Shown here piece by piece: positions 1 through 64,000 of a DNA stretch of 64,000 bases. Each line of letters begins with the position of its first letter. The stretch's first letter is position 1. Position numbers and translations under genes: made by a program. The notes below the pieces were generated by a model, which saw only the letters and a list, made by a program, of their open reading frames with translations, was not told the DNA's origin and did no database searches. Source of the stretch: Sinorhizobium numidicum (GTDB lineage: Bacteria; Pseudomonadota; Alphaproteobacteria; Rhizobiales; Rhizobiaceae); NCBI RefSeq assembly GCF_029892045.1, contig NZ_CP120368.1:3039501-3103500 (forward strand), in the 5' to 3' direction.

Positions 1-513
1 GGCTCCGGGCGTAAAGTTCGTTTCGCGCAGGAGCGCCGTCAGTTGACCCCGCGAATAGGGTCGTCCGGAGCCGAAGGGGGTATGCTCCATTCGCGCCCAA
101 ACGCCGCGCCGGTTCGGCACGACGATAATCAAGCGCCCGCCGGGCGCGAGAATCCGCCAGATCTCTTTCATTGTCTCGCGCGGGCTTTCGGCGAATTCCA
201 ACGAGTGAACCATCAGCACACGATCGATCGACGCATCGGGCAGCGGCAATTCCTCATCGAAGACCAGCGCCGTTGAAGACAATTCGGCAACCGGCCAGTT
301 CACAGCGCCCTGCCCGGCCGGCATGAAGGCGAAAGTCCGTTCAGTGTCGGCGCGGAACCGCTCGAGATAGGGCACCGCATAACCGAGCCCGACAAGCCGT
401 TCCTCCGGCAGACGCGCCCAGACGGAAGCGAGCGCCATGCTGACGGAGTGCTCCGCCATCCGGCCGAGTTCGGAATGATAGAATTGGCGCAGATCGACGA
501 TATCCGTGTGCAT
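1..513 (-). CDS. class I SAM-dependent methyltransferase (partial, C-terminus outside window)
   Basis: Reads leftwards from an ATG at 513 and stays open to the window edge, so only the first 171 codons are visible. After an N-terminal helix (QFYHSELGRM) comes a Rossmann-like methyltransferase pattern: VGLGYAVPYL as a degenerate glycine loop, then LPDASIDRVLMVHSLEF and RILAPGGRLIIVVPNRRG, typical of Methyltransf_11 enzymes. The substrate cannot be told. It is divergent from gloB, with about 115 bp between them. The glycine loop is not canonical GxGxG, so activity is inferred from the family. Confidence 0.8.
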   Translation of the reverse strand, partial: MHTDIVDLRQFYHSELGRMAEHSVSMALASVWARLPEERLVGLGYAVPYLERFRADTERTFAFMPAGQGAVNWPVAELSSTALVFDEELPLPDASIDRVLMVHSLEFAESPRETMKEIWRILAPGGRLIIVVPNRRGVWARMEHTPFGSGRPYSRGQLTALLRETNFTPGA

Positions 514-628
514 GGGGCAACATGTTAGCCTTGAGGCGGTAGACTTCAAGGCGAGCCTCGCTACATTCGGCTGGAGCGGGTGAAGCGGTTTCGCCATCCC
601 GCGCGACGCCCGAACGGAGGACCAAGCC

Positions 629-1399
629 ATGGCCGCGCTCGAACTCGACCTTTTTCTCTGCCGCACCGATAATTTCGGTGTTCTTGTCCACGATCCGGAG
701 AGCGGCGCTACGGCATCGATCGATGCTCCGGAGGAGCAGCCGATCCTCGACGTGCTGGAGCGCCGGGGCTGGCGGCTGACGCACATTCTGACCACCCACC
801 ACCACGGCGACCACGTGGCCGCGAATGTAAGCCTGAAGGAACGCTTCGGCGTCACCATCATCGGCCCGACGCGCGAGGCATCGAAAATTCCCGGCATCGA
901 CAGGACGGTCGGCCACGGCGATCGTTTCGATTTCGCCGGCCACCCGGTCGATGTCATAGAGACGCCGGGGCATACGGCCGGCCACATCTGCTTCCATTTT
1001 CCTGACGATAAGCTGCTCTTTGCCGCCGACACGCTGTTTGCGCTCGGATGCGGCCGGCTGTTCGAGGGAACGGCCGATGCGATGTGGCAATCGCTGAGCC
1101 GGTTGATGGCGCTGCCCGATGACACGGCCGTCTATTTCGGTCACGAGTACACGCTCTCCAACGCTCATTTCGCCGTGACGATCGATCCTGAAAACACCGC
1201 GCTCAAAGCGCGTGCCGCGGAGGTAGAGGAGACCCGTTCGGATGGCGGCTTCACTGCGCCGACGACGATCGGCCTCGAGAAACGGACGAACCCGTTCCTG
1301 CGCGCGGCCGATCCGAAGATCCGCGCGCATCTCGGCATGGATAAGGCGACTGATGCCGCCGTCTTTGCGGAGATCCGCAAGCGGAAAGACAATTTCTGA
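629..1399 (+). CDS. gloB: hydroxyacylglutathione hydrolase (glyoxalase II)
   Basis: Cytoplasmic metallo-beta-lactamase-fold enzyme of 256 residues that hydrolyses S-D-lactoylglutathione to D-lactate and glutathione, the second step of methylglyoxal detoxification. The dinuclear metal site THHHGDH lies at residues 56-62, with further ligands in ETPGHTAGH and in [13 protein letters not shown]; the C-terminal HAGH domain has the usual FGHEYT. Length is normal. A GGAGG ribosome site precedes the ATG. The stop overlaps the start of the downstream cupin gene, suggesting translational coupling. Confidence 0.95.
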
Positions 1400-1857
1400 T
1401 GATTGCATCGCGAGATTTGACCGCGGCGGCGTTTATCGAAACGCTGGGCCTTCTGCGCCACCCGGAAGGCGGCTGGTATGTGCAGACCTTCCGCGACCAG
1501 GCAGGAGGGCCGCGTGGCCATTCAACGGCAATCTACTATCTGCTCGAAAAAGGTGATCGATCGCATTGGCACCGTGTCCGGGATGCCGCCGAAGTCTGGC
1601 ATTACTATGCCGGGGCGCCGCTCGAACTCAGCATTGCCGAACCCGGTGAGCCCGCCGCGCATGTCCGGCTCGGCCCGGACCTCCTCGCCGGCGAGAGGCC
1701 GCAGCACGTGGTCCCCGCCAATTGGTGGCAATCGGCCACTTCCCTTGGGGACTGGACACTCGTCGGCTGCACGGTCGCGCCGGGCTTCGATTTTTCCGCA
1801 TTAGAAATGGCGGCACCCGATTGGGAGCCGCCTCAGAGCGCCGCGCCTTCTAAATAA
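1399..1857 (+). CDS. cupin protein, DUF985 family
   Basis: 152-residue small cupin of the DUF985 (YML079-like) family. Visible family signatures are LLRHPEGGWYVQTFRD near the N-terminus, AIYYLLEKGDRSHWHRV in the middle, and the closing VGCTVAPGFDFSALEMA. The fold is a double-stranded beta barrel; no reaction is firmly established for the family. The ATG at 1399 overlaps the gloB stop, so the two are probably one transcript. Function in relation to glyoxal metabolism is only inferred from coupling. Confidence 0.88.
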   Translation: MIASRDLTAAAFIETLGLLRHPEGGWYVQTFRDQAGGPRGHSTAIYYLLEKGDRSHWHRVRDAAEVWHYYAGAPLELSIAEPGEPAAHVRLGPDLLAGERPQHVVPANWWQSATSLGDWTLVGCTVAPGFDFSALEMAAPDWEPPQSAAPSK

Positions 1858-1870
1858 TTAGGCGCGCAAC

Positions 1871-2761
1871 TTACTCGGCCGGCTGCGGCACGGCTCTGTC
1901 CTTCCGGAAAATCATGTCGTTTGCCGCAAGCACGGCGCCGCCGGTCACCAGCAGGCAGGCCGCCGCAATCCGCCAGGATGGCTCCGCAAAGCCGAATAGG
2001 ATGAGGATCAGCGTCGAAAGGACCGGCGCCGCGTAGCTCGCAACGCCGAGAAGCTGAATGTCGCCGTTCTTGACGCCGAAATCCCAGGCGTAAAAAGCCG
2101 CGCCGACCGGCAGCAATCCAAGTCCTGCGACCGCAAGCCACTCGAAAGCCGTCTGCGGCCACACGGTGGTTTCAAGGCCGAGGTGGCAGAGGAAAGACAG
2201 AATCGAGGTTGCCAGGCAGAAACCGGTCACGACATCGGTCGACACCGCGTCGAACCGGCGGGTGAGCAGCGAATAACCGGACCAGGTGAAGGCGCAGAGG
2301 AACGCAGCCCCGTAACCGAGTGTATAGGCGCCATCGAAGGCGATGCCGTTGCGGGAGACGATCAGGATCGTGCCACCAAGTCCCGCAAGTGCGCCTGCGA
2401 TATGATACCAACGAAGCCTCTCCCCAGGCAGCAATGCCGAGCCGACGACGATCAAGAGCGGCCAGAGATAGGCGATCAGGCCGGCTTCGACCGCCGGGGC
2501 ATTTCGAAGCGCGGTGAAATAGAGAAAATGATAGCCGAAGAGGCCGGCGATCCCGGTGACCCAGACCTCGGCCGGCTGCTTCAGAAGCGCCAAACGCTGA
2601 GGCTTCAAAGCGAGCACGACGATACCGGGCAGGCTGCCGATGAGAAAGCAGATTGCCGACAGCTGGAACGGCGGCATTTTGCCGGAGGCGGCAGTAAAGA
2701 GCGCCAGCAGCGACCACATGAGAATCGCGGAAAATCCGATCAGCGTAGCCTTGAACTTCAT
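1871..2761 (-). CDS. DMT-superfamily exporter, YddG-like (EamA)
   Basis: Inner-membrane transporter of about 296 residues with ten predicted transmembrane segments in two EamA repeats. The opening MKFKATLIGFSAILMWSLLA and the internal LRNAPAVEAGLIAYLWPLL resemble YddG-type aromatic amino acid exporters. I chose the ATG at 2761, which starts directly at the first membrane helix; an in-frame ATG at 2782 would add seven residues. It converges with the cupin gene, 13 bp away. Substrate is inferred from family only. Confidence 0.85.
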   Translation of the reverse strand: MKFKATLIGFSAILMWSLLALFTAASGKMPPFQLSAICFLIGSLPGIVVLALKPQRLALLKQPAEVWVTGIAGLFGYHFLYFTALRNAPAVEAGLIAYLWPLLIVVGSALLPGERLRWYHIAGALAGLGGTILIVSRNGIAFDGAYTLGYGAAFLCAFTWSGYSLLTRRFDAVSTDVVTGFCLATSILSFLCHLGLETTVWPQTAFEWLAVAGLGLLPVGAAFYAWDFGVKNGDIQLLGVASYAAPVLSTLILILFGFAEPSWRIAAACLLVTGGAVLAANDMIFRKDRAVPQPAE

Positions 2762-2906
2762 TCCTGCCCCCACGCGCCGCATGCTTGTTTCGCATTGTTA
2801 GAACCGCATCGCGGAAAACGACGCAAGGGTTTTCCGCTGCCACGTCAACTTATAAAGGATCTACCGCTCTTCCGCGATTGGAAGCGCGACGGCCTACCGG
2901 CTAGTT

Positions 2907-3698
2907 TCATCCGCCAAAGCGTGTCGCCGATATGGTTACCGGGCCGAGCTTGGTCGGAATGCGGAGGTAGACCGGTGCGTAGACGTCGACAGTTTGGGCT
3001 TTTGCGAACCAGACTTCCATGGTTGCTAGGCGGCGGAGATATTCGACATCCTCGCGCCCCTTCCTGTAGCCCGCCTTCGGCACGAAGCGGACGCCGCAAA
3101 CGATCACCTCGCCCTCGAAGCCCTTGGTTCTGAAAATTCTCGTCCCCCTGGGCGAAAGTTGGATATCGAGCCGCGATTCGCCGTCGAAGATCGGCAGGGT
3201 ATTGGGGCAGATGCGGCTCCTCGCCGGAATGATCAGCCCGGAAAGCGGATCCAACACGTTTCGCATGTCGCGACTCGTGACCGGCACCCAGTTCTTCGGC
3301 AGCGGGTTACGCTTCGGGGTCATGCTCGCTTGAACGACGTTGCCGTTGCGGAAGGTCACGTTGATCGCGCGGGCCTTCCTGCCGCTGCGGTAGGACATGG
3401 AATATTCGGTGGCGCGAAGACGATCGCGCCCGACCACGCCGGAAACGCGCGTCTGCCCCGAAGTTCGGCTGATGATATCGGCGAGCCCGGCCGACCTCAG
3501 CGTGCCCGAAATCGTGTAGCGATTCTTTTCAACCTCGGTGTAGAACGAGGCCCGTGCCACCGGGAGACCGGCAAGCGAGATGCTATAGTCCGTCTGATGC
3601 TCGATATCTGCAGCGGGAGACGCTGTGGAAAACATGATGGCGGCCAGCAGTGCCGGCGCGTGAAAGCCAATGCGCAACTTCATGCCCGATTGCCCCAT
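2907..3698 (-). CDS. DUF3108 family secreted protein
   Basis: 263-residue protein with an N-terminal signal peptide (hydrophobic PALLAAIMFSTASPAA, probable cleavage after ASPAA). The mature part has the DUF3108 pattern: YSISLAGLPVARASF early, YSMSYRSGRKARAINVTF in the middle and VWFAKAQTVDVYAPVYLRIP at the end. Family members are periplasmic or envelope proteins of unknown role. An in-frame second ATG (MKLRIG) five codons later is an equally possible start. Monocistronic; the next gene upstream is rpmB on the other strand. Confidence 0.82.
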   Translation of the reverse strand: MGQSGMKLRIGFHAPALLAAIMFSTASPAADIEHQTDYSISLAGLPVARASFYTEVEKNRYTISGTLRSAGLADIISRTSGQTRVSGVVGRDRLRATEYSMSYRSGRKARAINVTFRNGNVVQASMTPKRNPLPKNWVPVTSRDMRNVLDPLSGLIIPARSRICPNTLPIFDGESRLDIQLSPRGTRIFRTKGFEGEVIVCGVRFVPKAGYRKGREDVEYLRRLATMEVWFAKAQTVDVYAPVYLRIPTKLGPVTISATRFGG

Positions 3699-3935
3699 TC
3701 CTTCTAAGCTGTCGCAATCCCTTGAGATGCAGGCGGTTTGCGGCTTTTCTAGGCCAATTCCTCAAAATCCGCGCGACCGCCGACGCTGACGCCACGCATG
3801 GTTCCAGCGAAGAGTAGCGCATCCCAGAACGTCTTGGAATTCGGCCTACACCGCGCTACTGTGGCAGGCATCGCTGCTTGATCTTGCAAAGCCATCGCGA
3901 AAAGTGCTGGTTTTTCGGGAACGCGCAGGTTTGGC
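3699..3935. other. intergenic stretch with no supported gene
   Basis: Between the DUF3108 gene and the rpmB promoter I see no reading frame with family features and no clear RNA. It probably carries the divergent upstream regions of the two genes. Confidence 0.5.
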
Positions 3936-3964
3936 TTGACTGGCGAGCCGCCACTGACTATAGA
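3936..3964 (+). promoter_or_regulatory. sigma-70 promoter for rpmB
   Basis: CTTGAC at 3936-3941, a 17-bp spacer and CTATAG at 3959-3964 match the rhizobial housekeeping consensus CTTGAC-N17-CTATAT in all but one base. Transcription would begin near 3971, leaving a leader of about 90 nt before the rpmB ATG. Confidence 0.65.
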
Positions 3965-4059
3965 ACCGCGACTTTCCAATAATGGCCAACAGGAACGCGG
4001 CCTGGGCTCTAGGCCCGCTACCGCATTGTCCGGCGGCGATAAAAGAGAATAGGTGTACC

Positions 4060-4350
4060 ATGTCCCGTAGTTGCGAATTGACCGGCAAGGGCGTCCAGTC
4101 GGGCAACAATGTCAGCCATGCCAACAACAAGACAAAGCGCAAGTTCCTGCCGAACCTGTGCAACGTCACGCTGATTTCCGATGCTCTCGGCCAGCGCTTC
4201 CGCCTGCGCGTTTCCGCTGCCGCTCTCCGTTCGGTCGAACACCGCGGCGGCCTCGACGCCTTCCTGCTGAAGGCCGATGAGAACGAGCTGAGCATGCGCG
4301 CTCGCCTGCTGCGCCGCCAGATCGTCAAGAAGGCTGCTGAAGCAGCCTGA
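4060..4350 (+). CDS. rpmB: 50S ribosomal protein L28
   Basis: 96-residue ribosomal protein of the large subunit. [26 protein letters not shown] and the C-terminal [11 protein letters not shown] are standard alphaproteobacterial L28. The ATG at 4060 matches the family N-terminus; the frame is open further upstream but that part is not L28. No CxxC zinc knuckle is present, as usual in this class. It stands alone between its own promoter and a strong terminator. Confidence 0.97.
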
Positions 4351-4380
4351 CCGGCGCCCAGCACGTCCGACAAGAGCTTG

Positions 4381-4413
4381 AAGGCTTGCGGGCTCGTCCG
4401 GCAAGCCTTTTTC
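4381..4413 (+). terminator. rho-independent terminator of rpmB
   Basis: Perfect 8-bp stem AGGCTTGC (4382-4389) with GCAAGCCT (4401-4408), an 11-nt loop, then TTTTTC directly after the stem. Confidence 0.8.
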
Positions 4414-4448
4414 TTGTGTCGCCACATATTCATCCGCCGGCGCGCCCG

Positions 4449-4554
4449 GCTACAGCGCCGTGCGTCTTTTCAGACGCACAAAGGTCGCTGTAGCACTTCG
4501 AATTGCTGCATGTTTGTATCCTAAATCGGAGCCGATTTAGGATACATGCAGTAG
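4449..4554 (+). repeat. RIME1-like intergenic palindromic repeat, copy 1
   Basis: Two nested palindromes: TGCGTC...GACGCA, then a long arm pair CTGCATG / CATGCAG enclosing TATCCTAAATCGG / CCGATTTAGGATA, joined by GGTCGCTGTAGCACTT. This matches the roughly 100-bp Rhizobium-specific intergenic mosaic element described in rhizobia. It lies between the rpmB terminator and the riboswitch of the next gene. Confidence 0.8.
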
Positions 4555-4565
4555 GCTTTCTCCAA

Positions 4566-4595
4566 CTGGTGGCATCACCCAGGATAAAAAAATGC
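4566..4595 (+). promoter_or_regulatory. preQ1-I riboswitch (probable) overlapping RBS and start codon
   Basis: The pieces of a type I preQ1 aptamer can be laid out by hand: P1 CTGG (4566-4569) with CCAG (4579-4582), P2 GCA (4572-4574) with TGC (4593-4595), a C just before the 3' P1 strand (4578) in the position that pairs with preQ1, and the A-rich tail GATAAAAAAA. It closely resembles the Thermoanaerobacter tengcongensis aptamer in order and spacing. The Shine-Dalgarno AGGA (4581-4584) lies in P1 and the ATG is inside P2, so ligand binding should block translation. The downstream gene is a queuosine-precursor transporter, the expected target. Confidence 0.75.
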
Positions 4596-5233
4596 TGATC
4601 AACCGCACGTTCTTTATCTATGTCGCGCTGATGACCCTCGTGGTCGTGGCCTCGAATTTTCTCGTCCAGTATCCGTTGCCGGGCTCCATGGCCGGCATGC
4701 AGCTCGGCGATCTTTTGACCTGGGGTGCCTTCAGCTATCCCTTCGCCTTTCTTGTTACCGACCTGACGAACCGACACTTCGGGCCGCAGGTCGCACGGCG
4801 GGTCGTGATTGCCGGTTTCGTTGCCGCCATCGCCCTTTCCTTCTTCGCCGCAACGCCGCGAATTGCGATCGCCTCGGGCTCGGCATTCCTGCTCGGGCAG
4901 CTTCTTGACATCTCCGTCTTCAACAGATTGCGGCGCCAGAGCTGGTGGCGCGCGCCCCTCGCCGGCTCTCTCATCGGCTCGGCGCTGGACACGGCCATGT
5001 TCTTCTCCTTCGCCTTCGCGCCGTCTTTCGTCTTTTTTGGTCCGAACGACGGTTTCGCGCTGGAAGCGGCTCCCTTGTTCGGTCTACTCACGCCCGACGC
5101 GCCGCGCTGGATTTCCTGGGCGCTCGGCGACCTCGCCGTCAAGATCCTTTGCGGCGTTGTCCTGCTGCTGCCCTATGGCGCGCTGATGAGCGTCATCAAG
5201 CCGATGCCGGTCGCTGCGGCCCGGGCGGTGTAA
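4592..5233 (+). CDS. queuosine precursor transporter (VUT/YhhQ family)
   Basis: 213-residue inner-membrane protein with about six transmembrane helices, of the VUT family (COG1738, YhhQ). Family signatures are FLVTDLTNRHFGPQVARRVV after the second helix and SWWRAPLAGSLIGSALDTAMFF later. YhhQ imports preQ0/preQ1 or queuine-type precursors for queuosine in tRNA. The start is the ATG that forms part of the preQ1-I riboswitch P2 helix. The riboswitch and the protein family support each other. Monocistronic. Confidence 0.9.
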   Translation: MLINRTFFIYVALMTLVVVASNFLVQYPLPGSMAGMQLGDLLTWGAFSYPFAFLVTDLTNRHFGPQVARRVVIAGFVAAIALSFFAATPRIAIASGSAFLLGQLLDISVFNRLRRQSWWRAPLAGSLIGSALDTAMFFSFAFAPSFVFFGPNDGFALEAAPLFGLLTPDAPRWISWALGDLAVKILCGVVLLLPYGALMSVIKPMPVAAARAV

Positions 5234-5285
5234 CGAGCCGCCCGGCGCCGACGACTCTTTTGAGCGGGGCCAGCAGGCCCCGTTT

Positions 5286-6278
5286 CTATTTGGCCAAGCG
5301 GAATTCGAGCATAAGGTTGCGCTCGAGGATCGAGTGATTGTCGTCGGAAACGACGATCACCCGGATATCGCCATCGCTCCGTGCGATCACATCGAGCCCT
5401 TCCATATTGTCGATCTGATAGGCCATATCCGCCTGGAGCAACACCTCGCCATTGACGACGGCACCCGGCCGAATGTCTTCGGCCGCTATTCGCCGAATGC
5501 GCATGCCGAGACCGGAGGCGAGATTGAACCGGCGTTCCAAGAGCAGCAGGTCGCCATTCGGCAGGAAAGCACCATCGGTGACCGAGTAGGGATCCTCGCG
5601 GGCCACCGTGAAAGCACCCTTCATCGGGCCCTCCAGAATGCCCGCCAGGAGGTTGCCGGCTTCGTCGACGCTGCGCTCCGACACCACGACCGCGGCACCG
5701 GCGAGCGGCCCCTCTTTCGGCGCTATGGCAATCGTCTCCAGACCGCCGTTGCTGCGCAATTCCTCAAGCGGAAACGGCAGCCTCATCTGGGCTATGGGCC
5801 TTGAATGCGCGAAACCCGGATCGGGATAGACCTCGATGCGGGACAATTGCTCGAAGCTCGCGATCGCCTGCCCTTCGCGCAAAGCCAATCCCTCCGAATC
5901 CACCCTCCATTTCTCGAGCTGCGCCCTGCCGCTTCCATCGGTCATGGAGGTCGCCTTCAGATCGGTAAGCCCCGCAAGCCTGCCCGCATCATCTCGGATA
6001 ACGGCCCCTTCGACCCAATGACCGGTGTCCATGACCGCAACGAAGCTATCGCCATCCGGGCGAAACCGGATTGCCGAAATAGCACCGAGCAGCGGATTGG
6101 GCGAAGTCATCTCGATCCCGCCGATGAATTCGAGCCTGCCGAACACCGTCTCGTCGGAGCCGACCCTGAATTGCGATATCTGCCGGCTCTGAACCGGCAC
6201 GATCTCGCTTGCAGGCACCGCGCGGGCGGCCACCGTTGACGCCAGCAAGAAAAGGACGGCAAGACTTCGGCAGAGCAT
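5286..6278 (-). CDS. secreted esterase-like activity of phytase domain protein
   Basis: About 330 residues, with a signal peptide (LCRSLAVLFLLASTVAARA) and then a beta-propeller-like domain of the 'esterase-like activity of phytase' family (PF13449). Typical stretches are FIGGIEMTSPNPLLGAISAI, SEGLALREGQAIASFE and NMEGLDVIARSDGDIRVIVV. The start at 6278 is chosen because a GGAAGG ribosome site lies seven bases upstream and the signal peptide begins there; an in-frame ATG at 6338 would add 20 residues. The substrate is unknown. Probably periplasmic. Confidence 0.8.
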   Translation of the reverse strand: MLCRSLAVLFLLASTVAARAVPASEIVPVQSRQISQFRVGSDETVFGRLEFIGGIEMTSPNPLLGAISAIRFRPDGDSFVAVMDTGHWVEGAVIRDDAGRLAGLTDLKATSMTDGSGRAQLEKWRVDSEGLALREGQAIASFEQLSRIEVYPDPGFAHSRPIAQMRLPFPLEELRSNGGLETIAIAPKEGPLAGAAVVVSERSVDEAGNLLAGILEGPMKGAFTVAREDPYSVTDGAFLPNGDLLLLERRFNLASGLGMRIRRIAAEDIRPGAVVNGEVLLQADMAYQIDNMEGLDVIARSDGDIRVIVVSDDNHSILERNLMLEFRLAK

Positions 6279-6372
6279 CTGGGGACCTTCCGAGGAGGAT
6301 AAGGCAGAATAAGGCGGGAGCGGCTTTGCCGCTCGCAAGCGAACGGCGAAACCTTCGTAGACGGGAGCAATT

Positions 6373-6476
6373 GCTGCATGATTCCCCGTAAATCGTGACT
6401 GATCTGAGGGTAAATCATGCGCTCATTCAAAGTGGCATAGCGACCTTGATGCGCCTCAAAGGAGGTAGCGTCGCTG
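6373..6476 (-). repeat. RIME1-like repeat, degenerate copy 2
   Basis: Reverse-orientation relative of the repeat at 4449: TGCATGATT...AATCATGC arms, then TTCAAAGTGGCATAGCGACCTT and GCGCCTCAAAGGAGGTAGCG in place of the shorter palindrome. More diverged than the other copies. It fills the space between the phytase-like gene and the 3' end of cobT. Confidence 0.6.
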
Positions 6477-6522
6477 ACGAGAGACTTAAATCCGGCTCAT
6501 GGCGGATGCGGCGCATCCCGTC

Positions 6523-8418
6523 CTAGCCGGCGCGCCGCATGCGTCCCGAACGACGAGTCAAGCTTTCATCCTCGAAGAGCGCCGCAAGCTGTTCCGTCAT
6601 GGCGCCCGCCAGCTCGTCAGCGTCGACGATCGTCACGGCGCGGCGGTAGTAGCGGGTGACGTCGTGACCGATCCCGATCGCCAGAAGTTCGACCGGCGAG
6701 CGGGTTTCGATCTGCTCGATGACGGCGCGCAGATGGCGCTCGAGATAGTTGCCCGGGTTCACCGACAGCGTGGAATCGTCAACCGGCGCGCCATCCGAGA
6801 TCATCATCAGGATGCGCCGCTGTTCCGACCGCGCCAGCAGGCGGTCATGCGCCCACATCAGCGCTTCGCCGTCGATGTTCTCCTTGAGCAGACCCTCGCG
6901 CATCATCAGTCCAAGATTGCGCCGCGCGCGGCGCCAGGGCGCATCGGCGGACTTGTAGATGATGTGCCGAAGATCGTTGAGACGCCCCGGCGACTGCGGC
7001 TTTCCGCCGGCCAACCATTTCTCGCGGGATTGCCCGCCTTTCCACGCCTTGGTGGTAAAGCCGAGGATCTCGACCTTGACACCGCAGCGCTCCAGCGTGC
7101 GGGCGAGAATGTCGGCGCAGGTGGCCGCAACGGTAATCGGCCGGCCGCGCATCGAGCCGGAATTATCGATCAGCAGCGTAACAACGGTATCGCGGAAGGT
7201 CGTGTCCTTCTCCCGCTTGAAGGAGAGCGGTTGCATCGGATCGATGATGATGCGTTGCAAGCGCGCGGTATCGAGATAGCCTTCCTCCAGGTCGAACTCC
7301 CAGGACCGGTTTTGTTGCGCCATCAACCGGCGCTGCAGGCGGTTGGCGAGACGGCCGACGGCCCCTTGCAGATGGGCAAGCTGCTTGTCGAGGAAGGCAC
7401 GCAAGCGATCGAGCTCCGCCTCGTCGCAAAGCTCTTCGGAGGTGACTATCTCGTCGAACTCCCGCGTGAACACCGCATAGTCCACCTTCTCGTTGAAATC
7501 CGCGAAGGGGTGGCTGGGCCGCTTGACCTCGCCGGGTGTCTCGCTCTCCTCGTCGCCCTCGTCCTGAAGGTCGTCGTCGGAAATCTCCGCGCCGTCCATC
7601 TCGCCTTCTTCCATCTGCTCCTCGGCAGACTGGTTTTCATCGGCGGGTGCGGCATCGGACCCCTGCTCCTCGTCGCTTGCGTTCTCGTCCTGCTCCTGGC
7701 TGCGCGGCTGGTCCTCGTCGGTCTCGTTCTCCTGCTCATCCGGTTCGATGTCGTCTTCGCCGTATTTCTCGGCGACATCCATCGAAGAGAGCATGTGGCG
7801 CACCACGCGAGCGAAGGCCTGCTGATCATTGATCGTGGCCGGCAGGCCGCGCATGTCCGCCGCTGCCTTCTGTTCGATGAAATCGCGCCAGAGATCGAGC
7901 ACCTTCCCGGCTGACGCAGGCGGTTTCTCTCCGGTGAGCTTTTCCCGCACGAGGAGCGCCACCGCCTCTTCCAGAGGTGCATCTGCCTGGTTTTCGATCG
8001 CCGCGAAATTCGCCTTGGCGTATTTCTCCTCGAGCATCGAGGAGAGATTGTCGGCAACACCAGCCATCCGGAGCGCACCGATAGCCTCGACGCGCGCCTG
8101 CTCGACGGCATCGAAGATCGCGCGCGCATCCGCCCCCTGCGGCGACATCGTCGCGTGGATGCGCGCATCATGGCAGGCCTTGCGCAGGGCCATGGAATCG
8201 CCGAGGCCGCGCGCAACCGCAAGCTCCTGCCGGGTCGGGCGCTTGGAAAGTTCCGGCAGACGGATGCGCTCGCCCGCCATGCCCGGACGCTCGTTAGCGA
8301 AGGCAACCTCGAGCTCTGCATCGCCGGCGATCGACCGGACGCAGCCGGAAAGCGCCCGCTTGAACGGTTCAGCGGCGTTTTCCCTCGTGTTCGGTTTCGC
8401 CTTGGAATTCGAGCTCAC
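6523..8418 (-). CDS. cobT: cobaltochelatase subunit CobT
   Basis: 631-residue subunit of the aerobic, ATP-dependent CobNST cobaltochelatase that inserts cobalt into hydrogenobyrinate a,c-diamide in cobalamin synthesis. Seen: an N-terminal helical region, a very acidic linker (about residues 220-300, rich in D/E/Q) and a C-terminal von Willebrand A domain with the metal-ion site DNSGS at 418-422. Length is normal. It is downstream of cobS on the same strand, with a RIME repeat in the gap. cobN is not in the window. Confidence 0.95.
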
Positions 8419-8477
8419 AACAGTTCCTTCTTTCAGCCCGATCAGCTGACATCCGAGCGCATCATCAGGTTAGCCCC

Positions 8478-8576
8478 ACTGCATGGTTCTTAAATCGGAA
8501 CCGATTTGACGATAAACCATGCAGCATTTCAAAGTGTTACAGCGGCCTTTGTGCGTCTTAAGACGCGCGGCGCTGA
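8478..8576 (-). repeat. RIME1-like repeat, copy 3
   Basis: Reverse-orientation copy inside the cobS-cobT gap: ACTGCATGGTT...AACCATGCAGC arms around TTAAATCGGAACCGATTT, then AAAGTGTTACAGCGGCCTTTGTGCGTCTTAAGACGC. Lying within a likely operon, its RNA hairpins could affect processing or the cobS:cobT ratio (inference). Confidence 0.75.
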
Positions 8577-8617
8577 AAGCCGCAGTCCGGCCTCAAATCG
8601 AGCCCGGCGTTGGGGCC

Positions 8618-9613
8618 TCAGGCGGTGGCTTCCAGCACGATATTGGCGGCGCTTTCCTTGAGCTCGACGCCAAAGGCGCGCTGGTAATGTTCGGCGACCA
8701 GCGCCCGCTCCAGCTCGTCGCACTTGTTGAGGAAGGTCACGCGGAAGGCAAAGGCGATGTCACCGAAGATATAGGCATTCTCGGCCCAGGTGATCACGGT
8801 GCGCGGGCTCATGACGGTCGACAGGTCGCCATTGATGAAAGCGGCGCGGGTCAGATCGGCGACCCGAACCATCTTCGATACCGTCTCGCGGCCCTTGTCG
8901 GCAGTGAAGCCCTTGACCTTGGCGGCAACGATGTCGACTTCCTTGTCGTGCGGCAGATAGTTGAGCGTCGTGACGATTGACCAGCGGTCCATCTGTGCCT
9001 GGTTGATCTGCTGGGTACCATGATAGAGGCCGGTGGTGTCGCCGAGGCCAACGGTGTTGGCGGTCGCAAACAGCCGAAAGGCCGGATGTGGGCGAATGAC
9101 GCGGCTCTGGTCGAGCAGGGTCAGGCGACCGGAGGACTCGAGCACGCGCTGAATGACGAACATGACGTCCGGGCGGCCGGCGTCGTATTCGTCGAAGACG
9201 AGCGCGACATTGTGCTGGTAGGCCCAGGGCAGGATGCCGTCCTTGAATTCGGTGACCTGCAACCCGTCCTTGACGACGATTGCATCCTTGCCGACGAGAT
9301 CGATACGGCTGACATGGCTGTCGAGATTGACGCGCACGCAGGGCCAGTTCAGCCGCGCCGCGACCTGCTCGATATGCGTCGACTTGCCGGTTCCGTGATA
9401 GCCGGCAACCATGACGCGTCGGTTATGGGCAAACCCTGCAAGAATGGCGAGCGTCGTCTCGCGATCGAAGAGATAGTCCGGATCGAGATCGGGCACATAG
9501 GCGTCACCCTTCTTATAACCGGGAACGCGCAAATCCGTATCAATCCCAAAAACCTCCCGGACAGAGATCGTCGTGTCGGGGAGGTTGGAAATATCGAGGT
9601 CAATCTTGCTCAT
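8618..9613 (-). CDS. cobS: cobaltochelatase subunit CobS
   Basis: 331-residue AAA+ ATPase of the CobST complex that drives cobalt insertion by CobN. Walker A GYHGTGKS is at residues 71-78 and Walker [10 protein letters not shown] at about 138-146; [20 protein letters not shown] near the N-terminus is the CobS signature. I start it at 9613 (MSKIDLD), which matches known CobS N-termini; 16 further upstream codons are open but unlike the family. J-domain gene, cobS and cobT are in this order on one strand. Confidence 0.95.
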
Positions 9614-9688
9614 CATGTCTCCAGAGCGGCCGCCGGAGGGCACCCGCGCATTCGCCTGCAAAAGTGCTTCATGTAATAGTCCGCGTTG

Positions 9689-10315
9689 TTAGCAGAAGCC
9701 AGCCTGTTTTAACAATTGATAGGCTTGAATAACCGCCCGAAAACGGTCTTCCGATCCCCTGTCGCCGCCATTTGCATCGGGATGATGCTTCTTGACGAGA
9801 TCCTTGTAGGCGGCCTTGATATCGGCAGACGTTGCCGCGGCTCCGAGCCCGAGTGTTTCGAAGGCCTTGGCTTCGAGCGTCTTCAGCTTACGCAGGCGCG
9901 GTTCATGCCGGGCGGCTCGGGCGCGCGCCTCGCTGAAAAAGCCGAACGGATCGCGCAGGCGCGCCTGCGCACCGGCAGTGCCGGAACGCATCTGCGACTG
10001 GCTGGGACCATTGCGGGCATTCTTGTTGACGCCGACAGTCCAGGTGGGGCGATGGCCGGTCAGCGCTTCCTTCTGATAACGCGCGATTTCGGTGTCGGAG
10101 AGCCCGGAGAAATAATTGTAGCCCTTGTTGTATTCCTTCACGTGCTCGAAGCAGAACATGAAATATTCGCCCTCGGCATTGCGGCCGACGGGAGCCCGAT
10201 GCTGCGCGTTCTTGTCGCAACCGTCCCACTGGCATACCGGCGCAGACGGCTCTGCGCGCGGCTCCACCTTGCGGCGCGTGCGGATGCGATCGAAGTATTT
10301 GGAATCGAGTTTCAT
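9689..10315 (-). CDS. J-domain protein (DnaJ-like), upstream of cobS
   Basis: 208-residue protein whose last 60 residues form a J domain with the HPD motif at 178-180 (KKHHPDANGGDRG), which would stimulate a DnaK-type Hsp70. The N-terminal half has a small Cys/His cluster (CQWDGC at 28-33 and MFCFEH at 53-58) that may bind zinc. There is no G/F or DnaJ zinc-finger region, so it is a type C J protein. It is 75 bp upstream of cobS, as often in rhizobia; a role in chelatase assembly is only inferred. Confidence 0.88.
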   Translation of the reverse strand: MKLDSKYFDRIRTRRKVEPRAEPSAPVCQWDGCDKNAQHRAPVGRNAEGEYFMFCFEHVKEYNKGYNYFSGLSDTEIARYQKEALTGHRPTWTVGVNKNARNGPSQSQMRSGTAGAQARLRDPFGFFSEARARAARHEPRLRKLKTLEAKAFETLGLGAAATSADIKAAYKDLVKKHHPDANGGDRGSEDRFRAVIQAYQLLKQAGFC

Positions 10316-10354
10316 GGCTCACATTATGGGGTTTGCAGAGGGTCACAACAAGAA

Positions 10355-10383
10355 TTGACAAAGCTGAATGTTGCTGGCTTTGT
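10355..10383 (+). promoter_or_regulatory. possible promoter of bolA
   Basis: TTGACA at 10355-10360 and, after 17 bp, CTTTGT at 10378-10383. The -35 is perfect and the -10 is poor. It lies in the divergent region between the J-domain gene and the BolA gene. Confidence 0.4.
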
Positions 10384-10440
10384 GCGAGTATTTTGCGGCT
10401 TTGAGCGGTACCGCAGCAAACAAGGAAATGGGACGGAAGC

Positions 10441-10722
10441 ATGTCGCTGCAAAGCCGGATCGAACAGAAGCTCGTGGAAGCCTTCCATCCGGAACGTCTG
10501 GCGGTGATCAACGAGAGCGGCCAGCATGCGGGGCACCAGCCGAGTTTCGACGGCGGCGGCGAAACCCATATGCGCATACGGATCGTTGCCAGCGCTTTTG
10601 CGGGCATGAGCCGCGTTCAGCGTCACCGCGCGATCAATGACCTGCTGAAGCCGGAGCTCGATGCCGCCCTGCACGCGCTGGCAGTCGAGGCGGCAGCACC
10701 CGGAGAGCCTACGCGCTGGTGA
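10441..10722 (+). CDS. BolA family protein
   Basis: 93-residue BolA-fold protein. The core pattern HMRIRIVASAFAGMSRVQRH followed by the helix INDLLKPELDAALHALAVEA is characteristic. BolA proteins work with monothiol glutaredoxins in iron-sulfur handling and stress responses; the partner is not nearby. A GGGACGGAAGC ribosome site precedes the ATG. Divergent from the J-domain gene. Confidence 0.92.
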   Translation: MSLQSRIEQKLVEAFHPERLAVINESGQHAGHQPSFDGGGETHMRIRIVASAFAGMSRVQRHRAINDLLKPELDAALHALAVEAAAPGEPTRW

Positions 10723-10749
10723 GGTGGACCGCCATTCCCAGTCCACCTG

Positions 10750-12057
10750 CTACGCGAGCGGCTGATCATCCTCTGCAGGGCGGATGCGCAACTTGGTAAT
10801 CCGGTTCCTGACGCGTTTCATGACGATGAAGCGCTTACCGTAGAAGGTGAAGGCCTGCCGCTCTTCCGGAATGCTCTTCGACTCATGGATGACGAGACCG
10901 GCGACCGTCGTTGCCTCTTCGTCCGGCAGCGACCAGTCCAGCGCTCGGTTGAGGTCGCGGATCGGCACCGATCCATCGACGACGATAGAGCCATCGGCCT
11001 CCTGCCGCACACCCTGAATGTCGAGGTCATGCTCATCGGCGATATCGCCGACGATCTCCTCGAGGATGTCCTCGAGCGTGACGAGACCCTGAACCTGGCC
11101 ATATTCGTCGACGACGATGGCGAGGTGCAGCTTGCGCCGCAGAAACGCGTTGAGCTGGTCCTTGAGGTTGGTGGTGTCCGGCACGAACCACGGCTTCTGC
11201 GCGATCTTCACGATGTCGAGGTTCTCAGGCTCGACGTCCGGCTCGGCCAGCGCCCTCAAAAGATCCTTGGAATGGACGACGCCAATGATGTTATCGGTGG
11301 ATCCGCGCCAGAGCGGCAGCCGCGTGAAGGGACTTTCGAGGATATCCCGCACGCAGACCTCCGGGGGATCATCGGCGTTTATCGCCCGCATCGCGGTGCG
11401 ATGGATCATGATGTCGGAGACTTCAAGCTCGCCGAGGTCGAGAACGCCGCCAAGCCGGTCGCGGTCCGCCTTGATCACGGATCCTTCGCGGTGAAGCAGA
11501 TTGACCGCACCCCGCAATTCCTCATGCGCCGTAAGCATCGGCATGTCGGATGAAAGGTTCACGCCAAAAAGGTGCAGAATGTGCCGGACGATCGCATTGA
11601 CAAGAGTGGATAGAGGACCGGCGACGGCAACGAAGGGCCTCACGACCGGCGCCACGGCGAGCGCGAACCGATCCGGCGACGCGATTGCCCAGCTTTTCGG
11701 CAGAACCTCGGAAAAAATCACGAGCAGCACCGTCATGGCGAGCGTCGCAATCGCCACGCCGGAATCGCCGAAGAGACCGATCAGCAGGCTCGTCGTCAGC
11801 GATGAGGCGAGAATGTTGACGAGGTTGTTGCCGATCAGCAGTGTCCCGATCAAACGGTCGCGTCGCTCGATCAGGCGATTGACGATACCGGCGCGCTCGT
11901 CGCCGTTGCCCTCCAGCATATGCATCCGCGACCGCGAAGCCGCGGTCAGCGCCGTCTCCGAGCCGGAGAAAAAGGCGGAGAACACGAGAAGGCAGACGAC
12001 CGAAACGAGAGAAAGCCAGTATTCTGCCAGAAAGGCCAGGAATGCGTCGGCGGTCAT
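10750..12057 (-). CDS. CNNM/CBS-domain membrane protein (HlyC/CorC family)
   Basis: 435 residues: N-terminal DUF21/CNNM domain with about four membrane segments (for example [21 protein letters not shown], residues 16-36, and [19 protein letters not shown]), a pair of CBS domains near 205-330, and a C-terminal CorC_HlyC domain. Such proteins are linked to magnesium or cobalt efflux; 'hemolysin' in family names is historical. The start overlaps the aroB stop by 4 bp (12054-12057), so it is translationally coupled to aroB and is the last gene of the aroK-aroB transcript. Confidence 0.92.
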
Positions 12058-13187
12058 CGGGGGTGCTTTTCTCTGAGGAAGCTCAGCACTTCGGAGGTTG
12101 GGACGTCGTCGGCGACGAAGGATTGGCCGATGCCTCGCGTGAGAATGAAGGTGAGTTTGCCGCCTTTTACCTTCTTGTCCTGGGCGATCGCGTCCATCAA
12201 CCGCTCGGCCGGCGGCAGCGTGCCAGGGATATCGGCCATCCGCGTCGGCAGGCCGACAGCCTTGAGATGGGCAGCCACACGCGCAGCATCGTCGGGGCTT
12301 GCCAGGTTCATGCGGGCGGAAAACTCGTGCGCCAGCACCATACCGATCGCCACGCCCTCCCCGTGAACCAGCCGTCGACTGTCATACTCGGTCGCTGCCT
12401 CCAGCGCATGTCCGAACGTATGGCCGAGATTGAGCAGTGCGCGCAGGCCGTTTTCGCGCTCGTCCGCTGCGACGACGTCTGCCTTCGCCTGGCAGCTGAC
12501 GGCGATCGCCTCGATCCGGGCAGGCCCGCCGGCAAACACCTCCTGCCAGTTCTGTTCGAGCCACCGGAAGAAATCCGGTTTGTCGATAAGACCGTATTTG
12601 GCGACCTCGGCATAGCCGGCGCGGAACTCGCGCGGGCTCAAGGTGTCGAGCACATCCGTGTCGGCGAGAACGAGATCCGGCTGGTGAAAGACGCCGATCA
12701 GGTTCTTGCCATACGGCGAGTTGATCCCGGTCTTGCCGCCGACCGAAGAGTCGACCTGCGCCAACAGCGAAGTCGGAATCTGAATGAAGCGCGAGCCGCG
12801 ACGCACGATGCCGGCCGCGAAGCCGGTGAGGTCGCCGATGACGCCGCCGCCGAGCGCGATCACCGCGTCGTTGCGCTCGATCCTCGCGCCGAGCACGGCT
12901 TCGCAGACGGTGATCAGATGCTCGAAGCTCTTGGTCTTTTCCCCGGCCGGCAGAACGAGGGAAACGGCATCGATATCGTTTCCTTTAAGGCTCGCCATCA
13001 ACGGCTCAAGGTAGCGCGGCGCGACGTTCTCGTCCGTAATGACGGCCATCTTACGGCCCTTGAGGCGGGACGCGATCTCCTTGCCCGCAGCAGCGATCAG
13101 GCCGGGGCCGATGAGGATATCGTAGGAACGATCCCCGAGGTGTACGCGGACCTTGCGTTCGGCTGCGGGGATTAGATGGCTGTTCAT
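12054..13187 (-). CDS. aroB: 3-dehydroquinate synthase
   Basis: 377-residue NAD-dependent enzyme converting DAHP to 3-dehydroquinate, step two of the shikimate pathway. Seen: the NAD-binding [18 protein letters not shown], the following [20 protein letters not shown], and metal-ligand histidines in [11 protein letters not shown] and HGEGVAIGM. Length normal. It overlaps aroK upstream and the CNNM/CBS gene downstream, each by 4 bp. Confidence 0.96.
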
Positions 13188-13771
13188 GGCTTCTGGGCTT
13201 TCTGGTGGTCAGCGATGGCAGCGAGGACTTCCTCCACCATCGTTTCCTTTTTTACGTCGCGAGAGAGGACCGTAAGATCTGCCTCGGCATAGATCGGATA
13301 GCGCGCGCGCATCAGGTTTTCGAGTGTCTGCTTGGGGTTCTCGGTCTTCAGCAGCGGGCGCGTGTCGCGTTTGTTCACCCGTTCCCAGAGCACGTTGAGG
13401 TCGGCATTGAGCCAGACCGTCAAGCCGCCTTTTTTGATATGCCGGCGGGAGCGTTCATTGATATAGGCGCCGCCGCCGGTCGAAACCACCCGCGGCCCCG
13501 ATCTTAGCAGCCGCTTCAGCACGCGTGCTTCAAGGGCGCGGAACTCCTCCTCGCCATAGGTGGCGAAAAGGTCGCTGACGGTCATGCGCGAGACCCGCTC
13601 GATCTCATGGTCGGAATCGACGAAGGGAATGCCGAGCGCCTGAGCCGTCAACCGACCGATCGCCGATTTTCCCGCGCCCATCAGTCCGATGAAAACGAGA
13701 TTGCGCCTACCGAGGGCGAGCTTCGCCCGTTCGGCAAGCGTCTCGGAAACCGGTTCGGTCACGTCGTTCAT
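13184..13771 (-). CDS. aroK: shikimate kinase
   Basis: 195-residue P-loop kinase phosphorylating shikimate at the 3-hydroxyl. Walker [12 protein letters not shown] lies at about residues 30-40, the shikimate-binding DSDHEIE follows, then STGGGAYI. The N-terminal extension of about 25 residues is common in rhizobia. First gene of the coupled aroK-aroB-CNNM operon. Confidence 0.95.
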
Positions 13772-13798
13772 TGCGTTTCATATTCCCCGTTTTACTCC

Positions 13799-13827
13799 GT
13801 ATCGACAAATCGACGGGGAGCGTCAAG
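13799..13827 (-). promoter_or_regulatory. promoter of the aroK-aroB operon
   Basis: Read on the minus strand: CTTGAC at 13827-13822, a 17-bp spacer and CGATAC at 13804-13799. The -35 is perfect for the rhizobial consensus, the -10 matches at four of six bases. The start point would be about 20 bp before the aroK ATG. Confidence 0.5.
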
Positions 13828-13895
13828 TCGCCGCGCGTTCGCCTGCGGCGCTTCTTGAACTTGGCGACAGGGCCGTTCATATAGATCGCGCATCC

Positions 13896-13998
13896 GCTAC
13901 GGCGCCGCGCATCTACTCAGACGCGGAAGGTTACTGTAGCACTTTGAACGGCTGCATGATCTGTCCTTAAATCCTCTCCGATTTAAGCAACATGCAGG
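13896..13998 (+). repeat. RIME1-like repeat, copy 4
   Basis: Same layout as copy 1: GGCGCCGCGCATCTACTCAGACGCGG, TTACTGTAGCACTTTGAACG, then CTGCATGAT...ACATGCAG arms around CTTAAATC...GATTTAAG. It lies between the divergent aroK and the small membrane-protein gene. Confidence 0.75.
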
Positions 13999-14008
13999 GG
14001 AGACTGAA

Positions 14009-14158
14009 ATGCCGACGCTGTTCCGGTTCCTGTTTTTCTGCGCCGTTATGGCCGGCGTGATCTATGGCACGATGATTGCGCTCGTCACCCTCGTCGAACC
14101 GGTTGAGCGGGACGTGACGGTGCGCATTCCCTCCGAACGGGTCAACAAAACGCAATGA
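14009..14158 (+). CDS. 49-residue single-pass membrane protein coupled to xerD
   Basis: Starts [20 protein letters not shown] and ends in PSERVNKTQ. It has one hydrophobic segment (about residues 5-28) and a short charged tail, so it is probably an inner-membrane protein. The stop overlaps the xerD ATG by 4 bp (ATGA at 14155-14158), strong evidence that it is translated. No known function. Confidence 0.75.
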
Positions 14159-15096
14159 CCGACCTTTCGGCCGCCCACCTCGAAGCCTTCCTTGAAATGA
14201 TGAGCGCCGAACGCGGCGCGGCTGTGAACACGCTGCAGTCCTACGAGCGCGACCTTGAAGACGCGCTTTCGTTCCTGCGGGCGCGTGGCACGCGATTGAC
14301 CGATGCCTCCGCCGATGATCTGAGGAGCTATCTTTCACACCTTGCCGGCCAAGGCTTCAAGGCGTCGTCGCAGGCGCGCCGCCTGTCGGCGCTGAGGCAA
14401 TTCTACAAGTTTCTCTATGCCGAAGGACTGCGCGGCGACGACCCGACGGGAATCCTCGACGCGCCGAAGAAGGCACGCGCGCTGCCGAAGACGCTCACCA
14501 TCGAGGACGTCACGCGGCTGATCGGTCAGGCGGAAGCCGAAGCCGCCTCTGGCGGCGAGGACACGTTGGCCAGGCTGCGCATGCATGCGCTGATCGAGCT
14601 TCTCTACGCGACCGGCATGCGCGTCAGCGAGCTGGTCTCGCTGCCGGCAAGCGTGCTGGCGCAGAACGGGCGCTTTCTCGTCATCCGCGGTAAGGGCAAC
14701 AAGGAAAGGCTGGTGCCGCTGTCGCAGGCAGCGATCCGCGCCATGCGAGCCTATGGCGATGCGCTACGCAAGACGGCTGACGAGGCCGAGAGCCCTTGGC
14801 TCTTCCCCTCCTACGGCAAGAGCGGCCACTTGCCGCGCCAGGTATTCGCCCGCGACCTCAAGGGGCTGGCGGCGCGAGCGGGAATAAGGATCGCGGCGAT
14901 TTCGCCGCACGTGCTCCGCCATGCCTTCGCCAGTCATCTGCTCGCCAATGGCGCCGACCTTCGCGCCGTGCAGGAGCTGCTCGGCCACTCGGACATTTCA
15001 ACGACACAAATCTATACACATGTGCTGGAACAACGGCTGCATGACCTCGTGCAAAACCATCACCCCCTTGCCAAACAGGCGAAAAAACAGGATTAG
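14155..15096 (+). CDS. xerD: tyrosine recombinase XerD
   Basis: 313-residue tyrosine recombinase acting with XerC and FtsK at dif to resolve chromosome dimers. Catalytic residues are all visible: R156 (TGMRVSEL), K in the RGKGNKER turn, H252 and R255 ([11 protein letters not shown]), H278 (LLGHSD) and Y287 (TTQIYTHV). The N-terminal SAM-like domain covers about residues 8-100. Context (accA, aroKB) and length fit the housekeeping enzyme, not a phage integrase. Confidence 0.94.
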
Positions 15097-15157
15097 GACC
15101 GCCGGGCAGGTTGGCTTTGCCGGTCTTCCTTGTCGCAATTGATCGGAAACGCATCTC

Positions 15158-16111
15158 ATGCACAACTATCTCGACTTCGAAAAACCCATCTCTGATCTTG
15201 AAGGCAAGATCCTTGAGCTGAAGAAGCTTGCCAGCGAAGATGAGAGCGTGAACACCTCCGACGAGATCGCGCGACTTGAGGTGCGTGTCCGCGATGCCAT
15301 GGCCGAGATCTATTCCAAGCTGTCTCCCTGGCAGAAGACCCAGGTGGCCCGCCATCCGTCGCGCCCGCATTTCCTCGACTATGCGGCCGACCTCTTCACC
15401 GAATTCACGCCGCTTGCCGGCGACCGGCAATTTGCCAATGACGATGCGATCCAGGCAGGGCTCGCCCGTTTCCGTGGCATGCCCGTCGCCATTCTCGGCC
15501 AGGAAAAGGGCAACGACACCAAGTCGCGCATCAAGCACAATTTCGGCAGCCCGCGGCCGGAGGGTTATCGCAAGGCGATCCGGGTCATGGAGATGGCCGA
15601 TCGTTTCGGCCTGCCGCTGATCACGCTGGTCGACACCGCCGGCGCCTATCCCGGCGTCGGCGCCGAGGAACGCGGCCAGGCCGAGGCGATCGCCCGCTCC
15701 ACTGAAATGTGTCTCAACGTCAAGGTGCCGATCGTCACCGTGGTGATCGGCGAAGGCGGCTCCGGCGGCGCGATCGCGATCGCGACCGGCAACCGCGTCT
15801 ACATGCTGGAACATGCGATCTATAGCGTGATTTCACCGGAAGGGGCGGCTTCCATCCTCTGGCGCGATTCAACGCGTGCGAAGGAGGCGGCCAGCAACAT
15901 GAAGATCACTGCCGAAGACCTGAAGTCGCTCGGCATCATCGACGGCATCATCCCCGAGCCGGTCGGCGGCGCGCACCGCGATCCGCAGTCGGTGATCAGC
16001 CGCACCGGCACTGTAATCGCCGACGCACTCAAGGAACTCTCTCGGCGCAATGGCGATGAGCTGCGGGCGGATCGTCGGCAGAAATATCTGAATATCGGTC
16101 GCAGCCTTTAA
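15158..16111 (+). CDS. accA: acetyl-CoA carboxylase carboxyltransferase subunit alpha
   Basis: 317-residue subunit that with AccD transfers the carboxyl group from biotin-BCCP to acetyl-CoA, the first step of fatty acid synthesis. Family markers: YLDFEKPISDLEGKI at the N-terminus, FGSPRPEGYRKAIRVM, LVDTAGAYPGVGAEERGQAE, and GEGGSGGAIAIATGNRVYML forming the oxyanion region. Length normal. Same direction as xerD, 61 bp downstream. Confidence 0.97.
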   Translation: MHNYLDFEKPISDLEGKILELKKLASEDESVNTSDEIARLEVRVRDAMAEIYSKLSPWQKTQVARHPSRPHFLDYAADLFTEFTPLAGDRQFANDDAIQAGLARFRGMPVAILGQEKGNDTKSRIKHNFGSPRPEGYRKAIRVMEMADRFGLPLITLVDTAGAYPGVGAEERGQAEAIARSTEMCLNVKVPIVTVVIGEGGSGGAIAIATGNRVYMLEHAIYSVISPEGAASILWRDSTRAKEAASNMKITAEDLKSLGIIDGIIPEPVGGAHRDPQSVISRTGTVIADALKELSRRNGDELRADRRQKYLNIGRSL

Positions 16112-16118
16112 AATCAGA

Positions 16119-16151
16119 TGCCGGAACCGCGCGGTTTTCTTCGTTCCGGCA
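16119..16151 (+). terminator. inverted repeat after accA, possible terminator
   Basis: Perfect 9-bp arms TGCCGGAAC (16119-16127) and GTTCCGGCA (16143-16151) eight bases after the accA stop. No T-run follows, so it may instead stabilise the mRNA end. Confidence 0.4.
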
Positions 16152-16365
16152 ATGAACCATTGCGATTATCCCGGCACGATCGGCAACCAGAAATCGGACT
16201 GTGGCCAAATCTTGGCCATATTCGTGCGGTCATGAAAGATGGCGTGCGCAGGGGGATCCTGCAGGGTTAAGATTTCGTGAAGAATAATCGCTTACTGATT
16301 CGTTGACACCCTTCCCGGTGGAGGCGGTGCTCATGGTGGATTTTGGTTAAAACGGGCTTCTGCGG

Positions 16366-17790
16366 ATGCGTTTCAGGAATCTTGTTGTCATCGCCGCTGT
16401 CGTAGCCGCGCTTGCCGGCTGCACCAACGAGACGCTGGACACGGTCAACCTCTCTTCGGTCAAGAGCAAGACCGACTATCAGCTTTCGAGCAAGATGGTC
16501 AGCAAGATGCGCGAACTGGGGATGCAGAAGACGTCGCCGATAGCGCTGCGCATCTTCAAGGAAGAAGGCACGCTCGAAGTCTGGAAGGCCAATACGGCGA
16601 ACCGGTTCCAGCTTTTGAAGAGCTATAAGATTTGCGCCTGGTCCGGCAAGCTCGGACCCAAGGTAAAGGAAGGCGACCGGCAGGCGCCGGAGGGATTCTA
16701 TCCACTGTACCCGCATCAGATGAATCCCAATTCGAGCTATTACCTGGCGATCAATACTGGCTATCCCAATGCGTTCGACAAGGCCAACGGCCGTTCCGGC
16801 ACGCATCTGATGATCCATGGCGCCTGCTCTTCCTCGGGTTGCTATTCGATGACCGACGAGCAGATCATCGAGATCTTCGCGCTCGCGCGCGACGCCTTCA
16901 AGGGTGGGCAGGAGAGCGTTCAACTGCAGGCCTTCCCCTTCCGCATGACGGCGGAGAACATGGCGCGCCACCGCAACAATCCGAATATCGAATTCTGGAA
17001 GATGCTGAAGGCCGGTTACGACCAGTTCGAAGTCACCAAGCGCCCGCCGGCAGTGAATGTCTGCGAAGGGAAATACGTCTTCAACCAGCAGACCGACGGC
17101 AAGTTCAACCCGGCCGGTCAATGCCCCGCCATGTCGACGCCGCCGGCGCTGCAGATGGCCATGGCGAACTTCGAGAAGGACTATCGGCGCGACTACGATA
17201 AGGCGCTGAAGAAGTTTGAGGGCATGGTCTGGTATGAGCCGAGCGAGGCGGAGCGCAAGGCGATCGTTGCCGAGCAGCGAAAGGGTCGCGAGCTCGCCTA
17301 TGCGCCGACCGGCAATTCCCTCGACGCCGGCAAGCTGATGAAGGTGAGCGACCTCGAAAAGAAGCTCGCCGAACAGAAGGCCGCCGAGGAAGCCAAGCAG
17401 GCGGCGCTGATCCAGAAGGAAGCGCTTGAAAAGGCAACGCGAGACGGCGCAAACGTGCCGGTGCCGCAGGAGAGCCCCATCGAGCGTCCGGTTCAGCAGG
17501 CCGCCGTCGAGACGGCACCCGCGAGGAAATCCTTCTGGAACCTGTTCTCGAAAGCCGAGCCTCAGACCGCAGCGCCACAGCCGCAGACACCGCAGCAGCA
17601 GCCTGCCGTACAACAGACGGGGGCGGACCCGCAGACGCCAGCGGCCGAGAAGCAGCCGGGCACCGCACCGGCAGAGGCCAATGCGCAGGCAGCCGCAACG
17701 CCGGCAGCGAATGCGGCGGCGACAACCCATCAGCCGGTCACAGAAGAGCAGCCGAAAAAGCGCCCCTTCTGGAAGATCTGGGGCAATTGA
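16366..17790 (+). CDS. YafK-like L,D-transpeptidase family lipoprotein
   Basis: 474 residues. The lipobox LAGC (Cys19) makes it a likely lipoprotein. An L,D-transpeptidase (YkuD-type) domain follows, with catalytic signature HGACSSSGCYSM: His151 and Cys159. The domain ends near 220; the rest is a KKA/EAK-rich helix (about 300-375) and a Pro/Gln/Ala-rich linker ending in KKRPFWKIWGN. The family modifies peptidoglycan cross-links or anchors, or acts as L,D-endopeptidase (murein YafK group). Coupled to the tusA-like gene (TGATG overlap). Confidence 0.85.
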   Translation: MRFRNLVVIAAVVAALAGCTNETLDTVNLSSVKSKTDYQLSSKMVSKMRELGMQKTSPIALRIFKEEGTLEVWKANTANRFQLLKSYKICAWSGKLGPKVKEGDRQAPEGFYPLYPHQMNPNSSYYLAINTGYPNAFDKANGRSGTHLMIHGACSSSGCYSMTDEQIIEIFALARDAFKGGQESVQLQAFPFRMTAENMARHRNNPNIEFWKMLKAGYDQFEVTKRPPAVNVCEGKYVFNQQTDGKFNPAGQCPAMSTPPALQMAMANFEKDYRRDYDKALKKFEGMVWYEPSEAERKAIVAEQRKGRELAYAPTGNSLDAGKLMKVSDLEKKLAEQKAAEEAKQAALIQKEALEKATRDGANVPVPQESPIERPVQQAAVETAPARKSFWNLFSKAEPQTAAPQPQTPQQQPAVQQTGADPQTPAAEKQPGTAPAEANAQAAATPAANAAATTHQPVTEEQPKKRPFWKIWGN

Positions 17791-18041
17791 TGTCGGACGA
17801 GCGGAAACCAGCCGAAGAGAAAATCGTCTACGATCTGAGGGGGCTTAAGTGCCCCCTTCCCGTTTTGAAGACACGGAAGCGCATGGCAGCGCTGGCACCC
17901 GGCGCTCTGATCGAAATCGAGACGACCGATCCTATGGCGGTGATCGATATTCCGCATTTCTGCAACGAGGATGGACACCAGCTCGAAACAGCGGAGCCGA
18001 CAGAAAGCGGCCACCGCTTCCTCATCCGCAAGAAAATCTAA
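17790..18041 (+). CDS. TusA-family sulfurtransferase
   Basis: 83-residue TusA/SirA-fold protein. The conserved active-site motif is LRGLKCPLPVLKTRK, Cys21, which carries persulfide sulfur for tRNA thiolation or other sulfur transfer. I use the ATG at 17790, which overlaps the transpeptidase stop as TGATG; a TTG one codon earlier is less likely. The 3' end overlaps the convergent CobW-type gene by 4 bp. Confidence 0.88.
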   Translation: MSDERKPAEEKIVYDLRGLKCPLPVLKTRKRMAALAPGALIEIETTDPMAVIDIPHFCNEDGHQLETAEPTESGHRFLIRKKI

Positions 18042-19180
18042 AAGGTCATCCCGGGAATCGCGAGGGGATTATCTGCGAGAGCCTGTGCATCCGGGCGATC
18101 CACTGCCGGCTTGCCGGTGAAAGCATCGAAGAGGTCGCGTACGAAATCTTCCTCAAGACCCTTGGTAATGAGGACCATCCGCGTGCGGCGGTCGGCGGGA
18201 TCCGGCCAGGCAGAAAGCCGTTCTGGAGCATGAAAGACGCTCTGCACCCCGTGGAGCACCAGCGGCCGTTCCGGATTAGCCGTCACTGAAACGATCGCCT
18301 TCATGCGCAAGAGCTTCTCACCGTGGGCCGAGCGCAGGAGATCGATGAACATTTCCAGCGCCATCGGTTCGATCGGCCGGTCGTGAACGATGCTGAACGA
18401 GCGGATATCCGAACCGTGGCGATTAACGTCATGGTGGTGATGGTGGTGATGCCCGTGGCGATGATCATGGCCATCGTGATCATCGCCGTGATGGTGGGCC
18501 GCACTCGTCTCGTCCTGCAGCCAACGGCCGACATCGGCGACCTTCGTCGATGGATCGTAGAGGCCGCAGGCAAACAGCTCCGCGCGCGCAGCCTCGTCCG
18601 TGTCGCCGTCGATGATCGGCGCGCGTGGATTGAGTTCTCGGAGCTGTTCCGAAAGGGCGCCGAGTTGCTCGCCATTCGCGAGCTTGGCCTTGCTGATCAC
18701 AAGCCGATCGGCGACCGCCACCTGCTTTGCGGCTTCCACGTGATTTGCGATCGTCTGCAGGCCATTGACGGCGTCCACGACGGTGACGACACCATCGAGC
18801 CGGAAGTTCTGCGCGATTACCGGATTGCCGAGAACCGATTGCAGCACCGGCGCCGGATCGGCAAGGCCCGTGGTCTCGATGACGACACGCCGCAACGGCT
18901 TGATCCGGCCCGTCTGCATACGGTCCACCAGATCGGCCAGCGTATCGACGAGCTCGCCGCGCACCGTGCAGCACAGGCAGCCATCGGAGAGTTCGATCAC
19001 TCCGTCGCTCGAAGCCTCGACCAGCAGATGGTCGATCGAGACGTCGCCAAACTCGTTGATGATGACCGCTGTATCGGCGAGGTCCGGATCCCTCAGCAAT
19101 CGATTGAGAAGGGTCGTCTTGCCGGCACCGAGAAAGCCGGTGAGGATAGATACCGGCACGACCGGCAAAGGACCGCTCAT
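18038..19180 (-). CDS. CobW/COG0523-family GTPase with His-rich metal-binding stretch
   Basis: 380-residue G3E P-loop GTPase. Walker A GFLGAGKT at 15-22; the metal-binding CLCC at 68-71 (CxCC motif); a His-rich insert at about 229-255 with a run of seven histidines; and the C-terminal CobW_C domain (about 255-360). COG0523 proteins are metallochaperones, often for zinc. The His run points to zinc or another divalent metal. Nothing here ties it to the cobS/cobT genes 8 kb away. No Zur site was recognised upstream. Confidence 0.9.
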   Translation of the reverse strand: MSGPLPVVPVSILTGFLGAGKTTLLNRLLRDPDLADTAVIINEFGDVSIDHLLVEASSDGVIELSDGCLCCTVRGELVDTLADLVDRMQTGRIKPLRRVVIETTGLADPAPVLQSVLGNPVIAQNFRLDGVVTVVDAVNGLQTIANHVEAAKQVAVADRLVISKAKLANGEQLGALSEQLRELNPRAPIIDGDTDEAARAELFACGLYDPSTKVADVGRWLQDETSAAHHHGDDHDGHDHRHGHHHHHHHDVNRHGSDIRSFSIVHDRPIEPMALEMFIDLLRSAHGEKLLRMKAIVSVTANPERPLVLHGVQSVFHAPERLSAWPDPADRRTRMVLITKGLEEDFVRDLFDAFTGKPAVDRPDAQALADNPLAIPGMTF

Positions 19181-19192
19181 GGCAGACTCCGC

Positions 19193-20314
19193 TTAAAGGC
19201 TCGGGCGAGGAACGGGGATCGGGATATTGGCGACATCGCCCTGTCCTGTGGCGTCCTTGGCGACCTTGGCGCTCTTGTCGCTGCTACCCGGCATGAGCCC
19301 GGCGAAGGTGAGCTTCAGCGGGCGGTTGAGCTCGCGGATATAGGGAGAGAGCAGCTTCTGCCGGCCGGCTTCGTCGCGGCCTTCGCTGCGCACCTTCGCC
19401 GCCTGTTTCGAGCAGATCTCTTTGCTGACGTCGGCAACCAAGTCGCGAGTCTCCCCATAAGGCGCAATCTGCACCAGCGAGGGTTTGCCCGCGTTGTTTG
19501 TCGTCAGTGCCATCTGCAGCAGCCGGGCCGATTCGTCGGCCCGCGCGCCAAGACTGTCTTCGCCAAGAACCACCGAAACGACGCTGCGGCCAGCCCTCGT
19601 TGCCGACGAGACCTGGTTGAAGCCAGAGGCGCAGATGAATCCGGTCTTCATGCCGTCCGCACCTTCGAAGCGGCCGATCAGCATGTTGTAATTCGCATAG
19701 TCCTTCTTGCCGGTGGTGAAACCCTCCAGCGAGAAATAGGCCGAGTATTCCGGAAATTCGCGCTTAAGCGTGATCGCCAGGACCGCCAGATCCCGAGCCG
19801 TCGTGTACTGGCCCTGCCCCGGCAATCCGTTGGCATTGATGAAATGCGACGACGTCATACCGATGCGGCGTGCCTCGGCATTCATCCGGTCGATGAAGGC
19901 CTGCTCCGATCCGCCGACCGTTTCGGCGATCGCCACGGCGACATCATTGGCTGACTTGACGAGCATCATCTTCAGAGCACTGTCGAGCGTCATCGCCTGG
20001 CCGGGCTTGTAGAACATCTTGCTCGGCGGCTCGGACGCGGCGTTCTTCGTCATGATTACCGGGCTTTCCAGCGTCAATTGCCCGGATTTGATGGCCCGAA
20101 ACGTCGTATAGGCCGTCATCAACTTGGTCAGCGACGCCGGATACCATTTCTGGAAAATATCCTGATGCTCGTAAACCTTCAGCGAGTTGACATCGACGAC
20201 GAGCCGCGGATTGGCGAGTGCCGGCAGTGCCATCGCCGAAAATGCCGCACAGGCAACCACGAGAGCGCCCATCGCTCCTACCCTGTTGCGCGTCGAGAAT
20301 CCACCTGTCACCAC
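19193..20314 (-). CDS. D-alanyl-D-alanine carboxypeptidase (PBP5/6-type, S11)
   Basis: 373-residue penicillin-binding protein that trims the terminal D-Ala from peptidoglycan stem peptides. Active-site motifs: SLTK at 61-64 (nucleophile Ser61), SAN at 121-123, and KTG at 223-225. A signal peptide spans about 15-34 (cleavage after PALA). The part after 270 is the variable C-terminal region and ends in PIPVPRPSL without an obvious amphipathic anchor. Immediately downstream of it is the CobW-type gene on the same strand (12 bp). Confidence 0.92.
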   Translation of the reverse strand: MVTGGFSTRNRVGAMGALVVACAAFSAMALPALANPRLVVDVNSLKVYEHQDIFQKWYPASLTKLMTAYTTFRAIKSGQLTLESPVIMTKNAASEPPSKMFYKPGQAMTLDSALKMMLVKSANDVAVAIAETVGGSEQAFIDRMNAEARRIGMTSSHFINANGLPGQGQYTTARDLAVLAITLKREFPEYSAYFSLEGFTTGKKDYANYNMLIGRFEGADGMKTGFICASGFNQVSSATRAGRSVVSVVLGEDSLGARADESARLLQMALTTNNAGKPSLVQIAPYGETRDLVADVSKEICSKQAAKVRSEGRDEAGRQKLLSPYIRELNRPLKLTFAGLMPGSSDKSAKVAKDATGQGDVANIPIPVPRPSL

Positions 20315-20461
20315 TATTCCAACCTCGAAATTCCGGAGTTGCCTCGTACTGTCCCGCTATTTAGCCTATATGGCGAGGAAATGGCAAAGCCCATTCATCT
20401 GGCTACCGCGTCAATTCACCGCTCTGGCTTCAGTGACAGAACAGACCGACAGGAAAGAACC

Positions 20462-21625
20462 ATGCCGATTTTGAACCGTGCCGCCGAGCTCCAGGACGAA
20501 GTGACCGAATGGCGCCGCCGCCTGCACATGAACCCGGAGCTTCTGTTCGCGGTGGAAAATACGGCAGCGTTCGTCGAAAGGAAACTCAAGGAATTTGGCG
20601 TTGACGAAATCGTGACCGGTCTCGGCAGGACCGGCGTCGTCGGCCTTATTCGCGGCCGCCTCGGCCCGGGCCGCACCATCGGGCTCAGGGCGGACATGGA
20701 CGCCCTGCCGATCACGGAGACGAGCGGCAAGCCCTGGTCGTCTACGACGGCGGGCAAGATGCACGCCTGCGGTCATGACGGCCACACCGCGATGCTCCTC
20801 GGTGCGGCGAAATACCTAGCCGAAACACGCAACTTCGCCGGCAACGTCGCCGTCATCTTTCAGCCGGCGGAGGAAGGCGGCGGCGGCGGCAACGAAATGG
20901 TCAAGGATGGCATGATGGAGCGGTTCGCGATCGAGGAAGTCTACGGCATGCACAACATGCCGGGCATGCCGGTCGGCCACTTCGGCAGCCGGATCGGTCC
21001 GATCATGGCGTCCACCGACGAGTTCACCATCACGATCACCGGCCGCGGCGGCCATGCGGCCCAACCGCATAAGACGATCGACCCGATCATGATCGGCTCG
21101 CAGATCGTCAACGCGCTGCAGACGATTGCTTCGCGTACCGTCGATCCGCTCGCATCGGTGGTCGTCTCCGTAACCAAGTTCAACGCTGGTTTCGCCCACA
21201 ACGTCATTCCCGAGCAGGCGGCTCTCGCCGGCACGGTGAGGGCGCTGACGCCGGAGGTGCGCGACGCCGGAGAGGCGCGCGTCCGCCAGATCGCCGAAAG
21301 CATTGCCGGAGCTTACGGCGCGAGCGTCAACGTCTGGTACGGCCGCAACTATCCGGTGACCGTCAACCATGCCGAGGAGACCGGCCATGCACTTGCCGCC
21401 GCAGCGACTGTTGCCGGCGATGGCAAGGTCAGCGCGTCGCTCGACCCTATGATGGGCGGCGAGGATTTCTCGTATATGCTGCTCGCCCGCCCCGGCGCCT
21501 TCATCTTCATCGGCAACGGCGACACGGCGGGACTCCACCATCCGGCCTATGACTTCAACGACGAGGCAATTCCGCACGGGATTTCCTATTGGGTGAAACT
21601 CGCGGAAGCGCGACTTGCCGCCTGA
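20462..21625 (+). CDS. M20 family amidohydrolase (hippurate hydrolase-like)
   Basis: 387-residue zinc peptidase/amidase of the M20D group (IAA-amino acid and hippurate hydrolases). Metal-binding motifs: MHACGHDGHTAM, PAEEGGGGGNEMVKDG, VYGMHNMPGMP, and the late MMGGEDFSYML. The N-terminal RRRLHMNPELLFAVENTAAF is typical. The start at 20462 follows a GGAAAG ribosome site; the long open frame upstream is not part of the family. Substrate could be an N-acyl amino acid. Followed 21 bp later by an Lrp-type regulator. Confidence 0.92.
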   Translation: MPILNRAAELQDEVTEWRRRLHMNPELLFAVENTAAFVERKLKEFGVDEIVTGLGRTGVVGLIRGRLGPGRTIGLRADMDALPITETSGKPWSSTTAGKMHACGHDGHTAMLLGAAKYLAETRNFAGNVAVIFQPAEEGGGGGNEMVKDGMMERFAIEEVYGMHNMPGMPVGHFGSRIGPIMASTDEFTITITGRGGHAAQPHKTIDPIMIGSQIVNALQTIASRTVDPLASVVVSVTKFNAGFAHNVIPEQAALAGTVRALTPEVRDAGEARVRQIAESIAGAYGASVNVWYGRNYPVTVNHAEETGHALAAAATVAGDGKVSASLDPMMGGEDFSYMLLARPGAFIFIGNGDTAGLHHPAYDFNDEAIPHGISYWVKLAEARLAA

Positions 21626-21646
21626 GACGCAAAGCGGGAGGCGGCG

Positions 21647-22111
21647 ATGCACCAGATCGACAAAACGGACCGCAGAATCCTCAACATCCTGCAAGCGGAC
21701 GGGCGGATCACCAATCTCGAGCTGGCTGATCGCATCGGCCTGTCGCCGACCGCGACGAGCGAACGCCTGCGGCGGCTCTTGAAGGAGGGCTATGTTTCCG
21801 GTTTCGGCGCGCGTCTCGATCCGCACAAGCTCGGCTTCGGATTGCTGGTCTTCATTGAAGTGATGCTGGACAAGACCACGCCCGAGGTGTTCGACCAGTT
21901 TGCGAGCGCCATCAAGCAGGCGCCCGCCGTTCTCGAATGTCACATGGTCGCCGGTGGTTTCGACTATCTCGTCAAAACCCGATTCGAGGACATGGCCGCC
22001 TATCGGAATTTCCTCGGCCAGGTGCTGTGGACGCTGCCGGGCGTCAAGGAAACCCGGACTTACGCGGTGATGGAAGAGATCAAGAACGACGGTCCGCTGC
22101 CGCTTATTTAG
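21647..22111 (+). CDS. Lrp/AsnC-family transcriptional regulator
   Basis: 154 residues: N-terminal winged HTH (DKTDRRILNILQADGRITNL, then LADRIGLSPTATSERLRRL), and a C-terminal AsnC/RAM ligand-binding domain with VLECHMVAGGFDYLVK. Such proteins respond to amino acids. Position directly after the amidohydrolase suggests control of amino acid use, but the operator cannot be defined here. A GGGAGG ribosome site precedes the ATG. Confidence 0.92.
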   Translation: MHQIDKTDRRILNILQADGRITNLELADRIGLSPTATSERLRRLLKEGYVSGFGARLDPHKLGFGLLVFIEVMLDKTTPEVFDQFASAIKQAPAVLECHMVAGGFDYLVKTRFEDMAAYRNFLGQVLWTLPGVKETRTYAVMEEIKNDGPLPLI

Positions 22112-22214
22112 AGCGAGATGAGGACAAGTGTGTGCGGTTTTCCGCCCGTATCCAGCATCTCAGCCTCGGAAATCGATCGCGATCGCGATTTGACGAAGCG
22201 GCAGCGGTTCTCTG

Positions 22215-23264
22215 TCAGGCGGCTTCGAGCGAGGCCATGTCGATCACGAAGCGATAGCGCACATCGCTCTTGATCACCCGCCCGTAAGCTTCGTTGATCT
22301 GATCGATGCGGATCGTCTCGATCTCCGAAACGATGCCGTGCTCCCCACAGAAATCCAGCATCTCCTGCGTTTCCTTGATCGAGCCGATCATAGAGCCGGA
22401 AATGCTGCGCCGCGCCGGCACCAGCGAAAAGGCATGAACCGGCACCGGGTTCTCCGGTATGCCGACCACCACGAAATCGCCGTCGACCTTCAGGAGATTG
22501 AGGTAGGCATTCCAGTCGATCTCAGTCCCTACGGTGCAAATGATCAGATCGAAGCTTCCGGCGAGCGCCTTGAAGGTCTCGGGGTCATTCGTCGCGTAAT
22601 AATGGTCGGCGCCGAGTTTCAGCCCGTCCTCCTTTTTCGAGAGGCTCTGGCTGAGGACCGTGACTTCGGCGCCCATCGCGTGGGCAAGCTTCACGCCCAT
22701 GTGCCCGAGACCGCCCATGCCGACGATCGCCACGTTCTTTCCGGGACCAGCCTTCCAGTGGCGCAGCGGCGAATAGAGCGTGATGCCGGCGCAAAGCAGA
22801 GGCGCGGCCGCATCAATAGGCAGGCTCTCCGGAATGGAGAGAACATAACCTTCCTTGACGACGATATGATCGGAGTAGCCGCCTTGGGTGACGGTTTTGC
22901 CGTCGGCTTCGACACCGTTATAGGTCACCACGAGACCCGGCAGATAATGTTCGAGATCGACATCGCGGGTGGCGCAGGTCGTGCAGGAATCGACGAAACA
23001 CCCGACGCCGGCGCGGTCGCCGACCTTGAACTTGGTCACCTTCGATCCGACGGCAGTAATGATGCCGACGATTTCGTGGCCGGGCACCATGGGGAATGTC
23101 GAATTGCCCCATTCGTTGCGAGCCTGGTGAATATCGGAATGGCAGACGCCGCAATATTTGATGTCGATAACCACGTCGTCGTCACGCGGTTCGCGGCGTT
23201 CGAAGCTGAAAGGGGTGAGCGGCTTCGACGCGTCCGTCGCCGCATATCCTCTTGCAATGGCCAT
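22215..23264 (-). CDS. zinc-dependent alcohol dehydrogenase, NADP-type (YahK/AdhC-like)
   Basis: 349-residue medium-chain dehydrogenase. The catalytic zinc site is CGVCHSDIH with PGHEIVG; structural zinc cysteines are in [13 protein letters not shown]; the cofactor loop is [10 protein letters not shown]. It belongs to the cinnamyl-alcohol-dehydrogenase-like YahK group that reduces aldehydes. I start at MAIARGYAA (23264); five upstream codons are open. Divergent from an AraC regulator that probably controls it. Confidence 0.92.
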
Positions 23265-23365
23265 GGGTCTGTCCTTCATGTCTGGGAGATAGCGTGCCCG
23301 TTGAGGTGTGGACCTCGGGCAGCGAGACGGACTATGCTGTGCCGGACGCTTTTTGCGTTAGTGCG

Positions 23366-23395
23366 ATCCTGCAAAATTTTTGCACAATCCTGCAA
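23366..23395. promoter_or_regulatory. candidate AraC operator between adh and araC-type gene
   Basis: The nonamer ATCCTGCAA occurs at 23366-23374 and again at 23387-23395, 21 bp apart, which is two helical turns. A 15-bp palindrome-like TGCAAAATTTTTGCA (23370-23384) overlaps the first copy. Spacing and position in the divergent region fit an AraC-family tandem site. Confidence 0.5.
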
Positions 23396-23497
23396 GAGTG
23401 GCGGGAGCAGCGTGGCGGCATCGCGTTCGCTCCCTATCTGTGCCTCATCCCGAGCAAACCTAAAACGCAAACCCAAAACACTGGAAAGACGCCGAGC

Positions 23498-24439
23498 ATG
23501 ACACCTGCCCAACGGACCCCGCGTCAGGAAATGATCGACATCATTGCCCGGATCGCCGGAGAGGACGGCGATTATCCGACGATCATACCGAGCCTCAGCA
23601 TTCATCGGCATTCGAGTCCGGCAAGGCCCAACTGCGCGGCATACAAGCCGAGCCTGGCGATCATTGTTCAGGGTGCCAAGCGTGTCGTGCTTGGAGAGGA
23701 AACCCTAATCTACGGCGCATCGGATTACCTGCTGACCTCGATCGATCTGCCGGTTCTTTCGCAGGTGTCGGTAGCTTCACCCCAAGAACCCTATCTGAGC
23801 ATGGTCTTCCAGATCGACACCGGGCGGATTCCAGCGCTTCTCGAAACGATCGGCGACGGACCGGCGAAATCAGCCGCCTCGCCGCGCGGCATGACGGTCA
23901 GCAAGCTCACGCCGGACCTTGAAGACGCGGCGCTCCGGGTGCTTCGCTTGCTTGACCGGCCAGCCGACATTGCCGCGCTGTTGCCCTTGCTCGAACAGGA
24001 GATTCTTTACCGCCTCCTGATCGGACCGCATGGCGCGAGGCTCCGGCAGATGACCACGGCAGAAAGCCAGCCGCACCAGGTCGGCCGCGCCGTCGCCTGG
24101 CTGAAGGAACACTATTCGCGGCCGCTCCGCATCGATGATCTGGCGAGCCGCGTCAGTATGAGCGTCTCCTCGCTTCATCACCATTTCAAGGCGATCACGG
24201 CGATGAGCCCGCTGCAGTATCAGAAACAGCTCCGCCTGCAGGAGGCGCGGCGCCTCATGCTGGAAGAGCGTCTCGACGCAGGCGACGCAGGCCACCAGGT
24301 CGGCTATGACAGCCAGGCGCAATTCAGCCGCGAATATGCCCGTCACTTCGGCGAGCCCCCGATGCGCGATATCGGCCGCGTTCGGCGCAGTCTGGTCGGC
24401 CGGCTGGGCAGCGAGCCTGAGATGCTGAGCGAGGCCTAG
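23498..24439 (+). CDS. AraC-family transcriptional regulator
   Basis: 313 residues. An N-terminal AraC_N-type domain (YKPSLAIIVQGAKRVVLGEE) is followed by a C-terminal pair of HTH motifs starting near WLKEHYSRPLRIDDLASRVS. In the second HTH the expected hydrophobic VGYDSQAQFSREYARHFG is present. The ATG at 23498 fits the family start; more upstream codons are open but run through the divergent promoter. Likely activator of the divergent dehydrogenase. Confidence 0.88.
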   Translation: MTPAQRTPRQEMIDIIARIAGEDGDYPTIIPSLSIHRHSSPARPNCAAYKPSLAIIVQGAKRVVLGEETLIYGASDYLLTSIDLPVLSQVSVASPQEPYLSMVFQIDTGRIPALLETIGDGPAKSAASPRGMTVSKLTPDLEDAALRVLRLLDRPADIAALLPLLEQEILYRLLIGPHGARLRQMTTAESQPHQVGRAVAWLKEHYSRPLRIDDLASRVSMSVSSLHHHFKAITAMSPLQYQKQLRLQEARRLMLEERLDAGDAGHQVGYDSQAQFSREYARHFGEPPMRDIGRVRRSLVGRLGSEPEMLSEA

Positions 24440-24496
24440 GTCACTCGTTCGGAGCGGGATGCGGGTGGAAAACAGGACACACTTTCATCCCGCTCC

Positions 24497-27427
24497 TTAC
24501 CAGCCTTCTTCGAGCACTCTTGCCAGCATGTCCGCGAAGAAATCGGCACTCTCCCGGCTGAGGCAAAGTGGCGGCTTGATCTTCAAGACATTGAGGTGGT
24601 CGCCGGTCGGCTGCATGATGACGCCGAGCTCGAGAAGCCGGTTGCAGATGGCCGCCGTCTCTTCCGTCGCGGGCTCGAGCGTTTCGCGGTCGCGGATGAA
24701 TTCGACACCGAGATAAAGCCCTATGCCGTGAACGGCGCCGATGATCGGAACCCGTTCGCCGAGCGCCTCCAGCCGCGCCTTGAGATGGTCGCCGACCGTG
24801 CGGGCGTGCTCTTGCAGGGCTTCATCGTGAAGAATGTCGAGAACAGTCAGCCCGACGACGCAACTCACGGGGCTGCCGCCTGCGGAGGAGAAGAAGTAGC
24901 CTTCCTTTTCCAGCGCATCGGCGATTTCGCGCCGGGTAATGACGGCGCCAAGGGGATGACCGTTGCCCATGCCCTTGGCGACGGTGATGATATCCGGAAC
25001 GACGCCTTGTTCCTCAAAGCCCCAGAAATAGTGCCCGAGGCGACCGTAACCGACCTGCACCTCGTCGGCGATGCAGACACCGCCCTTTCCCCTGACCATC
25101 GCGTAGACGGCTTCAAGATATCCGGGCGGCAGGGGGATGCCGCCGGCATTGCCGTAAACGCATTCGCAGATGAAGCCGGCGAGGCTTGCGTCCTTTTCAT
25201 CGAGTTCCTTGAGCTTCTGAGCAACCGTCTCGACATAGTCGCGGGTCGATCCCTCCCCGCGAAACGGCCCGCGATATGTATTCGGTGAAACGACCGGGTG
25301 CACCCAGTCCGGCCGTGTGGTCAACGCCTCGGGGTTGTCGGCGATCGAGGTCGAGACCGCATCGCTCGCCACCGTCCACCCGTGATAGGCCTCCAGCAAA
25401 GAGAGCATGTTGCGCGCGCCGGAGTAGGCCCAGGCGAGCCGAATGGAGAGATCGTTCGCCTCCGATCCGCTATTGACCAGAAAAACCGTGTCGAGCCCTT
25501 CCGGCGCCAGTTCCGCGAGCCGCTCCGAGAACTCGGTGACCGCCGCATAGTGAAAGCGTGAATTGGTGTTGAGCAGCGACCATTGCCGGCCGACCGCAGC
25601 GGAAAGACGGGGATGTCCGTGGCCAAGGATCGTAACGTTGTTGACCATATCGAGATAGGCGCGCCCCTCGACGTCGAAGAGGTGCTCCTTCCAGCCGCGC
25701 TCGATCTGCGGCGGCTGCCGATAGTAGTTCTTCTGCGGCCGCGCGAAATGGCGACGCCGCCGCTCCAGGAGCTCTACCGCCGCGGGCGGGGCCGCGTCGC
25801 AATCGAAACCCAGGAACTGCGCCGGCGACGGGCAGAGCGCACGCCATGCTTCCCTCTGGTGCGCGGCGGCAAAGGGCGGCGGATCTATGTCCGCCTCCGT
25901 GCAAAGTTGCACGCGCATGAACCCGACTTTCTCGGAATCGCCGAAAATGACGCCAATCCGAACACCGGCTTCGACGGTCACCTCCTCGGTATCGGCCGGG
26001 TCGACGCCGAGCAGGTGAAGATGAAGGCCGTCGGTCGAGAGGATCAGTTTCCCGCCGCGCTGCTGGACGCGACCGGCAAAGGGTGCGTGGACCGGCGTTT
26101 GCCCATGCAGGCACAGATCGACATGCAGGGCGAAGGTCTGAGGCGCCTTCGCTTGCAGGAGCCGCGTTTCGGTGAGCCGGAATTCGCTGTAGCGCGTGGC
26201 GGCAGCGCCGGCGGCTCGCGCGGCCGACTGCAGCAGCAGCGCTTCCGTGTCTTCGTAGTGCCAGCGGTCGGCGGGAAGGTGCGGCCCGAGCAATGAGAGA
26301 TCGACGATGCCGACGCTTGCGGGATCGATATCCGGCAGCAGACGCCCCTCCAGCTCGGGGGCGGCCTGTTCCGTTTCCTTGCCGACGGCCTGATGAATCG
26401 CGTGGTCCATGAGCTGGAAGGGCACTGAGACCGCCACGTCGAAGATTTCGCGTTCATGGGCGGCATTGCCCTGAACATAGGTGTTGTCCGGATCGATCTC
26501 GAGCTGCTGTTCGGTGCTTGCGACCAGAACGCCCGCTCTTGCGACGATCAGCGGCCAGAGCGCCTTCAGTTCGGGACCGGTCAAAGGGCAGACGGCATGA
26601 AATGCCTTCACCGCCGGCAGGATGAAGAACGGATCGCCAGCCGCATGGTGAAGCAGCGATGCGCAGGTCACCGCCAGATCGGCGACGACCCATCCCTTCA
26701 GAACATCGCCGAAATCGATGACGCCCTCGGGAACGAGGCGGCCGCTCGCTTCTGCCCTGCTGACGACATTGTCGTCGGTGACATCCTGATGGATCGTCTG
26801 CAAGCGCAGCTCCGGCACGAGCGGCTGCACGCGGCGCATGGCACCGACCATCGCTTCGGCTATGCGCTTGCGAAGCTCCACGTCGGTCATTGTCGACAGC
26901 AGATGAAGCGCGACCGGCCCTGCTCGCCGCAGGTCCCACTGCAGTTCCCGGTCAAGCCCCGGATGGTCTAAGTCCTGGAGCGCGACCGCAAGCCGGCCGG
27001 CGACGTCGCCGAGCGCCGCCACCGTTTCTTCCGGCAGGTGCTTGCGCCGGGTCAACGGCACGCCGTCGAGATAACTCAGCAGCCGGAACTGATAAGGCTC
27101 CTCGCCGACGACGGCGGTGACGATTTCCTCACCGTTGACCGCCGGCACGACGCTTGGCACCTTCGGTGCGTCGGGCTTGGCTCCGACATGGCGCAAAGCT
27201 GCGTTCTGCGCTTCGAGTTCGAGCCGCGCATATTCCATCCTGCAGATCTTGAGAACGAAACGGCCCTCGTCCGTGTCGACCCGGTAGTTTTGATCCTGTT
27301 GGCTGCCAAGTTCGATGAGATCGCCAGAAAGACCATAATGCTCCGACAGGACCACCTTCGCCTCTTCGGCCGATACATTCGGCCTTGGGAGCTCTGTGCG
27401 GCGCTTGAGCGTTTCCTCTTCCATCAT
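24497..27427 (-). CDS. APH-type kinase fused to class III aminotransferase/phospholyase
   Basis: 976 residues in three parts: an N-terminal APH/choline-kinase-like domain (about 20-340) with catalytic loop TIHQDVTDDNVV; a middle all-beta region near 400-520 resembling a peptidase M23/biotinyl-like fold (TPVHAPFAGRVQQRGGK); and a C-terminal PLP-dependent class III aminotransferase (about 540-976) with the lysine in TVAKGMGNGHPLG. In relatives such fusions suggest phosphorylation of an amino alcohol or hydroxylysine followed by phospho-lyase action; the substrate is unknown. I chose the ATG at 27427 (MMEEET) after GGGAACGGA; upstream open frame is the antisense-like tail of the regulator gene. 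Same strand as and 26 bp after the HutC-type regulator. Confidence 0.85.
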   Translation of the reverse strand: MMEEETLKRRTELPRPNVSAEEAKVVLSEHYGLSGDLIELGSQQDQNYRVDTDEGRFVLKICRMEYARLELEAQNAALRHVGAKPDAPKVPSVVPAVNGEEIVTAVVGEEPYQFRLLSYLDGVPLTRRKHLPEETVAALGDVAGRLAVALQDLDHPGLDRELQWDLRRAGPVALHLLSTMTDVELRKRIAEAMVGAMRRVQPLVPELRLQTIHQDVTDDNVVSRAEASGRLVPEGVIDFGDVLKGWVVADLAVTCASLLHHAAGDPFFILPAVKAFHAVCPLTGPELKALWPLIVARAGVLVASTEQQLEIDPDNTYVQGNAAHEREIFDVAVSVPFQLMDHAIHQAVGKETEQAAPELEGRLLPDIDPASVGIVDLSLLGPHLPADRWHYEDTEALLLQSAARAAGAAATRYSEFRLTETRLLQAKAPQTFALHVDLCLHGQTPVHAPFAGRVQQRGGKLILSTDGLHLHLLGVDPADTEEVTVEAGVRIGVIFGDSEKVGFMRVQLCTEADIDPPPFAAAHQREAWRALCPSPAQFLGFDCDAAPPAAVELLERRRRHFARPQKNYYRQPPQIERGWKEHLFDVEGRAYLDMVNNVTILGHGHPRLSAAVGRQWSLLNTNSRFHYAAVTEFSERLAELAPEGLDTVFLVNSGSEANDLSIRLAWAYSGARNMLSLLEAYHGWTVASDAVSTSIADNPEALTTRPDWVHPVVSPNTYRGPFRGEGSTRDYVETVAQKLKELDEKDASLAGFICECVYGNAGGIPLPPGYLEAVYAMVRGKGGVCIADEVQVGYGRLGHYFWGFEEQGVVPDIITVAKGMGNGHPLGAVITRREIADALEKEGYFFSSAGGSPVSCVVGLTVLDILHDEALQEHARTVGDHLKARLEALGERVPIIGAVHGIGLYLGVEFIRDRETLEPATEETAAICNRLLELGVIMQPTGDHLNVLKIKPPLCLSRESADFFADMLARVLEEGW

Positions 27428-27453
27428 TCCGTTCCCGTCCGTCTCAAAGCGTC

Positions 27454-28209
27454 TTACTGTGAAACGCCCTCCAGACGATAGCGCGTGCCGGGATAAAGCA
27501 GCCGCGCGGTCGTTACATTCGCAGTGTCCGACCAGGTGCGGCGTCGGATCATCAGGCAGGGTTCGTTGCGGCCGATCGCCAGAAGCTTGGATTCCCAAGG
27601 CTTCGGCGACACCGCCTCGACGATCTGCTCGGTGCGGGTGATCGGCGCAACAAGTGTCAGATAGGCGTTCGGAGTCATGCTGCGAAAGTCCTGTCCCAGA
27701 TAATTGGGGCAGATCGAGGGATTGACGAAGCGATCCTCGATCTGAATCGGTACATCGTTCTCGCAATGAACGATGATCGAGTGGAAAACCCGCGCCCCGG
27801 TCGCAAGACCGAGTGCGTCGCCGACGTCGGGGCTCGCGTGCTCCTCCTGCAGGAGATTGATTCGCGACGTGTGCCGGTGCCCCCGCTCGCGGATTTCGTC
27901 GGCGATGTTGCGGACTTCGAGCAGCGCGGTGCTGCCCTTGTGCGCAGCAACGAAAGATCCGACCCCCTGCACGCGCGTGATTGCACCCTCGCTCGCAAGC
28001 TCACGCAAGGCGCGGTTGGCGGTCATCCGGCTGACGCCGAGATCCGCAACGATATCGTTTTCGGAGGGTATGCGGTGGTGTGCAGGCCACTCGCCGCTTT
28101 CGATACGACTGCGGATGAACTGCTTTACCGCTTCGTAACGCGGCACCGGTCCATTCTCGAAATTGGAAATATCGCTCTTGCGCCCCACTGCCGTCATTCG
28201 GTGCTCCAT
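27454..28209 (-). CDS. GntR-family regulator, HutC subfamily
   Basis: 251 residues: N-terminal GntR winged helix (PRYEAVKQFIRSRIESGEW, then SENDIVADLGVSRMTANRAL) and a C-terminal UTRA ligand domain (about 95-245). Strong HutC resemblance, including SVSRMTANRALREL-type recognition helix and the closing ARLLYPGTRYRLEG. HutC represses histidine-use genes and is released by urocanate. It faces hutF, so it likely controls both divergent units. Confidence 0.9.
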   Translation of the reverse strand: MEHRMTAVGRKSDISNFENGPVPRYEAVKQFIRSRIESGEWPAHHRIPSENDIVADLGVSRMTANRALRELASEGAITRVQGVGSFVAAHKGSTALLEVRNIADEIRERGHRHTSRINLLQEEHASPDVGDALGLATGARVFHSIIVHCENDVPIQIEDRFVNPSICPNYLGQDFRSMTPNAYLTLVAPITRTEQIVEAVSPKPWESKLLAIGRNEPCLMIRRRTWSDTANVTTARLLYPGTRYRLEGVSQ

Positions 28210-28269
28210 TCCGCCGGTGCCAGACCGGCGGCCCCGGCACTCATCGATTCTTTTCGTCCATTTTCAAGT

Positions 28270-28313
28270 TGCACGCCATTATAAAATATCTATAGTTCCA
28301 TATACAACCACGT
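28270..28313. promoter_or_regulatory. divergent hut promoter/operator region (low confidence)
   Basis: AT-rich segment between the HutC-type gene and hutF, with CTATAGTTCCATATACAA at about 28291-28308. It has partial dyad symmetry and a TATACAA half resembling HutC-type sites. I cannot define the exact operator. Confidence 0.3.
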
Positions 28314-28325
28314 ACAGGAATGCGG

Positions 28326-29702
28326 ATGACGACTTTTCCCGTTCAGCGGCTCTTCGCCGAGCAGATACTCCTGTCGACCGGCTGGGCGGAGAATGTCGCC
28401 CTCACTCTTGATGGCGGCGGACGGATCGCAGCTTTAGTGCCGGGCCAGTTGCCGGCGGCGGGAGATGAGCGCCTTTCCGGCCCGGTCGTTCCCGCAATTG
28501 CGAACCTGCACTCCCATGCCTTCCAACGCGCCATGGCCGGCCTCGCCGAGGTGGCGGGAAGCGGCGACGACAGCTTCTGGACCTGGCGCGAGAAAATGTA
28601 CCGCACTGTCGCCCTCGTCGATCCTGACGACGTCGAGGCAATTGCCGCCAAGCTTTACATGGAGATGTTAAAGGGGGGCTTCGGCCGCGTCGCCGAATTC
28701 CACTACCTTCACCATAGGGCGGATGGCAGCGCCTATGCCGATCCGGCGGAGATGTCGCTCCGCATTCTCAGGGCGGCGGAGGCAACGGGCATCGGCCTCA
28801 CGCATCTGCCGGTCTTCTACGCGCATGCCAATTTTGGCGGTGTCGCGCCCAATCCGGGCCAGCGCCCCTTCCTCCACGGCCCCGATCGTTTTCTCGCGCT
28901 TCTCAACCGCCTCGTCCCGGCCTGCGCGAGAGCGGGAGCTGAGCTCGGCTTTGCCATCCATTCGCTCCGCGCCGCCACATCGGACGAAATGCGCACGATC
29001 TTCGCTTCGGCTCCCGTTACCGGACCGATCCACATTCATGTTGCCGAACAAACCCGCGAGGTCGAGGATTGTCTTGCCTGGAGCGGCCGCCGCCCAGTCG
29101 AGTGGCTGCTCGACGAAATGCCGGTCGACCAGCGCTGGTGCGCCATTCATGCAACGCATATGACGCCGGAGGAGACGCATGGGCTCGCCAAAGCGGGGGC
29201 GGTTGCCGGCCTCTGCCCTGCGACCGAGGCCAATCTTGGCGACGGCATCTTTCCGGCGGTCGATTTCGTTGCCGCGGGTGGGCGTTTCGGCGTCGGCACC
29301 GACAGCCACGTCGCAACGAGCGTGGCCGAGGAACTGCGGCTCCTCGAATACGGTCAGCGGCTGCGCGACCGTAAACGCAACCGGCTTGCGGCCGGCCCGG
29401 GCACGTCCGTCGGTCGTACGATTTTTGATATGGCCCTTGCTGGCGGCGCACAGGCGGCCGGCATCGGCGCGGGACGCATCGAGGTCGGCGCGCGCGCGGA
29501 CCTCGTGGTCCTTAGCGGCGCCAACCCGTATATCGCCGCCGCCGCCGGCAACCAAATCCTCGACCGCTGGCTCTTTGCGCTCGGCGGCGATGCGATCAGC
29601 GACGTCATGGTCGCTGGCCGATGGAAGATCCGCAATGGACGCCATGACCGGGAGGAAGATATCGACCGCGCCTTTGGGCGGGTTCTGAACAAGTTGAGAT
29701 AG
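28326..29702 (+). CDS. hutF: formimidoylglutamate deiminase
   Basis: 458-residue amidohydrolase that converts N-formimidoyl-L-glutamate to N-formyl-L-glutamate and ammonia, in the five-step histidine route of pseudomonads and rhizobia. Metal-site NLHSHAFQRAMAG, HIHVAEQTREVEDCL, then AIHATHMTPEE and GVGTDSHVATSV are characteristic. The ATG at 28326 is preferred because ACAGGA lies six bases before it; an ATG at 28320 overlaps that site. It is first in the hutF-X-W-V-H-D run. Confidence 0.93.
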   Translation: MTTFPVQRLFAEQILLSTGWAENVALTLDGGGRIAALVPGQLPAAGDERLSGPVVPAIANLHSHAFQRAMAGLAEVAGSGDDSFWTWREKMYRTVALVDPDDVEAIAAKLYMEMLKGGFGRVAEFHYLHHRADGSAYADPAEMSLRILRAAEATGIGLTHLPVFYAHANFGGVAPNPGQRPFLHGPDRFLALLNRLVPACARAGAELGFAIHSLRAATSDEMRTIFASAPVTGPIHIHVAEQTREVEDCLAWSGRRPVEWLLDEMPVDQRWCAIHATHMTPEETHGLAKAGAVAGLCPATEANLGDGIFPAVDFVAAGGRFGVGTDSHVATSVAEELRLLEYGQRLRDRKRNRLAAGPGTSVGRTIFDMALAGGAQAAGIGAGRIEVGARADLVVLSGANPYIAAAAGNQILDRWLFALGGDAISDVMVAGRWKIRNGRHDREEDIDRAFGRVLNKLR

Positions 29703-29735
29703 CAATCGCAGCGACGATCAAAAAAGGGGAAATGC

Positions 29736-30770
29736 ATGTCGATCAGCACAATGAAACTCACCTTCGCTGCCGCCGGCCTGATGCTGGCGGCGTCCACCGG
29801 CAGTGCCAGCGCCTCCTATTGCGGCGATGGCAAGACGGTGACCTTCGCCGGCATCGATTGGGAAAGCGGCGCCTTCATCACCGAAGTCATGAAGACGATC
29901 CTCTCCAAAGGTTACGACTGTCAGGTCGATTCCATTCCCGGCAATTCCGTAACGCTCGAGCAGGCGACCGCCAACAACGATGTCCAGATTTTTGCGGAAG
30001 AATGGCTCGGCCGCTCGGATATCTGGAACAAGGCGGTGGAGGAAAAGAAGGTCGTCGCTGTCGGCAAGACCTTCGTCGGCGCCAGCGAAGGGTGGTTCGT
30101 GCCGGACTACCTCGTTCACGGCGACCCCGCTCGCAACATCGAGGCCAAGGCGCCGGATCTCAAAAGCGTTTCCCAGCTTTCCGACCCCAAGATCGTCGAA
30201 ATTTTTGCCGATCCGGAGGAACCGTCCAAGGGTCGGTTCCTGAACTGCCCGTCCGGCTGGACTTGCGAAGGTGTCAGCACCGCCAAGCTCGAAGCTTATA
30301 AACTTGGTGAGGCCTATGTGAACTTCCGCCCGGGTACGGGTACGGCGCTCGATGCCGCGATCACGTCCGCCTATCTCCAGGGAGAGCCGGTCCTTTTCTA
30401 CTACTGGTCACCGACCGCGATCATGGGCAAGTTCAAGCTCGTCCAGCTCGGAGAGCCCGCTTACAACGAAGCTTGCTGGAAAGAACTGAGCAGCGCTAAC
30501 GGCAAGCGCGACCAAGGCTGCGCCTTTCCCTCCGTCGATGTCGCTTACGGGGTAAACAGCACCTTCGCGTCGGAGGCTCCCGAGATCGTCGATATCCTCG
30601 AAAAAGCGACATTTCCGCTCGAGGAAGTCAACGGCAGCCTTGCCTATATGACCGACAACAAGGTGGACGCCACGGCCGCTGCTGCCGAGTTCCTGAAGAC
30701 CAAAGGCGACATCTGGGGCAAGTGGGTCTCTGACGAGGCGCGCACCAAGATCGAAGCAAGCCTGAAGTAA
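29736..30770 (+). CDS. hutX: histidine/betaine ABC transporter substrate-binding protein
   Basis: 344-residue periplasmic protein with a signal peptide (KLTFAAAGLMLAASTGSASA) and an OpuAC/ProX-like glycine-betaine-type binding domain (YWSPTAIMGKFKLVQL). In S. meliloti the homologous HutXWV system takes up histidine and also proline betaine, and is induced by histidine. An AAGGGG ribosome site precedes the ATG. Next in line: permease and ATPase genes. Confidence 0.88.
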   Translation: MSISTMKLTFAAAGLMLAASTGSASASYCGDGKTVTFAGIDWESGAFITEVMKTILSKGYDCQVDSIPGNSVTLEQATANNDVQIFAEEWLGRSDIWNKAVEEKKVVAVGKTFVGASEGWFVPDYLVHGDPARNIEAKAPDLKSVSQLSDPKIVEIFADPEEPSKGRFLNCPSGWTCEGVSTAKLEAYKLGEAYVNFRPGTGTALDAAITSAYLQGEPVLFYYWSPTAIMGKFKLVQLGEPAYNEACWKELSSANGKRDQGCAFPSVDVAYGVNSTFASEAPEIVDILEKATFPLEEVNGSLAYMTDNKVDATAAAAEFLKTKGDIWGKWVSDEARTKIEASLK

Positions 30771-30909
30771 TGCGGCTCTTCCGGCCTGCAATCGCCTCCG
30801 CGCTCCGATCATGTTGGAGGACGCGACGATCGCAGGCCGCAAGGCTCTTCCCCCAGGGCAGGCAGGCCTGCGGCTCACCGCCGGTCGCCTGATCAAGGAA
30901 CGCTATCCG

Positions 30910-31767
30910 ATGTTTCCGGACTCTCTCAATCTCTCCATCCGCGCACCGGTGAACGAGTTCATCCAGACGCTGGTCACCAATTACGGCTGGGTGTTCAAGG
31001 CGATCAGCGCCGTTATCCTGAAAGCCGTGCTGTTCATCGAATGGATCCTGCGCGGCCTGCCCTGGTGGCTCGTCATTCTCGCCTTCATGGCGCTTGCCTG
31101 GCAAAGCTCGAAGCGCTGGTCGTTGACGGTTGCGGTCGGCGCGCTGCTCCTCGCCGTCGGCGTTCTCGGCCTCTGGGATCTGACGATGCAGACGCTGGCG
31201 CTGATGCTGATGGCGACCATCGTCTCTGTGATCATCGGCGTGCCGATGGGCATCCTCGTCGCCAAGAGCCGCACTGTCCGCAATATCACGTTACCCGTGC
31301 TCGACGTGATGCAGACCATGCCGAGCTTCGTCTATCTGATCCCGGCGCTGATGCTCTTTGGTCTTGGCAAGGTGCCGGCGATCCTTGCCACCATCATTTA
31401 TGCCGTGCCGCCGCTGATCCGCCTCACCGACCTCGGCATCCGCCAAGTCGATGGGGAGGTGGTCGAAGCGGCAACGGCCTTCGGCGGCAGCCCGACGCAG
31501 ATTCTCTTCGGAGTCGAACTGCCGCTCGCGACACCGACCATCATGGCTGGGCTCAACCAGACGATCATGATGGCGCTGTCGATGGTCGTCGTCGCCTCGA
31601 TGATCGGCGCGCGCGGCCTCGGCGAACAGGTGCTGAACGGCATTCAGACGCTCGATGTCGGCAAGGGCCTCGAGGCCGGCATCGGCATCGTCATTCTCGC
31701 AATCGTGCTCGACCGCATCACGCAGGGCTTCGGCAAAGCCCGCACGGAGGACGCCCGCAATGGCTGA
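30910..31767 (+). CDS. hutW: histidine/betaine ABC transporter permease
   Basis: 285-residue inner-membrane permease of the ProW type with a binding-protein-dependent transport (BPD_transp_1) domain; about six membrane helices. The EAA loop is seen in EAATAFGGSPTQILFGVELP. I start at 30910 (MFPDSLNLSIR), which follows AAGGAACG; 33 upstream codons are open without family similarity. Overlaps the ATPase gene by 8 bp. Confidence 0.9.
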   Translation: MFPDSLNLSIRAPVNEFIQTLVTNYGWVFKAISAVILKAVLFIEWILRGLPWWLVILAFMALAWQSSKRWSLTVAVGALLLAVGVLGLWDLTMQTLALMLMATIVSVIIGVPMGILVAKSRTVRNITLPVLDVMQTMPSFVYLIPALMLFGLGKVPAILATIIYAVPPLIRLTDLGIRQVDGEVVEAATAFGGSPTQILFGVELPLATPTIMAGLNQTIMMALSMVVVASMIGARGLGEQVLNGIQTLDVGKGLEAGIGIVILAIVLDRITQGFGKARTEDARNG

Positions 31768-32587
31768 TATCGAGATCCGCAACGTCTACAAGATTTTCGG
31801 GCACGACGTGAAAACGGCCCTTGCCATGGCCAGGGCCGGCTCCGACAAGGCCGACATTCTCGCCCGTTCCGGCTGCAGCGTCGGTCTCAACAATGTCAGC
31901 ATGAAGATCGGGGCCGGCAAGATCTTCGTCATCATGGGGCTTTCCGGTTCCGGCAAATCGACGCTGGTGCGCCACATCAACCGACTGATCGAACCGACGA
32001 GCGGTGAGGTCGTCTTCGATGGCAGCAACATCCTCAGCCTCGGCGCGAAGGCGCTGCGGGCCTTTCGCATGCGGCGCGTCAGCATGGTGTTTCAGAGCTT
32101 TGCCCTGATGCCGCACCGGACCGTGCTTCAGAACGTCGTCTACGGCCAGCGCGTGCGCGGCATGTCGAAAGCCGACGCCCGCGAGATCGGCATGAAGTGG
32201 ATCGAGACGGTCGGCCTTTCCGGCTATGACGCCAAATTCCCGCATCAGCTTTCCGGCGGCATGAAACAGCGCGTCGGCCTTGCGCGGGCGCTTGCCGCCG
32301 ATACGGACGTGATCCTGATGGACGAAGCTTTCAGCGCTCTCGATCCCTTGATTCGCGCCGACATGCAGGACCAGTTGCTGCAACTGCAGCAGAACCTTTC
32401 GAAGACCATCGTCTTCATCACACATGATCTCGACGAAGCCTTGCGCATCGGATCCGAGATCGCGATCCTGAAGGACGGCCAAGTCGTGCAGGTCGGCACG
32501 CCGGATGATATTCTCGACAATCCGGCAAACGACTATGTCGCGCGCTTCGTCCAGCGCCGGCAGGGAAGGCCTGCGCCCCATGGCTGA
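31760..32587 (+). CDS. hutV: histidine/betaine ABC transporter ATP-binding protein
   Basis: 275-residue ATPase: Walker A GLSGSGKST, signature LSGGMKQRVGLARAL, Walker B VILMDEAFSALDP, and H-loop FITHDLDEAL. Typical of ProV-like subunits but without the C-terminal CBS pair that senses ionic strength in OpuA, so it is the short type. Starts inside the end of hutW (31760) and overlaps the HutH-like gene by 8 bp. Confidence 0.92.
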   Translation: MADIEIRNVYKIFGHDVKTALAMARAGSDKADILARSGCSVGLNNVSMKIGAGKIFVIMGLSGSGKSTLVRHINRLIEPTSGEVVFDGSNILSLGAKALRAFRMRRVSMVFQSFALMPHRTVLQNVVYGQRVRGMSKADAREIGMKWIETVGLSGYDAKFPHQLSGGMKQRVGLARALAADTDVILMDEAFSALDPLIRADMQDQLLQLQQNLSKTIVFITHDLDEALRIGSEIAILKDGQVVQVGTPDDILDNPANDYVARFVQRRQGRPAPHG

Positions 32588-34067
32588 GACGATCACGATC
32601 GACGGACCGCTCACCTGGCGCGACATCGCCGCCGTCGCCGAGGGTACTCGTCTGAGCTTGTCCGAACCGGCACGTCGGCGAATTAGCGATGCACGGCGGA
32701 TCGTCGATGCTCTGGTCAAACGTGGCGTCCGCGGCTACGGCATTAACACCGGCGTCGGCGCGCTTTGCGATGTCGTCATCGGCCGTGAGGACCAGCAGGC
32801 GCTGTCGCGCAACATCATCATGAGCCACGCCTGCGGCGTCGGCGAAACGCTCGCGCGCATCGAAGCACGCGCCGTCATGGCGGCCCAAATTGCCAATTTC
32901 GCCCATGGTTACTCGGGTGTCCGGCTTGAGACGGTCGAGGCGCTGCTGGCGCTGCTCAATGCCGATATCATCCCGCTGGTGCCGTCGCGCGGTTCGGTCG
33001 GTTATCTCACCCATGCCGCCGCGATCGGCCTCGTCTTGATCGGGCACGGTTCAGCCATGAACGGGACCGAAAAGCTTGGCGGCGCCGAGGCCCTTACCCG
33101 CATCGGGCTCAAGCCACTGCGGCTGGAAGCAAAGGAAGGGCTCAGTCTCGTCAACGGCACGCCCTGCGCGACGGGCCTGGCCTCGCTGGCGCTCGCGCGC
33201 ACCGAGCGGCTTTTCGGTTGGGCGGATGCCGCCGCGGCGATGACTTATGAGAACCTTGGCAGCCAGGCCAATGCCTTTGCCGAAGGACCGTTGGCACTGC
33301 GGCGGTCTCCTGGCCTCGAGGCCGTCGGCAGGACTTTGCGAACCTGGCTGGCGGAGAGCCCGATGCTTGCGGAGACGGCCGGCGCCCGCACCCAGGATCC
33401 CTTGAGCCTTAGGGCAGTACCGCAGGTGCACGGCGCGGCCCGCGACGCCTTCGATCAGATAGCCGAGATCGTCAACCGCGAACTTTCGAGCGTCACGGAC
33501 AACCCGGCCGTCTCCGGCTCCCCCGGCGCTCCCGAGGTGCATTCGCAGGCCCATGCAGTCGGTGCCGCGCTCGGCCTCGCCATGGATAGCCTCGCCGTCG
33601 TGGCGGCAGAGGTCGCAGCGATTTCGGAGCGCCGCGTCGACCGGCTGGTAAACCCGCTGGTAAGCAGTCTCCCCGCGTTTCTCGCGGGCGACAGCGGCGT
33701 TTCCTCCGGCTTCATGATCGCACAATATACCGCTGCGGCCCTTGTCGCCGAAAACCGCCGGCTGGCGGCGCCAGCAAGCCTCGACGGCGGCATCACCTCG
33801 GCGCTGCAGGAAGATATCCTGACCCATGCGACGCCCGCTGCATGGAAAGCCCTGTCGATCCTCGACAATCTCGAGAGAATCCTGGCGATAGAACTGCTCG
33901 CCTCCGCGCAAGCCTACGACCTGCAGCCGCAATCGCGCGGTAGAGCAGCGCGTACCGATGCGCTTTATGGCCGCATTCGTGGAGCAATCTCGACCTATGC
34001 CGACGATAGGCCTATGAATGAGGATTTCGAACGGATGCGCGCCCTCATGCGAGGAATGCCACCATGA
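32580..34067 (+). CDS. HAL/PAL-superfamily protein lacking the MIO triad (HutH2-like)
   Basis: 495 residues, full length and alignable to histidine ammonia-lyase. YGINTGVG (Tyr53) and SHACGVGE (His83) match catalytic-site residues, and QEDILTHA keeps the Glu. But the segment that should read GSVG-ASG-DLAP reads GSVGYLTHAAAIG (138-150): a three-residue gap removes exactly Ala-Ser-Gly, which cyclises to the MIO electrophile. The QDPYSLRC tyrosine is also Leu (QDPLSLRA). It probably has no classical lyase activity and may have another role. It starts 8 bp inside hutV and overlaps hutD by 4 bp. Confidence 0.88.
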   Translation: MAETITIDGPLTWRDIAAVAEGTRLSLSEPARRRISDARRIVDALVKRGVRGYGINTGVGALCDVVIGREDQQALSRNIIMSHACGVGETLARIEARAVMAAQIANFAHGYSGVRLETVEALLALLNADIIPLVPSRGSVGYLTHAAAIGLVLIGHGSAMNGTEKLGGAEALTRIGLKPLRLEAKEGLSLVNGTPCATGLASLALARTERLFGWADAAAAMTYENLGSQANAFAEGPLALRRSPGLEAVGRTLRTWLAESPMLAETAGARTQDPLSLRAVPQVHGAARDAFDQIAEIVNRELSSVTDNPAVSGSPGAPEVHSQAHAVGAALGLAMDSLAVVAAEVAAISERRVDRLVNPLVSSLPAFLAGDSGVSSGFMIAQYTAAALVAENRRLAAPASLDGGITSALQEDILTHATPAAWKALSILDNLERILAIELLASAQAYDLQPQSRGRAARTDALYGRIRGAISTYADDRPMNEDFERMRALMRGMPP

Positions 34068-34639
34068 AAATTCTGCGCTCGAACGATTACAGGCGTATGC
34101 CATGGAAGAACGGAGGTGGGGAAACGGTAGAGATCGCCGTTTCGCCAGATCGTGCGCCTCTCTCCGATTTCGACTGGCGCATCAGTATGGCCACTGTTGC
34201 GAGCGACGGGCACTTCTCAAGTTTCCCTGGCATAGACCGCACGCTCTCGATCCTTGAGGGCGCCGGCATGACGCTTTCCATTGAGGGTCGCCCGCCGAAA
34301 CTCCTGACTGTGGCCGACGCGCCCCTTTCCTTCCCGGCCGACATTCCGACGTCCGCCCGGCTCTCTGACGGCCCGGTTACCGACCTGAACGTGATGACGC
34401 GGCGGCAAAGGCTGAAGCATCGCGTGCGGAGGCTGCGTCTAGAAGGCTCGCAGTCCGTCGTCTCCAGCGCCCGCGAGCTTGTTCTCTTCTGTCATCGCGG
34501 CAGCGTCGTGCTGACGACTGAAGGTGTTTCCGCAACGCTGCATGCGTTCGATACCGCTGTTCTCGTCCACCCCTCGACGATAAATCTGTCCGCCGAAATC
34601 GCGTCCGAGGTTTTTCTTATTGAGATCAGCCCCAGCTAG
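34064..34639 (+). CDS. hutD: HutD family protein
   Basis: 191-residue cupin-like protein of the HutD (Ves) family. The signature YRRMPWKNGGGETVEIAV near the N-terminus and DFDWRISMATVASDGHFSSF are visible. HutD is required for full histidine use in some bacteria, perhaps by limiting urocanate pool effects; the mechanism is not settled. Last gene of the hutF-to-hutD run, overlapping the gene before it by 4 bp. Confidence 0.9.
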   Translation: MKILRSNDYRRMPWKNGGGETVEIAVSPDRAPLSDFDWRISMATVASDGHFSSFPGIDRTLSILEGAGMTLSIEGRPPKLLTVADAPLSFPADIPTSARLSDGPVTDLNVMTRRQRLKHRVRRLRLEGSQSVVSSARELVLFCHRGSVVLTTEGVSATLHAFDTAVLVHPSTINLSAEIASEVFLIEISPS

Positions 34640-34669
34640 AGAGGCAAGAATGCGGGCGCTTCTCCGCAA

Positions 34670-34765
34670 CTGCATGTTTCCTTAATCGGAGCCAATTTGA
34701 TTTAAGAATAAAGCATGCAGCAGTGCTCGCGACCTTTGTGCGTCGGAAAGGACGCACGGCGCTGG
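34670..34765 (-). repeat. RIME1-like repeat, copy 5
   Basis: Reverse orientation: ACTGCATGTTT...AAGCATGCAG arms, then GCTCGCGACCTTTGTGCGTC and GGACGCACGGCGCTG. It follows hutD and is the last copy in the window; none is seen in the remaining 29 kb. Confidence 0.75.
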
Positions 34766-34803
34766 GGATCGAAAAAGCCGAGCATGCTCGAGGAGCCGCG
34801 CAA

Positions 34804-34992
34804 TCAGCGCGTACGCGTCTGAGGTCGCACTATATTCATCTGAAGCTCGTGGGTTGATGCGTATTTGCCAAGTACCTTGATCAGGCGCTTCTCTTCGGCC
34901 TTGTGTATGCCGTTCCGCCTGCAGTATTCCGCCACGTCCCAGACGTGTTTCGCGTGCGTCCTGTCGAGCTTTCCGATGTCCGTGTGTTTCAT
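34804..34992 (-). CDS. small hypothetical protein
   Basis: 62 residues starting MKHTDIGKLDRTHAKHVWDV, with a Shine-Dalgarno GGGAGG before the ATG at 34992. One likely helix-rich region with charged residues (YCRRNGIHKAEEKRLIKVLG); no membrane segment or signal. It may be a relative of small rhizobial DUF3606-like proteins, but I do not recognise the family. Confidence 0.5.
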   Translation of the reverse strand: MKHTDIGKLDRTHAKHVWDVAEYCRRNGIHKAEEKRLIKVLGKYASTHELQMNIVRPQTRTR

Positions 34993-35178
34993 ACGCGCCT
35001 CCCAACTGCCTGGGTGTAACGTTGAGGGACATCTTTGGTTCCACAGCCGCAGCAAAGTTCTGAAGCCGTTTTTCAACGCCACCGCGATATTTTCAGCTTC
35101 CGCGGGAACGTACCTCCTCGCCGCGAGTTTGAGCACCAAGGCATCGCCCGGCGATCCGCCTGAAAATTCGGAGGTTCC

Positions 35179-35436
35179 ATGATGTTGAACAGAATTTTGA
35201 TCGCAGCCGTCATTGCTGCCGCTCCTGCGAGCTCAGTCTTTGCCCAGGCCGACCTGGTTTGCGACCAAGCGGGTATGACAAAACTAGAGACTGACGTGAA
35301 TTCCATAACCGATGCGACCAAGAAGGACATGGCTCAGAAAGAACTCGCCATGGCCAAGGAAGCGATGACGGCAAACGATATGGCAAAGTGCAAGTCCCAT
35401 ATGGAAAATGCCATGAAGGGCAGAGACCCCATGTGA
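35179..35436 (+). CDS. small secreted protein of unknown function
   Basis: 85 residues with a signal peptide (LNRILIAAVIAAAPASSVFA, cleavage after VFA). The mature part is about 60 residues: CDQAGMTKLETDVNSITDAT, then helical KKDMAQKELAMAKEAMTAND and CKSHMENAMK. Two cysteines could pair. GGAGG precedes the ATG. Probably periplasmic, perhaps helical-hairpin; no function known to me. Confidence 0.7.
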   Translation: MMLNRILIAAVIAAAPASSVFAQADLVCDQAGMTKLETDVNSITDATKKDMAQKELAMAKEAMTANDMAKCKSHMENAMKGRDPM

Positions 35437-35896
35437 TCGGCGATCGGGCGACGGGCGACGGCGGCAAGCTTTGCCGTCCTCGCCTGCACCTCGCGTCCCG
35501 ATGACGGACGATCGTATTTTTTGTTCCAGCTAAAATAAGCAGAGCGGTCCACGGACGACAGCCAACTGCCGCTCCCCTTGCCGGAGGGGACCGGTCCGGG
35601 CGAACTGATCCTCGCCCGCGGCTGGCGAGACAGCGCACTGGCAAAGGTTGGGCTCGACGATCTCGCCACGGAGATGCAAGCGATCAAGAGAGCGAGGCCC
35701 GTCCGCAGCGAAGCGAAAGGACTGGCCCTCCTCGATTGTCTTCACTTGCCATCGTTCCCATCCGCACTGGACCGCGGCAGCGGCACCGTCTCGCGGCAGC
35801 ATGGACGCGCAAATGAACTACACCGCCGGCGCGTTTATCCAGACGCGCAAAGGTGAAGATCGATCGGAAACGATGAGATGACCGGAACCTGGGTCG
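35437..35896. other. 460 bp with no supported gene
   Basis: Short open frames exist on both strands but none has a ribosome site and family features together. A weak inverted repeat GACGGC...GCCGTC lies at the left end. I see nothing else. Confidence 0.5.
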
Positions 35897-36416
35897 TCAA
35901 TGTTCCTGATCGCGATAGTCTTTCATTATCGGCGGCGAACCGTCTGTCCTGAATTGCAGGAGGTAAGCCCCGTTGGCTGCATCAACGCCCTGACAACTGA
36001 CAGTCGTCGGTCCTCTGTAGGGATTGCTATATGCGCAGTTGCCTGCAACGGCCTTTGAGCTCGGCGGTACTCCCTCTATCCCAAGATTTAAGATGATCCG
36101 GTCTAGGCTCTGCAACTGGGTATCAGCATCTGGCTTGGCACCCTCAAGCCCACTGAAGGTCACCGCCCCTTTGTCACCGATCACGACGGTAAATCCGGTC
36201 CGGCCGGTACTGTAGATCGTCTGAACGATTTTGCCGCTGCAACGGTCCGACAGATTGTCTCCTGCCATGACGAGGCGTTCGCAGGTCCCCTGTAAGCATG
36301 GCCAAACCGACCAAGTTCTGAAGGTCTTGCGACCAGGCCCGCGCACCAAGAGAAGCGGTGGACAGTAAAGTCGCTGAGAAAAGGACATAGCCGAACCTGC
36401 ATTTATCATTCGTCAT
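35897..36416 (-). pseudogene. frameshifted gene for a secreted protein of unknown function
   Basis: Two overlapping minus-strand frames join to one sensible protein. The first, from ATG at 36416, has a signal peptide (FGYVLFSATLLSTASLGARA) and runs LQNLVGLAMLTG; the second continues TCERLVMAGDNLSDRCSGK to the stop at 35897. The switch falls at the four-C run 36287-36290 on the plus strand (GGGG in the gene): with three G the two parts fuse into about 166 residues. The mature part has cysteine pairs and no recognised domain. It is either a true frameshift or a sequence error. Confidence 0.6.
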
Positions 36417-36556
36417 CGGTACAACCGTTGCATTGATGTGTTGCCAACTTGTACTCGCGTTAAATTAACACCTCGCGAACGTCCGTGAGTCGAAGCGAAA
36501 GGTTCATCTGCCTCCGCCCGGATGCCAGAACAAGTCCCGGACATTCGGCATTGAAA

Positions 36557-38287
36557 TCATTGGTCGTCGACGCGGGCCGTTGCCACATTGATCCGGCGCA
36601 GGATGTGCTCCGAAATACCCCGCGCGATCTCCCGCTCGCCCATGATGATGAGGTCCGCGCCGAACTTCTTGAGGTAGTCCACTTCATCGTCGGAGTGGGC
36701 GCGGGCGATGATCTCAAGCCTGGGATTGACCGCGTGGGCGCGTTCGATGAGATTGCCACTCTCAAATGGATTTGGAATGGCGCTGATCAACCATCGAGCT
36801 GACGCGACGTTGGCCGCATCGAGTAGGCCCGGCTGGGCTGCGTTTCCCGCGATGACTTCCACGCCGCGGGCGCGGAGTTGATCTATCACCAGTTGCCGCT
36901 CCTCAATGACGAGGTAAGGCTGCCCTGCCTCTTCCAACGTCTTCGCAACCAGACTGCCGACCCGTCCATGGCCGACGAGCACAGCGTGGTCCGTTAGCCT
37001 GGTGATCGGCAGTTCAGGTCTTTCGGGGACTTCTGCCTCGCCTGTACCCGTCTCTCGCTCTCGTGCCCTTAGCCATGCCGTCAGCCGATTCAATCCCACG
37101 AGCAAAAACGGATTGACGAGGATCGACAGGATTGCTCCGGCAAGCACCAGATCACGCCCCGTTTCCGGGAGAAGACCGAGTTCGACACCCAGGCCCGCTA
37201 GGATGAAGGAGAACTCGCCGATCTGGGAGAGACCAAGACCGATTGTCAGGGCCACATGGGAGGGATAGCCAAACATCAATACGATTGATGATGCGGCCGC
37301 GGCGTTGCCAATGATGATCACCAGAAATGTCGCCCCGACGAGCAGAGGCTGCTCGACCAGGATCATCGGGTTGAACAGCATCCCGACCGAGACGAAGAAG
37401 AGGACGGCAAATGCATCGCGCAGCGGTAATGTTTCTTGAGCTGCCCTTTGGCTCAGCTGGGATTCGGCGAGGATCATCCCTGCGAAAAAGGCGCCGAGGG
37501 CGAACGACACGCCAAAGAGCTCGCTGGCTCCGAAAGCGACCCCAAGGGCCATCACCAGCACGGCCAAACGGAAGAGTTCTCGCGAACCCGTATGCGCGAC
37601 ATAGTGAAGAATGCTCGGGATGAGACGCCGGCCGACGATCACCATGGCCGCGAAGAAGGCTGCCAACTTGCCGAGCGTAAGCCCGAACGCCCCCCAGAAT
37701 GCAGGAAACTCAATGAACGCGAACAAGCCGCTGGCGTCGGCGCTCGCGCCGTCGATATCGCTGCCCTGCAACGCCGCGAAAACCGGCAACAGGACAAGCG
37801 CGAGGATCATGGCCAGATCCTCGACGATCAGCCAGCCAACGACGATGCGTCCGCCTTCCGTTTCGAGCTGCCGGCGTTCCTGCAGCGCCCGGAGAACAAC
37901 CACCGTACTCGCGACGGATAGTGCGAGCCCAAACACGACTCCGGCTCCAACAGGCCAGCCGATCGTCTGCGTCACGAGAAGGCCGAGCAATGTCACCAAG
38001 GTCATCTGGCCAACGGCGCCGGGAAGCGCGATCATCCTCACCGAGAGCAGATCGTTCAGCGAAAAATTCAGTCCTATGCCGAACATCAGCAGGATCACGC
38101 CGAGTTCGGCGAGTTGACGTGCCAGCGCTTGATCCGCAACGAAGCCGGGCGTGAAGGGGCCGATCACAACGCCCGCCACGAGATAGCCAACCAGCGGCGA
38201 CAGCCGAAGCCGGTTGGCCAAGGTCCCGAAGACGAAGGCAAGCCCGAGACCGGCAACAATGGTGGCAATAAGCGGCGCCTGCGGCAT
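36557..38287 (-). CDS. CPA2 cation:proton antiporter (YbaL/KefB-like)
   Basis: 576 residues: an Na/H-exchanger membrane domain of about 12 segments (1-390) and a C-terminal TrkA_N (RCK) NAD-binding domain with VGHGRVGSLVAKTLEEAG at about 441-458. The YbaL-like order is complete. Likely a potassium or monovalent cation/proton antiporter in the inner membrane, gated by nucleotide or thiol ligands; the ion is not determined by sequence. A small membrane ORF lies 3 bp upstream. Confidence 0.92.
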   Translation of the reverse strand: MPQAPLIATIVAGLGLAFVFGTLANRLRLSPLVGYLVAGVVIGPFTPGFVADQALARQLAELGVILLMFGIGLNFSLNDLLSVRMIALPGAVGQMTLVTLLGLLVTQTIGWPVGAGVVFGLALSVASTVVVLRALQERRQLETEGGRIVVGWLIVEDLAMILALVLLPVFAALQGSDIDGASADASGLFAFIEFPAFWGAFGLTLGKLAAFFAAMVIVGRRLIPSILHYVAHTGSRELFRLAVLVMALGVAFGASELFGVSFALGAFFAGMILAESQLSQRAAQETLPLRDAFAVLFFVSVGMLFNPMILVEQPLLVGATFLVIIIGNAAAASSIVLMFGYPSHVALTIGLGLSQIGEFSFILAGLGVELGLLPETGRDLVLAGAILSILVNPFLLVGLNRLTAWLRARERETGTGEAEVPERPELPITRLTDHAVLVGHGRVGSLVAKTLEEAGQPYLVIEERQLVIDQLRARGVEVIAGNAAQPGLLDAANVASARWLISAIPNPFESGNLIERAHAVNPRLEIIARAHSDDEVDYLKKFGADLIIMGEREIARGISEHILRRINVATARVDDQ

Positions 38288-38290
38288 CTT

Positions 38291-38557
38291 TCACTTCCGG
38301 TCTCCGGCTAGGCCGGCGCTTGGGTCACTGACCGCGATCGAGCATTGACGCAAGAAGAGCGCCAATAGGCTAGCCGAGATTAGAGCGCGGCTCCATCCGA
38401 TATCTCTGGCAAGGCGGTGAGAGCCTGCCTCGGCTTCGGAGCCAAGCAGCCACAGCATTAGGCAAGGCTTGAGCAGCAGCGTCAACAGCACAGTCACGGC
38501 AAGACCACCGGTGATCGCGTCGAGAGCACCCGTTGCTAAAGGAATGATCTCGACCAT
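38291..38557 (-). CDS. small two-helix membrane protein upstream of ybaL-type gene
   Basis: About 88 residues from an ATG at 38557: hydrophobic GGLAVTVLLTLLLKPCLMLWLL, a hydrophilic loop, then SRALISASLLALFLRQ. It ends 3 bp before the antiporter ATG, suggesting coupling. Its first codons overlap the truncated left edge of the adenine methylase pseudogene on the other strand, so it may itself be a trimmed remnant. No family recognised. Confidence 0.4.
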   Translation of the reverse strand: MVEIIPLATGALDAITGGLAVTVLLTLLLKPCLMLWLLGSEAEAGSHRLARDIGWSRALISASLLALFLRQCSIAVSDPSAGLAGDRK

Positions 38558-39259
38558 CCCGCAAGTCACCTATGCCGAATCCTTCGTCGGCATGGGCGGC
38601 GTGTTTTTCCGGCGCACGGCTGTGCCGAAGAGCGAGGTTATCAACGATCGGAACGGCGAGGTCGTGCACCTCTTCCGCATCCTGCAGCGGCACTATCCGC
38701 AGTTTATGGACACGCTCAAATTTCAGATCACAGCCGGCGTGAGTTCGAGCGGCTCAAGGCGTGCGACCCCGCAACGCTGACCGATCTGGAGCGCGCCGCG
38801 CGCTTCCTCTAGCTGCAGAAGCTCGCCTTCGGCGGCAAGGTGAAAGGCCAGAACTTCGGTATTGGCCTTGGCCGATCGGCGCGGTTCAATCTAACGCGCT
38901 TGGCGCCGATCCTCGAGGACGTTCACGAGCGCCTCGCCGGCGTCGTACTGGGGAACCTGGACTGGTCGGATTTCATTGACCGCTACGACCGGTCGAGCAC
39001 GCTCTTCTACCTCGACCCGCCGTATTTCGGCAGCGAGGATGACTATGGCAAAGCCCTATTTGGCCGCGACCAGTTCGCCGCCATGGCGGAGCGTTTGAAG
39101 CGGCTTCAAGGACGCTTCATCCTGTTCGATAAACGACGTTCCGGAGATCCGCGAGACGTTCGCAGAATTCGCCTTTCACTAGGCAGCGCTGACCTATTCG
39201 GTCGGCGGCGGGAAAGGGACGTCCGCGCGGGAGCTCATAATCACAATCAACATGGGTAA
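38547..39259 (+). pseudogene. decayed phage N6-adenine DNA methylase (Dam-like)
   Basis: Pieces of a phage D12-class adenine methyltransferase: YAESFVGMGGVFFRR (SAM-binding FxGxG), then TLFYLDPPYFGSEDDYG carrying the catalytic DPPY, and YSVGGGKGTSARELIIT near the end. The pieces are spread over frames: a shift near 38740, an in-frame TAG at 38811 (ARFL-stop-LQKLAFGG), and another shift near 39125. The first 30 or so residues are missing. It cannot make an active enzyme. Confidence 0.85.
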
Positions 39260-39335
39260 CCGGTAGCGCTAGCTACCACCTGGGATATTGTCCATCTTTA
39301 TCGTGCAGATTCGCGGCTGAGTTGGACATTTCTCT

Positions 39336-41135
39336 ATGAAGACCCCTGCTATCTCGAAATTGTTGATTGTTGCAGATGATGCAAAGCTCGCGGCGCAGGC
39401 TTCATGCCGGTTTTCTAGCTCTGGGCAATACCTTCCGATCGTGGATGGTCCTCGGATGTCGCGGCCTGACTGGCCGGATGAAGTTTTGCGCCGCAGCAAC
39501 GTGGCTGCCAGAATAAGGCCGGAACAAATTTTGTTTGCCGGAGTCTCGGACACTGGCTGTGAGGCGATGTGCTCGCAGCTGCCCAGATCGAGGATAGAGC
39601 GAGTTTCAACGAGTTCGGACTTGCCGCCGTTTTCATCCAATCGGCCGCCCTTGAGATGGGGTCGGAATAGAATTGGACTTGGGCTGCTCACTGCTCTACG
39701 GGCGAAGACTGAAATTTTCTTCGACGACACTGAGTCTCCCCTGATCCCAGTTCCCTCTAAATCGGGTCATCTCGTCGTTTGCGAGGCAGGCGAAGAGCTT
39801 GAGCTCGAGAGTGTGATCGCTGCAAACTACGCATTCTCGCTGCAAGCGGGTATGGCAATGATCCCACATGTACCGCAAACAGCTAGCGAGCGCATTTTGG
39901 AGCGGTTTTATAGTGTGTACGATGACCTTTCGACGTCGGCGACTAAAGCACTTGAGGAACTGCGCGCAGAACTCCGCGCCCTTTGCGCGGGGGTCGAAAT
40001 CCCACCTCACGGATCGATCACGTTTGTAAGCCGGCGTCTGCCATTCGGCTTCGCATTTCCGGAAGTCCCTTCCACTCACCTCTTTATCTACCCTGATCTC
40101 GGTACGTCGGTCGTGAACGGCTTCACATTCGAAGAGACCGAGCGAGCAACGAAGGTCGCGGTCGTTGTCGATCCCGGCCAAGCGGAAGCGCCTGAAATTG
40201 AGGCTGCCGCCCACTTGTTGGCCTCGAAGGGAACGTTTGTTCGTGGATACTCGGATGCAGGAGCGAGCGTTCGTGCGATATCCGAAATGATTGAGCACTT
40301 TCCCTACGACTTGCTGATTGTAGCGACGCATTGCGGAGATGTTCCGGGTCACCGCTGGACTTATGAATTTACTGACTCGGAAGGCATCGATCGAGAGTTG
40401 GTGGTTGATATCGCGTTGGGTATCGCAAGCACCGATGACCCCGACCTGCTGCGGTTAACACGATTCGTACGCTTCCACTCTCTAGATCGTGTAGACTGGA
40501 ATGACCCCGCCAAAAAGGAAAAGCTGTACGTCGGAACTGCAATCAAGGACTACGCCGAGTGGGTCCATGAACAGGAGCCCGTTTACAAGGACCAAGTCGA
40601 AAGAGTGATCGGTTCTGCGGCCCTCAGGATGTACGACCACAACATAATTCCTATCCCAAGGTCGCTCGCATCCGGCAGAACGCCCGTGGTGATAAACAAT
40701 GCCTGTGTGTCTTGGCATGAGCTTGCGGCTCGGTTTCTGTTCGCAAACGCTCGTGCGTACATTGGTTCACTTTTTCCGATCAGCACGTCGGAGGCGCACG
40801 ACGTCGTCTTGAGCCTTCTCGGAAAACATATCGAGAAGCCCTTAGCGCATGCATTGTGGGCATCGCAGCGTGGGGTTTACGGCGAGAGTGTGCGCCGACC
40901 ATATGTCGTCAGTGGAGTCTATCCGCAGCGCCTCTATCCCTCTTGGATCGACGCTCCCCGCCACATCGTCGCTTGCTTGTCTGAAGCGCGACAGAGATGG
41001 CACGCCTTTTTCAACGGTAAGCAACGTTTAAAAGGGCCATCAAAAACGGTCAAAGTGAGCAAAGATGAGGCCGCCATCTTGGCTTATTTCGACCGAGAGA
41101 TCGCATCGATTCGTTCGAGATACGGGCTGAAATGA
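39336..41135 (+). CDS. CHAT-like (caspase-fold) peptidase domain protein, unassigned
   Basis: 599 residues. The C-terminal half has the features of a CHAT peptidase: DLLIVATHCGDVPG with His332 as the candidate base, VVINNACVSWHELAARFLFA with Cys457 as the nucleophile, then ARAYIGSLFPISTSEAHDVV and PLAHALWASQRGVYG, the usual 'GS-L-P, A-ALW-AQ' run. The 125 residues between His and Cys are more than usual. Residues 1-240 match nothing I know. No signal or membrane segment. It has lower GC than neighbours and sits between a dead phage gene and a mobile-element remnant, so lateral origin and a defence or death role are inferred. No partner gene is adjacent. Confidence 0.7.
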   Translation: MKTPAISKLLIVADDAKLAAQASCRFSSSGQYLPIVDGPRMSRPDWPDEVLRRSNVAARIRPEQILFAGVSDTGCEAMCSQLPRSRIERVSTSSDLPPFSSNRPPLRWGRNRIGLGLLTALRAKTEIFFDDTESPLIPVPSKSGHLVVCEAGEELELESVIAANYAFSLQAGMAMIPHVPQTASERILERFYSVYDDLSTSATKALEELRAELRALCAGVEIPPHGSITFVSRRLPFGFAFPEVPSTHLFIYPDLGTSVVNGFTFEETERATKVAVVVDPGQAEAPEIEAAAHLLASKGTFVRGYSDAGASVRAISEMIEHFPYDLLIVATHCGDVPGHRWTYEFTDSEGIDRELVVDIALGIASTDDPDLLRLTRFVRFHSLDRVDWNDPAKKEKLYVGTAIKDYAEWVHEQEPVYKDQVERVIGSAALRMYDHNIIPIPRSLASGRTPVVINNACVSWHELAARFLFANARAYIGSLFPISTSEAHDVVLSLLGKHIEKPLAHALWASQRGVYGESVRRPYVVSGVYPQRLYPSWIDAPRHIVACLSEARQRWHAFFNGKQRLKGPSKTVKVSKDEAAILAYFDREIASIRSRYGLK

Positions 41136-41200
41136 ATGCTGAATACGGCCTGAGCACTCTCAGCCTGAGATGTGAGCCGCCGCGCCAAATCGCGTCGATT

Positions 41201-41247
41201 TCCCGGTCCTGGCGGTCAACTTTCCGGGAAGTCGCGGCGAGCTACAC
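41201..41247 (+). repeat. direct repeat A flanking a DUF3606 gene
   Basis: About 47 bp (CCGGTCCTGGCGGTCAACTT, then CCGGGAAGTCGCGGCGAGCTACAC) that recurs at 41570-41617 with roughly nine differences. Perhaps a terminal piece of an old insertion element; no transposase remains. Confidence 0.6.
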
Positions 41248-41320
41248 CCTTGAAATTGGCTAGTTGCTACTCGCGCCTAGCCCTCTACCTTTCAGAGAAG
41301 AGGAGGATGGAGGCAAAGCC

Positions 41321-41503
41321 ATGGCAGACGATCTGCAGAAGCGAGGGCGGGACAGCGAGCGCGTGTCTGTGCAGGACCACGAGATCGACTACTTGATGAG
41401 AACCACCAATGCGCCGAGGCAAAAGGTGCTGGAGGCCATTCGCGAGGTCGGTCCTGATCGCAAGAAGGTACTCCTATATCTCCTGAAAGACAGCAGCAGC
41501 TAA
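41321..41503 (+). CDS. DUF3606 domain protein, copy 1
   Basis: 60-residue protein starting MADDLQKRGRDSERVSVQDH, then EIDYLMRTTNAPRQKVLEAIREVG, the DUF3606 helix pair, ending in basic/hydrophobic KKVLLYLLKD. Small and soluble; no function known. AGGAGG 20 bp upstream; the nearest ribosome site is AGGCAAAG. A paralogue lies at 50232-50405 on the other strand. Bracketed by the direct repeats at 41201 and 41570. Confidence 0.78.
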   Translation: MADDLQKRGRDSERVSVQDHEIDYLMRTTNAPRQKVLEAIREVGPDRKKVLLYLLKDSSS

Positions 41504-41569
41504 AGATCCAATGGCGAAGTCGTTCTAAGAGCAGCCTGCCACTTTTCTCAGAGAACTGGAAAAGCAGTT

Positions 41570-41639
41570 TTTCCGGTGCTCGCCGTCAAAATTCCGGAAA
41601 TTCGCGGCGAGCTACACGGAAAGTCGCGGCGCGCTACAG
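41570..41639 (+). repeat. direct repeat B plus half-copy
   Basis: TTCCGGTGCTCGCCGTCAAA, then TTCCGGAAATTCGCGGCGAGCTACAC matches repeat A at 41201. Directly after it comes a second partial copy, AAAGTCGCGGCGCGCTACA (41620-41638). Same orientation as A, 369 bp away. Confidence 0.6.
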
Positions 41640-41872
41640 CGGCGCTACATGCGCACTGTAAAATGCTGAAAATAGTGATGAACTTTGGTAGCGGAGGTCC
41701 GTTCTTGTCATAATAGCCGAACGGAGACCCCTGATATCATTGACCTTGGCACTTGGCAGGAAGCGCTCTTAAGCGCAATTCAGTCTTACAGGGATGGATG
41801 AACCCAAAAACGCGAGGTAGATCGAAGGAATGGGTGCGTGATAGCCTTTGCCGCCGCTTTCGAGGGGCGGCC
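41640..41872. other. stretch with no supported gene
   Basis: No convincing frame, RNA or repeat is seen between repeat B and the end of the HNH gene. Confidence 0.5.
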
Positions 41873-42184
41873 TCACTGTGCTGCCCTTATGACAGGATTC
41901 GCTCTGGGGTACTCGTGGATCTCACCTCGCTTGAGCGATCGGTAGGTCAACCAATCAAGCTCTTGCCGACCGTCATTGCACTTCTTGCACGACATGGCGA
42001 TATTCGAAGGATGATCCGTACCGCCATCGGCTAGCCGTTCTAGGTGCTCGATCGTGGCGGCATCTGGCCTCTGCTGATCGCGCCAGCGGTAGGACAGAAT
42101 GACGTGCTGGTCACAGTAACAGCATTTGCCGCCCTGCTTTTCGAAGAGCTTTAGGATGAGTTGTCGTTTGATAGCCGTCTTCAT
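41873..42184 (-). CDS. HNH endonuclease family protein
   Basis: 103 residues from ATG at 42184 (MKTAIKRQL). A zinc-bound HNH fold is indicated by CCYCD (residues about 21-25), the ATIEHLERLADGGTDHPSNI segment with the catalytic His, and MSCKKCND. The pattern is C-x2-C ... H ... N ... C-x2-C. It could be a free-standing nuclease in a mobile element or a phage terminase-associated HNH. Minus strand, next to the tRNA gene. Confidence 0.8.
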   Translation of the reverse strand: MKTAIKRQLILKLFEKQGGKCCYCDQHVILSYRWRDQQRPDAATIEHLERLADGGTDHPSNIAMSCKKCNDGRQELDWLTYRSLKRGEIHEYPRANPVIRAAQ

Positions 42185-42301
42185 CCCGGCAAAGTAGCAT
42201 CCACAAACCAAAGGGGCCACCCGCCGTGAAGCGGATGGCCTAGTGGGTGGCAGCGCGCCGCGCATGGAGGGGCGGTGGTGTCGCGCTCGCCTGTGGTGAT
42301 T

Positions 42302-42378
42302 TGGAGGCCCCTGCAGGGCTCGAACCTGCGACCTAGTGCTTAGAAGGCACTTGCTCTATCCAGCTGAGCTAAGGGGCC
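42302..42378 (-). tRNA. tRNA-Arg (anticodon UCU)
   Basis: Minus-strand cloverleaf GGCCCCTTAGCTCAGCTGGA...GGTTCGAGCCCTGCAGGGGCC, with encoded CCA at 42304-42302. The anticodon loop CTTCTAA gives anticodon UCU (reads AGA). Acceptor stem 7 bp, T-arm GGTTCGAGCCC. It lies at the left edge of the prophage-like region and could be an integration site. Confidence 0.95.
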
Positions 42379-42386
42379 GGAAACTC

Positions 42387-42773
42387 TCAGTTTGCCGCAG
42401 ACTTCGGCGGTAGTAGATAGTAATTCAATCGCGTCGCCTGCATGTCGACCTGATGCAGCATTCGCAGACCTTCAGCGGCGTCACGGAGCAGCTTATCCAT
42501 TTTGTTGATGATCTCTTCGGCGCCTTCCTCGTCGCAGCAGAGATCATAGACGTAATTCGTCAGAAGGTGATTCACGCAGCCCAGCCGGTGCAGCACGTTC
42601 TCGATGTCCATTGGCGCGATGTCGACGGCCTTCTCCAAGATCGCGTCTGTCGTCGCGTATCCAATTTCCACCGTAGCTTGATCTCTCCGTTCATCGGCCG
42701 CATCGATCATCGCGACTGTCGATCTGAAGAGAGGGTAAAGGTCTGGTTGGCTGTTTAAGGGTTCATTAATCAT
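42387..42773 (-). CDS. hypothetical protein
   Basis: 128 soluble, largely helical residues rich in Asp and Glu (DAADERRDQATVEIGYATTD, EEGAEEIINKMDKLLRDAAEG). No domain recognised. It is divergent from the XRE repressor gene and shares its operator region, so the repressor probably controls it. Its AT-poor, phage-like setting suggests an early phage gene. Confidence 0.6.
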   Translation of the reverse strand: MINEPLNSQPDLYPLFRSTVAMIDAADERRDQATVEIGYATTDAILEKAVDIAPMDIENVLHRLGCVNHLLTNYVYDLCCDEEGAEEIINKMDKLLRDAAEGLRMLHQVDMQATRLNYYLLPPKSAAN

Positions 42774-42807
42774 GTGGGCTGCTCCTCGTTGCGCCTGCCG
42801 TTCAATG

Positions 42808-42824
42808 TGATACTATTCGTATCA
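42808..42824. promoter_or_regulatory. operator 1 for the XRE repressor
   Basis: Perfect dyad TGATAC-TATTC-GTATCA, 14 bp before the repressor start. The core ATAC-N5-GTAT is repeated in operator 2. Confidence 0.65.
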
Positions 42825-42838
42825 ATAGGGAGTAACCC

Positions 42839-43105
42839 ATGTCAATACTAAAAGTATCAGTTCGGCAAGTTAAAGCTGCCAGAGCCATGCTCGACTGGTC
42901 TCAAGCCGAGCTAGCGGAGAGATCCGGCGTATCCGAGCCAACGATAAAGAGGCTTGAAGCCTCCGACGGGGAGCTAGGTGGGCGAACAGACACTGCCCAA
43001 AGGATAGTCGGCACACTCGAATCCGCCGGCGTGCTGTTCCTCGATGGCCCCTACTCCGGCGATGGCGGCCCCGGCGTCCGCCTTCGCTCAGTAGATCGCG
43101 CATGA
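42839..43105 (+). CDS. XRE-family HTH regulator (phage repressor-like)
   Basis: 88 residues. The HTH spans about residues 9-45: QVKAARAMLDWSQAELAERS, then GVSEPTIKRLEASDGEL. The C-terminal end (VLFLDGPYSGDGGPGVRLR) is the short tail common in rhizobial small XRE proteins. It overlaps operator 2 at its start and follows operator 1, so it most likely represses itself and the divergent gene. Confidence 0.85.
   Translation: MSILKVSVRQVKAARAMLDWSQAELAERSGVSEPTIKRLEASDGELGGRTDTAQRIVGTLESAGVLFLDGPYSGDGGPGVRLRSVDRA
42843..42859. promoter_or_regulatory. operator 2, inside the start of the XRE gene
   Basis: CAATAC-TAAAA-GTATCA: the same ATAC-N5-GTAT layout as operator 1, 35 bp further on, covering codons 2-7 of the repressor gene. 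Confidence 0.55.
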
Positions 43106-43245
43106 AGTGGCTAGTGGCCGCAGCTACCGCGATCGCAGTCCTGCTTCTGTTTTTGCTGATTTCGGGCATTGCCGACATCCCGTGCCAAGCAGGCAGTTGG
43201 CATCCAGGCAAATACACCTGCACACATACAGGAGTGACGTCATGA
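43102..43245 (+). CDS. 47-residue membrane protein
   Basis: Starts MKWLVAAATAIAVLLLFLLI: one N-terminal hydrophobic segment, then a short tail with three cysteines (DIPCQAG, YTCTHTG). ATG overlaps the end of the XRE gene by 4 bp, suggesting coupling. Could be a small membrane or secreted peptide; unknown. Confidence 0.55.
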   Translation: MKWLVAAATAIAVLLLFLLISGIADIPCQAGSWHPGKYTCTHTGVTS

Positions 43246-43292
43246 CAGTGAGAAGCGCTCGCCCGCCTCGTCTATGGGTGCTATAAAGCTGG

Positions 43293-43556
43293 ATGCCCAA
43301 AGACGAACAGCAATATGAGTTTTCAGAATTTTCCGGCGAGTTCGTCGACGACGAGGGATCAGTTTTTCTGCGCATCTACCGGCCTGCCGGCACCAACCTC
43401 GATTGGATGCTTGAGGTGCTCGACGAGGAAGAAAACACGACCGTCTGGGACGGCACCTTCGATACAGACCGAGACGCGTTCGAAGAGTTTTTAGCGACCG
43501 TTGAGCGAGACGGCATCCGCACCTTCTCGGATCAGCCGGTGCAAAAGCTGCATTGA
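43293..43556 (+). CDS. hypothetical acidic protein
   Basis: 87 residues, very acidic (many E/D, for example EFSGEFVDDEGSVFLRIYRP and LEVLDEEENTTVWDGTFDTD). No domain recognised; likely soluble. Acidic, DNA-mimic-like composition is notable for phage-borne genes, but that role is inference. Spacing suggests it is separate from the overlapping chain downstream. Confidence 0.6.
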   Translation: MPKDEQQYEFSEFSGEFVDDEGSVFLRIYRPAGTNLDWMLEVLDEEENTTVWDGTFDTDRDAFEEFLATVERDGIRTFSDQPVQKLH

Positions 43557-43709
43557 CGCTTGACCGCGAGATTTCGCGCAAATAGCTTCCAATTCGCGGT
43601 CTACCAAACCGCAATGTCGTTCGCGGCGCACCACCACTAAGAGGAGACGACAAGAACGCGGTCGGCATCCGTGCCGGCGGCAATCGTCGTAACTCTATTG
43701 GAGGTGCTT

Positions 43710-44000
43710 ATGCAGCCAACGATTCCCCTTGATGCCATCTATACCGCCACGGAAGCTGCCGAGCGGCTGCGTGTGACGCGGCGGACGATCATCAAGCTTG
43801 GTCGCGATCTCGGCGCATGCTCGAAAATTAGTGACGAGTATCTATTCAGTGAGAAGGACCTGCTGGACATTTGGCAGGCGCAGCGGGCGATGCCGACTAG
43901 CTCCCAAGGGCGTGCGGTGAATGTGAAAGCCTTCCTGTCTGATCTGCGGCTTCAGCGATCCTTAGTGTCACTGACCCAGAAGAAACGACGCCGGCCATGA
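43710..44000 (+). CDS. HTH (MerR/excisionase-like) protein 1
   Basis: 96 residues. YTATEAAERLRVTRRTIIKL near residues 11-30 is a helix-turn-helix of the HTH_17 (excisionase/MerR-like) type. GGAGGTGCTT before the ATG. First gene of a tightly overlapping chain of four; the next starts 4 bp inside it. Confidence 0.65.
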   Translation: MQPTIPLDAIYTATEAAERLRVTRRTIIKLGRDLGACSKISDEYLFSEKDLLDIWQAQRAMPTSSQGRAVNVKAFLSDLRLQRSLVSLTQKKRRRP

Positions 44001-44293
44001 GCGTCGATGACTTTCTGGATGGCCTCCTCACACCAGAAGAAATCGCGCGCCGTATCACTGCGTCGAGCGGCGTGCATATGACGGCTCGCACGGTGTGGGA
44101 GAAGGCAAAAAGATTAGGCGTGGCCAAGAAGATTGGCAGGTCGCCGCTTATCCACCTCTCCGACGTTCCGCGGTTGCTCGAGGTGGAGAAACACATTCGA
44201 TTGCCCGCCTATAGATCCGACTTCGATCCAATTGCCAGCAACAGCAGAAAGCGAGCTCTCGCGGCGCTTCGAAAGAAACGGCTCCAGCGATGA
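43997..44293 (+). CDS. HTH-like protein 2
   Basis: 98 basic residues. LTPEEIARRITASSGVHMTA, then VWEKAKRLGVAKKIGRSPLIHL fits a DNA-binding winged or HTH_17-like fold. Overlaps neighbours by 4 bp on both sides. Likely a phage or element regulatory protein; identity not certain. Confidence 0.6.
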   Translation: MSVDDFLDGLLTPEEIARRITASSGVHMTARTVWEKAKRLGVAKKIGRSPLIHLSDVPRLLEVEKHIRLPAYRSDFDPIASNSRKRALAALRKKRLQR

Positions 44294-44589
44294 CCATCGA
44301 TCCTCTTTCTCAACTCCCCCTGTTCGCCACAGACCAGCAATTAGCTGTGGTGATCGTCGGCAAGGATCGCGCTTCGATGTGGATGAAGGCAGTCATCCCT
44401 CAACTGGAGCGAAAGGGCTTTCCGCGGATCGATCCGCTGCATGACGGGCGGCCAGTGCCGCTCGTGAGGAAGTTCTACGATGGGTATTTCGGAATAACGG
44501 CTGGCTTGGCCGCAGCCGCGCCCGACGGGAAGGAGGATTGGAGCGTTTGGAATTCTCGGCGCCGTGTTAGGAGATCTGGTGATGAATGA
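44290..44589 (+). CDS. hypothetical protein in excisionase-like chain
   Basis: 99 residues, no domain I can name. VVIVGKDRASMWMKAVIPQL then LVRKFYDGYFGITAGLAAAA; its basic C-terminus is NSRRRVRRSGDE. Overlaps the HTH genes on both sides (4 bp and 8 bp), so it belongs to the same transcript. Confidence 0.6.
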   Translation: MTIDPLSQLPLFATDQQLAVVIVGKDRASMWMKAVIPQLERKGFPRIDPLHDGRPVPLVRKFYDGYFGITAGLAAAAPDGKEDWSVWNSRRRVRRSGDE

Positions 44590-44839
44590 CTCCCCTCGCC
44601 TCATCGGCCGCAAGGAGGCGGCAACATACTGCGGCATCTCTCCCACCTGCTCTATGTGGGTGGCGACGCACAAGATGCCGCCGGCTATACCTGGCACGCG
44701 CAAGTGGGACAAACGGGCAATTGACGCGAAGTTGGACGAGATAAGTGGACTTGCGACTCACGAACCCGCGAAAGAAACCGGTTTGCAGAAATGGAGGCGT
44801 GAGCGCGACGTGCGGCGAGCAGCACGAGAAGCGCGTTGA
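44582..44839 (+). CDS. HTH/AlpA-like DNA-binding protein
   Basis: 85 residues from ATG at 44582. LIGRKEAATYCGISPTCSMW and PGTRKWDKRAIDAKLDEISG match the small 'HTH plus PGTRxWD' proteins that sit right before tyrosine integrases in many rhizobial prophages, where they may act as excisionase. Here no integrase follows. It is the last of the chain. Confidence 0.65.
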   Translation: MNDSPRLIGRKEAATYCGISPTCSMWVATHKMPPAIPGTRKWDKRAIDAKLDEISGLATHEPAKETGLQKWRRERDVRRAAREAR

Positions 44840-44938
44840 CCGCAACCAACTGTGGAATTCAACACCACAGACGCTTCCCTGCCCCGCTCAACCATGCTTT
44901 GTTGCGGCGGGGGCAAAGTTCTTCTTAGAGGGGCAATA

Positions 44939-45271
44939 ATGAAAATCCGTCTAATCGTGCTGGCGTCCGCGCTGGCCGTAGCTTCTTGCGCGAAACGTCC
45001 TGACGCTATCGTGCCAGTCGATATTCCGATGGCGGCATATAGCAACCAGAGTTGCGAAGGGTTGGCGCAAGAGCTGCTGAAAGAGCAAAACAATCTCGCG
45101 GCCGTTTCAAAGCAACAGAACCAGGCCGCGACGGGCGACGCAATCGGCGTATTCTTGGTCGGAGTACCTGCTTCCAGCACGCTCGGCGGCGACAAGGAGG
45201 GGCAAGTCGCGGTGTCCAAGGGCAAGGTCAATGCGATTGAATCGTCGATCAAGAGCAAGGGCTGCAAGTAG
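44939..45271 (+). CDS. small lipoprotein
   Basis: 110 residues from ATG at 44939 (MKIRLIVLASALAVASC). Lipobox ASC (Cys17) followed by AKRPD. The mature part has SNQSCEGLAQELLKEQNNLA and helical KQQNQAATGDA, with two cysteines. Similar small lipoproteins occur in rhizobial prophages as accessory (lysogenic conversion) genes. Outer or inner membrane location cannot be told; Asp is not at +2. Confidence 0.65.
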   Translation: MKIRLIVLASALAVASCAKRPDAIVPVDIPMAAYSNQSCEGLAQELLKEQNNLAAVSKQQNQAATGDAIGVFLVGVPASSTLGGDKEGQVAVSKGKVNAIESSIKSKGCK

Positions 45272-45310
45272 CAGCCTCTCTGGTTTCTACCCTCCAATTT
45301 GGAAGAACTT

Positions 45311-46933
45311 ATGACCTTCAAATTCTCCGTTCCGTACCAGGATGGGCAGAAAGAATTTGCCGTTGAACCGGGAAACGCGATCATATTTGTGGGCGCCAAT
45401 GGAGGCGGAAAGACCCGTTTGGCCGTTCAAATTGAGACTAACTTAGGTCTTGATGCGCACCGGATATCGGCTCATCGCGCGCTGAACTTGAATCCGGACG
45501 TAGCAAAAATCGGAGAGAAGAAGGCGAGGATGGGCCTTCGCACAGGCAATGCTAGCGAGAATGCAGATTTACGGCACAGAGCACCGAATCGTTGGGGTGG
45601 TCAAAAGGGTGCCGTGAGACTTCTGGATGACTTCGATTTTCTGCTTCAAGTGTTGTTTGCTGAGCAAGCAAATACCTCCCTCAAAGCGTACAACCAACAC
45701 AAGCCGGGTGCAGGTCAAACCAAGGAAGAATTTCAGCTTACCAAGTTTGACTTGTTGTCAGACATTTGGTCTCGGCTGCTACCGCATCGAGTACTGCATA
45801 TTTCTGGCGACGATATCCTAGTTTCATTGCCGACGTCTGACCTCAAGTACAATGCATCAGAAATGAGCGACGGTGAGCGTGCAATCTTCTACATGATTGG
45901 CCAGACGCTCGTGGCGGAGCCGAATCAAGTATTGATTATTGATGAACCCGAGCTCCACGTTCACCGCTCAATTATGTCCAAACTCTGGGATGAGTTGGAG
46001 GCTGCTCGGCCAGATTGCGCATTTATATTCATCACGCACGACCTTGAGTTTGCTGCTGCGCGCGCGGCGCGGAAATACGTGATCCGCGATTACGAACCCA
46101 CTCCACGATGGACAATCGATGAGGTGCCGGCCGACACCGGCTTTGACGAAGATCTTGCAACCCTGATCTTGGGCAGTCGGAGGCCAATATTGTTCGTGGA
46201 GGGCGGCCGTTCCAGCCTCGATTTGCCATTGTATCGATGCTGCTACCCTGAATGGACTGTCGTACCTCGGTCATCCTGCACCGAGGTTATACACGCAGTG
46301 GTGACCATGCGAGCGAACGAAGAGCTAACCCGCATCACTTGCTGTGGTATCGTCGATGCCGATGATTACAGTGATGAAGATAAGAAATACCTGTCTGAGC
46401 TTGGAATAGAAACGCTTCCAGTTTCCGAAATAGAAAACCTGGTCCTTCTGCCAACGATCAGCCGTGCCATAGCGGAGGCGGATGGCTATCGCGATGCCGA
46501 ATTGGAAAAGCGACTCGGTGAATTAGCTGAGAACATCTTCCAGAGCATCGACTCAGATGAAAAAATCGAAGCAGTTGCCGTTCGGTATGCAAAGCGGCGT
46601 ATCGATAGAATGCTGAAGAAAGTCGATCTGAGCAAAGCAAAGACCATCGAACAGCTTGAGGATGAACTCACGGAGAGGATCGGAGAACTGAATATCCGGA
46701 CTTTAGCTGAACGCTTGAAGCACCAAATTCACGAGGCTATCCGAAATCGTGATCTACCCGGGCTTCTTGCGCACTACGATAACAAGGGTTTGATGAACCT
46801 CGCCGCTACGAAGCTCAAGTCAACCCGGCTGACAGACTTCGAAAGCTGGCTCACTCGCACGCTTCGAAACAAGACCGCTCCAAACGTGGTGAACGCCATA
46901 TCGAACTATCTGCCCAAGATCATCCCTTCGTGA
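45311..46933 (+). CDS. AAA ATPase-DUF4435 (TOPRIM-like) fusion, PARIS-like candidate
   Basis: 540 residues. N-terminal ABC/AAA-type ATPase: Walker A GANGGGKT at 28-35, signature MSDGER at 185-190, Walker B LIIDEPELH at 208-216, H-loop ITHD. The second part begins ILFVEGGRSSLD (Glu297) and has CGIVDADDYSDEDK (Asp349/351/352), the E and DxD of a TOPRIM/OLD-like nuclease as in DUF4435. This is the content of AriA plus AriB of the PARIS anti-phage system, here in one chain. It is AT-rich compared with its neighbours and stands where the prophage integrase would be. Function is inferred from domains. Confidence 0.7.
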   Translation: MTFKFSVPYQDGQKEFAVEPGNAIIFVGANGGGKTRLAVQIETNLGLDAHRISAHRALNLNPDVAKIGEKKARMGLRTGNASENADLRHRAPNRWGGQKGAVRLLDDFDFLLQVLFAEQANTSLKAYNQHKPGAGQTKEEFQLTKFDLLSDIWSRLLPHRVLHISGDDILVSLPTSDLKYNASEMSDGERAIFYMIGQTLVAEPNQVLIIDEPELHVHRSIMSKLWDELEAARPDCAFIFITHDLEFAAARAARKYVIRDYEPTPRWTIDEVPADTGFDEDLATLILGSRRPILFVEGGRSSLDLPLYRCCYPEWTVVPRSSCTEVIHAVVTMRANEELTRITCCGIVDADDYSDEDKKYLSELGIETLPVSEIENLVLLPTISRAIAEADGYRDAELEKRLGELAENIFQSIDSDEKIEAVAVRYAKRRIDRMLKKVDLSKAKTIEQLEDELTERIGELNIRTLAERLKHQIHEAIRNRDLPGLLAHYDNKGLMNLAATKLKSTRLTDFESWLTRTLRNKTAPNVVNAISNYLPKIIPS

Positions 46934-46981
46934 CAATCATGATGATCTGTGGCACGTCCCCTCTCACTATAAGTTCGGCGC

Positions 46982-47956
46982 TCAGTCGAGTTCAAAAACA
47001 GTCGCATCATCCGCCCGTTCCCTGATCCCCTTGAACGACGGATGCCGCAGCTTTCCGTCTTCCGTCCACGCGCGATATTCGACCTCGGCGACGAGCAACG
47101 GTTCGGTGAAAACGGCGCCCTTGCGCTGGAGGTTCACCGCCGGCGTTTTCGTCGCCATTCCTTCGAGCAAATTGCGCAGCTCGCGCGACAGTTCGCTTGA
47201 CCAACCCGTACCGCAGCCGCCGACATAGACGAGATCGCCGCCTCTCCTCGCCCCCAGCAGGAGCCGGCCGAGCGCACCGGGCACGGTCGACGGCTCGAAG
47301 CCAACGATCACGAAGGTGTCGCGCCGCCTACAGGTGATCTTCTGCCACCAGTCGCCCCGACCGCTGCGGTAGGGCTTTCCCCGATGCTTGGCGATGATGC
47401 CTTCTATGCCATGCGCGCAGGCGGCGCGGAGGAAGTCTTCGCCGTCCGCCTCCACTTCCTCAGAAAACCGAATTGTTCCTTCCTGGCCGGCGACGAGTGG
47501 TTGCAGCAGCCGGCGACGCTCTCGCAGCGGCAGTCGGCGCAGGTCGCGGCCATCGAGATAGAGGAGATCGAACGCGTAGAAGACAATAGCGCCCGCTTCA
47601 TAGGACGATGGCAGACGCCCAAGGGCGCGCTGCAGCATGCCGAAATCGGATCGCCCCTTCTCATCGAGCACGACGGCCTCGCCGTCGATGACCGCCGTGT
47701 TCACGGCAAGCCGCCGCGCATCGTCGGCGATCGTCGGAAAGCGATCCCTCCAGTCGTAGCCGCCGCGTGTGATTATCCGTATTCTGTTCGGCTCGATATG
47801 GACGGCAAGCCGGTAGCCATCCCACTTCACCTCAAAGGCCCAATCCGGTCCCCGAGGCGGCTTATCGACTAGCAGCGCCAAGCACGGCTCGACACGATCC
47901 GGCATCGGGTCCGGTGGAGGGGCGTCACGCGGTGTTTTCGTGGTTATTCTGGCCAT
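46982..47956 (-). CDS. ATP-dependent DNA ligase, LigD-type
   Basis: 324 residues. The adenylation motif is FEVKWDGYRL (KWDG lysine at about residue 44), then DGEAVVLDE and EGIIAKHRGKPYRSGRGDWWQKI, ending with the OB fold (VGFEPSTVPGALGRLLLGA). It is the ligase domain alone, without the polymerase or nuclease domains of full LigD. Such ligases join breaks in non-homologous end joining with Ku; no ku gene is in the window. It faces the ATPase gene (47 bp apart). Confidence 0.92.
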   Translation of the reverse strand: MARITTKTPRDAPPPDPMPDRVEPCLALLVDKPPRGPDWAFEVKWDGYRLAVHIEPNRIRIITRGGYDWRDRFPTIADDARRLAVNTAVIDGEAVVLDEKGRSDFGMLQRALGRLPSSYEAGAIVFYAFDLLYLDGRDLRRLPLRERRRLLQPLVAGQEGTIRFSEEVEADGEDFLRAACAHGIEGIIAKHRGKPYRSGRGDWWQKITCRRRDTFVIVGFEPSTVPGALGRLLLGARRGGDLVYVGGCGTGWSSELSRELRNLLEGMATKTPAVNLQRKGAVFTEPLLVAEVEYRAWTEDGKLRHPSFKGIRERADDATVFELD

Positions 47957-48029
47957 GCGACCGTTAACGCACGAGCGGCAGATAAAAGAGCACCACGTCG
48001 GTAAATAATTTTGCTCAGCCTACGTTGGC

Positions 48030-48422
48030 TCAAACATGAACCGGTTTAAAAGTAGCTGTCAGAGCGCGAAATATTTCGCGAGCGATAAGGTGCGTGGCGG
48101 CTGTGCGTGGGCCAGCGGGTTGTCGCGCAAAATCCTCAAGAGCCATCTCCGGAATTGCCCAGATAGCGTTGGTGATGAGCCCGATCACCTCGTCTTGGTG
48201 CGCCTCCGCTGAATTCCGGCGGAATTGATAGTGACGCCCCACCCGCATAAAGACGTGAATGGCAATTGCACCCGCGCCGCGACGATCGGGCGGTTCCGAT
48301 TTTCGGCCCGACAGCAGCGTTCGCCGCAAGCCGTCGTCGATTTCCAACAGAGCAATGTGGATCGCTGATGCATTCAGTTCTCGCGGCAATTTCCTGCCTC
48401 CGCTGAGGTTCGCGTTTTCCAA
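48030..48422 (-). CDS. hypothetical protein
   Basis: 130 basic residues with no recognised domain (MENANLSGGRKLPRELNASA start; GRHYQFRRNSAEAHQDEVIG mid). No signal or membrane segment. Independent support for coding is weak: only the open frame and codon use. Confidence 0.4.
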   Translation of the reverse strand: MENANLSGGRKLPRELNASAIHIALLEIDDGLRRTLLSGRKSEPPDRRGAGAIAIHVFMRVGRHYQFRRNSAEAHQDEVIGLITNAIWAIPEMALEDFARQPAGPRTAATHLIAREIFRALTATFKPVHV

Positions 48423-48616
48423 GCCTGTTAAACGCCTTGGCGCTTCAGAGGGTCCCTGCCGGCTGCAGACATTCGGCCTGCTATACGATCAAATTGACGC
48501 CATTGACTCCCTGAATGATGAGAACATAATAAGAACATTCACCGGCGCTGCGGCGCGCCACATCCGAAACTTAGGGGGACCGGACATCCGCTCATGCGGC
48601 ATTTGAAAGGTGCGCC

Positions 48617-49069
48617 ATGCGAACATTTGAAGATGAAATCACAAACCTGATCGCGGTCGACTTTGCCGTTCTCAAGCCCTTTCAAAGGCGGGCCATCGCC
48701 GGGCTCGATCAATATGGCCGCACGATCGAGGTTCGCGGCATCGAGGACATGGCGACGAAGATAGCCGCCTCTTTCGCGCCCTTTGCCATCTGGGATGGCG
48801 ATCAGGTGCTGCGCTATCCGGCGATGACACCGCTCATCACGCAAACACTACATGCGATCCCGATCGAGCTGCGGCGCGAAGCCTGCGCCAGGGACCGGCT
48901 AAAGGCATCGGCCGCGCGCGACCGCATCGCCAGGCTGATATCGTCGGCGCTGCTCGGCCGCTATCGCTTCGAGCCGCTGAGCCGCACCAGCGCGGCATGC
49001 TACATCGACTGGGAAGCAGCCTTCGAGGCGCAGTTCGGCAGCGACGGCAAGAAGGTTGTCGGAGATTGA
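48617..49069 (+). CDS. hypothetical protein
   Basis: 150 residues starting [20 protein letters not shown] after AAAGGTG. Mixed alpha/beta look ([20 protein letters not shown]), C-terminus basic (DGKKVVGD). I do not recognise the family. Directly followed by two further small genes on this strand; the three may form a transcript with the SRAP gene. Confidence 0.55.
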
Positions 49070-49112
49070 CGCGGATCCGTTACGCCATAGCTTTCGCGAT
49101 GGAGGACCGAAT

Positions 49113-49325
49113 ATGAGTGACGAGAATGGCGCCAAGCCGCACTTTGAAGGCGGCCCCTATCTTCACTACTGCGAGCATCCTGGCTGCAACAAGTGGGGCG
49201 GCTTCGGCTTTGCGACCGGGAAGGCCAAGCCGAACTGGTTCTGTTTCGAGCACCGGCCGGAGTGGAAACCGCGCGATGCGACGTCAGCGGGTGGTCGTCT
49301 AAACAATGAACACTTGAACAGCTAA
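49113..49325 (+). CDS. small Cys/His-rich (zinc-ribbon-like) protein
   Basis: 70 residues from ATG at 49113 (MSDENGAKPHFEGG). HYCEHPGCNKWGGFGF and WFCFEHRPEW give a C-x4-C ... C-x2-H pattern, similar to the N-terminus of the J-domain protein at 9689 (CQWDGC...FCFEH). It may bind zinc. Function unknown; upstream of the SRAP gene. Confidence 0.6.
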   Translation: MSDENGAKPHFEGGPYLHYCEHPGCNKWGGFGFATGKAKPNWFCFEHRPEWKPRDATSAGGRLNNEHLNS

Positions 49326-49365
49326 CGCCGGCGGCACGAACTTGTTTGGGTGAGAGAGGGAACAT

Positions 49366-50076
49366 ATGTGCGGACGTATCTATATCAAGACCAATCTGGA
49401 CGGACTGTTGCGCGAGTTCTCTTTCGCGCAGCGCCAAGGCGTCGAAGGGCTGGCGAACCAGTTCCCGCGCTACAACGGCGCGCCATCGCTCGATTATCCG
49501 ATCATCATCCGCGATGTGATCCGGGAGCCGAACCTCTTCGGCCCGGTCTTCGTCAGCGCCCGATGGGGCCTCATCCCACGCTGGATCAAGGGGAAACCCA
49601 ACCGGCCGCCACCGGTCAACGCCCGCTGCGAGGGCATCTCAACCAGCGGCATGTTCAAGGACGCCTACCGCGTGCGGCGTTGTCTCATACCGATCGATGG
49701 TTTCTTCGAATGGAAGGACATCTATGGCACGGGCAAGAACAAGCAGCCCTACGCCATCGCCATGAAATCCGGTGAGCCGTTTGCGCTGGCCGGCATTTGG
49801 GACACCTGGCGCAACCCGGAGACGGATGAGGATATCCGCACCTTCTGCGTCATCACCTGCCCGCCGAACGAAATGATGGCGACAATCCACGACCGGATGC
49901 CAGTGATCCTGCAGCGCGAGGATTACGCGCGCTGGCTTTCGCCGGAGCCGGACCCGTTCGATCTGATGAAGCCGTTTCCGGCCGAGTTGATGACGATGTG
50001 GCCGATCGATCGGAAGGTCGGCTCGCCGAAGAACGACACGCCCGATATCCTCGATCCGACCGAACCTGTTGCATGA
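49366..50076 (+). CDS. SRAP-family protein (YedK/HMCES-like)
   Basis: 236-residue SOS response-associated peptidase fold. The mature catalytic N-terminus Cys2 (MCGRIY) is intact, with ARWGLIPRWIKG, NARCEGI, GFFEWK (Glu) and IHDRMPVIL (His). The family forms a DNA-protein crosslink at abasic sites in single-stranded DNA to shield them. Full length. No LexA box was identified upstream. Near the LigD-type ligase; both are DNA-repair functions. Confidence 0.94.
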   Translation: MCGRIYIKTNLDGLLREFSFAQRQGVEGLANQFPRYNGAPSLDYPIIIRDVIREPNLFGPVFVSARWGLIPRWIKGKPNRPPPVNARCEGISTSGMFKDAYRVRRCLIPIDGFFEWKDIYGTGKNKQPYAIAMKSGEPFALAGIWDTWRNPETDEDIRTFCVITCPPNEMMATIHDRMPVILQREDYARWLSPEPDPFDLMKPFPAELMTMWPIDRKVGSPKNDTPDILDPTEPVA

Positions 50077-50171
50077 GTGTTCGCGAACCGATGGTCACGT
50101 GGAACCAAAACGCGCAGCTTAAGTTAACTTGATGCCGAGCAATTCGGCGTTCAGGTCCCCCAACCTGTCAG

Positions 50172-50213
50172 GAGTGCCCGTTCCAGTCCCCCTGCGCGGG
50201 CACTCGCATTTTT
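50172..50213 (+). terminator. rho-independent terminator after the SRAP gene
   Basis: Perfect 9-bp arms GAGTGCCCG (50172-50180) and CGGGCACTC (50197-50205), then GCATTTTT. Confidence 0.75.
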
Positions 50214-50231
50214 AAAGCCGCCTCGCCGCCC

Positions 50232-50405
50232 CTATTTCTTGCCGAGATATTCCATCACCTTGTCTCGGTTCGGCCCGGCCTCGCGAATTGCTTGAAGAGC
50301 CTTCTGCCTCGTCACCTTCGCCGTCCTCATGAGGTAGGCCACCTCGTGCTCCTGTTCGGACACCAGCTCGCGATCACGGCCTTTCTTCTTCGGATTATCC
50401 GCCAT
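50232..50405 (-). CDS. DUF3606 domain protein, copy 2
   Basis: 57 residues from ATG at 50405 (MADNPKKKGRDRELVSEQEH), then EVAYLMRTAKVTRQKALQAIREAG: paralogue of the protein at 41321-41503, with the same MAD start and helix pair. Ends KVMEYLGKK. Minus strand, facing the SRAP terminator. Function unknown. Confidence 0.75.
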   Translation of the reverse strand: MADNPKKKGRDRELVSEQEHEVAYLMRTAKVTRQKALQAIREAGPNRDKVMEYLGKK

Positions 50406-50417
50406 GCTCTCCTCCAT

Positions 50418-50749
50418 GAATGAACAATGAAGGATAGAGGCGATTTACGTCGCGGCAAGATGACCACCCCAGTCTCACCCTAATGGTTCCCTACTCGTGC
50501 CGGACCTCAAACTACAACTTCCGACAGTAAAGCGGCGCTCACTATTAAAACGTAGGGTAGTTTTTGGGTGCGCTAGCGTGATAGCTAGGTGACGTTCGTG
50601 AGCGTGACTGAAAGGATTGTCAGGCTCGGTGAACTATCGATGCCAGCAGACGACCACGCCGCACCCCTTTTTGGACGACCTGACGCCGGCTCAACAGAGA
50701 AGCCGGGGTCCGCCTTACCCAATCCAACCGCGCAACAGTGGAGATCGTC
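50418..50749. other. stretch with no supported gene
   Basis: About 330 bp between the second DUF3606 gene and the next gene. I see nothing beyond upstream sequence of both. Confidence 0.5.
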
Positions 50750-51196
50750 ATGACAGAAAACTCTAAGATTCCTCCGGCCAAGAGGACAATCGAAGATCCC
50801 CCCGAATACGCGGCCGCCTCCGGCGAAGCCACTTGGTCTGGCAGGGGTAAGGCTGCCGAGGCAGAATCTCAAGAAGGTCTTCGGGGCCAGCTTAAATGGA
50901 ATGAGCAGCGTAGCGGCGAGACCGAAGCCGCTCCTTCCAGCTCGGATGCGGTCACCCAACCCAATTCGCCTCATGCCAGCGAAGCCACCATGCGATATAA
51001 CCCACGTGACAGCGCCGAGGATCGGGCTCAAGAAGATCCCCCGGTTGCAGGTGATCCGATTAACCAGGCGGACCCGGCGGCTGGACAAAGCAGAGCGACG
51101 TCCGATGACCACCATCCGTCCACTAAGTTTGAAGCGGTCACCTCCGAGGCAGGTCATGTTGCCAGCGGCGGGATTGGTGGCATTAAGAATACGTAG
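50750..51196 (+). CDS. hypothetical disordered protein
   Basis: 148 residues from ATG at 50750 (MTENSKIPPAKRTIEDPPEY). Rich in Pro, Glu, Ser, Ala and Gly with no hydrophobic core (ETEAAPSSSDAVTQPNSPHA); probably disordered and soluble. Similar low-complexity proteins are common in rhizobial plasmids and stress loci. The 286-codon frame on the opposite strand is judged a shadow. Confidence 0.55.
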   Translation: MTENSKIPPAKRTIEDPPEYAAASGEATWSGRGKAAEAESQEGLRGQLKWNEQRSGETEAAPSSSDAVTQPNSPHASEATMRYNPRDSAEDRAQEDPPVAGDPINQADPAAGQSRATSDDHHPSTKFEAVTSEAGHVASGGIGGIKNT

Positions 51197-51443
51197 AGCG
51201 CCGCGCTGATTGCGCGATTGTCCCTGGGAAGGGAGCATCCGGTAGCGCGAAACGGAAGTCAGGCGCCTTTTAGCCGTCCTCCTGGGAACCAGAACGAAGC
51301 GAAAGGTTGGGCATTGCGCAGGGTAGTGCGCAATAACCCGCCCTCCTCCACGAGGTGGCGTGTTTGCTAGGGGGTCTATCGCCCGGGAAGCGAATAGGCG
51401 GCAGTTCAGTGGCGACCAATATTGAAGGACAAGCGAGGAAATC

Positions 51444-52100
51444 ATGACAAACGTCGATCAAATTGGCGCATCCGGCAATCACCTGCTTCTGATGGCGGGT
51501 CTTTCTAAGGATGATGTCGAATGCGTGACAATGACAGACCTTTGGATTCAAAGCGTTTTCCGCGCGACGCTTGCACGGCAGGGCTGGAGCGATGACAAGA
51601 TATACGATCCTGCGATGCAGCAAAGCGATGAATACATCGCTACTCTGATGGCCTCTATCGCGGAAGATACGCGGTGGACATCAGTAATGGACTCCCCTCA
51701 GAAGTTCTCTGGAGAATGCAATAATCAAACTGCGGTGCAATTGTTGGAATTCTGGCTTGGGACGCTGGGGGAACCACTCGCCTATGTTTCAAGCACAATA
51801 CACTCTGCTGGACCAGAAACCTATTCCGTTGGTGATCGTTTTTGGAAGAACAGCCGGAACAATTGCTTCGGGATGTCTGCTGCCATAAAGCCCGGCCCAA
51901 TTCAGTACGCCTATACGGCTATGTCACTGTCGAACCCGATTGGAAACTGGACGGAGCTATTTAGCCCCTCTACTAATACAATTCAGGCAACATGCATTCA
52001 GATCACCATCGATCCAATCCTTTTTTCCGAACTGCGGCAAGATGTGGAAGAGCAGCTCGGTGACCGTGTAAACGCGATCATGACAGCCCCGTACCCATAG
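51444..52100 (+). CDS. hypothetical protein at prophage edge
   Basis: 218 residues, AT-richer than its neighbours. Near the middle, FSGECNNQTAVQLLEFWLGT; C-terminal IQITIDPILFSELRQDVEEQL. No membrane segment. GAGGAAATC precedes the ATG. I do not recognise it; composition and place suggest a moron or accessory gene of the prophage. Confidence 0.6.
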   Translation: MTNVDQIGASGNHLLLMAGLSKDDVECVTMTDLWIQSVFRATLARQGWSDDKIYDPAMQQSDEYIATLMASIAEDTRWTSVMDSPQKFSGECNNQTAVQLLEFWLGTLGEPLAYVSSTIHSAGPETYSVGDRFWKNSRNNCFGMSAAIKPGPIQYAYTAMSLSNPIGNWTELFSPSTNTIQATCIQITIDPILFSELRQDVEEQLGDRVNAIMTAPYP

Positions 52101-52134
52101 GTTTCCCAGTCTTGCTCGAACAGTTTAGTTTTTG

Positions 52135-52473
52135 TTATGTTCTGGTTGAGCGGCTTGATCGTTGTTCGAAAACGCGGTCGAGCCTTTCGCTGATCGCATC
52201 TACTCGGCTGCCGACGCCCTCGATCGCGCGCATAATCTGCGCGGTTTGGGCTTCCATTCCCGCCTTCGTGGCGTAGGTCTCAGCGGCCCGCAGCTTGAAC
52301 CCTGCCAAGTCTTCGGCCACCTTGCTGGCCCGCTCCTCCGCCTCCCTAATCCGCCCCTCGGTGGATTTCTCGCCTTCCTTGACGCGGCTGTCGATCTTCC
52401 ACCAAATGCCCCATCCGGCGCCCGCCACTGTAAGGAAGAAGAGAACTGCCTTCATTATTTCTTCTGGGGTCAT
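52135..52473 (-). CDS. coiled-coil membrane protein of the lysis module
   Basis: 112 residues: one N-terminal membrane segment (IMKAVLFFLTVAGAGWGIWW) and a long charged helix (EGEKSTEGRIREAEERASKV onward, to about 110). It is a single-pass, spanin-like layout, but a true i-spanin partner was not found. Its start overlaps the holin stop by 4 bp. Probable lysis accessory. Confidence 0.65.
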   Translation of the reverse strand: MTPEEIMKAVLFFLTVAGAGWGIWWKIDSRVKEGEKSTEGRIREAEERASKVAEDLAGFKLRAAETYATKAGMEAQTAQIMRAIEGVGSRVDAISERLDRVFEQRSSRSTRT

Positions 52474-52856
52474 CGCCGCCCCCTAATAGCCGCAGCGATC
52501 GACTGGATGCCGGCTACGCCAGCGCCTGAACCAAACACCGCGGCAATGATCTGCGTGGCGTAAGGCTTCACGCTCGGCGGCAGGTCGGTAATATGGCCAG
52601 AGAACAGGAAGACGCTATCAAGGCATATCGCCCCGAGCCAGAAGCCGACGGGGGCGGCGAAGAGCGCCCACACGCACCAGAACACGCGAGACTGCATCGC
52701 CGCGGCGCGCGTCTCCGCTTCGGTGGCGATGTATTTGGCGATGACGTCGCCCGCGACTTTCTGCCGTTCCGTTTCGTTGTCGATCGACTTGTCGAGCGAC
52801 GTAAGGATGCGGTCGAGCGGGCCGTTTGTAGCCCATTTTAGTAAGAGGCTAAGCAT
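52470..52856 (-). CDS. phage holin (three-helix type)
   Basis: 128 residues. A charged N-terminal helix (TSLDKSIDNETERQKVAGDV) precedes hydrophobic spans (RVFWCVWALFAAPVGFWLGA, and QIIAAVFGSGAGVAGIQSIA). Same strand as and downstream of the lysozyme, as holin. The name is inferred from layout and context. Confidence 0.7.
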   Translation of the reverse strand: MLSLLLKWATNGPLDRILTSLDKSIDNETERQKVAGDVIAKYIATEAETRAAAMQSRVFWCVWALFAAPVGFWLGAICLDSVFLFSGHITDLPPSVKPYATQIIAAVFGSGAGVAGIQSIAAAIRGRR

Positions 52857-52907
52857 TGCACCTCGATGTAGGTTGTGCTGCTATCTGCACTCAACCTGAG
52901 TGCTGCT

Positions 52908-53144
52908 ATGTTCGATAGTGAAGAGATCGATATCCCCTGCCCCGAATGCGGCCACGAGGTCAGCAAGACGGTCGATTGGGTAAAAGAAAACGATGAACTC
53001 TCGTGCAGGAGATGCGGGAGCATCGTCGAGTTGGAGAACGAGAAACACTTTCTCATTATTGAGCACGTGACGCAGAGCATCACGAAACTCAGACGATCGC
53101 TCGCCAACTTTCCCAAGGACGCTCGAGGCACGCGGCCGCGGTGA
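52908..53144 (+). CDS. small zinc-ribbon protein, opposite to the lysis genes
   Basis: 78 residues from ATG at 52908. IPCPECGHEVSKTVDWVKEN with CRRCGS gives C-x2-C ... C-x2-C, a zinc ribbon, followed by a helix (VTQSITKLRRSLANF). It runs against the surrounding lysis genes, typical of a moron with its own promoter. No clear ribosome site, so the call is moderate. Confidence 0.5.
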   Translation: MFDSEEIDIPCPECGHEVSKTVDWVKENDELSCRRCGSIVELENEKHFLIIEHVTQSITKLRRSLANFPKDARGTRPR

Positions 53145-53154
53145 GATTTATCCG

Positions 53155-54081
53155 CTAGACCGCAGCCTCCTTGCCGCGCCAGGTGTTCCAACGGCGCTGG
53201 ATAAGGTCGCGATTTCGGTAAGCCACGTAGCCGAGCGCCAGCGCCAGCGCGCCAAGCGCAATCCACCCCCACGGCAAGCCAGCAGCGAACGCCAGTGCGC
53301 CAGAGCCAACGGCAGAGCCTGCGCCCTTGGTCGCTGCATCGCGGAGCGCTTTTGCGTCGCGCCGTAGCTGGCTCAAAGTTGCCGGCCCAAGAATGCCATC
53401 CGCTTCGAGGTGCGGGTGCGCCTTCTGGTACGCGATGATGGCGTCGCGCGTTTTCTCGCCCATCCAGCCGTCGATGGCGCCAGGATTGAAGCCCTTGCTG
53501 GTGAGAATTTCCTGCGCTTCCTTGACGACTGCGTCGGGCTTGCGAGGCGGCTTGTCGGTCGCCTCCTTCACTGCGCCGCCAACGGACGCGTAGCGCCCGC
53601 TCAGGAACAGGTCGGCCTCTTCCTTTCGACGCCGCACAAGGCCCGGCAGCCTCTTGCCGCCAGCCGTGTTGTAGTGGTTGCCGAGATAGGCTGCGGCACC
53701 CTTGATGTCGCCGGCACGCCAAAGATCGGCCCACGCCCACTGCATCGCGCCAGTGCCTAGGTTGTAGATTGCTGATACAGCGGCGTCCATCTGGTGCTGC
53801 GTGCGGCTCTTTGGCGACGACGCAACGACGGCAGGCTCGAATTCTTCAGCAAGCACCGCGGCGAAGATGGCGTCGGACTGCGCGGCCGTGATCTTCGTTT
53901 TGCCTGGCACGAGCTTGGTGATGCCCAAAGCGGCGAGCGCCTTGCGTACCGAGGCACTGCGCATCGTGAAGCCAGTGCCAATCGTGGCAACGCCGACAGG
54001 ATCCAGATAACAGGTCAGCGGGTTTCCTTCGTGGCCACGCATGAAGGCAAGCCCACGCGGTGACGTGGTGGTGATGGTCAT
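53155..54081 (-). CDS. phage endolysin: GH24 lysozyme, PG-binding domain, C-terminal TM
   Basis: 308 residues. The N-terminal lysozyme has E18, D27 and T33 (HEGNPLTCYLDPVGVATIG), the same spacing as E11-D20-T26 of T4 lysozyme. A peptidoglycan-binding-1 domain follows at about 180-240 (GFNPGAIDGWMGEKTRDAII). A C-terminal membrane segment (LPWGWIALGALALALGYVAY, about 268-287) and basic tail end the protein. It has no N-terminal signal, so export would need the holin or the terminal anchor. Confidence 0.88.
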   Translation of the reverse strand: MTITTTSPRGLAFMRGHEGNPLTCYLDPVGVATIGTGFTMRSASVRKALAALGITKLVPGKTKITAAQSDAIFAAVLAEEFEPAVVASSPKSRTQHQMDAAVSAIYNLGTGAMQWAWADLWRAGDIKGAAAYLGNHYNTAGGKRLPGLVRRRKEEADLFLSGRYASVGGAVKEATDKPPRKPDAVVKEAQEILTSKGFNPGAIDGWMGEKTRDAIIAYQKAHPHLEADGILGPATLSQLRRDAKALRDAATKGAGSAVGSGALAFAAGLPWGWIALGALALALGYVAYRNRDLIQRRWNTWRGKEAAV

Positions 54082-54090
54082 GGGGATTCC

Positions 54091-54122
54091 TGTAAAAGAA
54101 AACCCCGCTCAATGGCGGGGCT
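54091..54122 (-). terminator. rho-independent terminator before the lysozyme gene (minus strand)
   Basis: CCCCGC (54103-54108) and GCGGGG (54115-54120) form a 6-bp stem with a 6-nt loop. On the minus strand it is followed by TTTTCTTTT. It would end transcription from the membrane-protein gene, upstream of the lysozyme start. Confidence 0.65.
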
Positions 54123-54206
54123 GGGTAGCGGTTCGTCGCCGACTAGTAAGGTTGTAAAGTTACGCGTGGATACCTTTTACAAAAGCCGCTGTTGGATGGC
54201 CGGCAG

Positions 54207-54866
54207 CTAGTGGGTCAACCAAAATATGAAGTCACTTTCAAACTTCTTCAGTTCGTCAAGGTTGCCATCTAACATAAGATCAGCAGCGCATGAGAGATAG
54301 CTGGCCACGATCTCGGGATTTTGCTCCATACCGGCCGCGACGTGGAAGGGCGGTCGCTCCAGCTTGGTTAGCGTAGCAAGGATGCGCAAATCTCTTAGAA
54401 TGTCAGAACGGTGAACGCTCATGAACCCCAAGTAAATGCGGCGCTCTATGTCTCTTTTCTTGGTCCAATGTCTTGAGGTTGCTTCACTACCGCCCTCAAA
54501 AAAATCCGGAGTTTCCAAGTCAAAAAGGCCGTGTCTTTTTCTCAGGCTTTGAATGGTCTCTAGCATCTCCTGGGCCGACCTCTTCATGCGTGCGGCTGTT
54601 CGGGGAATGTCTATGGTTTGTGCCTTCTGCCTTAATACAATCGTGTGGACCGTATTGAGAAGATGCATGACCAATACTAATGTCGCCAGTCCTACTAAAA
54701 TAATTGCCCACATAGGCAGCTGGGCTTGAAGCCACATCCAGCCGCCAAAAACAACTGCTCCAGCCACACTGGCTCCCACTGAAAGATATTGCCACAATCC
54801 CCACTGCGTCAGGATCGTTTTGATGGTGGTGGCGAGCTTTGCGTGTTCGAGTAATTTCTTAAACAT
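54207..54866 (-). CDS. two-helix membrane protein, phage accessory
   Basis: About 219 residues from ATG at 54866 (MFKKLLEHAKLATTIK). Two membrane segments (YLSVGASVAGAVVFGGWMWL and PMWAIILVGLATLVLVMHLL), then about 150 cytoplasmic residues with a helix RTAARMKRSAQEMLETIQSL. An upstream ATG at 54956 is less likely because the hairpin at 54890-54930 would fall in the gene. AT-rich against the tail genes. Function unknown; perhaps exclusion or host conversion. Confidence 0.6.
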   Translation of the reverse strand: MFKKLLEHAKLATTIKTILTQWGLWQYLSVGASVAGAVVFGGWMWLQAQLPMWAIILVGLATLVLVMHLLNTVHTIVLRQKAQTIDIPRTAARMKRSAQEMLETIQSLRKRHGLFDLETPDFFEGGSEATSRHWTKKRDIERRIYLGFMSVHRSDILRDLRILATLTKLERPPFHVAAGMEQNPEIVASYLSCAADLMLDGNLDELKKFESDFIFWLTH

Positions 54867-54889
54867 ACTTCGAACATGGACCAACCCTG

Positions 54890-54930
54890 AAAGGTTGTGA
54901 AGTCGCTCTGAAGCACTCTTCACAACCTTT
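54890..54930 (-). terminator. perfect hairpin after the tailspike gene
   Basis: 13-bp arms AAAGGTTGTGAAG (54890-54902) and CTTCACAACCTTT (54918-54930), a 15-nt loop, about 30 bp after the tailspike stop. Followed on the minus strand by TTTCAGG with few T, so it is a likely but not certain terminator. Confidence 0.55.
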
Positions 54931-54962
54931 GGGCATCGGGCCGGCGCTGTCGGCACTGATAG

Positions 54963-57635
54963 CTAGATTCGATACCATCCAGCCATCTTTAGAACGTGCT
55001 CCGCGCCAGACGTCATGTTGGTAGCGCCAATCGGTGACGTTCCGACGGCAGCAGCCAGACCGCGTATTTCAACGAACGTCTGCCCGTTCTGCACCGTCGG
55101 GACCAGCTCAACGCGGCTGTTCCACGAGGAGAAGTCGGCATCAGTTTCAATGATGCAGATGTTGTTGACGCCCCCATTACCGGCATAGGGCAAACCTGCG
55201 ATACGAAGGTTGCCAGAACCTGTGCCGATCGTTGGCGTCATGGCGATACTAATCTCAACGAAGCAGCGGTCACCCTCTACCCAATAGCGGCCGCTTTGCG
55301 CCGAGTATGCCCAGGTGGATGTTCCAACGACGGCAAATGCTGCAGTCGGCGTGAACGTGCCGCGCTCTTTGATAGCGTTCACGAAGTCTGCATCTGCAGC
55401 GACGTTGGCATTGATCGAGACTTGGCCGGCGGTGTTGCCGCGGACAAAGCCCTCGATGCGAGAGGCAAGGGTCGCGTACGGAGTGCCTCCGTCCAATCTC
55501 GCGGTGACCTCGACGCCATAGCCGCCGTTATTCTGGCTGTCGATGTCCAGCACTTGGACGCCACGCCAAGTGTCATTTGACGCGGCCGCGTTGAGCAGCA
55601 AGCCGCTATCCACATTCTCGCGTGTGGCTACTCCACGTAGTTCTATTCGCTCCGGGGAAGTTCCCCCGCCAGACTGAATGACAACGCCATCAGTACGCGA
55701 TTTTTCAGTGTCTATGTTGGACCCCTGGACGTAATTCGACCGCTCAATCCAAAGCCCAATCTGGCCGCTGTTTGCGTAAGCATTGGTTTTGTTAGAGAAA
55801 TCCGAAAACGTCACATGCTGTGAATTGCGTATGGCGAGGGCCGACTTATTCCCGTCATTATCTGTTCCGGGCGTGTTTACGTAGTTGGTTCCGTCGTTGG
55901 TCGACCAGTTTTGATAGCCAGGATTGCCGAACCAGTTGTCGTGGCCGACATCCTCGAGATAAAGACCCTGGATGAGGACACGCTTGATGTTGAACGCATC
56001 CGCATCGTCCATTTTAAAGCCGCAGCCATACGGCCTGTAGTGGCGATGATTGATGAAGCTGAGCCGGTGGTTCGGAACGGACGTGCCCGCGGCCATAGCC
56101 CCGACGCGCACACCATGTTCAAGAATGTCAAAACTTTGCCAATTACTGAACGAACTGTCTGAGCAGCCAGCGAGAAGAAGAGAGTTCAGGCCCGGCGTCA
56201 TCGCCCCTCTTGGGCGCGACAGTGCAGTCGCCTCGGCAAGCGTGGCGCCAGTCGTATAGCCAGCAAGGATATGTAGATCACGCGTGCCGTGGACATATCC
56301 GCCCATCAGCGTTTCAAGGTTGCGGATTTTGCCGATAATGACATCGGTGCTGTCAATGACAGTCCACCCACGATCGAAGCGGCTTAGATATATCTGGCCG
56401 ATGCGAACGTGATCGCCATCAATCAGAACGGCGCCGGATATAAGGTCCGTCGATCCGCTCTCCGTCCGGTTGAGATTGATGTCGGCCGAGATGCACTCAA
56501 CGTATCCGATTTGGCTGTAATCACCGAAACGGAAGCCCTTGCGGATCGTGTTGATGCCGGCGTCGAGCTGCAGCTTGAGATAGTTGATGTCCGCGCCGTT
56601 GCCGAAGTCGATGAGAGGATTGGCGCGGTCCGTCCCCGTCGGCTCGAATGTCGGGATGAATGTCGCGCCCTTCTCGGCACGGATCACGGCATTGTCGCGT
56701 ACGGTGATGAAACCGTCGAACTCGTAGTTACCCGCAGGGATCCGCATCTGCGCCTTGGTGAATGTCAGCATCTCCCGGAATTCGGCGAACATGGCAGGCG
56801 TGATAACGTCCTCGGCGTTCTCCCAGCGCTTCAGATTGACGTTGGTCTTGAACTGACCTGGACCGAGCGGCGAACCGTCTTCCGTGATTTCGACCGCCTT
56901 GAACGCTCCCCCGTCGCCGTAAGTATCGCGTCCGAGCAATTGCAGAAAACGAACGTCATTGGGGAAAGTCCCCGCTTCCGCGACAGTAACCGTGTCAATG
57001 CCCGTCACGTACGCCGCCGCAGCCTCAGCCCGATCAGCAGCAGCCTCCGCAGCGGCAACAATCGCCGCGCTGGCCTGGTCGCTCACCAGACGAAACGTCG
57101 AGCCAGAAACAATGCCCATCACGATCATGCCGGCCGATAGTCCACCGGCGGCGACATCATTGCCGCTATTGGTCTTGATCGTGAGCGCAGATCCGCCGTT
57201 GAAGGAGACAGTCACCGGGGTCGCGGTATTCGCCTCGAAGATGTTCATCCAGATCAGCGACGAGGCCGACACAGGAATAGACGTCGTTGCCTGAATGGCG
57301 TTGGCCGTGCCCGCGCCTACGTCGCTCGCGATAATGAACGAGAACGGAAGGTCCGAGCGGCGTGTCCAAGAGCCAACGCCGGAAGCGCCGACTTTTCCGT
57401 AAACGCCGTTATTGGCGACGGTCGCATCTCCGATGACCCACGCCATGGTGTTGGCGGCGTATGCCAAGCTGGCGTCCAAAGATGCCTTGGAGGAGAAGAT
57501 CAGGCCGCCGTTTGCGGTGAAGGCGTTGATGATACCCTCAAGCCATGTGCCCCACGCCCTTATCTGCGCTTTGTCCGGCCCATATGGGTCAGAGGTCGGG
57601 CCGTCTGCCCAGATGGTCGTGGCGAGTTCTACCAT
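54963..57635 (-). CDS. phage tailspike / tail fibre protein (beta-helix)
   Basis: 890 residues. The N-terminus (about 1-210) has the neck-like Ala/Glu helix (AAIVAAAEAAADRAEAAAAY) and the anchor LATTIWADGPTSDPYGPDKA. The middle (240-780) is a parallel beta-helix with GDGGAF and repeated Gly/Asn/Asp turns. The C-terminus is FVEIRGLAAAVGTSPIGATN, then HVLKMAGWYRI. It is the receptor-binding or depolymerase protein. Follows the J-like gene in the expected order. Confidence 0.85.
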   Translation of the reverse strand: MVELATTIWADGPTSDPYGPDKAQIRAWGTWLEGIINAFTANGGLIFSSKASLDASLAYAANTMAWVIGDATVANNGVYGKVGASGVGSWTRRSDLPFSFIIASDVGAGTANAIQATTSIPVSASSLIWMNIFEANTATPVTVSFNGGSALTIKTNSGNDVAAGGLSAGMIVMGIVSGSTFRLVSDQASAAIVAAAEAAADRAEAAAAYVTGIDTVTVAEAGTFPNDVRFLQLLGRDTYGDGGAFKAVEITEDGSPLGPGQFKTNVNLKRWENAEDVITPAMFAEFREMLTFTKAQMRIPAGNYEFDGFITVRDNAVIRAEKGATFIPTFEPTGTDRANPLIDFGNGADINYLKLQLDAGINTIRKGFRFGDYSQIGYVECISADINLNRTESGSTDLISGAVLIDGDHVRIGQIYLSRFDRGWTVIDSTDVIIGKIRNLETLMGGYVHGTRDLHILAGYTTGATLAEATALSRPRGAMTPGLNSLLLAGCSDSSFSNWQSFDILEHGVRVGAMAAGTSVPNHRLSFINHRHYRPYGCGFKMDDADAFNIKRVLIQGLYLEDVGHDNWFGNPGYQNWSTNDGTNYVNTPGTDNDGNKSALAIRNSQHVTFSDFSNKTNAYANSGQIGLWIERSNYVQGSNIDTEKSRTDGVVIQSGGGTSPERIELRGVATRENVDSGLLLNAAASNDTWRGVQVLDIDSQNNGGYGVEVTARLDGGTPYATLASRIEGFVRGNTAGQVSINANVAADADFVNAIKERGTFTPTAAFAVVGTSTWAYSAQSGRYWVEGDRCFVEISIAMTPTIGTGSGNLRIAGLPYAGNGGVNNICIIETDADFSSWNSRVELVPTVQNGQTFVEIRGLAAAVGTSPIGATNMTSGAEHVLKMAGWYRI

Positions 57636-57707
57636 TTGTGATTTCCCATACGAAAACGCCCCGGCGCTAGGCCGAGGCGATTGAAAAGACTGCGTTTTGG
57701 ATGAGGC

Positions 57708-59906
57708 TTAAGTAACCGTGAACGAATCCGTCGCGACGGCCGTGCCCTCGATGCCGGAATGGTTGATCGACACTATCCAGCCGAAATAAGTGCCAGCAAC
57801 GAACGACCTTGCTGTCGAATCCGCACTTGACGACGCGCCGTATTCCGGCGGCCCAGCGTAGCTGGCCGTGGCGAAGTTATTGACTGTGTTCCAGTAGATC
57901 TTGGCGCCTGCATAATTGCCGCTATTCGGCGCAGTCCAGTTAAACGTTGCCGTGCCTACGCCACCGGTCGCCGATGCTCCGGTAACCGCGCCAGGCGGCG
58001 TTGGGTCAGCCGTCGATGTCACTTCTTCCGTGACGGACCAGTTTGAGTACTTCCCGTTGGAGGCTTTGAACGCAACCTGCACCTCAAGCTCTTGATCAAC
58101 AGGAACAGTGTTTGTGTTCAGGTTGATGTAGCCGCCGGAAGGTGCCGCATCTGGAAAGCTCTGCTCAATCCACGCTCCCGGAGTTCCCGCGCCGATATCA
58201 GCAACGCGGTAGCGAACTACCGGGATAAAGCTGTCCTCCTCCGGATCAATGACAACCACTCGGATATAAACCGAGTTGTTGCTTGCCTTGGCCTGAATGA
58301 GGTTAATGACTGGCGTCGGTATGTTCGACGCGTTAACCGCTGGTGGAACTGGAGGCTGCTGCCCCTCTTCCGTGGACGGCGTCCAGTTGTCAATGCCGTC
58401 TGGATGCTCAACGAAATCCATCGAGAACCCGCCCTTGGTAAGGGCCAACACGGAACGACGATTCTCAATCAGCTTTCCGTCCAATCGCGGGAGGCGGTTT
58501 GGCGTTTCCAGCCTGACCCACCGTGCGTAAACCGCATTGATGCCGGAAAGGCGAACATCAAGGCTGCCTTTAACCTTCTGGCGCAACCGAAGCCAATCTC
58601 GTTTGCCGAGTCGTCTTGCTTGCCGCCACTGGTGGCACCACTCGTAACTGCCTTCCTGCGTTAGAACTCGTCCCGCGCTTAATTGCGCGGCCGTGTCCTC
58701 GAAAAAGTCGGTGTCGCAGCTTGTGTAGTTTGTGGCCGGATAGGTGAATTTCGGCACAAGCCGATTGCACTCATCCTCGAACAGCACGTCGTATTGAACC
58801 TGATGGCCGACGATGTCAGCATCAGAGAGCGTGGCCGTGCGGCTCTCGCGGAACTTGCCGACCGTTAGGGTGCGAGCTCCATCGCCGCGTGCGACCAAGT
58901 GACCGTCGCAGGTCGACAGGATTGCGTTCAGGCCCGACTTCGGCCCGTTCTCGGTCGTGTCCCAGCCGTTGCACTCATATCGCTTCTCAGTGCCGCCACC
59001 ATTGAGCGGCACGAGCTCGTCGCAGATGTCTGCTTCCTCTTTCCATAAGTCTATGACCGGAAGCAGCGCCTTAGTGTAATCAAGGCCAAAGCCGAATTCG
59101 TTGAAGCAGAGATGCCAAGCGCAAATGATCGCAGAGTTGCGAGTCCACGTCCAAGTGTTCTGGTTCGTTGGGCTCTGCGCTGGGTCGCGGAAATCCCAGC
59201 AAACTGCCCCATCAATCTCTACTGATGGCGACGGTGCGCCGTATGGAAACGCTGTCTGCTGGTCCTGCGCGTCCGCGTTGTGCGCCCGCATGGCAAGCGA
59301 TGCTTGCCCGTCTCCTCGATGGTTGTTGGTCCAGATGCCATCTGCGCCCAACGCCGAGACGAGCTCGGCGTACGGCGTTTCCGGATTGACGCCGAGGCGA
59401 GTGTACAGCCGCACATTGGCCGAGCCTGCGCCGTACCTGCCGCCTGTTGTAAGCGCCTGCACGACGTTATCAACGACCGTAACCTCGTCATCGTTGAGGT
59501 AAAAACGATTGAATGACTTGATCTTGTGGCCCGCAATGGCCTGCACGGAATAGAGATTAGATCCTACCGCTTCACACATCATGCGCGCGCCGGCCAGACG
59601 TGTGCGGCCGACTGCGTAGGTGCGGAAAGGGATTGCCTGATTGAGTGGCGACCTGCCGTCTTCGGGCTTTGGTGGCTTCGGCGTTTGCGCCAGGAGCGCC
59701 TGCAGTCCGATCGACAATGCAGTCGTTGCGATGGCCGACGCGATGGATGCATAAGTGATCGTTGTCGCGCCTATGGCGAAGCCGCCAGATCCGAGCACTG
59801 CGGTAAAGATCGGCGTGAAAATGGGGTCGAATAGAACCGTACTGTAAAGCGACGTCGTGTTGCCGAGGCCGTAGCGCTGCAGCATCATGCGGTGATGGAA
59901 ACTCAT
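57708..59906 (-). CDS. phage tail tip protein J-like (host specificity)
   Basis: 732 residues from ATG at 59906 (MSFHHRMML), which overlaps the NlpC-like stop. An N-terminal membrane-like Ala/Gly/Thr region (ITYASIASAIATTALSIGLQ) is common in these proteins. A central tip-attachment domain (about 200-500) is followed by one or two fibronectin III-like parts (AVTGASATGGVGTATFNWTA) at the C-terminus. Position between tape measure/NlpC and tailspike fits the lambda J order. 29 upstream codons are open but lie in the NlpC-like gene. Confidence 0.82.
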   Translation of the reverse strand: MSFHHRMMLQRYGLGNTTSLYSTVLFDPIFTPIFTAVLGSGGFAIGATTITYASIASAIATTALSIGLQALLAQTPKPPKPEDGRSPLNQAIPFRTYAVGRTRLAGARMMCEAVGSNLYSVQAIAGHKIKSFNRFYLNDDEVTVVDNVVQALTTGGRYGAGSANVRLYTRLGVNPETPYAELVSALGADGIWTNNHRGDGQASLAMRAHNADAQDQQTAFPYGAPSPSVEIDGAVCWDFRDPAQSPTNQNTWTWTRNSAIICAWHLCFNEFGFGLDYTKALLPVIDLWKEEADICDELVPLNGGGTEKRYECNGWDTTENGPKSGLNAILSTCDGHLVARGDGARTLTVGKFRESRTATLSDADIVGHQVQYDVLFEDECNRLVPKFTYPATNYTSCDTDFFEDTAAQLSAGRVLTQEGSYEWCHQWRQARRLGKRDWLRLRQKVKGSLDVRLSGINAVYARWVRLETPNRLPRLDGKLIENRRSVLALTKGGFSMDFVEHPDGIDNWTPSTEEGQQPPVPPAVNASNIPTPVINLIQAKASNNSVYIRVVVIDPEEDSFIPVVRYRVADIGAGTPGAWIEQSFPDAAPSGGYINLNTNTVPVDQELEVQVAFKASNGKYSNWSVTEEVTSTADPTPPGAVTGASATGGVGTATFNWTAPNSGNYAGAKIYWNTVNNFATASYAGPPEYGASSSADSTARSFVAGTYFGWIVSINHSGIEGTAVATDSFTVT

Positions 59907-60325
59907 TCTTTGCGATCTCCACCAGGCGCGCGCCACGCAGCAATATGGTCCAGTTTCTTGGCGACAACGCCAGACGGCGCAAGCAGTGCCCAAAGCGGTC
60001 CAAAACGAATTGCGCAGATTTCCTTGGTCTCGCCATCCAACCCTGCAGGCGCTTTCACAACGCCCACGTCGCCGTGTTGCGGGTGCTGGACGCGCTTGAA
60101 GCCTTGCGGCTCCAATGCTGCTGCGGCGAACGCAACAACCCCCCCGGCGCGCTCAAGAATGTCGTGCGCGCCCTTAGCCGTGCCGTATGTGCCGCGGTAT
60201 TCCTCTGCCGGGTCTATCCCGATGCTCTCTTGCAGCCATGTTCCGCAGAATGTCGTGCAGTCATCGCCACCCATCCCGCCCCACCTAAACCGGTGCGGCA
60301 GGGCCAGAAATTCGTGCAATGTCAT
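59903..60325 (-). CDS. NlpC/P60-like tail protein (DUF6950-type)
   Basis: 140 residues. The cysteine-containing start FRWGGMGGDDCTTFCGTWLQ (D22, C24) corresponds to the catalytic Cys motif of NlpC/P60; the later His is in VQHPQHGDVGVVKAP. It is a tail-tip cell-wall hydrolase or its remnant, equivalent to lambda K. Overlaps the J-like gene by 4 bp. Confidence 0.78.
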   Translation of the reverse strand: MTLHEFLALPHRFRWGGMGGDDCTTFCGTWLQESIGIDPAEEYRGTYGTAKGAHDILERAGGVVAFAAAALEPQGFKRVQHPQHGDVGVVKAPAGLDGETKEICAIRFGPLWALLAPSGVVAKKLDHIAAWRAPGGDRKE

Positions 60326-60358
60326 GAAACCCTCAGCTCTCCGCCGTGCCGTAGCAGA

Positions 60359-60958
60359 TTAGAAGTTTGGCCAGACCGGCTGTACGCCCCTTGCTAACCG
60401 GCTAACGCCGTCGCAGAACTTGTCCGTCGGCGAGATCGCCTTTTGATGCGGGGTTGACCAAACAGAACGCGCTCCGCGCGAACGCGTCGCCTCCCCGGCG
60501 ACTACCGCCAACGACAAGGCCAGCGTTACCGTTTGTCCGCTTGGTGTGGCAGGCGACGATTCCGACACATGCGACGCAGTACCAGTCCAGATCGGAATGA
60601 CGTTGCTCATCGGCTGGTAATATTGGTCCAGCGTCGTAATGCCCATCTGCACAAGCGCGCCGCGGACGGCAGGAAGGCTGTCAATCATCTTCGCTGCAGT
60701 TGTTGGATCAATGCCCGAAAGCGTGAACTCGACGCTGTCGGCCGTGCCGTTTACCAGCACCTCGAGCGTCGGCACACCGACCAGCTTGCCGCCGCCGAGA
60801 TAAACCGTTCCGCTGGGATCTATGCTGTCGAAATTCACCGGGATATCGTTGATGCCGAACCACATATGCAGCGACGGAGTGGTGCCGATGCGAAGGAATA
60901 TCCCGAGCTGATGGCTGCCGCGAAGTTCCTCAATGACGTTATCGGGAACCCAGCCCAT
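60359..60958 (-). CDS. phage minor tail protein
   Basis: 199 residues. The start MGWVPDNVIEELRGSHQLGI, then VYLGGGKLVGVPTLEVLVNG and GIDPTTAAKMIDSLPAV look like a tail assembly protein between tape measure and NlpC-like genes, in the place of lambda L or M. The last 40 residues are basic and unusual. No specific family named. Confidence 0.68.
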   Translation of the reverse strand: MGWVPDNVIEELRGSHQLGIFLRIGTTPSLHMWFGINDIPVNFDSIDPSGTVYLGGGKLVGVPTLEVLVNGTADSVEFTLSGIDPTTAAKMIDSLPAVRGALVQMGITTLDQYYQPMSNVIPIWTGTASHVSESSPATPSGQTVTLALSLAVVAGEATRSRGARSVWSTPHQKAISPTDKFCDGVSRLARGVQPVWPNF

Positions 60959-61065
60959 CAGAACTCCTCGAACAAAATGGAAGCCCGAGAAATCGAGCCA
61001 TGTTAGTGAAGTGATTGCGCGCCGGGTGGCGGCAATCAGAAAAGATGACGAGAAGCGGAGTGGTG

Positions 61066-61431
61066 ATGAACGAGTACAAGCCGATGCATTTTACTGTAAT
61101 GGGCCTCGAGATTCCCGACGATGGAGACGAGGCGGCCATTCTTGGAATGGACATCGAAAATAACCTGTTGGCGATCACGGTAGACTTCGCCAGCGCGCTG
61201 AATTTGCTAGAGAACTCATCCAAGGCGATTGAAGTACTGAGTGTCCGTCAGCGCGGCAATCTCGCCCACATCCCAGTGAAGGCCGACGTCAGCCATGATC
61301 CAGAGGCACCGGAGAAAATTACTCTCGCTCTTCGTTTCGGGACGATAGGGATTTTGAACTGCGTGGTGACAAGTAAACAGGCTGAAGAGCTCGCCCGAGA
61401 TATCGAACGCACCCTCTCAGCCGCAAGGTAG
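61066..61431 (+). CDS. hypothetical protein, opposite to the tail genes (moron candidate)
   Basis: 121 residues from ATG at 61066 (MNEYKPMHFTVMGLEIPD). Two clear halves: LLAITVDFASALNLLENSSK and KITLALRFGTIGILNCVVTS. No membrane segment. It lies inside the tail module on the other strand, with intergenic space around it, so it is probably expressed in the lysogen. No family recognised. Confidence 0.65.
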   Translation: MNEYKPMHFTVMGLEIPDDGDEAAILGMDIENNLLAITVDFASALNLLENSSKAIEVLSVRQRGNLAHIPVKADVSHDPEAPEKITLALRFGTIGILNCVVTSKQAEELARDIERTLSAAR

Positions 61432-61470
61432 TGGTATCTGGAGTGTCCGCAGGCTTTCTCTCTTGATCCA

Positions 61471-62199
61471 TCAGAACGCCTCGACAAACTGGATAGATTG
61501 CTGGGTGACGAAGAACGCCTCAACGACCGACGGCAACGTGAATTCAGACTTGAACTTCGCGACAAAGCGCGGGCGCGCAAATTCTACGCGCGTCCCGCCC
61601 GTTACCGCTTCGCGCAATGGCGGCGCGATCGCCAGCGTGTAGACAGGATTTTCTTCCGAGGTCTTGCTGATCACCTGCCAGTAACGGTAAGCGCGCCAGC
61701 CTTTCGTGGTGTGATAAATCGAAAACCAATCGGACCAGCGAAGCGGCCTATTAAGGCCGTAGACGCGCATCTTGATGATGCCTGCGTTCAGTGCTGCCGC
61801 CTCGGTAATCTCGCCGTAGACCGTTGCCTGGCTGTAGCCTGCGCCGTCGGAGAAATAAGACCCATCCGAGTGTGTGATGCCGCTGACGATGGGTGCCGGC
61901 AGCCGGTTGACCGTCGGAAAAGGCCCAAACCAATCGGTAATGATCGGCACATTGATGAAGCGGAACCCGCCATTGAGGCGGGCTCCAAGCCAATTCACGT
62001 ACTCGTAATGCTCAGGGTTCTTGATCTTGCAGTCTTCGTATACTGCGGTGACGATGCCGCCACCGCTCATCTCTATCGTCTGCCCTTCTCCAACCCCGTT
62101 GCGGCCGCCATCGATTGAGGATCCGGTGACGTCATAAATAGTCTTCACCGGAGCCAGAAAGTTCGCCTCCAGTGTCGGCTGGTTTGTATAGACCGCCAT
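61471..62199 (-). CDS. phage tail protein (distal tail-like)
   Basis: 242 residues. Beta-rich, with WLGARLNGGFRFINVPIITD and MRVYGLNRPLRWSDWFSIYH; no membrane or signal. Four bases after the tape measure stop on the same strand, in the place of a distal tail or tail-tip protein. Family not named precisely. Confidence 0.68.
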   Translation of the reverse strand: MAVYTNQPTLEANFLAPVKTIYDVTGSSIDGGRNGVGEGQTIEMSGGGIVTAVYEDCKIKNPEHYEYVNWLGARLNGGFRFINVPIITDWFGPFPTVNRLPAPIVSGITHSDGSYFSDGAGYSQATVYGEITEAAALNAGIIKMRVYGLNRPLRWSDWFSIYHTTKGWRAYRYWQVISKTSEENPVYTLAIAPPLREAVTGGTRVEFARPRFVAKFKSEFTLPSVVEAFFVTQQSIQFVEAF

Positions 62200-62202
62200 C
62201 GA

Positions 62203-64000
62203 TCAGCCCTTCTGGCTAGTGTACCTGCTCTGCATGGTGCCGAAGCCGCCACGGCGCTGGTTTTCGTTGTATTGGCTCAGCCCTTCGCCAACACCCTGCT
62301 TGACCAGCGTGCGGATGTGCTCGTCGCCGCTTGCGCCGCTGATTTGCACCTGCAGAATGCCAGGCTGTGCGTTGTTGTTTGCCGCCAGGCCGCGACCATT
62401 CAGACGAGGTGCGCGAGGTGCGGCAACCAGGCCGCCGTTCGCGTATCCGCGAAGTCGCTCGAGCGTAGGCACACCGATGCGGCTGACCGCAGTAGCGTCG
62501 AAAACGTACTCGCCCTTGTGCACAATGCCGGCAGGTGTGTACTTGCCGCCTGTGCCGGTGTAGCCGCCCTTATCGAACAGCCCTATCCCCCCACTTGCGG
62601 CTAGTTGTGCTGAGCCAGCGAATGGTGAGCCCGCAAGCATCGATAGCCATGACAGACCACCGCCGCCGCCAGAGTTTGCTAAGACGCTGCCGAACTGGCC
62701 AAGTCCCTGCGTTGCCTGTTGCGCCGACCCGCCGACCTTTGCGAGAGCGGCCGATGCCTCAGTGGCTCGACGCGCCTGTAACTCAACTGCATTGACCCAC
62801 GTCTTGCTGACGCTGTTGCCGGAGTTGCCTGACAGCATCTCAAGCTGCAGGCCACCGTTCGCAACCCTAGACGCGCCCGTGGCAAAGCCAACGTGACCGC
62901 CGGTCTGCCCCGCGCCAAGACCGCGCGATTGCAGCAGAACGTCGCCACGCATAACCTGCGATGGGTCTATTTTCGTTCCCCAATTCTGGAATGAATTGGC
63001 GACAAGAGACCCGGACCCTTTCACGCCGATCTGCTCGAGCGATGAATTGACGAACGCTGCGCACCAAGCAGTCTGAGCGGCATTTATGTCGACGCCGCCC
63101 TGCTTCAGGAAACTGTTGATCGAGCTACCGTTGGTTCGTTCATTGGCTCCTAACAAGCCCATGGCTTTATCGACTGAACCACCGATGGCAGGCAAAGCCG
63201 AACGCGTCACGGCGCCCACAGGAGCCGCAAATGTCGATGCAGCAGAAGATGCGACGGCCGCAACGCCGCCAGTCTTACCGCCGCCACCAAGAAGGGCCGA
63301 AGCAAGCGCATTGCCAATCTGCTCAAACAGACTGTACAGCGACTTCTGCATGGCTGCGGCTGCGGCATTCTTGACCGCATCAGCGAATGCCTCGCCGATG
63401 CTCTTACCGCCAGTGAGGATGCCGCTGCTGAATTCAGAGAGGAACGACTTGGTAAGGTCGGACAACTCCTCCTGCTGGAATCTGTTGCGGATCATCGCCG
63501 CGTTGTTGCCGCCAAGGTCTTCATCAAGGCCGTAAGAGCGCAGCCTTAACTTAACTGCCTGCTCTTGCTTTGACATGCCGGCGAAGACTGAGTCGTCCAG
63601 CAAGTCTTGTTGCAGCTTGGCTTGGGCCAGCGCCTGCGAAAACTTGCTGTATAGTTCAACCTTCTTCTCAATCTCGGCTCGCTGCACGGCACTGAGCGAT
63701 CGGCCCTTATCTTCCGCCTGCTGCAGCAGTTCCAGTCGGAATCGTGCGGCATCAGTCTGGATGCCGTATTGGCCCGTTAGTTCCGTTTCAAGTTGCAACT
63801 GCGCGATGCGATCGTCTGCGCTCTTAATGAGGTCGCGATAGGCGTTCGCGGCGCGCTGCGCGGCCGTTTCTTCTTTTTTGGTGTCTTCCGGTTCGTCGCC
63901 AAGCTGAATCGGCTTTGTGCCAGGTATCGGAACAGCTACGCGCCTGCCGTCTGGGTTGATGACGGTCGGGTTTTCGTTCGCCTTACGACGCTGTTCGTCA
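62203..64000 (-). CDS. phage tail tape measure protein with embedded cell-wall hydrolase (partial)
   Basis: The frame is open to the right edge, so at least 599 codons are seen and the N-terminus is outside. The first part is coiled coil (QLETELTGQYGIQTDAARFR, AVQRAEIEKKVELYSKFSQA), then Ala/Gly/Ser-rich membrane-like stretches. Inside is a peptidase-like unit of the TIGR02594/CHAP type: AWCAAFVNSSLEQIG (Cys), GGHVGFATG (His) and MLSGNSGNSV (Asn). The C-terminus has FDKGGYTGTGG and GEYVFDATAVSRIG, usual in tape measures. The hydrolase would help DNA entry through the wall. Confidence 0.85.
   Translation of the reverse strand, partial: DEQRRKANENPTVINPDGRRVAVPIPGTKPIQLGDEPEDTKKEETAAQRAANAYRDLIKSADDRIAQLQLETELTGQYGIQTDAARFRLELLQQAEDKGRSLSAVQRAEIEKKVELYSKFSQALAQAKLQQDLLDDSVFAGMSKQEQAVKLRLRSYGLDEDLGGNNAAMIRNRFQQEELSDLTKSFLSEFSSGILTGGKSIGEAFADAVKNAAAAAMQKSLYSLFEQIGNALASALLGGGGKTGGVAAVASSAASTFAAPVGAVTRSALPAIGGSVDKAMGLLGANERTNGSSINSFLKQGGVDINAAQTAWCAAFVNSSLEQIGVKGSGSLVANSFQNWGTKIDPSQVMRGDVLLQSRGLGAGQTGGHVGFATGASRVANGGLQLEMLSGNSGNSVSKTWVNAVELQARRATEASAALAKVGGSAQQATQGLGQFGSVLANSGGGGGLSWLSMLAGSPFAGSAQLAASGGIGLFDKGGYTGTGGKYTPAGIVHKGEYVFDATAVSRIGVPTLERLRGYANGGLVAAPRAPRLNGRGLAANNNAQPGILQVQISGASGDEHIRTLVKQGVGEGLSQYNENQRRGGFGTMQSRYTSQKG

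Follow-up and report, generated by a model that had tools for sequence, protein, structure and literature searches.

A fused PARIS-type gene as probable defence cargo of a serine-integrase prophage in Sinorhizobium numidicum

The AriAB gene and its product

We analysed a 64,000-nucleotide stretch of the Sinorhizobium numidicum chromosome (the window), in which an uninterrupted frame for a single chain, AriAB, sits between a conserved block of small genes and a gene for a LigD-type DNA ligase, an interval referred to below as the slot (Table 1). Translation could alternatively start from a TTG at 45299, adding four residues, and by eye a GGAAG is seen 5 bases 5' of the ATG. Promoter-like and terminator-like sites for the gene do not exceed expectation, with one found against 1.5 expected and three found against 3.1 expected, respectively.

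Table 1. Coordinates of the features at the AriAB locus, in window positions.
Feature	Position	Strand	Details
attL	41685..41697	+	13 bases, equal to the tRNA-Met 3' end at attR (C2:3123937, outside the window)
Small-gene block left of the slot	42839..44839	+	HTH_3 gene at 42839, g43293, g43671, g43997, g44290, g44564
Small gene immediately preceding AriAB, bounding the slot on the left	44852..45271	+	likely true start ATG 44939
Fused AriAB (PARIS)	45311..46933	+	ATG to stop, 540 aa; PADLOC AriAB PDLC02982, phrog_25246, Pfam AAA_21 and DUF4435
AriA-like ABC ATPase part	45311..46093	+	residues 1-261
Walker A	45392-45415	+	GANGGGKT, residues 28-35
DEPELH	45941-45958	+	residues 211-216
AriB-like TOPRIM part	46157..46930	+	residues 283-540
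TOPRIM E297	46199-46201	+	LFVEG
TOPRIM DxD, D349/D351	46355-46363	+	VDADD
E375	46433-46435	+	
LigD-type ATP-dependent DNA ligase, bounding the slot on the right	46982..47956	-	DNA_ligase_A_M 1.8e-30, DNA_ligase_A_C 8.1e-22
Holin-like gene and endolysin, late-gene end nearest AriAB	52470..54081	-	phrog_7 endolysin 9.1e-58

The initial annotation had read this chain from its motifs as a fused PARIS protein combining an ABC ATPase with a DUF4435-like E...DxD part, and both points are borne out. The motifs could be located in the open frame, and Pfam places AAA_21 (4.1e-11) and DUF4435 (6.2e-8, 33.1 bits with a cut-off of 27) above their cut-offs. A search with the PADLOC models, which had been proposed as a check, matches the fused model PDLC02982 over residues 1-539 and profile positions 25-569 of 570 (7.9e-142, 471.8 bits), that is, over the whole length. 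Among the best 25 of 64 families, the other PADLOC models trail far behind, with matches that fall mostly in the ATPase part, the AriA model reaching 2.9e-13; PDLC02981, the second fused model, gives a much poorer fit (6.3e-10). In PHROGs such chains form the family phrog_25246, labelled ABC transporter, which AriAB matches at 1.5e-95, and of 7997 candidates scored in a protein search, 2788 were homologs at E<=1e-20. The match is not due to chance.

The ATPase features, namely Walker A, signature (SDGER, residues 186-190), Walker B and His switch (H243), are all present, as are the metal-binding E and DxD of the TOPRIM fold in the DUF4435/AriB part. In an alignment of 43 sequences (A1), K34, SDGER, DEPE, H243, E297, D349, D351 and E375 are invariant. 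Scans of viral contigs and genomes yielded 88 loci, 85 of them with a suitable frame and 69 with a full-length one, and in all 69 full-length homologs K34, D187, E189, D211, E212, H243, E297, D349, D351 and E375 are kept, while S replaces T35 in four and G298 in one.

Structural comparison with AriA and AriB, made with single-chain predicted models, points in the same direction. The ATPase half is predicted to fold like AriA of the solved complexes, which is the joint-top match, tied with PtuA; residues 1-264 of the model align with AriA 3-444, with 234 residues aligned. For the C-terminal half the best structural match among the compared chains is AriB, a loose match; a Foldseek search with this half gave no significant match, and a profile search by sequence alone for its solved relatives gave nothing below E 0.03, with AriB not listed. 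ABC ATPase and TOPRIM are also common to OLD nucleases and to Gabija GajA, and the chain could accordingly be a DNA-cutting enzyme of one of these classes. In contrast to them, however, the C-terminal half of AriAB appears to fit AriB better; GajA is absent among the best 50 rows of the structural comparison for that half, where it could rank lower. The PADLOC GajA match (6.5e-7) is confined to residues 176-226, and AriAB has as direct neighbours a small gene with no Pfam match and the DNA ligase, with no GajB helicase adjoining. Gabija was therefore rejected, and on the predicted models an OLD identity appears less likely than PARIS; we regard the DNA-cutting alternative as a whole as very improbable.

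Fused PARIS has been published as the 'AAA_21+DUF4435' form of Rousset 2022 (PMC9122126), and by its sequence AriAB is a further example of this known gene type from which nothing we have seen sets it apart. Among the papers listed by our literature searches, no experimental test of a fused form was found. The two-gene system of E. coli B185 (AriA and AriB; 8ux9, 8v45-8v49), originally found on P4-like phage satellites, has the same ABC ATPase and DUF4435/TOPRIM with similar folds, whereas in AriAB the ATPase part is shorter than AriA and both parts form one chain, which fixes their ratio at 1:1 instead of six AriA to three AriB.

The prophage and the origin of its cargo

AriAB lies in a prophage of 42.8 kb that extends from 41685 to about 84449, with attR at tRNA-Met. 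The 3' end of this tRNA is at 84437 in coordinates of the extended window, and the 13 bases of attL are the sole stretch of at least 11 bases shared between 84400-84530 and 35000-52200 on both strands, independent control stretches sharing 9-11 bases. A wider query of 700 bases around the tRNA has also 15 bases in common with a head-gene region (68533 and 84189), so that length alone is no proof of an att site, and more weight falls on the location of attL and attR, which border the phage genes on either side. The tRNA-Met and its next gene were found in all 32 same-genus genomes searched, own included (in G017 in two pieces). In nine of ten relatives, compared over about 20 kb each, the DNA left of tRNA-Met resembles that of the window as far as about 34.6-35.8 kb, and the tenth (L062, G015) has short matches only; here the tRNA and that left-hand DNA are separated by about 49 kb.

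Adjoining tRNA-Met at attR is a serine recombinase, with a frame of 642 codons from stop to stop ending at 84481, which matches phrog_95 integrase (2.3e-28) and Zn_ribbon_recom (1.5e-12). From this integrase towards AriAB follow primase/helicase, terminase, portal, major head, tape measure, tail fibre and endolysin. Matches to Sinorhizobium and Rhizobium phages were also obtained. Carriage by a prophage, as first proposed, is thus supported by the att sites, the phage genes and the tRNA-Met neighbourhood that is interrupted relative to the relatives. The accompanying proposal that AriAB occupies the integrase position does not hold, since AriAB is found 3.6 kb inside attL, whereas the large serine recombinase occupies the other end, at attR, some 36 kb from it. 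No Phage_integrase (PF00589) match occurs between C2:3054533 and C2:3497263; the match ending at C2:3054533 is at 14.5 kb of the window, outside the prophage. The proposed arrangement is true of another prophage family: in five of 34 viral loci (L225, L227-L230) a tyrosine integrase of 397 aa directly follows the g44290 homolog (PF00589 2.1e-7 in L225; the L230 copy ends at the contig end). As to the genes called excisionase-like, a phrog_66 match is seen but is weak (0.0028 and 0.0012). The first interpretation therefore stands as regards a fused PARIS carried by a prophage and falls as regards the integrase position.

The composition and distribution of the gene were compared with those of its surroundings. 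Its GC content is 0.512 versus 0.583 for the prophage, the lowest stretch of that length; four of 823 equal-length prophage stretches are as low, and all four overlap AriAB. Among 150 genomes full-length relatives occur in its own and two others (53% in G123, 49% in G058), G096 has a weaker relative (26%), and in 32 other genomes of the genus no full-length homolog was found among nine candidates scored per genome, which gave short ATPase matches or nothing. The search, together with a tree of 30 selected rows, points to proteins of Acetobacter, Gluconacetobacter, Aquamicrobium and Serratia as the nearest named ones, which fits horizontal spread.

If the prophage were decaying, AriAB might be neutral cargo or cargo of another purpose that has lost a defence role. 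We give this little credence, because the AriAB frame is intact with all catalytic residues kept, and integrase, terminase, portal and head genes of the prophage are still open frames.

Several further features were observed in and around the element. A SocA/Panacea-domain gene (L041 12807-13364 (-), 2.8e-20) is located close to the terminase genes of the prophage; the family is known from toxin-antitoxin systems. Two small similar proteins, encoded at 41264-41503 (+) outside attL and at 50232-50417 (-) inside it, share by eye the motif GRDxExVSxQxHE. Left of attL, a 599-aa frame (39336-41135 (+)) matches nothing in Pfam, PHROGs or PADLOC at E<=0.01, and its C-terminal third looks by eye like a CHAT/caspase-like protease. 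In L066 (G026), 50 bases identical to the tRNA-Met 3' end are found at 10929-10978 and 18262, the copy standing 7.3 kb before the tRNA, and this is probably a different element at the same tRNA-Met site.

The slot between the small-gene block and the ligase gene

The order of the small-gene block, which begins with the HTH_3 gene (8.7e-8), is kept in related prophages with some genes missing in each, and the small gene at the left edge of the slot, lipoprotein-like by eye, has homologs of 78-92% identity in nine of 34 viral loci. In G013, another genome of the genus, a prophage shares most of the block as well as the holin and endolysin genes at 52-91% identity (91% for the holin-like gene and 84% for the endolysin), with no match to g43997 or g44852. 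The place of AriAB is taken there by two genes, of 129 aa and 295 aa, after which comes the 3' end of a ligase gene. The 295-aa gene (L209 5778-6665, the same as L172 5417-6304 (-)) has no Pfam or PADLOC match, and by eye it carries RNDLQH, an R-x4-H motif of the sort found in HEPN nucleases.

A scan of viral contigs with the g44290 protein gave the 34 related loci. LigD or its 3' end follows the g44290 homolog in 22 of them, with slot lengths of 611-2262 bases, besides the five loci with the tyrosine integrase and seven in which neither was found. Over half of the slot frames of at least 90 aa (23/44, own and G013 included) have no relative among the others, a count that misses the bSEFIR gene of L217 and a 291-aa frame of L240. 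The PADLOC scan covered the slot genes, rather than every frame, of 15 of the 22 loci, L209 through its identical G013 copy; L211, L212, L213, L219, L234, L236 and L237 were left out. It found a complete Septu in L207 (PtuA 4e-149, PtuB 5.6e-77), bSEFIR in L216 and L217 (4e-110 and 2.7e-114), partial matches in L210 (AriA 4.1e-24, Old 1.3e-22, together with Pfam OLD-like_TOPRIM 6.7e-7), a partial ATPase match in L222 (AriA 5.6e-21) and weak matches in L215 and L220. Eight of the 15 slots (L208, L209, L214, L218, L221, L223, L231, L240) gave no match at E<=0.01, and neither did L232, which is without LigD. When five flanking genes (44852, 46982, 41873, 42387, 43293) were scanned likewise, the HNH gene 41873 alone matched (4.6e-7).

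The contents of the slot thus differ between related prophages, and some are known defence genes. AriAB itself is a single case and was rejected as a regular tenant: it was found in the slot of none of the 34 related loci, where L207 has just a 60-residue ATPase match, and the flanking genes of the slot were found at none of 88 other AriAB loci at 1e-6.

Beside the cargo, fragments of the 3' end of LigD (about residues 264-324) are present in L207, L209, L210, L213, L216, L219 and L237; in L210, L213, L216 and L219 the fragment is additional to a LigD gene, L237 has two fragments, and a 92-aa frame recurs in five loci. The fragments suggest that slot contents may be exchanged via recombination in the ligase gene.

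From its gene content the slot resembles a hotspot for defence genes in Rhizobiaceae prophages. Hotspots are known from P2, P4, Vibrionales and Bacillales prophages (Rousset 2022, PMC9122126), where likewise conserved phage genes flank a short stretch with varying defence systems; here, by contrast, the phage family is another one and the flanks are the small-gene block and the LigD ligase. A description of the present site was not found among the papers listed in a literature search that covered few subscription journals, nor in passages of PMC12429752. We consider the chances evenly balanced that the slot is an undescribed exchange hotspot, where genes for fused PARIS, Septu, bSEFIR and OLD-like proteins take each other's place, and that several of the unrecognised cargo genes are new anti-phage systems. 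With no PADLOC match in more than half of the scanned slots, it offers a place in Rhizobiaceae prophages in which to seek further defence genes.

Activation of a single-chain PARIS

We propose, with a probability of roughly three in four, that AriAB is a single-chain PARIS of the AAA_21-type fused form, carried as defence cargo by a serine-integrase prophage at tRNA-Met of a Rhizobiaceae chromosome, and we infer its mechanism from the two-gene system. There, three AriB are held by an AriA hexamer; once a trigger such as Ocr has bound AriA, AriB is released as a dimer that cuts tRNA-Lys between positions 40 and 41 (PMC12409363; for related literature see PMC11455837 and PMC12874462). By analogy, the ATPase part of AriAB would sense an anti-restriction type of phage protein; host tRNA would then be cleaved by the TOPRIM part, and the infected cell would stop growing.

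The fused form makes testable whether the AriB nuclease must leave AriA or can act tethered to it. Since the two-gene system releases AriB dimers (PMC12409363), the release model might hold for AriAB as well, with proteolysis freeing the C-terminal nuclease of a PARIS-type chain after triggering. We judge this unlikely, because the stretch between the domains shows conservation and hardly varies in length, and the model predicts its fold with confidence. Conservation at residues 261-292 is 0.62 versus 0.57 overall, with a mean gap of 0.008 and 17 row-insertions in all, H243 and E297 stand 53-56 residues apart in 65 of 70 rows, and pLDDT block means for the stretch are 83-87. Neither the conservation nor the model reveals a flexible linker, and release as a free toxin is therefore unlikely. 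With both parts on one chain and a joining stretch of this kind, we think that the TOPRIM part acts while tethered, as alignment and model suggest, rather than as free AriB; an ATP-driven rearrangement might let the TOPRIM parts pair.

Two-piece AriAB genes occur on Rhizobium plasmids (H8, H13). They were rejected as natural split forms and look like broken genes, since the first piece, of 207 aa, would end around Walker B.

An extra tRNA-Arg(TCT) is located just inside attL, at 42302-42378 (-). Such a tRNA was found in none of the 55 AriAB loci scanned out of 88 and in none of 35 related prophage loci, some of which end before that place, so that no link to AriAB is shown and a role as its partner or antidote was rejected. 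The anticodon stem of this tRNA reads AGTGC/GCACT versus CCTGC/GCAGG in the chromosomal copies of six genomes, own included, with two pairs changed on both sides.
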